Shown: positions 1 through 35,720 of the stretch, piece after piece
Layout: every line of letters starts with the position of its first letter
How positions within the stretch are numbered: position 1 is the stretch's first letter
Assembly (NCBI GenBank): GCA_944367045.1
Contig: CALVWI010000017.1
Coordinates: forward strand, 1-35,720
DNA: 35,720 nucleotides
Direction of reading: 5' to 3'
Source of the DNA: an uncultured Clostridia bacterium
Lineage (GTDB): Bacteria > Bacillota > Clostridia > Christensenellales > Borkfalkiaceae
Position numbers and translations under genes: made by a program
Notes under the pieces: model-generated
The model's database searches: none
The model's input: the letters and a program-made list of their open reading frames with translations, nothing else
What the model was told of the DNA's origin: nothing

Positions 1-108
1 AAAGTGAATACGTCACTCTCCGACTACGTCATTCTCCCCGTTGAGTGGGAGGGCGAGAAGCCCGTCCTCCGCTGGCGCGACGAGTGGCGCATCGAAGAAT
101 TTCATTGA
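1..108 (+). CDS. C-terminal end of an unidentified protein (partial)
   Basis: An open frame runs in from the left edge and stops with TGA at 106-108, giving 35 residues rich in Trp, Glu and Arg and ending in Phe-His. Codon use is GC-rich at third positions like the neighbours, which supports real coding. The next gene starts 12 bases later, so the two are probably in one operon. Too little is visible to name a family; since the following genes are hydrolases of a glycan locus, it may be another enzyme of that locus, but this is only context. Confidence 0.6.
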   Translation, partial: KVNTSLSDYVILPVEWEGEKPVLRWRDEWRIEEFH

Positions 109-120
109 AAGAGAACATCT

Positions 121-912
121 ATGAAAACAGGAAAAAAGCGTATGTGGATCATCTTGGGGAGCTGTGCGGCCGCGCTCCTTGTCGCCTGCCTCATCGGGCT
201 TCTCGTCGCGGGGAGCCTCTACGGCATTCCGCCCTTCGGAAAGCTCAAAGATGTGCGCCTTTCCCGCCTTGCGGGCAACGGTGAAGAATACGCCCTCGAG
301 CACGTCGAGCCTCTCGAGACGAGCCCGCTTCAGGGCATGCACATCTGCTTTCTCGGCTCGTCGGTGACGTACGGCGCGTCCTCGCTCGGCACGTCCTTCG
401 TCGAATACCTCGCCGCCCGCAACGGCTTTACCTATGTCAAAGAGGCGGTCAGCGGCACGACGCTCGTCGACGACAAGTCAAACTCCTACATCTCCCGCAT
501 GAAGGGCATCTCTTCCGAAGAGAAGTTCGACCTCTTCGTCTGCCAGCTCTCCACCAACGACGCCTCGCAGAAGAAGCCGCTCGGAAGGAGCGGCGACGAT
601 ACGCACACCGTCGTCGGCGCCGTCGAGTACATTCTCTCCTATGTGGAGGAGACGTGGGGCTGCCCCGTCGTGTTCTATACGAACAGTTACTATGAGAACG
701 CCGAATACGCCGCCATGGTTCAAGCGCTCCGAGCCCTTCATTCGGAGCGGGAGTTCTTCCTCATCGACCTCTATTCGGACGAGGCGTTCAACGCCATCTC
801 CGAGGACGAGCGCGCCCTCTATATGGAGGACAATATCCACCCCACGCGGGCGGGCTATCTCCTCTGGTGGACGCCCCGCATGGAACAAGATCTGTATGAA
901 TTTGTGAGGTGA
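121..912 (+). CDS. Membrane-anchored SGNH/GDSL-type hydrolase
   Basis: A 263-residue protein with a basic N-terminus (MKTGKKR) and one hydrophobic segment at about 8-34, read as a signal anchor, so the enzyme should face outward. The SGNH blocks are visible. Block I is G79-S-S-V-T-Y-G85 with probable nucleophile Ser81. Block II is the Ser-Gly pair at 111-112. Block III is S-T-N-D at 144-147, with Ser where Gly is usual. Block V is D237-N-I-H240. The family includes carbohydrate acetylesterases and lipases. Beside an alpha/beta esterase and a rhamnosidase locus, removal of O-acyl groups from a plant glycan is a reasonable guess, but the substrate is not visible. The stop TGA is 2 bases before the next ATG, so translation is probably coupled. 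Confidence 0.8.
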   Translation: MKTGKKRMWIILGSCAAALLVACLIGLLVAGSLYGIPPFGKLKDVRLSRLAGNGEEYALEHVEPLETSPLQGMHICFLGSSVTYGASSLGTSFVEYLAARNGFTYVKEAVSGTTLVDDKSNSYISRMKGISSEEKFDLFVCQLSTNDASQKKPLGRSGDDTHTVVGAVEYILSYVEETWGCPVVFYTNSYYENAEYAAMVQALRALHSEREFFLIDLYSDEAFNAISEDERALYMEDNIHPTRAGYLLWWTPRMEQDLYEFVR

Positions 913-914
913 TC

Positions 915-1856
915 ATGTCATACTTTACGCCCGAGAGCACCGTTCGCTCTATTAGAAATTGCAAGGAGTTCGCTCCCTTCAAGAAGTACGTCGTCTGCCC
1001 GCGGCAGTTCGCCGCCGTCATGGGGCCGCTCTCCGTCAAGAGCCTGACGCGGTACTTTCCCTTCGATCCCGAGAGCGTCGCGGGGGCCCTCAACGAGATG
1101 CTCGCCCGCCGTCAGAGAGGGGAACAGCTCTTCTATGATCTCGGCGACACCGTCGGCCTCTACGCCTTCCCCATCGGGAAGAACGCGCCCCTCGTCTTCA
1201 TTCTGCCCGGCGGCGGATACGGCGACGTGTGCTCCTTCGTCGAGGGCTTCTCGACGGCCGTGCGCTTCAATGAGCTCGGCTTCAACGCCGTCATCGGGCA
1301 GTACCATGTCGGCAAGCAGGCAAAAGCCCCCGCACCGCTCGACGACGTCGCGCGCATTCTCTCCTTCGTGCAGGAGCACGCCGCGGAGTGGCAGATGAAC
1401 GCGGAACAATATGCCGTGTGCGGGTTCTCCGCGGGCGGACACCTCGCCGGGTGCTGGGGCACCAAGACGGTCGGCTGGGCGAAGTACGGGCAGGTAAAGC
1501 CCTCCGCGATGTTCCTCTCATATCCCGTCGTCACGATGGGGGAGAAGACGCACGCGGGCTCCCGCGACCTCTTCCTCGGGAAGGACAGGGACGACCCCGT
1601 CCTGCGCAAGCTTTACTCCGTCGAAGAGCAGGTGGACGGCGACTATCCGCCCACCTTCCTCTGGCAGTGCACGCAGGACGACACCGTGCCCTTCGAGAAC
1701 AGCGTTCTTCTCGACGCCGCGCTCACGAAGGCGGGCGTTTACCATGAATTCATGCCCGTCGAGGGCACCAAGCACGGCTGGGGCTCCGCCGAGAACACGC
1801 CCGCCGAGAGCTGGACAAAGCGCGCCGCCGAACTCTTCCGCAAGGTAATTTCATAA
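915..1856 (+). CDS. Alpha/beta-hydrolase esterase (acetyl-esterase-like)
   Basis: A 313-residue cytoplasmic alpha/beta hydrolase with no signal peptide. Visible elements are the oxyanion-loop-like L-P-G-G-G-Y at about 98-102, the nucleophile elbow G170-F-S-A-G-G with Ser172, a probable acid Asp255/Asp256 in QDDTVP, and His287 in GTKHGW. This is the layout of the BD-FAE/Aes-type carbohydrate esterases. The ATG at 915 is preferred to an in-frame GTG at 909 because the AGGTGA just upstream then works as the ribosome site; the GTG start would lie inside it. It follows the SGNH gene almost without gap and is closed by a terminator, so the pair are the last genes of an operon entering from the left. 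Likely role: deacylation of imported sugars; the substrate is unknown. Confidence 0.82.
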   Translation: MSYFTPESTVRSIRNCKEFAPFKKYVVCPRQFAAVMGPLSVKSLTRYFPFDPESVAGALNEMLARRQRGEQLFYDLGDTVGLYAFPIGKNAPLVFILPGGGYGDVCSFVEGFSTAVRFNELGFNAVIGQYHVGKQAKAPAPLDDVARILSFVQEHAAEWQMNAEQYAVCGFSAGGHLAGCWGTKTVGWAKYGQVKPSAMFLSYPVVTMGEKTHAGSRDLFLGKDRDDPVLRKLYSVEEQVDGDYPPTFLWQCTQDDTVPFENSVLLDAALTKAGVYHEFMPVEGTKHGWGSAENTPAESWTKRAAELFRKVIS

Positions 1857-1862
1857 AGGGAA

Positions 1863-1888
1863 AGCGGCCCGTTGGGGGCCGCTCTTTT
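1863..1888. terminator. Rho-independent terminator between convergent genes
   Basis: AGCGGCCC (1863-1870), loop GTTGG and GGGCCGCT (1876-1883) form a perfect 8-bp stem followed by CTTTTC. It sits between the stop codons of the rightward esterase and the leftward AraC gene. On the other strand the stem is followed by TTTCCCTTT, so it may serve both transcripts. Confidence 0.8.
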
Positions 1889-3108
1889 CATGATTCGATC
1901 TTGTATTGCTTCTGATAGAGGGTGGGCGTCGTGCCCGTGACCTTCTTGAAGACGTTCTGGAAATGGCTCTGCGAGGAAAAGGAGAGGTAGTTGGAGATGG
2001 CGGAGAGCGACTTATCCGAAAAGCGCAGCAGCCGCTTTGCCTCCTCGATCTTCTTCTGATTGATGTATTCGCCGATGGTCATGCCCGTCTCCGATTTGAA
2101 CTTGCCGCTGAGATACGAGCGGTTGGCCTTGCAGTAGTCGGCGATGTCGTCGATGGAGATCTTCGCGCAGATGTGCTCGTCGATGTAGTGCGCCGCCCTG
2201 TCCACGATGGGGTTGGTATAGGTCGGCTTGCGAAGGGCGGAGACGCGCTCTGCAAAGTTCACCGTGAAGCGGTAGACGATGAGGTCCGCCTCGTTGATGG
2301 TCATGCAGGCCTCCACCTTCTGAATGGCGATGTCCGAGAGCTGGAAGGCGATCTCGGGGCTCAGCCCGCCCGCAATGGCGGCGCGCGTCGAGAGGGTGAT
2401 GGCGACGATGGCGGTGTTCTTCGCCTGCCTCAGGGAGTTGGGCGCGACCTTTCCCGGCCGTCCGACGGGCGTCGTCGCCATGAGTTCCTTGAGCATATCG
2501 GGGCTGCCCGCGCGGATACATTCGAGCATCTTCTGCTCGAAGGAGAGCGTCGTGTGCCGCTCCACCTCGTCGTACTGCATGAGCTCGCTGAAGTGGAACA
2601 TCTCGCGGAAAGCCGACTGCATGAGCTGTTCGCCGCGCTCCGCGTTTTCGAGCGTGAGCGAGTGGATGGTGATGAGCTCTCGGTTGACGGAAAGGTACAG
2701 AAAGGAGAGCATTCCGATGACGTAGTGGAAGGGGATGACGGGCGCATAGTAGAGGTAGTCGTGAAAGACCTTCCGCTGCTCCTCGGGCACATCGTAGTAA
2801 AAGGCGATGCTGCGGAAGTCGTTGTCCGACAGCTGCGAGAGGCACGCGGGCCCGATGAGGAAGCTGTAGCCCTCCTGCGCGCGCACGAGGCCGAAGAAGA
2901 GCTTGTCGTCCGCGATCTCATAGGTGACGGGCTCGCCCTTTTCAAAGAGCTTTTCAAAGTGACGGCGGGCGGGCGAGGTCTCGGGCGGCGGGAGCGTGAT
3001 GGCGGAGAAGTCCCTGAAGAGTTCTTGTTCCCGATAGACGGAGATGGGAACGCCGCACAGCCCGTTGAAGAGCCGCGCCATTTCACAAATAAAGTCAGAA
3101 TATTCCAT
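1888..3108 (-). CDS. AraC-family transcriptional regulator of the glycan locus
   Basis: A 406-residue protein. The last ~100 residues (about 305-406) carry the two helix-turn-helix units of the AraC/XylS domain, seen in ISIDDIADYCKANRSYLSGK and then the LSAISNYLSFSSQSHFQNVF stretch with the G-T-T-P-xx-Y ending. The first ~300 residues form a sensory region I cannot assign, probably binding a sugar effector. The ATG at 3108 is chosen over a longer frame (to 3180) because AGGGGG lies upstream of it and because the longer start would place the predicted promoter inside the gene. It is divergent from the GH78 rhamnosidase and flanked by its operon. A direct-repeat operator in the intergenic region overlaps its own promoter, so it probably activates the sugar genes and limits its own transcription, as AraC does at araC/araBAD. 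Confidence 0.88.
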   Translation of the reverse strand: MEYSDFICEMARLFNGLCGVPISVYREQELFRDFSAITLPPPETSPARRHFEKLFEKGEPVTYEIADDKLFFGLVRAQEGYSFLIGPACLSQLSDNDFRSIAFYYDVPEEQRKVFHDYLYYAPVIPFHYVIGMLSFLYLSVNRELITIHSLTLENAERGEQLMQSAFREMFHFSELMQYDEVERHTTLSFEQKMLECIRAGSPDMLKELMATTPVGRPGKVAPNSLRQAKNTAIVAITLSTRAAIAGGLSPEIAFQLSDIAIQKVEACMTINEADLIVYRFTVNFAERVSALRKPTYTNPIVDRAAHYIDEHICAKISIDDIADYCKANRSYLSGKFKSETGMTIGEYINQKKIEEAKRLLRFSDKSLSAISNYLSFSSQSHFQNVFKKVTGTTPTLYQKQYKIES

Positions 3109-3124
3109 TAAAAATCTTTCCCCC

Positions 3125-3140
3125 TGTGAATTTCGACACA
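3125..3140 (+). promoter_or_regulatory. CRP/FNR-like palindrome, copy 1
   Basis: TGTGA (3125-3129), six bases, ACACA (3136-3140): one mismatch from TGTGA-N6-TCACA, the consensus recognised by CRP-type regulators. It lies upstream of the direct-repeat operator at nearly the same position as the perfect copy at 5974-5989. Which protein binds it is unknown; no CRP-family gene is in the window. Confidence 0.45.
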
Positions 3141-3151
3141 GATTTGCTATA

Positions 3152-3180
3152 ATTATACAATAAAAGCAACGATTGTGCAA
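3152..3180 (-). promoter_or_regulatory. Promoter of the AraC-family gene, overlapped by its operator
   Basis: Reading leftward, TTGCAC (complement of 3175-3180) and TATAAT (complement of 3152-3157) are 17 bp apart, with a start expected near 3145 and a leader of about 37 bases to the ATG at 3108. The -35 box is part of the right operator half-site and the -10 box covers the left one, so a bound regulator would occlude this promoter. The TATAATTATA at 3148-3157 is a palindrome, so a -10 can be read on either strand. Confidence 0.6.
3153..3179 (+). promoter_or_regulatory. Predicted AraC-type operator, copy 1 (direct repeat)
   Basis: Two directly repeated half-sites, TTATACA (3153-3159) and TTGTGCA (3173-3179), start 20 bp apart, about two helical turns. 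The surrounding 33 bases (3151-3183) match 6001-6033 upstream of the solute-binding protein at 26 positions with no gap. A TAGAAT at 3202-3207 lies 29 bp from the right half-site start, exactly as TATAAT does in the second copy, and no good -35 box is present. This is the layout of an activator-dependent promoter. Assigning it to the neighbouring AraC protein is inference. Confidence 0.65.
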
Positions 3181-3201
3181 TACTTGTACGAGAAAATGGT
3201 G

Positions 3202-3207
3202 TAGAAT
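3202..3207 (+). promoter_or_regulatory. -10 box of the rhamnosidase promoter
   Basis: TAGAAT at the position that aligns with TATAAT 6052-6057 of the second co-regulated promoter. A start near 3214 would leave a very short leader containing AAGGAGG before the ATG at 3233. The position opposite -35 is taken by the right operator half-site, which suggests dependence on an activator. Confidence 0.55.
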
Positions 3208-3232
3208 GGGAGGAAAAAAGGAGGAAAATTTG

Positions 3233-5947
3233 ATGAAGATTTACGACTTCCGCGCCGTCGAGGCGGCAGGGGGCTTTTGCCGTGCGGCGCGCCCGCACTT
3301 TTCGTGGAAATTGAAGTCCGATGAGAGGGACACGGTGCAGACGAAGTACACGCTCACCGTCCTTCGCGAGGGCGTTCCCGTGCAGAAGGCAGCGGGCGAG
3401 GGGGAGAGCGTCTACATCCTCCCCGAGGGCGAGGAACTTGCCTCCCGCACGGGCTACGAGGCGCGCCTCACCGTCTCGGACAACCATGGCAACACGGACG
3501 AGTGTGTCCTCTCCTTTGAGACAGACAAGCTCTCCGAGCCCTTCACCGCCAAGATGATCGCCCCGAAGGAGCAGATCGCGCCCGTCTATGCCCTGAAGGG
3601 GAAGTTTACAGCAAAGAAGCCCGTCAAAAGAGCGCGGCTGTATGCGACGGCGCTCGGCCTCTACGAGTGCTATGTGGGCGAAAACAAGGCGGGCGACAGC
3701 TACTTTGCGCCCTTTTGGACGAGCTATCACCACGCTCTCGAGTATCAGACATATGACGTGACTTCCCTCGTGAAGGCGGGTGAAAACGATTTCACCATGC
3801 TCATCGGCAAGGGATGGTATGCGGGCAAGCTCGGGTTCATGTCGCAGAGCGGCCTCTACGGCGACCGCACGGCGGGCATGGCGGAACTGCACCTTACTTA
3901 CGAGGACGGTTCCGAGGACGTGTTCGTGACGGACGAAACATTCACGGCGTCCACCTGTTTTATTTCGGACAGCGAATTCTACATGGGCGAGACGCAGGAC
4001 TTCACCGCGGAGACAAAGACCTGCCCCGTCGAAGCTGTCGACTATTCCATGAAGGTGGTGGGGCAGCTCAACGAGCCCGTCCGCTGCTGCGAGACGCTGA
4101 AGCCCGTCAAGGCATTCCATACGCCGAAGGGTGAGTACGTCCTCGATTTCGGGCAGAACTTCACGGGCTTTGTGTCCCTCGAAATTGACGGCGAGCGGGG
4201 AGAAAAGCTCACCCTGCGCCATGCGGAGGTGCTCGATAAGGAGGGCAACTTCTACACCGAGAATTTGCGCGAAGCCAAGAGCGAGGACAATTTCACCCTT
4301 GCGGGCGGGAAGCAGGTCTTAATACCGCACTTCACCTTCCACGGCTTCCGCTATCTTCAGATCATCGGGAGAGAGATCGCGCCCGAAAACGCCTGCGGCC
4401 TCGTCCTGCATTCGGACATGAGGGAGACGGGCAAGTTCGAGTGCTCGGACGCGCGCGTCAACCGCCTCTGGCAGAACATCGTGTGGGGGCAGCGGAGCAA
4501 CTTCGTGGACGTTCCCACCGACTGCCCGCAGCGCGACGAGCGTCTCGGCTGGACGGGGGACGCCAACGTGGTCTTCCGTACGGCGGCGTTCAATTACGAC
4601 GTCTCCTCCTTCTTCAATAAGTGGCTATGTGACCTCGCGGCCGATCAAAGCGAGAGCGGCGATATGCCGAACGTCATTCCCAACGTCTTGGGTGCAGAGA
4701 GCGGCGCGGCGCTGTGGGGCGACTGCGCGACGATGATCCCGTGGAACGAGTACCTCGTCTACGGCGACAAGGACGCTTTACGCGCGCACTTCCCCGCCAT
4801 GAAGAAGTGGGTGGACTGCATTTACAACAAGTGCGGCGCAAACGGGCTGTGGCAGAGCGGCTTCCAGTACGGCGACTGGCTCGCGCTCGACGGCTCCAAC
4901 CCCGCGACGCGCACGGGCGCGACGGACAAGTACTTCGTCGCCAACGTCTTCTACTGCGTCTCCACGCGCTGCGTGGCGCTTGCGGCGGAGGCTCTCGGCG
5001 AGGACGCCCTCGCGAAGGAATACTTCGAACGCGCCGACGCCATCAAGAAGGCGTTCTGCAACGAATATCTCACGAACACCGGCCGCCTCGTCTCCGAGAC
5101 GCAGACGGCGTGCGTGCTCGCGCTCCACTTCGACATGGTGCCCGAAGCGATGCGCCCCCGCATCATCGAGACGCTCAGGGGCAACCTCGCCGAGCACAAG
5201 AACCACCTCGTCACAGGCTTTGCGGGCACGCCTTACCTTCTCTTTGCGCTCAGTGAGAACGGCATGCACGACCTCGCCGAGAAGCTCCTCTTCCACGAGG
5301 ATTTCCCTTCGTGGCTGTACGCGGTCAAGATGGGGGCGACGACCATCTGGGAGCGCTGGGACGGCATTCTTCCCGACGGCTCCCTGCATGAGCCCTCGAT
5401 GAACTCCTTCAATCACTACTCCTACGGCTCGGTGGGGGACTGGCTGTACCGCTGCGTCGCAGGCCTGCGCGAGACTTCACCCGGCTATCGCACCTTAAAG
5501 CTCGCGCCCACGCTCACGAGGGGGCTCGAGTACGTCCGCGCCGAGTTCGAGAGCGTCTACGGTACCGTCGTCTCGGGCTATGAGTGCAGGGCGGGCAAGC
5601 TCCGCGTGTTCGTGACCGTGCCCGTCGGCTGCACGGCGGAAGTCGTCCTTCCCGAGCATGAGAGCGTCACCGTCGGCAGCGGCTCCTATGAGTGGACCTT
5701 TGAAACGGAGACCGACCTCTCGCACAAGCGCTTCACGATGGAAACGACGTTCGGCGCCATCGCCTCCATGCCCGAGGGGAAGGCCATCTTGAATGAGCTA
5801 TCGCCCGGCATTCTCGACGGCCCCATGATCGCCTTCGCGTATGATATGACCCTCTCAGAAGTGTGCGCCTTCTCGGGCGAGCAGGGCGTGAAGCTCTTTG
5901 AGGCCGTTTTGCAAAGACTCAACGCTCTTCCTGTTACAAAGCAGTAA
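3233..5947 (+). CDS. Alpha-L-rhamnosidase, GH78, intracellular
   Basis: A 904-residue enzyme removing terminal alpha-L-rhamnose. It has the GH78 bacterial rhamnosidase layout: N-terminal beta domains, an (alpha/alpha)6 barrel from about residue 410, then a C-terminal beta domain. The hallmark DCPQRDERLGWTGD carries Asp435 and Glu436 (probable general acid), and Glu707 in IWERWDG is the probable base. There is no signal peptide, so substrates must be imported. The ATG at 3233 follows AAGGAGG; an upstream in-frame extension would start inside the regulatory region. After the C-terminal domain comes an extra helical tail, about residues 834-904 (TTFGAIASMPEGKAI and onward), resembling the tail of the GH3 enzyme at 11332. 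The AraC-family gene is divergent, and the sugar importer follows after 140 bases with its own promoter. Confidence 0.93.
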   Translation: MKIYDFRAVEAAGGFCRAARPHFSWKLKSDERDTVQTKYTLTVLREGVPVQKAAGEGESVYILPEGEELASRTGYEARLTVSDNHGNTDECVLSFETDKLSEPFTAKMIAPKEQIAPVYALKGKFTAKKPVKRARLYATALGLYECYVGENKAGDSYFAPFWTSYHHALEYQTYDVTSLVKAGENDFTMLIGKGWYAGKLGFMSQSGLYGDRTAGMAELHLTYEDGSEDVFVTDETFTASTCFISDSEFYMGETQDFTAETKTCPVEAVDYSMKVVGQLNEPVRCCETLKPVKAFHTPKGEYVLDFGQNFTGFVSLEIDGERGEKLTLRHAEVLDKEGNFYTENLREAKSEDNFTLAGGKQVLIPHFTFHGFRYLQIIGREIAPENACGLVLHSDMRETGKFECSDARVNRLWQNIVWGQRSNFVDVPTDCPQRDERLGWTGDANVVFRTAAFNYDVSSFFNKWLCDLAADQSESGDMPNVIPNVLGAESGAALWGDCATMIPWNEYLVYGDKDALRAHFPAMKKWVDCIYNKCGANGLWQSGFQYGDWLALDGSNPATRTGATDKYFVANVFYCVSTRCVALAAEALGEDALAKEYFERADAIKKAFCNEYLTNTGRLVSETQTACVLALHFDMVPEAMRPRIIETLRGNLAEHKNHLVTGFAGTPYLLFALSENGMHDLAEKLLFHEDFPSWLYAVKMGATTIWERWDGILPDGSLHEPSMNSFNHYSYGSVGDWLYRCVAGLRETSPGYRTLKLAPTLTRGLEYVRAEFESVYGTVVSGYECRAGKLRVFVTVPVGCTAEVVLPEHESVTVGSGSYEWTFETETDLSHKRFTMETTFGAIASMPEGKAILNELSPGILDGPMIAFAYDMTLSEVCAFSGEQGVKLFEAVLQRLNALPVTKQ

Positions 5948-5973
5948 AACGAGAGTGGTAATATTTCTCTTTC

Positions 5974-5989
5974 TGTGAGAACTTTCACA
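5974..5989 (+). promoter_or_regulatory. CRP/FNR-like palindrome, copy 2 (perfect consensus)
   Basis: TGTGA (5974-5978), GAACTT, TCACA (5985-5989), a perfect TGTGA-N6-TCACA. Its centre is about 81 bases upstream of the expected start of the solute-binding-protein transcript and just upstream of the direct-repeat operator. Alternatively it is the stem of a weak hairpin after the rhamnosidase gene, but it lacks a T-tract. Confidence 0.5.
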
Positions 5990-6002
5990 AAATAAGTGAT
6001 AA

Positions 6003-6057
6003 TTGTGCAGAAAAAGCGACGCTGGTGCAATACAAGCGCCGCTTTTTCTACTATAAT
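6003..6057 (+). promoter_or_regulatory. AraC-type operator copy 2 and promoter of the importer operon
   Basis: Half-sites TTGTGCA (6003-6009) and TGGTGCA (6023-6029) start 20 bp apart in the same orientation, followed by TATAAT at 6052-6057. There is no recognisable -35 hexamer; its place is covered by the end of the right half-site (AATACA). The arrangement is superimposable on 3153-3207. A start near 6064 gives a leader of about 24 bases with AGGGAGG before the ATG at 6088. Predicted to be activated by the AraC-family protein at 1888-3108. Confidence 0.65.
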
Positions 6058-6087
6058 ATGGCCAAATTCCTTAGGGAGGAAAATTAG

Positions 6088-7968
6088 ATGAAGAAGTGGA
6101 AAACCATTGGCACGGCAGCGCTTGCAGTCCTCATGACGGCGGGCACTGCGGGCGCGCTCGCGGGTTGCGGAGGCAATTCCGGCGACGCAGACACCTTTAC
6201 CATCTGGATGGCGTCCTCGGTCAACAGCTCGATCTACAACGACTACGGCGAGAACCCGTTCATCCAGTATCTGGAGAAAAGATTCGACATCAATCTCGAA
6301 TTTACGACTCCCATGCTCGGCAAGGAGCTTGAGGACTTCAACAAGCTCATCGGTTCCGGGTCCTATCCCGATATTATGGACCTTTCGTTTTACACCGACT
6401 CCATCGCGCTTCTCTACGATGACGGCTACGGCGCTGCGATGGACCTCACGCAGTACATTGCGGACTACATGCCCAACTATTCCAAGTTCATGGAGGACAA
6501 TACTCAGTTCACGCAGTATGCGAAGATCGACGGCATGTATCTTACCCTCAACAACTACAACGAGGCCATTCCCAATCAGTGGGGCGGCTGGATGTATCGC
6601 CGTGACTGGATCGTCGACTACGGTGAGTCTCAGACAAAGGGCAGTTATTCCTCCGTCGAAGAGGTAGAGGCGGCACTCTCCCAAGGGAGCTCGGAGCGAA
6701 CGGGCGGGTTTATCGAACCTGTTGCGGACGACAGCTATGAGGGCGGCTATGCCTATGCGGACGGCATCGTCTTTCCGGACGGCATCCTGACGGCGGACGG
6801 TTATGACAACCCCCTCACTCTCCGCGACTGGGAGTGGATGTTCGAGATCTTCATGCAGAACGACTACTGCGAGTACTGCATCTCGCTTCCGAATATCGGC
6901 TATCACGGCACGGGCGAACTTCTGAGCGCGTTCGGCGTAGGCCCCCTCTGGAACGCCTATGATGACGGCACGGGCACCTTTTCCGAGATCAAGTTCGGTC
7001 CCACCGAGGACGGCTACAGAAGGTACCTCGAGAAGATGAACGAGTGGTACGAAAAGGGCTGGCTCGATCCCAACTTCACCTCGACGAGCGGCGATATGTT
7101 CTACGCCATCGACGGCGAGTCCATCACTTCGGGTGTCGTCGGCATGTGGTACGGCACGACCGGTCAGCTCGGCGATCACCTTGCGCAGTCCTCCACGCAG
7201 ACCATCGCGGCGCTTGAAGGCATTGACGCCTGGGGCGCACGTCAGCCGAGAGAGGGCTACGGCGCAAGGGATGAGGCGTCAGGGATGTACACGGACGATC
7301 CATCCGTCTTCTACCTCGACTCGCAGGAGACCTCCCGTCGCTGGATCGTGACGGACGCCGCCGAGGGCAAGAACCTCGAAAAGCTCTTTACGATGCTTGA
7401 CTGGCTGTATTCGGAAGAGGGAAGCATCATCAAGACCTACGGGCTCTCCACCAAAGAACTTGAAGAGTATGACATCGACACGTCTCTTCTTGAGGAGTAC
7501 GGCCTTCTCGAGGAAGGCTGCTGGTGGTGGGCTGATGAGGACGGCAACCGCGTGGAAGAGGGGACCCCGGGCGCGAAAGTGTTCGTGAACTCCAAGATCA
7601 AGAACGCGACAGGTGACATCTCAGTTGCAACCAACGGCGTCTACTTTTTCGGCCTCGGCTATGATGCCCGCGGCCTCGAGTATGATCAGGAACCCTTCGT
7701 CAGGTCCCATGCCTATGACGAATGGGCGGCTTACAACAACTACGGCACGCTCACGGGCAGCTTTACCTCGCAGTTCACCATCGATGAGGGCTCTGCTTAC
7801 AACGCCACGCAGGAGACCATCCGCGAGTACCTTGGCAAGGAAGTTCCCACACTCATCAAGAGCGGCGTTACGGATGCAAACTGGAACGCATTCCTCGGCG
7901 CGCTCCGCACCCGCAAGTGCGACAGCAACACCGAACTTCTGCAGAGCCTCTACGACAGGCTGCACTAA
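6088..7968 (+). CDS. Extracellular sugar-binding lipoprotein of an ABC importer
   Basis: A 626-residue protein with a basic, hydrophobic signal and lipobox L24-A-G-C27 followed by GGNSGDAD, so Cys27 should be lipidated and the protein held on the outer face of the membrane. The body has the aromatic-rich pattern of family 1 solute-binding proteins of the long LplA/YtcQ group that serve complex oligosaccharides (residues about 35-626). It precedes a second lipoprotein and two matching permeases, with no ATPase in the operon, as is usual when a shared MsmK-type ATPase is used. Given GH78 and GH3 in the locus, the ligand is probably a rhamnose-containing oligosaccharide or glycoside; this is inference. 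It has its own copy of the direct-repeat promoter. Confidence 0.9.
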   Translation: MKKWKTIGTAALAVLMTAGTAGALAGCGGNSGDADTFTIWMASSVNSSIYNDYGENPFIQYLEKRFDINLEFTTPMLGKELEDFNKLIGSGSYPDIMDLSFYTDSIALLYDDGYGAAMDLTQYIADYMPNYSKFMEDNTQFTQYAKIDGMYLTLNNYNEAIPNQWGGWMYRRDWIVDYGESQTKGSYSSVEEVEAALSQGSSERTGGFIEPVADDSYEGGYAYADGIVFPDGILTADGYDNPLTLRDWEWMFEIFMQNDYCEYCISLPNIGYHGTGELLSAFGVGPLWNAYDDGTGTFSEIKFGPTEDGYRRYLEKMNEWYEKGWLDPNFTSTSGDMFYAIDGESITSGVVGMWYGTTGQLGDHLAQSSTQTIAALEGIDAWGARQPREGYGARDEASGMYTDDPSVFYLDSQETSRRWIVTDAAEGKNLEKLFTMLDWLYSEEGSIIKTYGLSTKELEEYDIDTSLLEEYGLLEEGCWWWADEDGNRVEEGTPGAKVFVNSKIKNATGDISVATNGVYFFGLGYDARGLEYDQEPFVRSHAYDEWAAYNNYGTLTGSFTSQFTIDEGSAYNATQETIREYLGKEVPTLIKSGVTDANWNAFLGALRTRKCDSNTELLQSLYDRLH

Positions 7969-7990
7969 ACGACGATAAGGAGATAACACA

Positions 7991-9331
7991 ATGAAATTCC
8001 GTAAATTTTTGACGATCGGCATCGCGGCGCTCACCGTTGCCGCATTCAGCTTTGGCCTTGCAGCCTGCAAGCCCGATACGGAGGATCCTGGCAAGGATCC
8101 CGAAACTCCCGGCGGCGATACGCCCGTGGCTCCCGCGGAAGTCACCGTGGAAGGCGGCTACGGTTACTATCCCCCCGATCAGGGCGGCATCGGCCTCGAG
8201 CTCAACCTTTACGAGGACGGCACCTACTATTACTCGCAGTTCACCTCCGTCCTCTACAGCGGCACCTACACCGCCGAGGAGGCATCGGGTACGGACGAGG
8301 ATGGCAACACCATTCACTACACGGTCACGTTCGACGATCAGGTCAACTTTGGTGAGGAGACGCATAACATCGTCTCCGATGCGGATGGCACGGTCTACCT
8401 CACGAATATGTACGACGACATGAGCCTCACGACCTACAACTTCTCCAAGCAGGACGACTACCTCGAGGAAGTCGTGCAGACGGTGGAGCAGTTCTGGAGC
8501 ACCAACTTTGCGGAGGATTTCGTCACGGCGACCTTCTATTCGGATAACTCCTACACCCTCGACGGCATCAACGGCGCCGGCTATGCTGGCTCGTTGGGCA
8601 CCTATACGTCTGAGACCGCGGAGGACGGCACCGTCACTTACACGATGACGGACGGCGACGACAGCTCCAAGGTCTACACCATCACCGTTGTCGGCGCGTC
8701 CATTACTCTGACGGGCACTGAGACGGACTACACGATGACCTCCATCAACCCCAACCTCGTGGTTGAAGTGGAGTTCACGGGCAGCAACAGCTGGGGTGCG
8801 GCAGTCGTGCTTACCTGCTATGACGACTCGTCCGCCAACCTTCAGATCACGATGGAAGGCGTCATGGACTTCGCCGATGCAACGGGTACCTGGCAGTATA
8901 TGTCGGACGGCGACTACTACGTCTTCGTGTTTGGCGGCACCGTCTACACGGCCGAGAATACCGACGGGACCTATTCCTTCTCCTACAAGATCAATGCGGC
9001 GCAGTTTGGCGGCGAGGAGGTCACGCTCTCCTATACGCTGGAAGAGCCTCTCATCTCCTATTCCTTCACCTACACGCCTGTTCTGAGCTATGCGGCGGGA
9101 GAGACGGTGAACATGGTCTGTAACAGCGTCGCGGGCGCCGAGGAGTACACCTTCACGGGCAGCATCTGGGACGGTGCATGCACCTTCACGATCGTCTGCG
9201 CGGCGGACGGCACCTGCTCGGGTACCACTTCCTACGCGACCGACGAAGGGGAGGGCACCTGGTCCCAGGCGGACGGCGTCATCACCATTGAGATCAACGG
9301 CACGACTTACACGGCGACGGCCGGAGAGTAA
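7991..9331 (+). CDS. Repeat-containing lipoprotein of unknown function
   Basis: A 446-residue protein with signal peptide and lipobox L23-A-A-C26, then an acidic Pro/Gly/Asp linker (27-50). The body is rich in Thr, Tyr, Gly and Asp and appears to hold four diverged beta-repeats, anchored near residues 68-94, 177-206, 269-302 and 394-425. Each has an alternating hydrophobic strand, an Asp-rich turn (EDGTY, SDNSY, DDSSA, ADGTC), and then G-T-Y/W. I recognise no named family. It lies between the binding protein (22-base gap) and the permeases, so it is expressed with the importer and sits on the cell surface. It could be an accessory glycan-binding protein that feeds the transporter; that is a guess from position and fold type. 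A strong hairpin follows the stop codon. Confidence 0.75.
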   Translation: MKFRKFLTIGIAALTVAAFSFGLAACKPDTEDPGKDPETPGGDTPVAPAEVTVEGGYGYYPPDQGGIGLELNLYEDGTYYYSQFTSVLYSGTYTAEEASGTDEDGNTIHYTVTFDDQVNFGEETHNIVSDADGTVYLTNMYDDMSLTTYNFSKQDDYLEEVVQTVEQFWSTNFAEDFVTATFYSDNSYTLDGINGAGYAGSLGTYTSETAEDGTVTYTMTDGDDSSKVYTITVVGASITLTGTETDYTMTSINPNLVVEVEFTGSNSWGAAVVLTCYDDSSANLQITMEGVMDFADATGTWQYMSDGDYYVFVFGGTVYTAENTDGTYSFSYKINAAQFGGEEVTLSYTLEEPLISYSFTYTPVLSYAAGETVNMVCNSVAGAEEYTFTGSIWDGACTFTIVCAADGTCSGTTSYATDEGEGTWSQADGVITIEINGTTYTATAGE

Positions 9332-9348
9332 GCACCTTTAAGGGAGCG

Positions 9349-9369
9349 GGCGCGGGGTCTCCCCGCGCC
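9349..9369 (+). other. Very stable intercistronic hairpin
   Basis: GGCGCGGGG (9349-9357), loop TCT, CCCCGCGCC (9361-9369): a perfect 9-bp, nearly all-GC stem whose outer flanks (GAGCG, CGCTGCTC) can pair further. No T-run follows directly (AAATTTT only after 11 bases), so full termination is less likely than partial termination or 3'-end protection of the lipoprotein part of the message. It would keep the two surface proteins more abundant than the permeases, as seen in other binding-protein operons. Confidence 0.65.
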
Positions 9370-9402
9370 GCGCTGCTCTCAAATTTTCATAAGGAGGGAA
9401 TT

Positions 9403-10404
9403 ATGCAGACAGTAGAAAACGTAGCTTCTGTGGGCGTGGAAGAGGAAGCCGTCGATCCCCGCGAACTGCGCCGGCGCAAGCGTCAGGACAAGCACGAGCG
9501 GTGGGTCAAGGACATGAAGCGGGATTATCCTATCTATCTCCTGTTCATTCCCATTGCAGTTTTCTTTATCATCTTCAACTATGTTCCGATGTTCGGTATC
9601 ATCATTGCCTTCAAGGACTACCGCCCCGGTCGCGGTGTGTTCGGAAGCGAGTGGGCAGAGATGCACGGCTTCGAGAACTTTTACAATCTCTTTTCCAACG
9701 AGTCCTTCCCCAAGGTGTTCCGCAATACCTGCGTCATGGCGGCGATGAACCTCACCATCGGCTTCGCGGCACCCGTCCTCCTCGGTCTGCTTCTTTCGCA
9801 GGTCCGCATCAAGCCCTTCAAGCGCGTTGCGCAGACGGTCAGCTATATGCCTTACTTCGTTGCGACCGTCGTCGTGTGCTCGCTCATCAAGGACTTCATG
9901 AGCGATACGGGCGTCATCACCGACCTCTTCGTGGCGCTGGGGGCAAATCGGGAGGATATGCTCACCAATCCCAAGTACTTCTGGTGGATCAATACGCTCG
10001 CCGGTGTCTGGCAGGGTGCGGGGTACGGCTCCATCGTGTATGTGGCGGCCATTTCCAACATCAATCCCGACCTGCACGAAGCGGCGGCTCTCGACGGCGC
10101 GGGCAGATGGCAGCGGCTCATCCACATCACCATCCCCAGCATCATCCCGACCATCATCATGATGTTCACGATGTCCGTCGGCACCGTCTTCATGACGGGC
10201 TTCGATAAGGTGCTCCTTCTCTACAACGAGAGCATTTACGACACGGCAGACTGCCTTTCGACGTTCACCTACCGCTGGGGCGTCGTTCAGAACAACTACG
10301 GGCTTTCTTCGGCGGCAGGTCTCTTCCAGTCCGTCATCTCGACGGCGCTCCTGCTCCTTTCCAACAAGCTGACGAAAGTTGCGGCGAAGACCTCGCTCTT
10401 CTAA
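9403..10404 (+). CDS. Sugar ABC transporter permease (LplB type)
   Basis: A 333-residue inner-membrane protein with a charged cytoplasmic N-terminus (1-45), a first transmembrane segment at about 46-68 and about six segments in total. The permease-ATPase contact loop is visible as EAAALDGAGRWQRLIHITIP from residue 226. The pattern matches LplB-type permeases of the CUT1 sugar importer family. It pairs with the next gene to form the heterodimeric channel for the lipoprotein at 6088. The start follows AAGGAGGG. No ATP-binding subunit is encoded nearby; the ecfA genes at 25.4 kb belong to a different transporter class and are not candidates. Confidence 0.93.
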   Translation: MQTVENVASVGVEEEAVDPRELRRRKRQDKHERWVKDMKRDYPIYLLFIPIAVFFIIFNYVPMFGIIIAFKDYRPGRGVFGSEWAEMHGFENFYNLFSNESFPKVFRNTCVMAAMNLTIGFAAPVLLGLLLSQVRIKPFKRVAQTVSYMPYFVATVVVCSLIKDFMSDTGVITDLFVALGANREDMLTNPKYFWWINTLAGVWQGAGYGSIVYVAAISNINPDLHEAAALDGAGRWQRLIHITIPSIIPTIIMMFTMSVGTVFMTGFDKVLLLYNESIYDTADCLSTFTYRWGVVQNNYGLSSAAGLFQSVISTALLLLSNKLTKVAAKTSLF

Positions 10405-10416
10405 GGAGGGATCATC

Positions 10417-11322
10417 ATGGCAAAAGTGAAAACCAAATACAGGAACGGCGGCATGGTCGAAAAGAACAGCGTGCTCGGCTGGATCGCGGATATCATCATC
10501 TACGCGCTCCTTGTCGTCATGATGTTCATCTGCGTCATCCCGCTCTGGTACTCCCTCGTCGCCTCCTTCTCGGACGGCTTTACCCTCTACAATTCCGAGG
10601 GCATGATCTGGTTCCCCGTGGGGGAATGGACGCTTGCGGGCTATGAGCACGTCTTCGCTTCCAACAACGTCCTGCGCGGGTACCTCAATACCATCATCTA
10701 TGTCGTCGGCGCGACGCTGCTCGGCTTTGTCCTCAACGTGCTTGCGGGCTATGTCTTAAGCCGCAGCACCCGTTACCGCGGCATCATGATCTTGTTCGTC
10801 ATGTTCACGATGATGTTCAACGGCGGCCTCATCCCGACGTACATCGTCATGCGCGCTTTGGGCTTTGTCAACAGTCCGCTTGCGATCATCATCCCCACCT
10901 GCACGAACGCCTACTTCATGATCCTCATGATGAACGCCTATCTCGGCGTGCCGCAGTCCACGGTGGAAGCCGCAGAACTCGACGGCGCGGGGCATTTCCG
11001 CCTCATGTTCCAGATCTGCCTTCCTCAGTGCATGAGCATCGCGACGGTCGTCCTCCTTTACAGCGTCGTCTTCCAGTGGAACTCCTGGTTCCAGGCATAC
11101 GTCTATCTGTCCACGGCGCGTGAATGGTGGCCTCTGCAGCTTGTCGTCAACAACATGATCAGCGAAAACACCAACTTCATGCAGTCGGGCAATATCGACT
11201 ATTCGCGCTATCTCATCCAGTACGGCCTCGTCGTCGTTGCGACCATTCCCATCCTCTGCGTGTTCCCGTTTTTCCAGAAGTATATTGAGAAGGGCGCGGT
11301 GCTCGGCGGCGTCAAAGAATAA
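10417..11322 (+). CDS. Sugar ABC transporter permease (YtcP/AraQ type)
   Basis: A 301-residue membrane protein, partner of the preceding permease, with a first transmembrane segment at about 25-50 and the contact loop EAAELDGAGHFRLMFQICLP from residue 184. The C-terminus ends in KGAVLGGVKE, typical of this subgroup. It starts 12 bases after the previous stop behind AAGGAGGG and ends 9 bases before the GH3 gene, which shows one transcription unit. Function: the second half of the translocation channel for the oligosaccharide bound by the 6088 lipoprotein. Confidence 0.93.
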   Translation: MAKVKTKYRNGGMVEKNSVLGWIADIIIYALLVVMMFICVIPLWYSLVASFSDGFTLYNSEGMIWFPVGEWTLAGYEHVFASNNVLRGYLNTIIYVVGATLLGFVLNVLAGYVLSRSTRYRGIMILFVMFTMMFNGGLIPTYIVMRALGFVNSPLAIIIPTCTNAYFMILMMNAYLGVPQSTVEAAELDGAGHFRLMFQICLPQCMSIATVVLLYSVVFQWNSWFQAYVYLSTAREWWPLQLVVNNMISENTNFMQSGNIDYSRYLIQYGLVVVATIPILCVFPFFQKYIEKGAVLGGVKE

Positions 11323-11331
11323 GGAGAACTC

Positions 11332-13707
11332 ATGGACATCAAGAAACTTCTACAAGAACTCACGCCCGAGGAAAAGGCAAGGCTCGTTGCAGGAGTCAAC
11401 TTCATGTATACCGCTCCCGTCGGGCGCCTCGGTATCCCGTCTCTTTCGATGGCAGACGGCCCTCACGGCCTCCGCAAACAGACGAGCGGGGGAGACAACG
11501 GCGTCTCGATGAGCGAGCCTGCAACATCCTTCCCGACGGCGGCGACCGTTGCCTCAGGCTGGGATCCCGAAAACGCCAGAAAGGTGGGGGAGGGCATCGC
11601 CGAAGAGTGCATGCACTACGGCGTCAACGTCATCCTCGGCCCGGGCGTCAACATCAAGCGCAACCCCCTGTGCGGCAGAAACTTTGAGTACTATTCCGAG
11701 GATCCCTTCCTCGCCTCCGAAATGGGCATCGGCGAGGTGGAGGGCGTGCAAAGTAAGGGCGTTGGCGTCTCCGTCAAGCACTTCGCCTTCAACAACACGG
11801 AGGACCACCGCTTCGTCGGCAACAGCGTCGTCGACGAGCGCGCCGCCCGCGAACTCTACCTCAAGGTGTTCGAGCGCGTCGTCAAGGAGGCCAAGCCCGC
11901 GACGCTCATGTGCGCCTACAACGCCGTCAACGGCACCTTCTGCTCGGAGAACAGGACGCTCCTCACCGATATTTTGCGCGGCGAGTGGGGCTTTGACGGG
12001 CTCGTCATGACCGACTGGGGCGCGACGCACGACCGCGTCGATTCCCTCAAGGCGGGGCTCGATCTCGAGATGCCCGGAAACACCGAGTACTGCCGCAAGC
12101 GCATCATGGAGGGCCTTTCGGACGGCTCGCTCCCCATGGAGGCGCTCGACAAGGCCGTCGGGAACATCCTGAAGCTCGTCGAGAAGTACGCCGTCGGCGC
12201 GGAGCGGAAGGAGGCCGACTTCGAAGCGCATCACGCGATGGCAGCGGAGATCGCCGCCGATTGCGCCGTGCTCTTGAAGAACGACGGCGTCCTGCCCCTC
12301 ACGGGCAAGGAAAAGCTGCTCGTCGTCGGGGAGATGTTCGAGAATATGCGCTATCAGGGCGCGGGAAGCTCGATGATCAACCCCACACGAGTCACTTCCC
12401 CCAAGGAGGCGTTCGACAAGAAGGGTATCTCTTACACCTACTGCAAGGGCTACACGGAGAGCGGCGCCAACGCCCTCGAACTGCGCACGGAGGCCTTCCA
12501 AGCGGCAGAGAGCGCCGATACCGTCCTCGTGTTTGCAGGGCTCGACGACATGTCGGAAGGGGAGGGCTACGACCGCGAGAACATGCGCATGCCGCAGCAG
12601 CAGCTCGACCTCATCGACGCGATGCTCGCAGCGGGCAAGAAAGTCGCGGTGGTGCTGTTCGGCGGCTCGCCCATGGAACTTCCCTTTGCGGACAGGGTGA
12701 ACGCCATCCTCGACATGTACCTACCGGGCCAAAACGGCGGCACGGCGGCAGCGGAGCTTCTCTACGGCGAGAAGAACCCCTCGGGGCACCTTGCCGAGAC
12801 ATGGCCCATGCACTATTCCGACGTTCCCTTCGGCGACGTGTTCGCAAAGAAGGTCAACGAAGTCTACAAGGAGAGCGTGTTTGTCGGCTACCGCTACTAC
12901 ACGACGGCGGAAAAACAGGTGCGCTATCCCTTCGGCTACGGCCTCTCCTATACGACGTTCGACTATACCGCATCGCCCGCAATTGTGAACGGGGACACCG
13001 TCTCCGTCACCTGCGGCGTCAAGAACACCGGGGATCGTGCGGGCTCTGCCGTCCTCCAAATTTACGTTTCCTCCCGCGAGGGCGGCATCCCGCGTCCCAT
13101 GAAGGAGCTCAAGGCCTTCCAAAAGGTGCGCCTTGCGGCGGGCGAGAGCAAGGAGGTGACGCTCTCCTTCAAGACGGACGATTTGAAGGACTATATTCCC
13201 GGCGAGGGCTGGAAGCTCTTCAAGGGCACCTATACGGTGCACGTCGCGACGGACGTCCTCACCGACATCGCAGTCTCCGACATCGTCTTGGACGGCGAGG
13301 AGCCCGTCTCCGACCCCCTCTTCTACGGGGCGAAGGAGGTGCCTTTTGTCACGGACGAGCAGTTCGAAGCGATGAGCGGGCTCACCATCCCGAAGGAACC
13401 CGAAGCCGCGCCCTTCACGCTTTTGACGCGCTTCATCGATATGCAGGCGACGCCCGCGGGCAAGGCCATCTACGAGCAGATGCAGGGGCCTTCCAACCGG
13501 CTTCTTGCCGAGGCCGCAAAGCTTCCCGAGGGTGACGACAAGTTCAACATGGTCAAGGGAGCGGTGTTCCTCAGACGCATCATCGACACGAGCTCGCTTC
13601 TCTCCCTCGTGATGAACTCGGGCGGCCAGCTCCCGTACGAAATGGCGCTGCATATGCTCGCAGCCGCCAACGGCGAACTCCCCGCAAATCAAGCTCCCAC
13701 AACGTAA
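11332..13707 (+). CDS. Beta-glycosidase, GH3 (beta-glucosidase-like), intracellular
   Basis: A 791-residue enzyme without signal peptide. It has the GH3 N-terminal barrel with nucleophile Asp228 in GLVMTDWGA, the substrate-pocket signatures NIKRNPLCGRNFEYYSEDP and KHFAFNN, the GH3 C-terminal domain (YLPGQNGGTAAAELLYG), and a fibronectin III-like domain (about 555-650, GYGLSYTTF to KELKAFQKV). A helical tail of about 110 residues (QATPAGKAI and onward) ends the protein. GH3 members include beta-glucosidases and beta-xylosidases; exact specificity cannot be read here. As the last gene of the importer operon it would cleave the beta-linked sugar left after the GH78 enzyme removes rhamnose, as needed for rutinose- or neohesperidose-type glycosides or plant oligosaccharides. 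Confidence 0.93.
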   Translation: MDIKKLLQELTPEEKARLVAGVNFMYTAPVGRLGIPSLSMADGPHGLRKQTSGGDNGVSMSEPATSFPTAATVASGWDPENARKVGEGIAEECMHYGVNVILGPGVNIKRNPLCGRNFEYYSEDPFLASEMGIGEVEGVQSKGVGVSVKHFAFNNTEDHRFVGNSVVDERAARELYLKVFERVVKEAKPATLMCAYNAVNGTFCSENRTLLTDILRGEWGFDGLVMTDWGATHDRVDSLKAGLDLEMPGNTEYCRKRIMEGLSDGSLPMEALDKAVGNILKLVEKYAVGAERKEADFEAHHAMAAEIAADCAVLLKNDGVLPLTGKEKLLVVGEMFENMRYQGAGSSMINPTRVTSPKEAFDKKGISYTYCKGYTESGANALELRTEAFQAAESADTVLVFAGLDDMSEGEGYDRENMRMPQQQLDLIDAMLAAGKKVAVVLFGGSPMELPFADRVNAILDMYLPGQNGGTAAAELLYGEKNPSGHLAETWPMHYSDVPFGDVFAKKVNEVYKESVFVGYRYYTTAEKQVRYPFGYGLSYTTFDYTASPAIVNGDTVSVTCGVKNTGDRAGSAVLQIYVSSREGGIPRPMKELKAFQKVRLAAGESKEVTLSFKTDDLKDYIPGEGWKLFKGTYTVHVATDVLTDIAVSDIVLDGEEPVSDPLFYGAKEVPFVTDEQFEAMSGLTIPKEPEAAPFTLLTRFIDMQATPAGKAIYEQMQGPSNRLLAEAAKLPEGDDKFNMVKGAVFLRRIIDTSSLLSLVMNSGGQLPYEMALHMLAAANGELPANQAPTT

Positions 13708-13754
13708 GTTCCGCATAAGTCCCCCCAAGACGGTTCGGAACACCCTATTTGATC

Positions 13755-13785
13755 GGCCGCGTATCTTCGGATGCGCGGCCTTTCC
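13755..13785 (+). terminator. Terminator with UUCG tetraloop
   Basis: GGCCGCGTATC (13755-13765), TTCG, GATGCGCGGCC (13770-13780) form an 11-bp stem with one G-U pair, closed by the very stable C(UUCG)G loop and followed by TTTCC. It marks the end of the glycan-utilisation operon. The rest of 13708-13823 shows nothing recognisable. Confidence 0.8.
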
Positions 13786-13823
13786 ATTCCCTGAAGGAAT
13801 AGTAAACGATGTGAAATAAGTAT

Positions 13824-13852
13824 TTGTCATTTTGCGCGCCGTCCGCTATAAT
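13824..13852 (+). promoter_or_regulatory. Promoter of the acetyltransferase operon
   Basis: TTGTCA (13824-13829), 17-bp spacer, TATAAT (13847-13852): five and six matches to the vegetative consensus. The start is expected near 13859, and TTAGGAGC serves the ATG at 13873. Confidence 0.85.
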
Positions 13853-13872
13853 GGGAACGTTAGGAGCAAACT

Positions 13873-14442
13873 ATGACGACACAGGAATTTATGGAACAGA
13901 TGTCACGCGGGGAGCGCGTCGTGGGCGGGAGCCCGGAACACCGCGTGATGCACCGCCTCTCCGAGGAAGCGCGCGGGCCGATGGCCGCCCTCAATTCGGG
14001 CGCGCACACCGACGAGGAGATCCGCACCCTCTTCTTTGCGCTCATCGAAAAGCCGTACGACGAGACGTTCGGCCTCTTTCCGCCCTTTTACACCGACTGC
14101 GGGAAGAACATTTGGGTGGGGAAGCGCGTCTTCATCAATGCGGGCTGCTGCTTTCAGGACCAGGGCGGCATCTATATCGGCGACGACTGCCTCATCGGGC
14201 ATCAGGTCGTCATTGCGACTTTGAATCACGACCTCGACCCCGCACACCGCAAGGACCTTCTTCCCAAACCCGTGAAGCTCGGCAATAACGTCTGGGTGGG
14301 CGCGCACGCGACCATTCTCCCGGGCGTCACGGTGGGGGACAACGCCGTCATCGCCGCGGGCGCGGTGGTGACCAAGGACGTCCCCGCAAACACCGTCGCC
14401 GCGGGCGTCCCCGCAAAAGTCATCAAACAGATCGAGGGATAA
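13873..14442 (+). CDS. Sugar O-acetyltransferase (maltose/galactoside acetyltransferase family)
   Basis: A 189-residue left-handed beta-helix enzyme transferring acetyl from acetyl-CoA to a sugar hydroxyl. The N-terminal helical cap (about 1-60) is followed by hexapeptide repeats (for example [37 protein letters not shown]). The catalytic His is in the LNHD of the active loop, and the ending [11 protein letters not shown] is typical of the LacA/Maa group. It starts right after a good promoter and its stop is one base from the next ATG, so it is the first gene of a small operon with the hydrolase and the flavin reductase. The physiological acceptor is unknown; detoxifying acetylation of surplus sugars is the common view of the family. 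Confidence 0.88.
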
Positions 14443-14443
14443 T

Positions 14444-15379
14444 ATGGAGCACTACATCACAGCATTGAGCGAGAGCGTCGTGCGCGAACGCGTCACCTTC
14501 CAAAACCGCTTCGGCATCGAGCTCTCCGCCGACCTCTACACCCCCAAGGAGCATGAGGGGAGGCTGCCCGCGCTCGTCGTGGGCCCTCCCTACGGCGGTG
14601 TCAAGGAGCAGGGCCCGTGCGTCTGGGCGAACGGCCTTGCGGAGCGCGGCTTCGTCGTCCTCGCCTTCGACCAGCCCTTCATGGGCACGAGCGGCGGCAC
14701 CGTGCGGAACGTCGCCTCGCCCGAACTCTTCACCGAGTCCTTCTCTGCCTCCGTCGACTATCTCGGCCTCCTTCCCTATGTCGATAGAGAAAAGATCGGC
14801 GCGGTGGGCATCTGCGGGAGCGGTGGGTTTGCGCTCTCCGCGGCGCAGTGCGACGTGCGCATCAAGGCCCTCGTCACGGCGAGTATGTATGACATCTCCT
14901 ATGCCGTCCGCATGGGGCAGACGCGCGAGCAGCTCGAGGAACACAAAAAGCAGCTTTCGATGAAGCGTTGGGAGGATGCGGAGAAGGGGACGCCCGAGTG
15001 CATCCTGAGCTACCCCGAGACCCCGCTCGAGGAAATTCCAAAGGGTATCCCCGAGCCCGCTGCCGAGTTCATGCGTTTCTATGCGATGAAGCGCGGCCAT
15101 CACCCCAATGCCCGTGGCGGCTTCACGACGACGAGCGACCTCTCGTTCATGAACTTCCGTCTGCTCGACTACATCGGCGAGATCTCTCCCCGTCCCATCC
15201 TCTTCATCGTGGGGGACAGGGCACACTCCCGCTTTTTCAGCGACATCGCCTATAAAAACGCCAATCAGCCCAAGGAGATGTACGTCGTCGAGGACGCCGA
15301 GCACATCGACCTCTACGACAGGACGGACAAAATTCCTTTCGACTACGTTGCAAAATTTTTTACGGATAACTTAAAGTAA
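14444..15379 (+). CDS. Alpha/beta hydrolase (YcjY/dienelactone-hydrolase-like)
   Basis: A 311-residue cytoplasmic hydrolase. The nucleophile elbow is G-I-C-G-S-G-G (about 123-129), the likely acid is the Asp in FIVGDRAHS (about 256) and the likely catalytic base is the His in VEDAEHIDLYD (about 287). The N-terminal strand region has VVGPPYGGVKEQ where the oxyanion loop is expected. The pattern resembles the YcjY-like esterase/peptidase group, but the substrate is not visible. The gene follows the acetyltransferase by one base, using the AGGG inside its end, and precedes an FMN reductase by 12 bases. I cannot tell whether this trio works on sugars or on xenobiotics. Confidence 0.75.
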   Translation: MEHYITALSESVVRERVTFQNRFGIELSADLYTPKEHEGRLPALVVGPPYGGVKEQGPCVWANGLAERGFVVLAFDQPFMGTSGGTVRNVASPELFTESFSASVDYLGLLPYVDREKIGAVGICGSGGFALSAAQCDVRIKALVTASMYDISYAVRMGQTREQLEEHKKQLSMKRWEDAEKGTPECILSYPETPLEEIPKGIPEPAAEFMRFYAMKRGHHPNARGGFTTTSDLSFMNFRLLDYIGEISPRPILFIVGDRAHSRFFSDIAYKNANQPKEMYVVEDAEHIDLYDRTDKIPFDYVAKFFTDNLK

Positions 15380-15391
15380 CAGGAGAAACTT

Positions 15392-15931
15392 ATGAAAAAC
15401 ATCGTCATCGTCAATTCCACCTTTCGAAAGGGCGGCAACTCGGAGGCGCTCGCTTCTCAATTCGAAAAGGGCGCTTTGGAAGCGGGGAACGCCGTAACAA
15501 AAGTCAACCTTCGCGATCTCGGCCTCAAATTCTGCATCGGGTGCCTTTCGTGTCTCAAGACGGGCAAGTGCGTGCAGCAGGACGGCGTCAACGACCTGCT
15601 CCCCGTCATCAAGAAGGCGGATATTCTCGTGCTTGCGAGCCCCGTCTACTACTACTGCGTGAGCGGGCAGCTCAAGACCTTCCTCGACCGCCTCAACCCG
15701 CTCTTCGGGCAGGAGCTCGCTTTAAAGGACGTCTATCTCCTTCTCACCTCGGCGGAAGAGGAGAAGAGCGCAATGGACGGGGCCATCAAGGCCGTCGAAG
15801 GCTGGGTCGAGTGCTTCGAGGGCGTGCGCCTCGCGGGCATCGTCTACGGCACGGGCGCGGACGGCAAGGGCACCGTGCAGGCGACGAAGGCCTACTCCGA
15901 GGCGTATGAGCTCGGAAAGTCGCTCTCGTGA
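15392..15931 (+). CDS. Flavodoxin-fold NAD(P)H-dependent FMN reductase
   Basis: A 179-residue protein with the flavodoxin-like fold of the NADPH-dependent FMN reductase family. The phosphate-binding start is IVNSTFRKGGNSE (about 5-17). The C-x2-C-x4-6-C stretch (CIGCLSCLKTGKC, about 48-60) is common in iron-sulfur-flavoprotein relatives, followed by PVYYYCVSGQLKTFLDR, the FMN/dimer region. Whether the cysteines bind iron-sulfur is uncertain. Third gene of the operon begun at 13873; AGGAGAA precedes the ATG. Likely a redox enzyme passing hydride to flavin or a quinone-like substrate. Confidence 0.85.
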   Translation: MKNIVIVNSTFRKGGNSEALASQFEKGALEAGNAVTKVNLRDLGLKFCIGCLSCLKTGKCVQQDGVNDLLPVIKKADILVLASPVYYYCVSGQLKTFLDRLNPLFGQELALKDVYLLLTSAEEEKSAMDGAIKAVEGWVECFEGVRLAGIVYGTGADGKGTVQATKAYSEAYELGKSLS

Positions 15932-15941
15932 ACGCTTTTAA

Positions 15942-16025
15942 GAGTGCCGCATCGAGGACGTCTCTGCCGCCGAACTCAAAGGCATTTTGGGGAGCGGAAA
16001 CGTCACCGTCACCCTCTCCCGCTAA
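15942..16025 (+). pseudogene. Short coding remnant (27 codons) without a start
   Basis: Directly after the FMN reductase, a different frame reads ECRIEDVSAAELKG and further residues to SR before TAA at 16023-16025, with an in-frame TAA at 15939-15941 just upstream. Most third positions are G or C, as in neighbouring genes, so it looks like the eroded C-terminus of a lost gene rather than random sequence. There is no start codon with a ribosome site. The parent gene is not identified. Confidence 0.4.
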
Positions 16026-16399
16026 AAGAGGTTGGGAAGGGAGACGAGATAGGTGGAGGGGAGCGTCTCGGTGAGGCGGAGCACGATCTCGAGCTTCGCC
16101 ATCGCAAGCTTGCTTTCCCCCTCGCGGAGACAGCGGATGCTCTCGGAGAGATAGTCGTCGATGCGGGAGATGTCGTTGTGGGGGATCCAGATGTGCAGCT
16201 TGTCCCGCCGTTCCTCCCACGCCGTGTAGACGGCCTCCGCGTCCGCTTCGCTCGCCGTGCCCTCCTCCGTCTTTTCAAGGAGCGCGGAGACCTCCTCGCC
16301 GAACCCTTCGAACTGCTGTTTGACGTACACCCCCTCGAACACCGCCGCGCCGAGAAGGAGAAGCCCCGCGAGCAGGATGCTTAGAAGCGACTTCACCAT
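16022..16399 (-). CDS. DUF4363 family protein
   Basis: A 125-residue protein with one N-terminal membrane segment (about 5-22) and a helical extracytoplasmic part. The stretch LHIWIPHNDISRIDDYLSES followed by AKLEIVLRLTETLP is the DUF4363 hallmark; this family is common in spore-forming Bacillota next to DUF421 proteins. Its ATG (16399) overlaps the end of the DUF421 gene by 7 bases (ATGGTGA), so the two are translationally coupled and probably form one complex. Molecular function is not established. Confidence 0.82.
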   Translation of the reverse strand: MVKSLLSILLAGLLLLGAAVFEGVYVKQQFEGFGEEVSALLEKTEEGTASEADAEAVYTAWEERRDKLHIWIPHNDISRIDDYLSESIRCLREGESKLAMAKLEIVLRLTETLPSTYLVSLPNLF

Positions 16400-17079
16400 G
16401 TCCTGCCTCCGGGGTAATTAACTTGCAGGGTGCGGTACTTTTTGCCGTTCTCCTGAAGGTACAGCTTTCCCGCGCCATCCGCGGTGAGGACGAGCACGTT
16501 CTTCTGCTTGACGCCCTCGCGGCGCAGCAGTTCCTCGAAAAACTCCTCGGAAAGGCCCGAAAACTTGAGATTTTTCCCGTCGAACTTGCCCGAAGAGATC
16601 ATGACGAGGGGAAGGGAGGTCTGCTTTTCCTCGTAGTTCTCCTTCGGGAGGGCGGAGAAGGTGCCGTTTGACTCGTAGAGGGCGTAGTCGATGCTGTCCA
16701 GCGAAAAGTACCCCGCCGAACGCAGGGACTCGATGAGGTCGCTCACGTCGAGGCGGTTGCGCTTGAGTTCATGGGCGTCGATGCCGTCCTTGTTGACGAC
16801 GACGCTCGGCTTCCCCGAGAGCAGCGCCTTGAAGGGCTTGCCCTTGAGGTCGATGAGCGTGACGATCTCATGCAAGACGAAGATGGTGACGACAGAGACG
16901 ACGCCGTAGAGAAGGGGCACGGAGGCGTCCGCCATGGGAATGCAGGCGAGCTCTGAGATGAGGAGCGTGATGACGAGCTCGAAGGGCTGCATCTCTCCTA
17001 TTTGTCGCTTGCCCATCAGCCGCATGATGACGAGCAGCACCAAAAAGACGATGGCCGTGCGTACCATGATGAGTGCCAT
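16393..17079 (-). CDS. DUF421 (YetF/YdfR-type) membrane protein
   Basis: A 228-residue protein with three N-terminal membrane segments (about 3-20, 35-52, 58-78), the signature MRLMGKRQIGEMQPFELV, and a cytoplasmic C-terminal domain (about 85-228, with KPSVVVNKDGI and ISSGKFDGKNLK) as in the YetF family of Bacillus. The ATG at 17079 matches the usual family N-terminus; a longer open frame continues into the folT riboswitch and is rejected. No clear ribosome site is visible before it. It is divergent from folT and overlaps DUF4363. Role unproven; relatives are linked to spore membranes and stress. Confidence 0.85.
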   Translation of the reverse strand: MALIMVRTAIVFLVLLVIMRLMGKRQIGEMQPFELVITLLISELACIPMADASVPLLYGVVSVVTIFVLHEIVTLIDLKGKPFKALLSGKPSVVVNKDGIDAHELKRNRLDVSDLIESLRSAGYFSLDSIDYALYESNGTFSALPKENYEEKQTSLPLVMISSGKFDGKNLKFSGLSEEFFEELLRREGVKQKNVLVLTADGAGKLYLQENGKKYRTLQVNYPGGRTW

Positions 17080-17122
17080 ACGAATAACTTCTGCAAAGGG
17101 CGCAAAAGTATGCCGAATTTGC

Positions 17123-17151
17123 TTGCCGAAAGGCTCTTTCGGTGGTATAAT
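17123..17151 (+). promoter_or_regulatory. folT promoter with an inverted repeat in its spacer
   Basis: TTGCCG (17123-17128), 17 bp, TATAAT (17146-17151) preceded by TGG, an extended -10. The perfect inverted repeat CCGAAAG-GCT-CTTTCGG (17126-17142) fills most of the spacer and could be a repressor site acting on folT and possibly on the divergent DUF421 gene. Confidence 0.75.
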
Positions 17152-17154
17152 AGA

Positions 17155-17260
17155 GGGCGAAGAGTAGCCAAGGCGCGTCAAGTGCTGCGAAACGGGACGT
17201 TGTTCGCAGACGAAAGGGAAATCCCTGCGGTGCCGCGGTGCGTCCGCTTGATCTGCGCCC
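17155..17260 (+). ncRNA. Tetrahydrofolate (THF) riboswitch
   Basis: The leader matches the THF riboswitch: AGAGTAG (17161-17167), GCGTCAAGTG (17175-17184), GGGACGTTGT (17194-17203), CGAAA (17211-17215), GCGGTG (17227-17232) and TGCGTCCGCT (17239-17248), in the known order. Pairings support it: P1 GGCG (17156-17159) with CGCC (17256-17259); stem CTGCGAA (17185-17191) with TTCGCAG (17203-17209); hairpin GGG-AAAT-CCC (17216-17225); and long-range GGACG (17195-17199) with CGTCC (17241-17245). It starts at the predicted transcription start and precedes a folate-transporter gene, the classic context. It should reduce folT expression when reduced folates are plentiful. Confidence 0.9.
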
Positions 17261-17266
17261 CAGCCT

Positions 17267-17310
17267 AAAAGGGCCGGCGCCCGTTTTGCGGACCTCCTCA
17301 AAGGGAGGTT
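17267..17310 (+). promoter_or_regulatory. Riboswitch expression platform (two hairpins, SD sequestered)
   Basis: After the aptamer come GGGC-CGGC-GCCC followed by GTTTT (17271-17287), which resembles a small terminator, and ACCTCC (17292-17297)-TCAAAG-GGAGGT (17304-17309) followed by TATTTTTT. The second stem buries the GGGAGG ribosome site of folT and could also terminate in the T-run. How ligand binding selects between folds cannot be decided by eye. Confidence 0.65.
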
Positions 17311-17317
17311 ATTTTTT

Positions 17318-18007
17318 ATGTCTGAAATCGTCAAGAGGGCAGCTTCCAACGCGCCCATCCCCGAACCAAGCCCCAAGCGCCCGTCTCTTTTGAAGCGCCT
17401 TCTCTTTTCCGATGTGCTTCTCTTTCGTTCCAATGCGCATAAGGTCGCCTACATCGGCGTGATGGCCGCGCTCTGCATCGCCGTCAACACGTTTGAGATC
17501 AAGTTTGCCGACGTGCAGTTCTCTTTCAGCCTGTTCACGGCGCTCCTTTCGGGCGTCGTCTTAGGGCCGCTCCCCGGGGCATGCGCCGTGTTCATCGGAG
17601 ATTTGTTCGGGTACCTTTTAAACAGCGCGGGAATGTACTATTACTGGTGGGTGGCGTTCTCCCTGATGCTCATGTCCGTCATCGCGGGGCTCTGTATGCG
17701 CCTTCCCATGCGTTTCAAGGGGAGCCTCTTTGTCAAGCTCGCCATCGTCTCCGCGCTCACCTTCACGCTCTGCACGGTGTTCATTAACTCCTTGGGGATG
17801 TACTACATCGGCAACACGATCTTCGTCTCGCAAAAGCTCATCGATGCCATCAACGCGCGCTTTGACGGCGTGTGGACGTTCTGGAACTACGTCTTTGTCC
17901 GCCTCTTTGTGTTGGGGCAGATCTACAACAGCATCTTAAACTATGTTCTCGCCTTCCTGGCCATTCCGCTTTTGAATGCGGTAAAGCCCTTAAAGCTCGG
18001 CCTTTGA
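17318..18007 (+). CDS. folT: Folate ECF transporter S component FolT
   Basis: A 229-residue membrane protein with a charged N-terminal tail (1-40) and about six membrane segments. The stretch KVAYIGVMAALCIAVNTFEI at about 42-61 is the S-component start with its small-residue helix 1, used to dock EcfT. The layout matches folate-family ECF S components, and the upstream THF riboswitch makes folate much more likely than another vitamin. It captures folate outside and delivers it through the EcfA1-EcfA2-EcfT engine, which is encoded 7.4 kb downstream (25424-27968). The ATG follows a sequestered GGGAGG. An 11-bp inverted repeat lies after the stop. Confidence 0.88.
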   Translation: MSEIVKRAASNAPIPEPSPKRPSLLKRLLFSDVLLFRSNAHKVAYIGVMAALCIAVNTFEIKFADVQFSFSLFTALLSGVVLGPLPGACAVFIGDLFGYLLNSAGMYYYWWVAFSLMLMSVIAGLCMRLPMRFKGSLFVKLAIVSALTFTLCTVFINSLGMYYIGNTIFVSQKLIDAINARFDGVWTFWNYVFVRLFVLGQIYNSILNYVLAFLAIPLLNAVKPLKLGL

Positions 18008-18023
18008 AGGGGGAAAATTGTGT

Positions 18024-18050
18024 GAAAGTCAACCAACGCGGTTGACTTTC
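18024..18050. terminator. 11-bp inverted repeat: folT terminator and/or lgt operator
   Basis: GAAAGTCAACC (18024-18034), loop AACGC, GGTTGACTTTC (18040-18050) is a perfect inverted repeat 17 bases after the folT stop. A weak pyrimidine tail (TCTGCT) follows, so it may end folT transcripts. Its right arm contains TTGACT, the -35 box of the lgt promoter, so it could equally be a binding site. Confidence 0.6.
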
Positions 18051-18071
18051 TCTGCTATACAATGGTATAAT
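18042..18071 (+). promoter_or_regulatory. Promoter of the lgt operon
   Basis: TTGACT (18042-18047), 18 bp, TATAAT (18066-18071) with TGG before it, an extended -10. It would drive lgt and probably the genes up to plsY, since gaps between them are short and no terminator is seen before 25300. Confidence 0.8.
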
Positions 18072-18102
18072 AGACCCGATAACACCTCAGGGAGGTGCAG
18101 TT

Positions 18103-19146
18103 TTGCACACGCTTTTACTCGCAAGCAACGGCCCGCTCTTCGGCATCAATGAGCGCGGCATCATCATATTCGGCTTTGAGGTCTACTTCTACGCCATCTG
18201 CATCGTGGCGGGCATGATCCTCGCCGCCTATCTCTCGGCGCTCCTCATGCGGCGGCGCAACATCAACAACGACCTCATCTTAACGCTCTTCATCGTCTGC
18301 ATTCCCTCGGCGCTCGTCTGCGCGCGCCTCTACTACTGCATCACGGACGGCATGCCCATTGCCCAGTGGTTCGCGTGGGAATCTATCCGCAACGGGGGAC
18401 TCAGCATCCTCGGCGGCGTGATGGGCGGCGTTTTGGCAGGGCTCATCGTCTGCCTCGTCAAGAAGATCGACTTCCTGCGCGTTGCAGACTGCGTCGTCCT
18501 CAATATCCTCGTCGCGCAGGCGATGGGGCGGTGGGGCAACTTCTTCAACAAGGAAGTGTACGGCGCGGAGGTCACCAATCCCGCCTTCCACTGGTTCCCG
18601 TTCGCGGTGCCCGTCAGTCCGAGTGGCAGCATCTTCGGCATCGGCTCCTTCTCCGACCCGAGCGCCGAGTGGCACTACGCCTTCTTCTTCTACGAGAGCT
18701 GCATCAACCTCATTGGCTGGGCGCTCCTCTTCTGGGCCGCGTGGAAGTGGGACAAAAAGCCCAACGGCCTGTTTGTATGCGCCTACTTCGTGTGGTACGG
18801 CCTCGTGCGCTCCATCATGGAGCCCCTCCGCGACAGCTCCTTCATTCTCTCGGGCGGCGGCGTGCCGTGGTCGCTCGTCACGTCCATCATCCTGATGGTC
18901 GCGGGCCTCATCGGCGCGGGCGTGCTGCTCTTTATCAACTACCGAAAGGAGGGTTCGCTCATCGGCAGCAAGAAGGGGGACCCCTGCGGCATCACCGAAT
19001 ACATCAAGGCGTATAAGGACGATGTTCCCTACTACGACAAAATAAATATGCTGGGTGCGAACTATTCGCCCGCCCCGGTCACGGAAAAGAAGAGTAAGAA
19101 AAACAAGAAAGACAGCGACGACAACGAGCCGCCCAAGGAGCAGTAA
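18103..19146 (+). CDS. lgt: Prolipoprotein diacylglyceryl transferase
   Basis: A 347-residue membrane enzyme that adds diacylglycerol from phosphatidylglycerol to the lipobox Cys of prolipoproteins, the first step of lipoprotein maturation. The Lgt signature GRWGNFFNKEVYG starts at Gly142 and includes Arg143 and Asn146; later YGLVRSIMEPLRDSSF holds the second conserved Arg/Glu region. About seven membrane segments are apparent. The start is TTG, 6 bases after GGGAGGTG; no ATG or GTG fits the N-terminus. A soluble Lys-rich tail (about 310-347, KKSKKNKKDSDDNEP) extends beyond the usual end. Its stop lies one base before pncB. The substrates certainly include the two lipoproteins at 6.1-9.3 kb. 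Confidence 0.95.
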   Translation: MHTLLLASNGPLFGINERGIIIFGFEVYFYAICIVAGMILAAYLSALLMRRRNINNDLILTLFIVCIPSALVCARLYYCITDGMPIAQWFAWESIRNGGLSILGGVMGGVLAGLIVCLVKKIDFLRVADCVVLNILVAQAMGRWGNFFNKEVYGAEVTNPAFHWFPFAVPVSPSGSIFGIGSFSDPSAEWHYAFFFYESCINLIGWALLFWAAWKWDKKPNGLFVCAYFVWYGLVRSIMEPLRDSSFILSGGGVPWSLVTSIILMVAGLIGAGVLLFINYRKEGSLIGSKKGDPCGITEYIKAYKDDVPYYDKINMLGANYSPAPVTEKKSKKNKKDSDDNEPPKEQ

Positions 19147-19147
19147 T

Positions 19148-20578
19148 ATGAGAAATTTGACGCTTTTGACCGACCTCTACCAGATCACGATGGGGCAGGG
19201 GTACTTCAACGAGGGGCGGCACGAGGAGATGGCCGCATTCGACATCTTCTTCCGCCCGAACAAGCTCATCACCTATTCGGTGGCGGCGGGCATGGAGCAG
19301 GCCGCGGATTGGCTCTTAAATCTCCGTTTCGACAACGACGACATCGAGTATCTCCGCTCCCTGCGCATCTTCTCGGAGGACTATCTGAAGTACCTCTCTG
19401 AGCTGCGCTTCACGGGCGACATGATCGCCGTCCGCGAGGGCGAGATCGTCTTCCCGTACGAGCCCATCCTCACCGTCAAGGCGCCCATGATCCAGGCACA
19501 GCTTGCCGAGACGGCGCTTTTGACCTTCGTCAACCACCAGACGCTCATTGCGAGCAAGTCCGCGAAGATCTGCGCGGCTGCGGGCGGCGGCGTGATGGAG
19601 TTCGGCCTCCGCCGTGCGCAGGGTGCGGACGCGGGCATCTACGGCGCGCGCGCTGCCATGATCGGCGGCTGCGTGGGCACTTCCAACGTCTACGCGGGCA
19701 AGCTGTTCGACGTCCCCGTCTCGGGCACGATGGCGCACAGCTGGGTGATGAACTTCCCCTCCGAGCTCGAGGCCTTCCGCGCCTATGCAAGGAGTTTCCC
19801 CACGGGGTGCCTCTTGCTCGTCGATACCTACGATACCTTAAAGAGCGGCGTTCCCAACGCCATCAAGGTATTCAAGGAGCTGAGAGCTTCGGGACACGAG
19901 CCCGTCGGCATCCGCCTCGACTCGGGCGACCTCGCTTACCTCTCCAAGGAGGCGAGAAAGATGCTCGACAAGGCTGGGTTTGAAAAGACCATCATCTGCG
20001 CCTCGGGCGATCTCGACGAGTACTCCATCCGCTCCCTCAAGGAGCAGGGCGCGCGCATCGATACGTGGGGCGTGGGCACCAAGCTCATCACCTCTGCCGA
20101 CATGCCCGCGCTCGGCGGCGTGTACAAGCTCGCGGCCGTCTTTGAAAACGGCGAGGAGATCCCCAAGATCAAGCTCTCGGATACGTCCGAGAAGGTCACC
20201 AACCCCGGTATGAAGGACGTCTTCCGCCTCTACGACAACGCTTCGGGCAAGGCCATCGCCGACTACATCGTCCGTGCGGGAGAGGAAGTGGACGCCACGA
20301 AGCCTCTCGAACTCTTCCACCCCGTCGAGACGTGGAAGCGCATGACCGTCGAGAACTTCTCCGTCCGCAACATTCGCACGACGTGGGTGAAGGACGGCAA
20401 GCGCGTGGAGAGCCCGAAGCACGTCAAGGAGATCAACGCCTATTTCAAACAGGAATATGCGCGGTTCTGGGAGGAATACACCCGTCTCGATATGCCGCAC
20501 ATCTATAAAGTCGATCTTTCGCCCGCGCTGCACGGCCTCAAGACGGACATGATGCACCGCTACGGCAAGGGAGTCTAA
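19148..20578 (+). CDS. pncB: Nicotinate phosphoribosyltransferase
   Basis: A 476-residue enzyme making nicotinate mononucleotide from nicotinate and PRPP in NAD salvage. Family marks are LLTDLYQITMGQGYF at the N-terminus, EFGLRRAQGADAGIYGARAA, the GTMAHSW segment with the His that is phosphorylated in the ATP-coupled mechanism, and GIRLDSGDLAYLS for phosphate binding. The ATG at 19148 fits the family start and uses AAGGAG inside the end of lgt; a longer frame overlapping lgt is not supported. Length is normal. Confidence 0.95.
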   Translation: MRNLTLLTDLYQITMGQGYFNEGRHEEMAAFDIFFRPNKLITYSVAAGMEQAADWLLNLRFDNDDIEYLRSLRIFSEDYLKYLSELRFTGDMIAVREGEIVFPYEPILTVKAPMIQAQLAETALLTFVNHQTLIASKSAKICAAAGGGVMEFGLRRAQGADAGIYGARAAMIGGCVGTSNVYAGKLFDVPVSGTMAHSWVMNFPSELEAFRAYARSFPTGCLLLVDTYDTLKSGVPNAIKVFKELRASGHEPVGIRLDSGDLAYLSKEARKMLDKAGFEKTIICASGDLDEYSIRSLKEQGARIDTWGVGTKLITSADMPALGGVYKLAAVFENGEEIPKIKLSDTSEKVTNPGMKDVFRLYDNASGKAIADYIVRAGEEVDATKPLELFHPVETWKRMTVENFSVRNIRTTWVKDGKRVESPKHVKEINAYFKQEYARFWEEYTRLDMPHIYKVDLSPALHGLKTDMMHRYGKGV

Positions 20579-20583
20579 AAAAT

Positions 20584-21069
20584 ATGCTCAGACGTTATTC
20601 CGCAAAGGAAGTGCGCGCGCTCGTTGCACGCCTCAAGGAGGAGTACGACGCCGTCTTAAAGCGCCAGCGCGACATTACCGAAGAGATCCGTCAGGATAAC
20701 AGAAGGCTGCGTGCCCGCCTTTCCGTGCTCGAAGGGCAGAAAGGGGAGGTCTCGGAGGCACTCATGCGCGCCGTTGCGGAAGGGGAACGCATCAAGAAGG
20801 AGGGGAGCGATCAGGCAGAGAGCGACAGAAGGGAACTGAGACTCCTTGCCGACAAGTGCCGCCTTCTTTTGGACCGTCTCTCCCAGAAGTACCCCGACGA
20901 GCAGGACGTCAAGGACTTCGAGGCCTTCACGCACACGCTCCTCGTCTATTTGGGGGAGGAGGAAGAGGAGGAACCCGCCTTCGATATGGACGAAGTCTTA
21001 AATCCCAAGTACCCCCTCGACCTTGAGAAACTCTGTCAGGAGCTCGGGCTCATGGACGAAGGGACTTGA
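20584..21069 (+). CDS. Coiled-coil protein, DivIVA-like, function unknown
   Basis: A 161-residue soluble protein, almost wholly helical and charged. Residues 5-60 (YSAKEVRALVARLKEEYDAV, then RDITEEIRQDNRRLRARLS) and 60-108 look like coiled coil with heptad Leu spacing, followed by an acidic stretch EEEEEEP (about 121-127) and a short C-terminal segment with DLEKLCQELGL. The pattern of a short N-terminal motif, coiled coil and A-L-x2-A-V-A-E-G-E-R-I is reminiscent of DivIVA/GpsB-type scaffold proteins, but I cannot assign it. It sits between pncB and lspA in the operon; the ribosome site AAGGGAG lies 10 bases before the ATG. Confidence 0.75.
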   Translation: MLRRYSAKEVRALVARLKEEYDAVLKRQRDITEEIRQDNRRLRARLSVLEGQKGEVSEALMRAVAEGERIKKEGSDQAESDRRELRLLADKCRLLLDRLSQKYPDEQDVKDFEAFTHTLLVYLGEEEEEEPAFDMDEVLNPKYPLDLEKLCQELGLMDEGT

Positions 21070-21095
21070 CCCCCCGATCTTCCCACAACTTTTTC

Positions 21096-21782
21096 ATGAA
21101 GCAAAAACTCATCGCATTTTTTAAAAACAAGCAGAATATCGTCATTCTCGTCTCGCTCGTCGTGTTCGCGGCGCTGCTTGCAGTCGACCTTGCGACCAAG
21201 GCGTGGGCGGCGAATACCGATATCCATCAGAGCGAATATTTCCTCGGCATCGTGCGCTTCAACTTCACCAAGAACTACGGCATGGCGTGGAGCATGTTCG
21301 ACGACAACGAGACGGCGATGAACATCGTCACCGCCTTTACGGTATTGCTCATCATCGGGCTCGGGGTGCTGTATTTCACCGTCTTTAAGAAGAACACGCC
21401 CGCGCGCATCGTGCTCGCCGTCATCGAGGCGGGGGCTATCGGCAATCTCATCGACCGCCTCGCGCTGGGGTACGTCCGCGACATGGTGGACGTCTCTCCG
21501 CTCGGTTTCGGCGTGTGCAACTTCGCCGACTTCTTCATCACCTTCGGCGGCGTCATCTTCCTCTTCATCATCGTCTTTATCGGAAAGGACGCGCTCTTCC
21601 CCCTGAAGAAGGAGTGGCGCGAACAGGCAAAGAAGGAAGAGGCGGCTAAGAGAGCCGTGAAAGATGCCGAGGCGGCTGCAAGTTCGGGCGAGATCGTATC
21701 GCAGCCCGAGGAACCGCCTGCCGAGCATGACGACGAGCCGCCCGCAGAGAACGGCGGAGATGGCTCCGAGCAAGATGAATAG
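21096..21782 (+). CDS. lspA: Lipoprotein signal peptidase (signal peptidase II)
   Basis: A 228-residue membrane aspartyl protease that cleaves the signal peptide before the lipidated Cys. The catalytic pair is Asp120 in GNLIDR and Asp145 in CNFADFF; FNFTKNYGMAWSMF is the conserved NxG region. Four membrane segments lie between about 16 and 165. An unusual acidic tail of about 55 residues (172-228, rich in Glu, Pro, Asp) follows; most LspA proteins lack it. No ribosome site precedes the ATG at 21096; a TTG at 21066 overlapping the upstream stop is the alternative, so translation is probably coupled to the coiled-coil gene. Shares the operon with lgt. Confidence 0.92.
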   Translation: MKQKLIAFFKNKQNIVILVSLVVFAALLAVDLATKAWAANTDIHQSEYFLGIVRFNFTKNYGMAWSMFDDNETAMNIVTAFTVLLIIGLGVLYFTVFKKNTPARIVLAVIEAGAIGNLIDRLALGYVRDMVDVSPLGFGVCNFADFFITFGGVIFLFIIVFIGKDALFPLKKEWREQAKKEEAAKRAVKDAEAAASSGEIVSQPEEPPAEHDDEPPAENGGDGSEQDE

Positions 21783-22683
21783 GGAGCAGTTTGCCGCGGA
21801 GGAAGCCCTCCGCGTCGACGTGTTTTTGAGCGAAAAGACTTCGCTCACCCGAAGCGCCGTCAAGAAACTCACCGAAGAGGGGCATGTCCTCGTTTCGGGC
21901 AAGCCCGTCAAGGCGGGGTATGTTTTAAAGGCGGGGGAGGAGGTCACCATCGAGATCCCCGATCCCAAGCCCATCGCGGCGAAACCCGAGGACATTCCCT
22001 TGGACATCGTCTACGAGGACGAGGACATCGCCGTCGTCAACAAGCCGCAGGGCATGACGGTGCACGCGGGCAGCGGCAACTACGAGGGCACGCTCGTCAA
22101 CGCGCTCTTATTCCGCCTCGATCACCTGAGCGGCATCAACGGGGAACTTCGGCCGGGCATTGTTCACCGCATCGATAAGGACACCTCGGGCCTTCTCGTC
22201 GTCGCCAAGAACGACATGGCGCACCTTTCGCTGAGTGCGCAAATTCAGGACAAGACCTGCCACAGAGAGTACCTCGCCCTCCTCGAAGGCGTCCTTAAAG
22301 AGGACAGCGGCAAAGTGGTGACGCAGATCGGCCGAGACCCCAATGACCGCCTCAAGATGGCCGTGCTCCCCGCAGGGAAGGGGAGGCGTGCGGAGACGGA
22401 CTGGGAAGTTGTAGAACGCTTTGCCCACAATACGCTTGCGAAATTCACGCTGCACACGGGGAGGACGCACCAGATCCGCGTGCACGCCAAATATTTGGGG
22501 CACCCCGTCGTGGGGGATCCCGTCTACGGCTACAAGAAGCAGCGGTTTGAGCTAAACGGCCAGCTGCTGCACGCCTTCCGCCTGACGCTCACTCACCCGA
22601 GAAGCGGCGAGCGCATGACCTTCACGGCGCCCCTTCCCGACTACTTTGAACGCATTCTGACCATCGTGAGAGGTGACAAATGA
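21775..22683 (+). CDS. rluD: RluA-family 23S rRNA pseudouridine synthase (RluD-like)
   Basis: About 302 residues. The N-terminal S4 RNA-binding domain (about 10-70, LRVDVFLSE to GEEVTIEIP) is followed by the pseudouridine synthase domain, with the catalytic HRIDKDTSGLLVVAK motif (Asp of RIDKDTSG) and the late motif GRTHQIRVHAKYLGHPVVGDPVYG. It isomerises uridines in 23S rRNA; the exact site is assumed by similarity. The start may be ATG 21775, which overlaps the end of lspA, or ATG 21760; the first is nearer the conserved N-terminus. The stop overlaps the pyrR start (ATGA). The order lspA-rluD-pyrR is common in Bacillota. Confidence 0.93.
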   Translation: MNREQFAAEEALRVDVFLSEKTSLTRSAVKKLTEEGHVLVSGKPVKAGYVLKAGEEVTIEIPDPKPIAAKPEDIPLDIVYEDEDIAVVNKPQGMTVHAGSGNYEGTLVNALLFRLDHLSGINGELRPGIVHRIDKDTSGLLVVAKNDMAHLSLSAQIQDKTCHREYLALLEGVLKEDSGKVVTQIGRDPNDRLKMAVLPAGKGRRAETDWEVVERFAHNTLAKFTLHTGRTHQIRVHAKYLGHPVVGDPVYGYKKQRFELNGQLLHAFRLTLTHPRSGERMTFTAPLPDYFERILTIVRGDK

Positions 22684-23207
22684 AGAACATCATCGACGCA
22701 GACACCCTCGCCCGCACTATCCGCCGTCTTTCGGCAGAGGCCGTCGAGCTCGAAAAGGGCACGGACAACGTCGTCCTCATCGGCATCCGCACGCGCGGCG
22801 TCATTTTGGCGCGCCGCATGCAGGCGGAGATCGAAAAGCTCGAGGGCGTCAAGCTGCCGCTCGGTATCCTCGACATCGCCCTCTATCGCGACGACCTCCT
22901 CTCGGGCGGCTGCGACGCTGTCTTTAAGGGGAGCGAGATCGACTTCGATATCGAGGGAAAGAAGGTCATCCTTTTAGACGACGTCCTCTATACGGGCCGC
23001 ACGGTGCGCGCCGCGCTTGCGGCTCTCTCGGCCCTCGGGAGAGCGGAGAGCGTCCGCCTCTTCTGCCTCGTCGACCGCGGCCACAGGGAACTTCCCTTCC
23101 GTGCCGACGGCGTGGGCAAGAACGTCCCCACGAGCAGGAAGGAGCGCGTCGTTGTGCACTTCAAGGAGACGGACGGCGAGGACGGCGCCTACATCATCAA
23201 CGATTAA
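22680..23207 (+). CDS. pyrR: PyrR, pyrimidine operon regulator / uracil phosphoribosyltransferase
   Basis: A 175-residue type I phosphoribosyltransferase fold. The PRPP loop VILLDDVLYTGRTVRAAL (about 98-115) and the N-terminal IGIRTRGVILARR are characteristic. PyrR binds pyr mRNA in a UMP-dependent way to control attenuation, with weak uracil phosphoribosyltransferase activity. No pyr biosynthetic gene or evident PyrR-binding leader lies in this window, so its targets are elsewhere. ATG overlaps the rluD stop by 4 bases; AGAGGTG is the ribosome site. Confidence 0.94.
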   Translation: MKNIIDADTLARTIRRLSAEAVELEKGTDNVVLIGIRTRGVILARRMQAEIEKLEGVKLPLGILDIALYRDDLLSGGCDAVFKGSEIDFDIEGKKVILLDDVLYTGRTVRAALAALSALGRAESVRLFCLVDRGHRELPFRADGVGKNVPTSRKERVVVHFKETDGEDGAYIIND

Positions 23208-23216
23208 GGAGACACT

Positions 23217-24521
23217 ATGCAGCATCTCATCGCCATTGTCGGCAGACCCAACGTCGGCAAGAGCACATTTTTCAATAAAGTCATCGGGCGCAAGCTCTCC
23301 ATCACCGAGAACAGGCCCGGGGTGACGCGCGACCGCATCTACGCCTCCGCCGAGTGGCGCGGCAAGCCCTTCACGCTCGTCGACACGGGTGGCATCGAGC
23401 TCAAGAGCGAGGATGTCATGTGGAAGCAGATCGCGGCCCAGGCCAAGCTCGCCGTCGAGACTGCCGATGTCATTCTCTTCTTCGTGGACGGCAAGGAGGG
23501 CCTGACGAGTTCGGACTACGACGTCGCGGACTACCTCCGCCGCAGCCGCAAGCCCGTCATCCTCGTCGTCAACAAGCTGGACGAGTATTCGCAGGACAAG
23601 CTGTTCGAATTCTATTCCCTCGGCCTCGGGGAACCCTTCGGCATCTCCGCCGAGCACTCCCGCGGCATCGGCGACGTCCTCGATGAGGCCGTCTCCAACT
23701 TCGAGGAAGGGGAGGAGGAAGAGTCGGACGCTTTGCGCATTGCCGTCGTCGGCAAGCCGAATGCAGGCAAGAGTTCGCTCGTCAACCGCATTTTGGGCGA
23801 GGAGCGCACCATCGTCACCGACATCGCGGGCACGACGCGCGACGCCATCGACACCCCCTTCGAACGGGACGGCGAGAAGTATGTCATCATCGATACGGCG
23901 GGTATCCGCCGCAAGCGCTCCGTCGAGGATAACGTGGAGTACTATTCCGTCCTCCGCGCCTTTGACGCGGTGAGAAGGGCGGACGTCGCCGTGCTCGTCG
24001 TGGACGCGACCGAGGGCCTCACCGAGCAGGACGTGCGCATCATCGGCATGGTGCATGAGGAGGGCAAACCCTCCGTCATCGTCATGAACAAGTGGGATCT
24101 CGTCGAAAAGGACACCCACACCATCGAGACGTTCGAAGCAAAACTCAAAGAGGACTTAAAGTTCATGGACTACTTCAAGTCCGTGTATATCTCCGCAAAG
24201 ACAGGCCAGCGCGCCGAGAAGGTGTTGAAGCTCGCCCGCGAGGCGTACGACCACGCGCACTTCCGCATCCCGACGGGGGCCTTAAACGACCTTCTCATGG
24301 ACGCCATGCGCATCTCCGAGCCGCCGTCCTATCTCGGCCGCAGGCTCAAGCTCTACTATGCCTCTCAGGTCAGTGTCGCGCCGCCCACGTTCGTGCTCAT
24401 GGTCAACGACGAGAACCTCCTGCACTTCTCCTATGCGCGGTACCTTGAGAACGTCATCCGTCAGGCGTACGACTTCTCGGGCACGCCCATCCGCATCCAG
24501 GTGAGAAGCAAGAAAGATTAA
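23217..24521 (+). CDS. der: GTPase Der (EngA), 50S ribosome assembly
   Basis: A 434-residue tandem-GTPase. The first G domain has GRPNVGKST (8-16), DTGG and NKLD; the second has GKPNAGKSS (from 179), DTAGIRRKRS and NKWD; a C-terminal KH-like domain (about 350-434) follows. Two G domains in one chain are unique to Der, which acts in maturation of the large ribosomal subunit. It starts 9 bases after pyrR behind AAGGAG and is followed by plsY after 12 bases, a frequent neighbour of der in Bacillota. Confidence 0.97.
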   Translation: MQHLIAIVGRPNVGKSTFFNKVIGRKLSITENRPGVTRDRIYASAEWRGKPFTLVDTGGIELKSEDVMWKQIAAQAKLAVETADVILFFVDGKEGLTSSDYDVADYLRRSRKPVILVVNKLDEYSQDKLFEFYSLGLGEPFGISAEHSRGIGDVLDEAVSNFEEGEEEESDALRIAVVGKPNAGKSSLVNRILGEERTIVTDIAGTTRDAIDTPFERDGEKYVIIDTAGIRRKRSVEDNVEYYSVLRAFDAVRRADVAVLVVDATEGLTEQDVRIIGMVHEEGKPSVIVMNKWDLVEKDTHTIETFEAKLKEDLKFMDYFKSVYISAKTGQRAEKVLKLAREAYDHAHFRIPTGALNDLLMDAMRISEPPSYLGRRLKLYYASQVSVAPPTFVLMVNDENLLHFSYARYLENVIRQAYDFSGTPIRIQVRSKKD

Positions 24522-24533
24522 AGGGGGCTTTCC

Positions 24534-25271
24534 GTGAAGGAGCTTTATTTTTCCGAGAGTTGGTATTGGTTTTTGCTGATGGCCGTCGTGTGCTACCTTA
24601 TCGGCTGCGTCAACTTCGCCATGATCATCGCCCGCACCAAGCACAAGGACGCGCACAAGATCGGCAGCGGCAACCCCGGCACCATGAACATGAGCCGCGA
24701 GTTCGGCCTCAAGGTGGGCCTTATCAACTTCCTTCTCGACGTCTGCAAGGGCGGCGTTCCCGCGCTCATCAGCTACTTTATCTTCCGCAATTACGTCTTT
24801 GCGGGGACGGACGTCGTCGTCTCTGACTTCACCCGCTACTTCTGCGGCGTGTTCGTCATCATCGGGCACATCTGGCCCGTCACCATGTGTTTTCAGGGCG
24901 GGAAGGGCATCGCCTCGACGTTGGGCCTCTTCTGGTTCGCGCTCGGCTGCGAGCACGGCTGGTATGCCGCCGTTGCCCTTGCATGGCTCGTCTGCGTGCT
25001 CCTCTTCATCGCATGGACGGAGCTCGGCTCGATGGGCTCGCTTCTCGGCGTCACGGGCTTCTCCATCTGGCAGGGCGTTCTCTTTTACCTCCGCTACGCG
25101 CCCGAACTTTCCAATGTTTGGGTCATTCTTCTCTTCATGCTGCTGCTCGCTCTCAACTTCCTCACGTGGTTCGCGCACAGGAAGAACCTCGTGCGCCTCT
25201 TTTCGGGGGAGGAGCACAGGACGTCCGTCAAGAAGCTCTCCAAGGGCAAGCGCGGGATGCAGAATATGTAG
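24534..25271 (+). CDS. plsY: Glycerol-3-phosphate acyltransferase PlsY
   Basis: A 245-residue membrane enzyme transferring acyl from acyl-phosphate to glycerol-3-phosphate at the start of phospholipid synthesis. Conserved motifs are KIGSGNPGTMNMSREFG (substrate and phosphate binding), the DVCKGG stretch, and VIIGHIWPVTMCFQGGKGIA. Five to seven membrane segments are apparent. The start is GTG, 8 bases after AAGGGGG. The C-terminal basic tail (KKLSKGKRGM) is slightly longer than usual. It is the last gene before a terminator at 25300-25321. Confidence 0.94.
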   Translation: MKELYFSESWYWFLLMAVVCYLIGCVNFAMIIARTKHKDAHKIGSGNPGTMNMSREFGLKVGLINFLLDVCKGGVPALISYFIFRNYVFAGTDVVVSDFTRYFCGVFVIIGHIWPVTMCFQGGKGIASTLGLFWFALGCEHGWYAAVALAWLVCVLLFIAWTELGSMGSLLGVTGFSIWQGVLFYLRYAPELSNVWVILLFMLLLALNFLTWFAHRKNLVRLFSGEEHRTSVKKLSKGKRGMQNM

Positions 25272-25299
25272 CTCCCGCGGCAAAAGTCCGTATTTTCTC

Positions 25300-25321
25300 G
25301 CGCGGTTTCGCGCATTTTTTT
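25300..25321 (+). terminator. Terminator after plsY
   Basis: GCGCG (25300-25304), GTTT, CGCGC (25309-25313), then ATTTTTTT. It ends the lgt-to-plsY operon. Confidence 0.85.
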
Positions 25322-25351
25322 AGTATTCCATAATCTTTCACGGGCTTTTCA

Positions 25352-25380
25352 TTGTATCTCACACACATATTTGCTATAAT
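25352..25380 (+). promoter_or_regulatory. Promoter of the ECF operon
   Basis: TTGTAT (25352-25357), 17 bp, TATAAT (25375-25380) preceded by TGC, an extended -10. A start is expected near 25387. Confidence 0.8.
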
Positions 25381-25392
25381 AGAAGGAAACAG

Positions 25393-25416
25393 GGGCAGGC
25401 GTCTTTCGCCGTGCCC
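25393..25416 (+). other. Leader hairpin upstream of ecfA1
   Basis: GGGCA-GGCG (25393-25401), loop TCTTT, CGCC-(G)-TGCCC (25407-25416): a 9-bp stem with one bulged G near the 5' end of the message and 7 bases before the first ATG. No T-run follows. It may stabilise the RNA or limit ribosome access. Confidence 0.5.
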
Positions 25417-25423
25417 TTGAAAC

Positions 25424-26269
25424 ATGAGGGATATGAACGCGATCGAATTTGAAAACGTCAGCTTCTCCTACGAGGAGGGTGGGACGTTTGCGATCAAAAA
25501 CTTAAATTTTGCCGTGGAGGAGGGCGAGTTTCTTGCGGTGTTGGGCCACAACGGCAGCGGCAAGTCGACGCTCGCCCGCCTTTCCAACGGCCTTTTGGAG
25601 GCGGACAGCGGGGTTATCCGCGTGTTCGGCGAGCAGCTCACCGAGAAAAATCTCTTTGATATCCGCAAACAGGTCGGCATCGTCTTTCAGAGCCCCGACA
25701 ATCAGACGGTCGCGTCCATTGTGGAGGACGACATCGCCTTCGGCGCGGAGAACATCGCACTTCCCCGCGAGGAGATCGGAAAGCGCATCGACTTTGCACT
25801 TCACGCAGTCGGCATGGAGGAATACCGCCACGCGACGGTCTCGCGCCTTTCGGGCGGGCAGAAGCAGCGCATCGCCATTGCGGGCGTGCTCGCCGTCATG
25901 CCGAAAGTCCTCATTCTCGACGAGTCCACCGCCATGCTCGACCCGCGCGGCCGCAGGGAGATCATCGACTGCGTCACCCGCCTCAACAAAGAGCAGGGCA
26001 TCACCGTCGTCCTCATCACGCACTTCATGGAGGAGGCCCTTCGCGCTTCTCGCGCCATCGTCATGAACCGCGGGGAGATCGTCATGCAGGGCGCGCCCTC
26101 GGATATCTTCGAGCGCCATGAAGAGCTCTTGACTTACAATCTCACGCTGCCCCTCATCGGGCGCATCTGCAGGGATCTGCGCGCGGGCGGCATGCCCGTA
26201 ACCGACACGCTGGACGTCGACCGTCTCGCAAAGGAGATCGCATCATGCGTATCCAAGCAGAGCACCTGA
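25424..26269 (+). CDS. ecfA1: Energy-coupling factor transporter ATPase EcfA1
   Basis: An ABC ATPase of about 281 residues powering vitamin uptake by ECF transporters. Visible are Walker A GHNGSGKST, the Q-loop FQSPDNQ, signature LSGGQKQR, Walker B VLILDEST (Ser where many ABC proteins have Pro) and the H-loop His in LITHFM. The start is uncertain: ATG 25424 has no ribosome site, and ATG 25433 has GAGGG only 2 bases away. It overlaps ecfA2 by 25 bases and forms the EcfA1-A2 heterodimer. Confidence 0.93.
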   Translation: MRDMNAIEFENVSFSYEEGGTFAIKNLNFAVEEGEFLAVLGHNGSGKSTLARLSNGLLEADSGVIRVFGEQLTEKNLFDIRKQVGIVFQSPDNQTVASIVEDDIAFGAENIALPREEIGKRIDFALHAVGMEEYRHATVSRLSGGQKQRIAIAGVLAVMPKVLILDESTAMLDPRGRREIIDCVTRLNKEQGITVVLITHFMEEALRASRAIVMNRGEIVMQGAPSDIFERHEELLTYNLTLPLIGRICRDLRAGGMPVTDTLDVDRLAKEIASCVSKQST

Positions 26270-27159
26270 GCTATACCTACAACGCAGGCTCTCCCTTCGC
26301 ATCGGCGGCTTTGAAGGACGTCTCTCTCACGGTGGAGGAAGGGGAGTTCTTCGGCATCATCGGCCATACGGGCAGCGGCAAGAGCACCTTCGTGCAGCAC
26401 CTCAACGCGCTCCTCCGCGTGCCGACTTCCCTCAGGAAGTACCGCAAAAAGCGCAAGGACCCGCCCTCGAACACCGTTTTGAAGGTGGGGGACTTCGACC
26501 TCACGAACAAGAAGACGGACTTCAACGCCCTCCGCAGCAAGGTGGGCATGGTGATGCAGTACCCCGAGTACCAGCTCTTCGCCGAGACCGTCTTTGACGA
26601 CGTCGCGTTCGGCTACAAGAACTTCGCGCCCGAAAAGCCCACGAAGGAGCAGATCGAGAACGCTGTCCGTGACGCGCTCACCATCGTCGGGCTCGACTTT
26701 GATGAGGTCAAGGAGATGTCTCCCTTCGATTTGTCGGGCGGGCAGAAGCGGCGCGTCGCCATCGCGGGCGTCATCGTCACGAAGCCCGAGATCCTCGTTT
26801 TGGACGAGCCCGCCGCGGGTCTCGACCCCCTCGGCAAGCAGGAGATCATGGAACTTCTCCACCGCCTTCATTCGTCGTGGTGCAGGACCGTCATCATCGT
26901 CTCGCACGACATGGACGAGATCGCCGAGAACTGCACGCGCGTCGCCGTCTTTTCGGACGGGGAAGTCAAGTACGTCCTGCCGCCGAAAGAGCTGTTCACC
27001 CACTCCGAGGAGCTTCTCTCACTCGGCCTCGACGTGCCGCTCACCGCAAAGATCTGCCTCGCCCTCAAAAAGTATGGCATCGATTTGAAGTGTGACTTCA
27101 CGACGGAGGACTTCTTAAAACAGACGCTCGCCCTCGCGGGAAAGGGGGTGAAGGAATGA
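26245..27159 (+). CDS. ecfA2: Energy-coupling factor transporter ATPase EcfA2
   Basis: A 304-residue ABC ATPase partnering EcfA1. Walker A is GHTGSGKST, the Q-loop MQYPEYQLF is typical of EcfA2, the signature is LSGGQKRR, Walker B is ILVLDEPAAGLDP and the H-loop is IIVSHDMDE. A short basic insert after Walker A (RKYRKKRKDPPSN) is slightly longer than usual. It starts behind AAAGGAG inside ecfA1 and overlaps ecfT by 4 bases. Confidence 0.95.
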   Translation: MRIQAEHLSYTYNAGSPFASAALKDVSLTVEEGEFFGIIGHTGSGKSTFVQHLNALLRVPTSLRKYRKKRKDPPSNTVLKVGDFDLTNKKTDFNALRSKVGMVMQYPEYQLFAETVFDDVAFGYKNFAPEKPTKEQIENAVRDALTIVGLDFDEVKEMSPFDLSGGQKRRVAIAGVIVTKPEILVLDEPAAGLDPLGKQEIMELLHRLHSSWCRTVIIVSHDMDEIAENCTRVAVFSDGEVKYVLPPKELFTHSEELLSLGLDVPLTAKICLALKKYGIDLKCDFTTEDFLKQTLALAGKGVKE

Positions 27160-27968
27160 AAGACGTCGCATTCGGCCAGTACTATCCGACGAAGTCCTTC
27201 GTCCACAACCTCGACCCGCGCCTCAAGATCGTCTTCCTCATCGCCTACATCGTGGCGATCTTCCTGGCCGCCAACTTCGTGGGGCTTGCGTGCTGCCTCG
27301 TCGTTTTGATGCTCGCCATCGGCCTCTCGCGCGTGCCCGTCATTCGCGTCTTCAAGGCCATCAAGGGCATTCTCTTTCTCATCATCTTTACGACGCTTTT
27401 GAACCTTCTCTTCTACAACGGAGAGACGGTGTACGCCGAGTGGTGGATCTTCACCATCACCAAGGAGGGCATCCTCTTCAGCGCCTTCCTCGTCGTAAGG
27501 CTCATTCTTCTCATCACCTGTTCGTCGCTTCTCACCTACACGACGACGCCCGTCGCCCTCACCGACGGCATCGAGAGTTTACTCTATCCGCTCACCTGGA
27601 TCAAATTCCCCGTGCGCGAACTTGCGCAGATCATGAGCATCGCACTCCGGTATATCCCCATCCTCATCGACGAGACCGAGCGCATCATGAATGCGCAGAA
27701 GGCAAGGGGCGCAAACTTTGAGACGGGCGGGCTCATGAGCCGCGTCAAGGCGGTCATCCCCGTGCTCATCCCGCTGCTTCTCTCGTCCTTCCGGAGGGCG
27801 GAGGAGCTCGGCGATGCGATGGAGGCCCGCTGCTATACGGGCGGCAAGAAGCGCACCAAGTATAAGAAATTGCGCTTCACGTGGAGAGATCTCCTCGCGT
27901 TCCTGCTCATCGCGGCGCTCATCGCGGCCGTGGTGCTTGCGAAGGTCTACCTCGGAGCGACGGTATGA
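27156..27968 (+). CDS. ecfT: Energy-coupling factor transmembrane protein EcfT
   Basis: A 270-residue membrane protein linking S components to the ATPases. The two coupling-helix motifs are AQKARGANFETGG and AMEARCYTGG; in the second the more usual Gly of ARG is Cys, a substitution also common among relatives. About five hydrophobic segments are apparent. With EcfA1/A2 it forms the shared engine that could serve FolT (17318) and S components elsewhere. GGGGGTG precedes the ATG; its stop overlaps the truA start (ATGA). Confidence 0.94.
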   Translation: MKDVAFGQYYPTKSFVHNLDPRLKIVFLIAYIVAIFLAANFVGLACCLVVLMLAIGLSRVPVIRVFKAIKGILFLIIFTTLLNLLFYNGETVYAEWWIFTITKEGILFSAFLVVRLILLITCSSLLTYTTTPVALTDGIESLLYPLTWIKFPVRELAQIMSIALRYIPILIDETERIMNAQKARGANFETGGLMSRVKAVIPVLIPLLLSSFRRAEELGDAMEARCYTGGKKRTKYKKLRFTWRDLLAFLLIAALIAAVVLAKVYLGATV

Positions 27969-28723
27969 AGGCGCTGCTTTTGGTGAGCTATGACGGCACG
28001 TCCTTCTCGGGCTGGCAGCGTCAGCCGTGCGGGCGCACCGTTCAGCAGGTGATGGAGGAGGCGACCGTGCAGGCCTTCAAAAAGCGCGTCTCGCTCACGG
28101 CGAGCGGCAGGACGGACGCGGGCGTCCACGCTTTGGGGCAGGTTGTCTTGGGGGAGTTCCCCGACAACGTCCCTGCGGAAAAGCTCCGCGAGTGCCTCAA
28201 CGTGTATCTCCCGCCCGACGTGAAGGTATTAAGGAGCGTTCCCGCGCCCGAGGGGTTTGATGTCACGCGGCAGGCAAAGCGCAAGACGTACTGCTACAAC
28301 GCCTACTATGCGGAGAGCGAACTTCCGCTCATCGCGCGCTATGCGGCGCGGCTCAAGTTTCAGCCCGACATCCAAAAGATGAGAGAGGCCGCCAAGCTCC
28401 TTGTGGGCGAGCACGACTTTGCGGCCTTCCGCGCGTCGGGATACACTTCCAAGACGAGCACAAGGACACTCTTTGAAGTCAATGTCGAAGAACGGCCCGT
28501 TCCCTTCGGAACGCTGTATTCCATCGAAGTGACGGGCAACGGATTTTTGTATAACATGGTGCGCATCCTCGCGGGCGAACTGTTTGCAGTCGGCTGCGGA
28601 AAGCCGGAGGGGATCACGCGCGCCTTTCAGACGGGGGAGAGGAGCGCTCTTTCTCAGACGATGCCGGCATGCGGCCTCGTTCTTCTGCGCGCCGACTACG
28701 GCATCGATGCCTTGCTCCCCTAA
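27965..28723 (+). CDS. truA: tRNA pseudouridine(38-40) synthase TruA
   Basis: A 252-residue enzyme modifying U38-U40 of the tRNA anticodon arm. The catalytic motif ASGRTDAGVHALGQ has Asp51; YDGTSFSGWQRQ at the N-terminus and FLYNMVRILAG later are family marks. The ATG at 27965 overlaps the ecfT stop by 4 bases. Placement after ecfA1-A2-T is a widely conserved order in Bacillota. Confidence 0.95.
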   Translation: MKALLLVSYDGTSFSGWQRQPCGRTVQQVMEEATVQAFKKRVSLTASGRTDAGVHALGQVVLGEFPDNVPAEKLRECLNVYLPPDVKVLRSVPAPEGFDVTRQAKRKTYCYNAYYAESELPLIARYAARLKFQPDIQKMREAAKLLVGEHDFAAFRASGYTSKTSTRTLFEVNVEERPVPFGTLYSIEVTGNGFLYNMVRILAGELFAVGCGKPEGITRAFQTGERSALSQTMPACGLVLLRADYGIDALLP

Positions 28724-28732
28724 GGAGGACAG

Positions 28733-29623
28733 ATGGAATTTTTTGACTTATTCAACATCCCCATGATGTTCATGGAAGGGATCATCAACTTCATCATCAA
28801 GCCGGACATTCAGAACGTCTACGACTTTTCCAACCTCGTTCTGAGCTATTATCTCTTCTCCGCGCTGGCTGTTTTGGGCGTCTATCTCATCCTGCTCGTC
28901 TTCGGCGGCATCGGGCTCTTTAAGCTCGCAAAGAAGCAGGGCCTCAAGCACCGCTGGATGGCGTTTTTGCCCTTCTTCAACACCTATTATGCGGGCAAGC
29001 TCGCGGGTGAGACACAGTTCTTCGGCCAGAAGATGAAGCGCGTTGGCCTCTATGCCATGCTGTGCGAGATCGCCTATGTCGCCCTGCAGATCCTCGTGAT
29101 GGTCGCGACGGTCATCTCCTACTTCCCGCAGTACCTGACGCTGGAAGCGACCGACGGCGTGCTCATCGGCCAGCCCAACAGCAACATGCCCGCTTGGCTG
29201 GATCCCACCATCACGTACGGCAGTCTCGTCGCCTACCTCATGTGGTTCTTCATGATCATCTTCTTCTGCGTGCTGTACATCGCATTCTTCCGCAAGTACT
29301 ACGCACGCGGGCCCATCCTCCTCGCCTTCCTCTCGTCGGTGCTTCCCTTCCGGGGCTTCACCATCTTTGCGGTGAGGAACAACGCTCCCGTCGACTATAA
29401 CGACTACATCCGCCGCCGCACACAGGCGTATATGCGCAGCAACCCTCCTTACGGTCCTTACGGTCAAGGCCCTCAGAACGGGCCCTACGGTCAAGGCCCT
29501 CAAAACGGCCCTCAGAACGGGCCCGATCCCTTCGACGGCTTCGGCGGTCCCGATGGCGGCAATTCGGGTTCGGGCGGCTCGGACGACGATCCCTTCTCCG
29601 AGTTCAGCGACGGCAAAAAGTGA
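28733..29623 (+). CDS. Multi-pass membrane protein with Gly/Pro/Gln repeat tail
   Basis: A 296-residue protein of unrecognised function. Membrane segments lie at about 37-64, 102-128, 163-187 and 192-210, with the conserved-looking loop LKHRWMAFLPFFNTYYAGKLAGE (split by a short hydrophobic patch) seen in many uncharacterised Bacillota membrane proteins. From about residue 237 the chain is hydrophilic and disordered: repeats of YGQGPQNGP followed by a Gly/Ser/Asp end (SDDDPFSEF). It is the last gene of the ecf-truA unit, behind TAAGGAGG, and closed by a terminator. Confidence 0.8.
   Translation: MEFFDLFNIPMMFMEGIINFIIKPDIQNVYDFSNLVLSYYLFSALAVLGVYLILLVFGGIGLFKLAKKQGLKHRWMAFLPFFNTYYAGKLAGETQFFGQKMKRVGLYAMLCEIAYVALQILVMVATVISYFPQYLTLEATDGVLIGQPNSNMPAWLDPTITYGSLVAYLMWFFMIIFFCVLYIAFFRKYYARGPILLAFLSSVLPFRGFTIFAVRNNAPVDYNDYIRRRTQAYMRSNPPYGPYGQGPQNGPYGQGPQNGPQNGPDPFDGFGGPDGGNSGSGGSDDDPFSEFSDGKK
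29459..29520 (+). repeat. 27-bp tandem repeats encoding YGQGPQNGP
   Basis: TACGGTCAAGGCCCTCA at 29459 recurs at 29486, and the 23-base units 29459-29481 and 29486-29508 differ at one base. A shorter partial copy (CCTCAGAACGG) ends at 29520. In-frame tandem repeats of this kind vary in number by slippage. Confidence 0.8.
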
Positions 29624-29631
29624 AAAAACAT

Positions 29632-29660
29632 CGGCTCTCCTTGCATGGGGAGCCGTTTTT
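29632..29660 (+). terminator. Terminator of the ecf-truA operon
   Basis: CGGCTCTCC (29632-29640), loop TTGCAT, GGGGAGCCG (29647-29655), then TTTTT. The 9-bp stem has one G-U pair. Confidence 0.88.
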
Positions 29661-29674
29661 GTATGTGAAATCAT

Positions 29675-29703
29675 TTTACAATCGTCCTTGAAATTGCTAT
29701 AAT
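29675..29703 (+). promoter_or_regulatory. mnmE promoter
   Basis: TTTACA (29675-29680), 17 bp, TATAAT (29698-29703). The expected start near 29710 leaves a leader of about 60 bases before the ATG. Confidence 0.82.
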
Positions 29704-29725
29704 TATAAACATAGGTTATAAGTAA

Positions 29726-29749
29726 GGCGCATATCCAAGTCGATACGCC
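29726..29749 (+). other. Leader hairpin upstream of mnmE
   Basis: GGCG-(CA)-TATC (29726-29735), loop CAAGTC, GATACGCC (29742-29749): an 8-bp stem with a two-base bulge, about 20 bases before the ATG. No known riboswitch or T-box feature is recognised in it. Confidence 0.45.
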
Positions 29750-29770
29750 GAAAAGATATAGGAGACGCTT

Positions 29771-31057
29771 ATGGAACTCATCTCGGCGATCGCCACGGCA
29801 CAGGGAACGGGCGGGGTCGCCATCATCCGTGTGAGCGGCGACGGGGCTCTCGCTCTTGCGAAAAAGATGTTCTCCCGCAAGGGGGAGTACGAACCCAACC
29901 GCATGTACGCGGGGCGCATCGACTGCGAGACGCTGTCCGATTACGGGATGTGCGTATACTTCAAAGCTCCTCATTCCTTTACGGGGGAGGATACAGTGGA
30001 ATTTCACTGCCACGGAGGCGTGGAGATCGCCCGCGCCGTCTTAAAGCGCACCCATGACCTCGGCGCACGGCCCGCGGAGGCGGGGGAGTTCACCCGCCGC
30101 GCCTTTTTGAACGGCAAGCTTTCGCTGTCCGCCGCAGAGGGCCTCGGGGAGATGATCTCCGCCCGCTCGGAGGCGCAGGTCAAGGCGGGGTATCTCCTGT
30201 ACGGAGAGAAGCTCACCGAGGAGGGCAAGCGGCTGCAATCGCTCTTAAAGGAGTGCCTCGCCGAGGTGGACGCCGATGTGGACTATCCCGAAGAGGATCT
30301 CTCCGCCGTCACGGGAGAGAAGGTCGACGGGCGCCTTGCCGTCGTCGAGGGCGGTCTTTCCGCGCTCTTAAAGCAATACCGCGCGGGCAAGCGCATTCGC
30401 GAGGGCGTCAACGTCGTCCTCTGCGGCAAGCCCAATGCGGGCAAGAGCTCCCTTCTCAACGCCCTCTTGGGCTATGACCGCGCCATCGTCTCCTCGGAGG
30501 CGGGTACGACGCGCGACTGCGTGGAGGGCAGCCTGGAACTTCACGGCGTTCTCTTTCTTCTCACCGATACGGCGGGCCTTCGCGAAGGGGAGGGGGCCAT
30601 CGAACGGGAGGGCATCCGCCGCGCCCGTGCCGCCATGGAGCGCGCCGACGTCGTCGTGTGGGTGCGCGAGGACGACGAACAGCCCGAACTTCCCGAGGGG
30701 GCGGCGCTCATCGTGGTCGCGAGCAAGAGCGATCTCGGCGAGAAGCGCGAGGCGGACGTCTCCGTCTCTGCCGTGACGGGCGAGGGCATCGAGGAGCTCA
30801 AGGAGCTCATCTTCGAGCGCGGGTTCGGAAAGGAAAACGACGGTGTGTTCCTCATGGAGGAGCGCCACTACCGCGCCGTCGGGGAGGCGAAGGAGGCCGT
30901 CGCTGCCGCCCGCAGGGCCATCGCAGAGGGCCTTCCCTCCGAACTCTATTCAGAGGACATCAAGCGCGCCTATGTTGCGCTCGGGCTTATCAGCGGCGAG
31001 AGTGCGACCGAGGACGTCATTTCCGAAATTTTCAGTAAATTCTGTGTCGGAAAATAA
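29771..31057 (+). CDS. mnmE: tRNA modification GTPase MnmE
   Basis: A 428-residue GTPase acting with MnmG to make the cmnm5 modification on wobble U34. The N-terminal folate-binding domain (ISAIATAQGTGGVAIIRVSG, VEFHCHGG) is followed by helices and an inserted G domain (GKPNAGKSS, DTAGLRE, SKSD). The chain ends in FCVGK, whose Cys is the conserved Cys of the C(I/L/M)GK tail. Somewhat shorter than the common ~455 residues, with a compact G domain. AGGAG precedes the ATG. mnmG is not in the window. Confidence 0.95.
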   Translation: MELISAIATAQGTGGVAIIRVSGDGALALAKKMFSRKGEYEPNRMYAGRIDCETLSDYGMCVYFKAPHSFTGEDTVEFHCHGGVEIARAVLKRTHDLGARPAEAGEFTRRAFLNGKLSLSAAEGLGEMISARSEAQVKAGYLLYGEKLTEEGKRLQSLLKECLAEVDADVDYPEEDLSAVTGEKVDGRLAVVEGGLSALLKQYRAGKRIREGVNVVLCGKPNAGKSSLLNALLGYDRAIVSSEAGTTRDCVEGSLELHGVLFLLTDTAGLREGEGAIEREGIRRARAAMERADVVVWVREDDEQPELPEGAALIVVASKSDLGEKREADVSVSAVTGEGIEELKELIFERGFGKENDGVFLMEERHYRAVGEAKEAVAAARRAIAEGLPSELYSEDIKRAYVALGLISGESATEDVISEIFSKFCVGK

Positions 31058-31102
31058 GCAAACGAAGAGGCGGCATTGCCGCCGCCATGCAAAGGAGAGA
31101 GT

Positions 31103-31993
31103 ATGGTAAACTTAGAACTTTACCGCGTATTTTACACTGTAGCCAAGTGCGGGAGCCTCACCAAGGCGGCGCAGGAGCTGTATATCTCCCAGCCCGCCGT
31201 CTCGCAGGCCATCCGTCAGCTTGAAAATCAGCTCGGCACGACGCTCTTCAACCGCGTGCACAAGGGCATGGAGCTCACCAAGCAGGGGGGAGACCTCGTG
31301 TTTGAGGATGTCTCTCGCGCGCTGCAGCTTTTGGACGGGGTGGAGAGCAGGCTTTCCGAACTCAAGAAGAGCGCGACGGGCACGCTGCGCATCGGCGCAT
31401 CCGAGACCATCTTTCAGTACGTTCTTGCGGATAAACTCGTCAAATATCACGAGCTCTATCCCGACGTCAAATTTGAGCTTCTCTCGGACGTCTCGCCCAA
31501 GACCATCGAGCAGTTGAAGACCGACCGCTGCGACGTCGGCTTTCTCAACTTCCCCATTCCCGAGGACGACGGCATCGTCGTTCGTCAGACCATCATGCTC
31601 CTCAATGACGTGTTCATCGGCGGGAAAGGGTTCGAACGCTTCCGCGGCCGCTCCGTTCCCTTATGGGAGCTGCAGGACGAGCCGCTCCTTTTGATGGAGC
31701 CGCACACCGTCGCGAGGAGCGCCGTCGACCACTTCTGTACCAGCCTCGGCATCCGCTTCCGCCCGACCATCGAGGTCGACAGCTGGGGCTTTATGAAGAA
31801 GCTCGTCAAGGAGGGCATGGGCATCGGGTGCATCCCGAGAGAATACATGCTGCCCGAGGCTGCGGACGGCTCCATCTTCGAGATCGAGGTGACCCCCGCG
31901 ATGCCGTCCCGCTCGGTGGGGGTGGCGCTGCCCAAGAACACGAGCATCTCCTACGCCCTCCGCGCCTTTTTGGAGCTCTTCCGCGAGGGATAA
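31103..31993 (+). CDS. LysR-family transcriptional regulator
   Basis: A 296-residue regulator. The N-terminal winged helix-turn-helix (1-60) has AKCGSLTKAAQELYISQPAVSQAIRQLE (given in part), the canonical LysR pattern. The effector-binding domain (about 90-296) includes GTLRIGASETIFQYVL and EGMGIGCIPREYM. The ATG at 31103 follows AAAGGAGAG. It lies 45 bases after mnmE with no promoter seen, so it may be read through from mnmE. No divergent partner gene is adjacent, so the usual rule for finding a LysR target does not help; the effector is unknown. Confidence 0.92.
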   Translation: MVNLELYRVFYTVAKCGSLTKAAQELYISQPAVSQAIRQLENQLGTTLFNRVHKGMELTKQGGDLVFEDVSRALQLLDGVESRLSELKKSATGTLRIGASETIFQYVLADKLVKYHELYPDVKFELLSDVSPKTIEQLKTDRCDVGFLNFPIPEDDGIVVRQTIMLLNDVFIGGKGFERFRGRSVPLWELQDEPLLLMEPHTVARSAVDHFCTSLGIRFRPTIEVDSWGFMKKLVKEGMGIGCIPREYMLPEAADGSIFEIEVTPAMPSRSVGVALPKNTSISYALRAFLELFREG

Positions 31994-32014
31994 AACAGTA
32001 CAATACAAAAACGA

Positions 32015-32044
32015 CGCAGGCCTTCCGACCTGCGCCTCTTTTTT
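32015..32044. terminator. Terminator between the LysR gene and the convergent membrane gene
   Basis: CGCAGG (32015-32020), 8-base loop, CCTGCG (32029-32034), then CCTCTTTTTT. It lies between two facing stop codons; on the complementary strand the stem is followed by TCGTTTTTG, so it may work both ways. Confidence 0.78.
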
Positions 32045-32047
32045 GAG

Positions 32048-32464
32048 TTAGTTGTTTTTGTTCTGTTCGCGCTTCTCGCGCTCCTTTTGCGCCCATTCGC
32101 GGGCCTTCCTCTCCCGTTCTTCCTGTTCCTTTTCATATTTGCGTTCGGGGAAGAAGATGCCGATCACGATAAAATACCCGGCAAAGATGAGGAACATTGG
32201 AAGCAAGATTTCGGCTACAAAATTGATGCGCCCGCCGGTAACAGTCTCCGGGTTAAAAACGAGCGTATCCTCTCCGTAGAATGCATAGAGTACCGCAAAA
32301 CAGCAGGCAATGATGAGGATCACGGCAATGAGGATGCATTTGACGCCGAAGTGCTTGATCGTGCCCTTCTTTGCCTGCACCACGGGCATGGCGACCGCGA
32401 TCCCTGTCAAAAAGACGCCCAACAGAACCAGCCATAACACTGTTGCACCGACATTATAGGTCAT
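32048..32464 (-). CDS. Small membrane protein, function unknown
   Basis: A 138-residue protein with three membrane segments (about 8-30, 42-63 and 86-106) and a highly charged C-terminal helix (about 108-138, mostly Glu, Lys and Arg), predicted cytoplasmic. The family is not recognised. GAGGGG lies 5 bases before the ATG. Its codons are AT-richer than those of its neighbours. Expression comes from an unusually perfect promoter (32516-32543) next to a G10 tract. It faces the LysR gene and is not in an operon. Confidence 0.75.
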   Translation of the reverse strand: MTYNVGATVLWLVLLGVFLTGIAVAMPVVQAKKGTIKHFGVKCILIAVILIIACCFAVLYAFYGEDTLVFNPETVTGGRINFVAEILLPMFLIFAGYFIVIGIFFPERKYEKEQEERERKAREWAQKEREKREQNKNN

Positions 32465-32476
32465 AGTTTCCCCTCG

Positions 32477-32517
32477 CCTTATTTTAATAAGGACTTCATA
32501 TCATTCTATGACTTCAT
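32477..32517 (-). repeat. Inverted and direct repeats in the leader of the small membrane protein
   Basis: CCTTAT-TTTA-ATAAGG (32477-32492) is a 6-bp inverted repeat just upstream of the ribosome site. The 8-mer GACTTCAT occurs at 32492-32499 and again at 32510-32517, 18 bp apart, the second overlapping the -10 box. Either could be a regulator site; no binder is known. Confidence 0.4.
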
Positions 32518-32543
32518 TATATCATAGTCTTTTATTTTGTCAA
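32516..32543 (-). promoter_or_regulatory. Consensus promoter of the small membrane protein
   Basis: Reading leftward: TTGACA (complement of 32538-32543), 16 bp, TATAAT (complement of 32516-32521) preceded by TGA, an extended -10. Both hexamers are perfect, the only such promoter in the window. The start is expected near 32509, a leader of about 45 bases. Confidence 0.88.
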
Positions 32544-32545
32544 GC

Positions 32546-32555
32546 GGGGGGGGGG
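32546..32555 (+). repeat. Run of ten G beside a -35 box
   Basis: Ten consecutive G (ten C on the transcribed strand) lie two bases upstream of the TTGACA of the leftward promoter. Runs of this length are prone to slippage in replication. Confidence 0.85.
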
Positions 32556-32764
32556 TGAAAAATTTTTTGGAAATTTCGGATTTTTTCGCAAGATTTTTGT
32601 AAACTCTGCGAACATTGCCTAAAATAGGGGCACGTTTTCGCTTTTTTGTGGCGAAAGAGCTCGAAAATTTCCCGTTCAGGGCGTTCGATGTGGGTGCGAA
32701 TTGTGAACGCAGATTGAAACCTTGCGACGATTGAGTGTACTTTGTCTCATACAGCGAGAAACGC
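32556..32764. other. AT-rich non-coding stretch before the rhamnose operon
   Basis: This is the core of the only gap over 300 bases (32465-32822). It is T- and A-rich in a GC-rich context and has several short inverted repeats: TTCGCA/TGCGAA around 32587-32613, TTTCGC/GCGAAA around 32636-32656, and GCGTTC/GAACGC around 32680-32711. A 90-codon open frame on the minus strand crosses the G10 tract and the promoter and is not credible as a gene. A small RNA is possible but I recognise none. Confidence 0.45.
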
Positions 32765-32793
32765 TTGCCTCTCTTCAAAACCTTTGCTATAAT
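32765..32793 (+). promoter_or_regulatory. Promoter of the rfb operon
   Basis: TTGCCT (32765-32770), 17 bp, TATAAT (32788-32793) preceded by TGC, an extended -10. Start near 32800; GAAGGGAGG serves the ATG at 32823. Confidence 0.8.
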
Positions 32794-32822
32794 ATTTAGG
32801 TATATCCGAAGGGAGGCTCCCC

Positions 32823-33707
32823 ATGAAAGGCATCATCTTAGCGGGCGGCAGCGGAACGAGGCTGTATCCGCTCACCAAGGTCACGAGCAAGCAGCTCCTG
32901 CCCGTCTACGATAAACCCATGATCTACTACCCGCTCTCCACGCTCATGTTGGCGGGCATCCGCGACATCCTCATCATCTCCACTCCCGAGGACACGCCCC
33001 GTTTCGAGGCGCTCTTCGGCGACGGCAGCAAGGTGGGGCTTCATCTTTCCTACGCCGTTCAGCCCACCCCGGGCGGCCTCGCACAGGCCTTCCTCATCGG
33101 CGAAAAGTTCATCGGAAATGACGACGTCTGCATGGTCCTCGGTGACAACATCTTTTACGGCAACGGCCTCAAGAAGGCACTCGCGCGAGCTGTTGCCAAC
33201 CTGAAGGAGAAGAAGGCGACCGTGTTCGGCTACTATGTGCCCGACCCCGAGCGCTTCGGCGTCGTCGAGTTCGACGGCGAGGGGAGAGCGGTCTCCATCG
33301 AGGAGAAGCCGCAAAACCCCAAGAGCAACTATGCCGTCGTCGGCCTCTATTTTTACCCCAACAGCGTCGTCTCCGTCGCAAAGGGCATCCGTCCCTCTCA
33401 AAGAGGGGAGCTGGAGATCACCTCCGTCAATCAGGAGTACCTTTCGCGGGGGGAGCTTGACGTCATCACCTTCGGCCGCGGGTTCACCTGGCTGGACACG
33501 GGCACGCACGAGTCCCTCGCCGATGCGACCGCCTTCGTGCGCATGATCGAACAGCATCAGGGGCTGAAAATCAGCTGCATCGAGGAGATCGCCTACAAGA
33601 ACGGGTGGATCACCAAGGAGCAGCTGCTTGCACAGGCCGAGCTCATGAAGAACAACGACTACGGCCGCCACTTGAAGCAGGTCGCAGACAGCAAGATCCT
33701 TTACTGA
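32823..33707 (+). CDS. rfbA: Glucose-1-phosphate thymidylyltransferase
   Basis: A 294-residue nucleotidyltransferase forming dTDP-glucose from dTTP and glucose-1-phosphate, the first step of dTDP-L-rhamnose synthesis. The nucleotide-binding start is [16 protein letters not shown], then [16 protein letters not shown] and [12 protein letters not shown] with the metal-binding Asp, all typical of RmlA. Length is normal. First gene of the operon, 12 bases before the glycosyltransferase. Confidence 0.96.
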
Positions 33708-33719
33708 CGGGAGAAAAGC

Positions 33720-34697
33720 ATGGACGTATCTGTCATCATGATCAACTACAATACGTTTGATCTCACAAAAGATGCTCTCAACAGTATCTTTGAATATACG
33801 AAAGATCTTGCGTATGAAATTATTCTCGTCGACAACGCCTCCCCCGACGGTTCGGGCGAGAAGCTCCGCGATCTGTATGGCGACAAGATCGTCTACCTTC
33901 AATCGGGCGGGAACCTCGGTACGACGAAAGCGTTCAACTTGGGACTCAAACAGGCGACAGGCAAGTATGTCCTCTGGCTGAATACGGATATTCTCTTCAA
34001 GGATAATTTTATCAAGAAGCTCTTCGCCTATATGGAAAGTGACCCCAAGTGCGGCGTATGCGGCGGGAATTTGCTTGACTTCAAAGGGAGGCCGGCGGGG
34101 TCGTTTAACCGAACGTTTGAAACTGTCGGGACGATGAGACGGCGCTTCAGCATATTTTTCAATCTCCTTTTGAAATTTCCGCACAGACGGCTCGGGTATA
34201 ATTATTCTAATAAGCCTCGCCGCGTCGCCTGGGTCGGCGGCGCAGACATGATGGTCCGCCGAAAAGTGTTCGACGAGATCGGTGGGTTGGATGAGGTCAT
34301 CTTCATGTATGGCGAGGAGGAAGAATTTCAGTCCCGCATGACGGAAAAAACGGATTACACCGTGATGTCCGTGCCGTGGGCGCAGATGTACCACCTCGAG
34401 GGCGGCAGCGTCAAGAAGCGCAAGACGACGTTCAACGAGAATTGGGAAAAGCTCATGCTGCTCGGCTTGCCTCGCTTCTACTACCTTCGCTACGGCGAGA
34501 AGGGAGTCAGAGGCTATTTGAAGGTCCGCATGCGCGGCTTCAAGAAACTGCGCTTTTTGGAGACCCTTCTCGGACGCAAGGGGGAAGCGGAGCGCCACGG
34601 GCAAATGATACGTCTCTATCAGGAGACACTCAACGATTTCGCGCCCTATCTTTCTAAGCTCAAGGGAGAGGGCGCTCAACAAGGAGAAACACTATGA
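33720..34697 (+). CDS. GT2 family glycosyltransferase (rhamnosyltransferase-like)
   Basis: A 325-residue GT-A fold enzyme. [17 protein letters not shown] opens the nucleotide-sugar domain; [10 protein letters not shown] and WLNTDI (the DxD-like position) follow; [22 protein letters not shown] and [12 protein letters not shown] are the acceptor/base region of WbbL-type enzymes. No membrane segment, so it acts on the cytoplasmic face of the membrane. Lying between rfbA and rfbB, it probably uses dTDP-L-rhamnose to build a surface polysaccharide; the acceptor is unknown. Parts of the gene (for example 33745-33830 and 34190-34215) use AT-ending codons unlike the flanking genes, hinting at separate origin. 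The end overlaps rfbB by 4 bases. Confidence 0.88.
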
Positions 34698-35716
34698 CCA
34701 TCATCGTCACGGGCGGGGCGGGGTTCATCGGCAGCAACTTCATCTTCCATATGCTCGGAAAGTACCCCGACTACCGCATCGTCTGTTTAGATAAACTCAC
34801 CTATGCGGGCAATCTCTCGACGCTCGAAAGCGTCATGCAAAACCCCAACTTCCGCTTTGTGAAATTGGACATCTGCGACCGCGCGGGCGTCTATGCCCTC
34901 TTCGAAGAGGAGCACCCCGACGTTGTCGTCAACTTCGCGGCGGAGAGCCACGTCGACCGCTCCATCGAAAATCCGTCCGTCTTTCTGGAGACCAACATTC
35001 TCGGCACGTCCGTTCTCATGGACGCCTGCCGAAAGTACGGAATTTCCCGCTATCATCAGGTCTCGACGGACGAGGTGTACGGCGACCTGCCCCTCGACAG
35101 GCCCGATCTATTCTTCACCGAGACGACCCCGCTTCACACTTCGAGCCCGTACTCCGCGTCTAAGGCGAGCGCCGATCTTCTCGTTTTAGCCTATCACCGC
35201 ACCTACGGGCTGCCCGTGACCATCTCCCGCTGTTCCAACAACTACGGGCCGTATCACTTCCCCGAAAAGCTCATTCCGCTCATGATCATCAACGCCTTGG
35301 CGGACAAGCCGCTCCCCGTCTACGGCACGGGAGAGAATGTCCGCGACTGGCTCTATGTCGAGGACCACTGCAAGGCCATCGACCTCATCGTGCACAAGGG
35401 GCGCGTGGGGGAGGTCTACAACGTCGGCGGGCACAACGAGATGAAGAACATCGACATCGTCAAGCTCATCTTGAAGGAGCTTGGAAAGCCCGAGAGCCTC
35501 ATCACCTTCGTTGCAGACAGAAAGGGCCACGACATGCGCTATGCCATCGACCCGACGAAGATCCACACCGAGCTCGGCTGGCTGCCCGAAACCAAGTTCG
35601 AGGACGGCCTCAAAAAGACGGTGAAGTGGTACCTCGACAACAAATCGTGGTGGCAGAGCATCGTCTCGGGCGAGTATCAGGACTACTATCAGAGAATGTA
35701 CGGAGACCGCAAATGA
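34694..35716 (+). CDS. rfbB: dTDP-glucose 4,6-dehydratase
   Basis: A 340-residue short-chain dehydrogenase/reductase-fold enzyme converting dTDP-glucose to dTDP-4-keto-6-deoxyglucose. The NAD-binding motif [10 protein letters not shown] (6-15), the active-site [10 protein letters not shown] with the Asp-Glu pair, and YSASKAS with the catalytic Tyr and Lys are present; [15 protein letters not shown] is a typical RmlB block. Full length. Overlaps the previous gene by 4 bases and the next ATG by 4 bases, so the operon continues beyond the window. Confidence 0.96.
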
Positions 35717-35720
35717 GAGT
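35713..35720 (+). CDS. Start of the next rfb-operon gene (partial)
   Basis: ATGAGAGT at 35713-35720 overlaps the rfbB stop in the ATGA fashion seen elsewhere in this genome. Only Met-Arg and two bases are visible. By operon logic it should be rfbC or rfbD; a Met-Arg start is common in RfbD, but this cannot be decided here. Confidence 0.4.

Follow-up and report, generated by a model that had tools for sequence, protein, structure and literature searches.

Two intergenic stretches that flank an alpha-L-rhamnosidase gene of an uncultured Clostridia bacterium resemble each other, and a gene for an AraC-type regulator lies next to the first of them. The question is whether this regulator acts at both stretches and, if so, how it would control the promoters found there. 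The relevant genes of the window (the whole stretch of DNA that was analysed, 35,720 nucleotides) are as follows:

1888–3108, minus strand: AraC-type regulator gene (406 aa; helix-turn-helix (HTH) domain at approximately residues 299–402)
3233–5947, plus strand: alpha-L-rhamnosidase gene with GH78-type domains (Pfam Bac_rhamnosid6H, 8.5e-124, plus four other Pfam domains)
6088–7968, plus strand: putative solute-binding lipoprotein, gene 1 of operon 2 (judged by its N-terminal sequence and gene neighbours; no Pfam match)
7991–9331, plus strand: second putative lipoprotein of operon 2, unassigned (no Pfam match)
9403–11322, plus strand: two ABC permease genes (9403–10404 and 10417–11322; BPD_transp_1 in each)
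11332–13707, plus strand: GH3 glycosidase gene, last of operon 2 (GH3 domains by Pfam)

A terminator-like hairpin (13755–13780) is located downstream of the GH3 gene. By Pfam, the 1888–3108 protein carries the C-terminal double helix-turn-helix domain of the AraC/XylS family: HTH_18 matches residues 323–401 (1.5e-19, 70.5 bits; cut-off 33.6), and HTH_AraC matches over two stretches (1.3e-17, 63.9 bits; cut-off 26.6). The closest NCBIfam model, TIGR04094 (YSIRK-adjacent regulator), scores 149.2 bits, below its cut-off of 200, indicating a relative rather than a member of that family. The NCBIfam scores, far short of the cut-offs, do not make the protein an equivalog of E. coli RhaS (41.4 of 288) or RhaR (45.1 of 363), and its Pfam matches include no arabinose-binding domain. 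In the loci inspected, regulators of the same clade are accompanied by glycosidase and sugar transporter genes, and their hosts are gut or rumen Clostridia, mostly known from metagenomes only.

Two candidate operators around the rhamnosidase gene

The preliminary description of this locus had aligned bases 3151–3183 with 6001–6033, and the ungapped alignment indeed contains 26 identical positions out of 33. This resemblance exceeds chance: none of 1000 dinucleotide shuffles of both intergenic stretches reached 26 (maximum 24, mean 18.7). The best other match of either 33-mer on both strands of the whole window was 21 (at 5981, plus strand, and 6025, minus strand), with both matches overlapping operator 2, and the top match outside the operators was 19. 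The motif together with a -10 element was found, with up to three mismatches, at three places in the own genome (1.89 Mb) and nowhere with the reversed control; since the pattern was built from the same sites, only its rarity in the genome counts as evidence.

The 20-bp offset of the proposed heptamers (3153/3173 and 6003/6023) stands, while the true half-site starts lie 9 bp further upstream, at 3144, 3164, 5994 and 6014. The heptamers cover only a portion of each site, which spans ca. 16–20 bp and consists of an A-box followed by a B-box:

3144–3159, plus strand: left half-site of operator 1, A-box TTGCTATAA and B-box TTATACA
3164–3183, plus strand: right half-site of operator 1, A-box AAGCAACGA and B-box TTGTGCAATAC, extending into the -35 position
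3202–3207, plus strand: -10 element of the predicted rhamnosidase promoter, TAGAAT
5994–6009, plus strand: left half-site of operator 2, A-box AAGTGATAA and B-box TTGTGCA
6014–6033, plus strand: right half-site of operator 2, A-box AAGCGACGC and B-box TGGTGCAATAC
6052–6057, plus strand: -10 element of the predicted binding-protein operon promoter, TATAAT
6009–6049, no strand assigned: hairpin bordered by A and T runs, enclosing the right half-site of operator 2 (RNA folding)

Counted from the first base of the right B-box heptamer, both -10 elements start 29 bp further on, as originally noted, and no listed sigma-70-type pair uses either of them on the plus strand, in line with the reported lack of a -35 element. 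It had also been proposed that the motif should be conserved next to orthologues of the regulator. In G001, a genome of the same genus that encodes the only close orthologue found (60% identical), both operators are present beside the regulator gene, with 37/41 (operator 1) and 36/41 (operator 2) core positions conserved versus 15/30 and 10/30 in the upstream flanks.

Folded as RNA, the 6009–6049 hairpin has an energy of -19.8 kcal/mol (z -3.6) on the plus strand and -28.5 kcal/mol (z -9.1) on the minus strand, and the spacer that holds its 3′ arm is kept at 15 of 18 positions in G001. It is likely the terminator of the rhamnosidase transcript. A further half-site, hinted at 20 bp ahead of operator 2, was dropped, as it is not kept in G001. 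CRP/Rex-like dyads upstream of both operators, TGTGAATTTCGACACA (3125–3140) and TGTGAGAACTTTCACA (5974–5989), are reduced in G001 to a single TGTGA or CGTGA arm and were therefore excluded from the system.

Operator layout upstream of related regulators

The right B-box with a -10 element at 29 or 30 bp was found upstream of 44 of the 80 named regulators (best 80 of 364), where 0.5 were expected and the opposite strand gave 1/80, and upstream of 20 of the 25 same-genus regulators (expected 0.1), six loci being common to both sets; the survey counts sites upstream of regulators, irrespective of a confirmed divergent gene at each locus. The score cut-off was missed by 36 of these 80 named loci, all four Paenibacillus loci among them, and by 5 of the 25 same-genus regulators. 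An operator set of 63 sequences (56 unique) was compiled from the 44 named loci and 19 same-genus loci; G001:C19 entered it as named copy L061, and G374:C28, G299:C3 and G001:C9 (score 11) as well as the partial matches G000:C1 and G001:C1 (scores 9 and 8) were left out. Of the unique operators, 40 place the -10 element at 29 bp and 16 at 30 bp, the selecting score having permitted these two values only.

Further sites were retrieved with R1, a profile that lacks the -10 element. It was built from 57 rows, namely, 49 of the 56 unique operators (six were left out by hand) and eight direct entries: operator 1 of the window, which is the same site as L048, and seven copies without an adjacent regulator. 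At E ≤ 0.1, R1 had matches in 78 of the 103 genomes, more than the E-values allow. We inspected 21 places, mainly low E-value picks, out of more than 150 among the matches listed: a -10 element (at least 4/6) was present at 29 or 30 bp in 15 of 16 sites in regulator-bearing genomes and in 0 of 5 sites in other genomes. A promoter-proximal half-site placed over a weak -35 element at a fixed distance from the -10 element is the layout of class II activation, and the 15 of 16 R1 sites are its independent test.

The B-box is nearly constant across the operators compared, and the A-box is specific to the regulator. Within the 56 unique operators the A-box is repeated at a lag of 20 bp (6.12 of 9 positions identical versus 4.66 for permuted loci; z 9.9, 0/2000), the next-best lag, 25, being weak (z 3.6) yet above all 2000 permutations. 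The repeat supports the direct half-site model, with half-sites about two helical turns apart as in class II operators. For the window regulator, the A-box, inferred from two species, is approximately GCRA and the right B-box is TGCA; the left and right A-boxes inside one window operator agree partially only (about GC.A).

The third site in the own genome (G000:C9:62363) fits the original motif perfectly and precedes a gene that looks GH31-like by its sequence. We rejected it as a target of the window regulator, its A-boxes, AGAATAA and ATCACACAA, being unlike those of the window. No clade regulator was detected by tblastn in the surrounding 18 kb, and its counterparts in G001 and G299 are located no more than ca. 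7 kb from a C26-class regulator; the site is left unassigned. Since the A-boxes of this site do not match, the prediction that two promoters answer to the window regulator fits. The own genome encodes five clade members (E ≤ 1e-50), and B-boxes are nearly identical among paralogues, which raises the possibility that the two operators belong to another AraC-type paralogue and not to the adjacent regulator. We consider this very improbable: operator 1 is the adjacent regulator's own upstream region, G001 keeps both operators beside the orthologue, and the C26 and C45 paralogues have different A-boxes upstream.

Covariation of the A-box with recognition helix 3

Before adjustment, A-box distances correlated with N-terminal distances (r 0.44) nearly as closely as with helix 3 distances (r 0.47). 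Once N-terminal distance was removed in partial Mantel tests, which leave some shared ancestry in the correlation, r was 0.23 for helix 3 of the first HTH (0/2000) and 0.00 for the second HTH. Among 386 columns, the three that covary most strongly with the A-box are 332, 331 and 335, all in the first recognition helix; the top ten also include 55, 284, 302, 152 and 141 outside helix 3, and column 331 ranked second for one spacer control (r 0.19). Regulators with Ser-Arg mostly have the A-box AAAACAA (12 loci), those with Pro-Tyr mostly TTACAA or ATACAA (16 loci), those with Gln-His GCGACAA or GAGACAA (3 loci), and the single Pro-Arg regulator has TGCAACAA. The covariation thus supports AraC-type recognition.

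MarA binds a single A-box/B-box site as a monomer; the sites described here differ in being two in tandem and in serving a protein with an additional 300-residue N-terminal part. In an equal-length match to MarA (1bl0), residue 331 falls on Trp42 and residue 335 on Arg46. According to the consulted parts of the published descriptions, helix 3 of MarA/SoxS/Rob enters the A-box of the marbox and helix 6 the B-box, with Trp42, Gln45 and Arg46 as the helix-3 base contacts of MarA (PMC3315485, PMC11633057); two of these three residues, as given in that part of PMC3315485, therefore coincide with 331 and 335. Within the titles and abstract openings of the open-licence literature, we found no description of such an operator grammar or helix-3 code in this clade.

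A candidate promoter of the regulator gene and a proposed mechanism

Read on the minus strand, the two B-boxes of 3144–3183 form TTGCAC-N17-TATAAT, a candidate promoter of the regulator gene itself:

3175–3180, minus strand: -35 element, TTGCAC (3/6 consensus positions), in the right half-site, with a 17-bp spacer to TATAAT
3152–3157, minus strand: -10 element, TATAAT, overlapping the left half-site

This layout recurs upstream of related regulators, where the -10 element matches at least 5/6 positions in 50 of 56 operators, and the odd TTATACA half-site is accounted for by its overlap with this promoter. The left B-box has TA in all 56 operators upstream of clade regulators and TG in 12 of 20 copies without an adjacent clade regulator (0/56 upstream of regulators; Fisher 4e-9), a sample that omits G027:C25b and G000:C27 (half-sites seemingly 21 bp apart; both TA, giving 12/22 if included), that took 7 of the 20 from patterns or scores requiring TRCA on the left, and in which some copies, lying ahead of corresponding genes of different genomes, lack independence. 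Of the 13 copies found with R1, seven have TG and six TA.

Since TTGCAC-N17-TATAAT is a fair promoter that recurs in this position, the elements at 3153 and 3173 might be nothing but the -10 and -35 elements of a divergent regulator promoter, the second stretch being similar through duplication of promoter DNA. This is very unlikely, since copies that have no clade regulator next to them, operator 2 included, retain the same right B-box and spacing as well as the plus-strand -10 element, and the left box in such copies often departs from a -10 element towards TG; moreover, a bound protein is needed to explain that the A-box repeats and covaries with helix 3.

Based on the computed site layout, its conservation, the 20-bp repeat, the helix-3 covariation and the overlap with the minus-strand promoter sequence, we infer that the 1888–3108 protein very probably acts as an AraC-type class II activator of the rhamnosidase and binding-protein operon promoters and negatively regulates its own gene. 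The protein would bind two direct half-sites, 20 bp apart, at each operator, with the first HTH reading the regulator-specific A-box and the second the near-constant B-box. The promoter-side B-box extends to where a -35 element would be expected but is missing, so bound protein would take the place of that element and bring RNA polymerase to the -10 element, whose first base lies 29 bp from that of this B-box. The rhamnosidase gene and the binding-protein/permease/GH3 operon would be turned on, the presumed signal being a bound sugar that contains rhamnose. At operator 1, where the left heptamer doubles as the regulator's -10 element, binding should also close the minus-strand promoter; an operator overlapping the regulator's own promoter is, by sequence, the arrangement of AraC-like negative autoregulation. 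The class II interpretation of the preliminary description therefore largely holds; it contained neither the division into A-box and B-box nor the overlap with the regulator promoter.

It is very unlikely that the protein is mainly a repressor that blocks polymerase until sugar releases it. The right site does overlap the -35 region, and a protein bound at operator 1 must occlude the minus-strand promoter, but the target promoters have no recognisable -35 element, which indicates a need for an activator, and the fixed 29/30-bp distance to the -10 element suits contact with polymerase.

The activator model resembles E. coli AraC, whose HTH pair binds direct half-sites ca. two turns apart at pBAD/pC (I1-I2), the proximal one overlapping the -35 element, and whose divergent gene is under its own control. 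The HTH pair, direct half-sites, -35 overlap and divergent regulator are common to both systems, self-control being deduced here from sequence only; unlike in E. coli, where the I1-I2 spacing is 21 bp and not 20 bp, the B-boxes themselves form the -35 and -10 elements of the regulator promoter. The consulted part of PMC3870299 predicts direct repeats with 21-bp periodicity for AraC-family rhamnose regulators of Bacillales, Bacteroides and Enterococcus; set side by side by description, these share the protein family and the direct repeats with our system, which differs in its 20-bp periodicity and in the A-box/B-box split, regulator-promoter overlap and residue code, features absent from that part of the description. 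E. coli RhaS and RhaR, AraC-family activators of rhamnose genes, are described there as recognizing inverted repeats, those of RhaR consisting of 17-bp half-sites separated by 17 bp, in contrast to the direct half-sites found here.

Taken across genomes, it is probable that a large clade of uncharacterised AraC-type regulators of gut Clostridia shares one grammar: half-sites 20 bp apart, an A-box set by helix-3 residues (331, 332 and 335 here), and a constant B-box, with the B-boxes doubling as the regulator's -35 and -10 elements. The locus may be a clean case in which one site is the operator of an activator and at the same time supplies the -35/-10 of the regulator gene; autorepression would then be inherent in the operator. 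With such a shared grammar and helix-3 code, a regulator's targets could be read from its protein sequence; operators and regulons would become predictable for each genome, and sensor/promoter pairs that differ in their A-boxes would become testable in laboratory strains.

Paired candidate operators in the window

The stretches 3151-3183 and 6001-6033, which lie before the rhamnosidase gene (operator 1) and the binding-protein operon (operator 2), agree at 26 of 33 positions, a value never reached in 1000 dinucleotide shuffles of both intergenic stretches (shuffle maximum 24). The preliminary description, which had reported this match, also placed the heptamer starts (3153/3173 and 6003/6023) and the -10 elements (3202 and 6052, 29 bp past the right heptamer start) correctly. 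It was equally right that a -35 is missing, no listed plus-strand sigma-70 pair using either -10, and that the neighbouring protein 1888-3108 is AraC-type (Pfam). The heptamers, though present as placed, represent only the second part (B-box) of each half-site and leave out the first (A-box).

Features of the locus
1888-3108, minus strand: AraC-type regulator gene (Pfam)
3144-3159: half-site, operator 1
3164-3183: half-site, operator 1
3233-5947: rhamnosidase gene with GH78-type domains (Pfam)
5994-6009: half-site, operator 2
6014-6033: half-site, operator 2
Within 6088-13707: two putative lipoproteins (no Pfam match for either) and, identified by Pfam, a pair of ABC permeases plus a GH3 enzyme
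13755-13780: terminator-like hairpin after the GH3 gene

The right half-site of operator 2 is enclosed by a hairpin at 6009-6049 (GAAAAAGCG...CGCTTTTTC) flanked by A and T runs. Its RNA folds better from the minus strand (-28.5 kcal/mol) than from the plus strand (-19.8 kcal/mol), and the spacer with its 3' arm is kept at 15 of 18 positions in G001, another genome compared. The hairpin probably terminates transcription of the rhamnosidase gene, in which case read-through would stop just before the second promoter. CRP- or Rex-like dyads were seen at 3125-3140 (TGTGAATTTCGACACA) and 5974-5989 (TGTGAGAACTTTCACA), both ca. 82 bp 5' of the estimated target starts; the dyad is not preserved in G001. 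Elsewhere in the window, a tetrahydrofolate riboswitch (17158-17251; Rfam RF01831, 67.2 bits) lies 5' of an ORF resembling a membrane protein (17318-18007). An 11-bp inverted repeat at 18024-18050 (arms GAAAGTCAACC/GGTTGACTTTC), whose right arm contains TTGACT 18 bp from TATAAT, reads as a second putative hairpin overlapping a -35.

Occurrence of the operator in related genomes

Among 101 genomes, the window's own included, a regulator search gave matches at E 1e-60 or better in four. A close orthologue, 60% identical (E 2e-163), turned up only in G001, where the gene order (regulator, rhamnosidase-like, binding-protein-like) is that of the window. Searching beside orthologous regulators, as the preliminary description proposed, recovered both operators in G001, with core identities of 37/41 (operator 1) and 36/41 (operator 2); the 30-bp upstream flanks agree at 15/30 and 10/30 positions and the spacers to the -10 at 11/18 and 15/18.

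In the window's own genome (1,886,991 bases, 46 contigs), a search for motif plus -10 that allowed up to three mismatches returned three places: the two window sites and C9:62363, 5' of a GH31-like gene; the reversed control gave none. With up to two mismatches, the motif matched 15 times in eight of 301 family genomes (six in the own genome, three in G001, one in G299 and one in each of five others). Since the reversed control gave three, the single matches in those five others are at about chance level. The C9 site (L018:8353-8417) matches the originally described motif perfectly and has A-boxes unlike the window's; in genome G027 a site on contig C3 also precedes a gene similar to this GH31-like gene. 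Three operators (1581-1645, 15171-15235 and 18101-18165 of locus L034), with CGGA in the A-box, lie near a paralogous regulator on contig C26 of the own genome, one 5' of the regulator itself and the others before a lipoprotein-like and a transporter-like ORF.

A search seeded with a nine-sequence alignment (cut-off E 1e-50) retrieved 25 clade regulators in 11 of 103 same-genus genomes. We scored these loci and the best 80 of 364 named loci from Clostridia and Paenibacillus, six of them shared with the 25, for TGCAAKAC followed 29 or 30 bp on by a -10, within the 300 bp upstream, reading away from the regulator. A cut-off of 12/14 was reached at 44 of 80 named and 20 of 25 same-genus loci (shuffles expect 0.5 and 0.1), and on the opposite strand at one of the 80 named loci; 36 named loci, including all four of Paenibacillus, and five same-genus loci scored lower.

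The 103 genomes and the window's own were also scanned with a 41-bp operator profile that excluded the -10. Its E-values are too generous, since 78 of the 103 genomes match at 0.1 or better. Among the matches listed, 27 fell below 1e-4: the 11 genomes that carry a clade regulator account for 24, with many training sites among these, and other genomes for three. We inspected 21 non-training sites, 16 in regulator-bearing genomes and five in others. Taking the best of six offsets, we found a -10 matching at 4/6 or more (4/6 being weak by itself) at a distance of 29 or 30 bp for 15 of the 16, 13 of them at 5/6 or better, the exception being the weakest site (G000:C35 in the own genome, E 0.3); none of the five sites in genomes without a clade regulator had one. 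Several inspected sites directly precede ORFs that read as glycosidase- or sugar-transporter-like.

Half-site anatomy and A-box recognition

In 56 unique operators lying 5' of clade regulators, the nine bases preceding the B-box, to which the selection score was blind, repeat at a lag of 20 (6.12 of 9 identical vs. 4.66 with loci permuted; z 9.9, 0/2000 permutations); the remaining ten lags of 15-25 gave z of at most 3.6, the highest being lag 25, likewise 0/2000. Each half-site thus consists of a regulator-variable A-box and a nearly invariant B-box. Spacing is seemingly 21 rather than 20 bp at L190 (G027:C25) and at L195 (G000:C27), where the site precedes a transporter-like ORF.

A-box distance correlated, unadjusted, with helix 3 of the first helix-turn-helix, HTH1 (r 0.47), the N-terminal part (0.44) and HTH2 (0.29). 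With N-terminal distance removed, HTH1 still correlated with the A-box (r 0.23, 0/2000) and HTH2 gave r 0.00; the control, spacer to -10 against HTH1, gave r -0.01. When 386 variable columns were ranked by A-box covariation, 332, 331 and 335 (window protein numbering) came first, and five of the top ten lay within 324-339 (hypergeometric 1.4e-5; zero or one for four control operator stretches). The top ten also holds columns 55, 284, 302, 152 and 141, all outside helix 3; column 331 was second in one spacer control (r 0.19), and column 329 was first in a control on the three bases preceding TGCA (r 0.37).

MarA (1bl0) residues 17-110 match residues 306-399 of the query, stretches of equal length. 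Provided that this alignment has no gaps and that 1bl0 follows MarA numbering, as we presume, residues 331 and 335 would correspond to Trp42 and Arg46; a SoxS alignment places both columns the same way. In MarA, Trp42, Gln45 and Arg46 contact bases, according to a passage of PMC3315485. The A-box is mostly AAAACAA for Ser-Arg regulators and mostly TTACAA or ATACAA for Pro-Tyr regulators, and GCGACAA or GAGACAA for Gln-His regulators, in a pairing table that has exceptions.

Overlap with the regulator's own promoter

On the minus strand, operator 1 reads TTGCAC-N17-TATAAT. A -10 of at least 5/6 is present at the corresponding place, 17 bp from TTGNNN, in 50 of 56 operators; their TTG is a consequence of selecting TGCAA, and a -35 at 4/6 is present in only 11. 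The left B-box has TA in all 56 operators upstream of clade regulators vs. TG in 12 and TA in eight of 20 copies that have no clade regulator beside them (Fisher 4e-9), a set that omits two inspected copies with 21-bp spacing, both TA, and was partly collected with patterns favouring TRCA; among 13 copies found by profile, seven have TG and six TA. The left B-box thus looks bent toward a -10 where a regulator's promoter requires one.

In Bacillales, Bacteroides and Enterococcus, direct repeats spaced 21 bp apart were already predicted for rhamnose regulators of the AraC family, as passages of PMC3870299 state. As far as titles and abstracts in the open-licence literature show, where none of the three was found, the clade-wide 20-bp grammar, the link between helix 3 and the A-box, and an operator made of the regulator's own -35/-10 are new.

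Class II action of AraC is textbook knowledge. The layout makes it most likely that the window regulator binds both half-sites and activates: it would occupy them with its second HTH beside polymerase at the -35 position and drive transcription from the target promoters. The rhamnosidase and GH3 neighbours invite the guess that it senses a sugar signal. At operator 1, the bound regulator would cover its own -35 and -10, and autorepression is therefore predicted.
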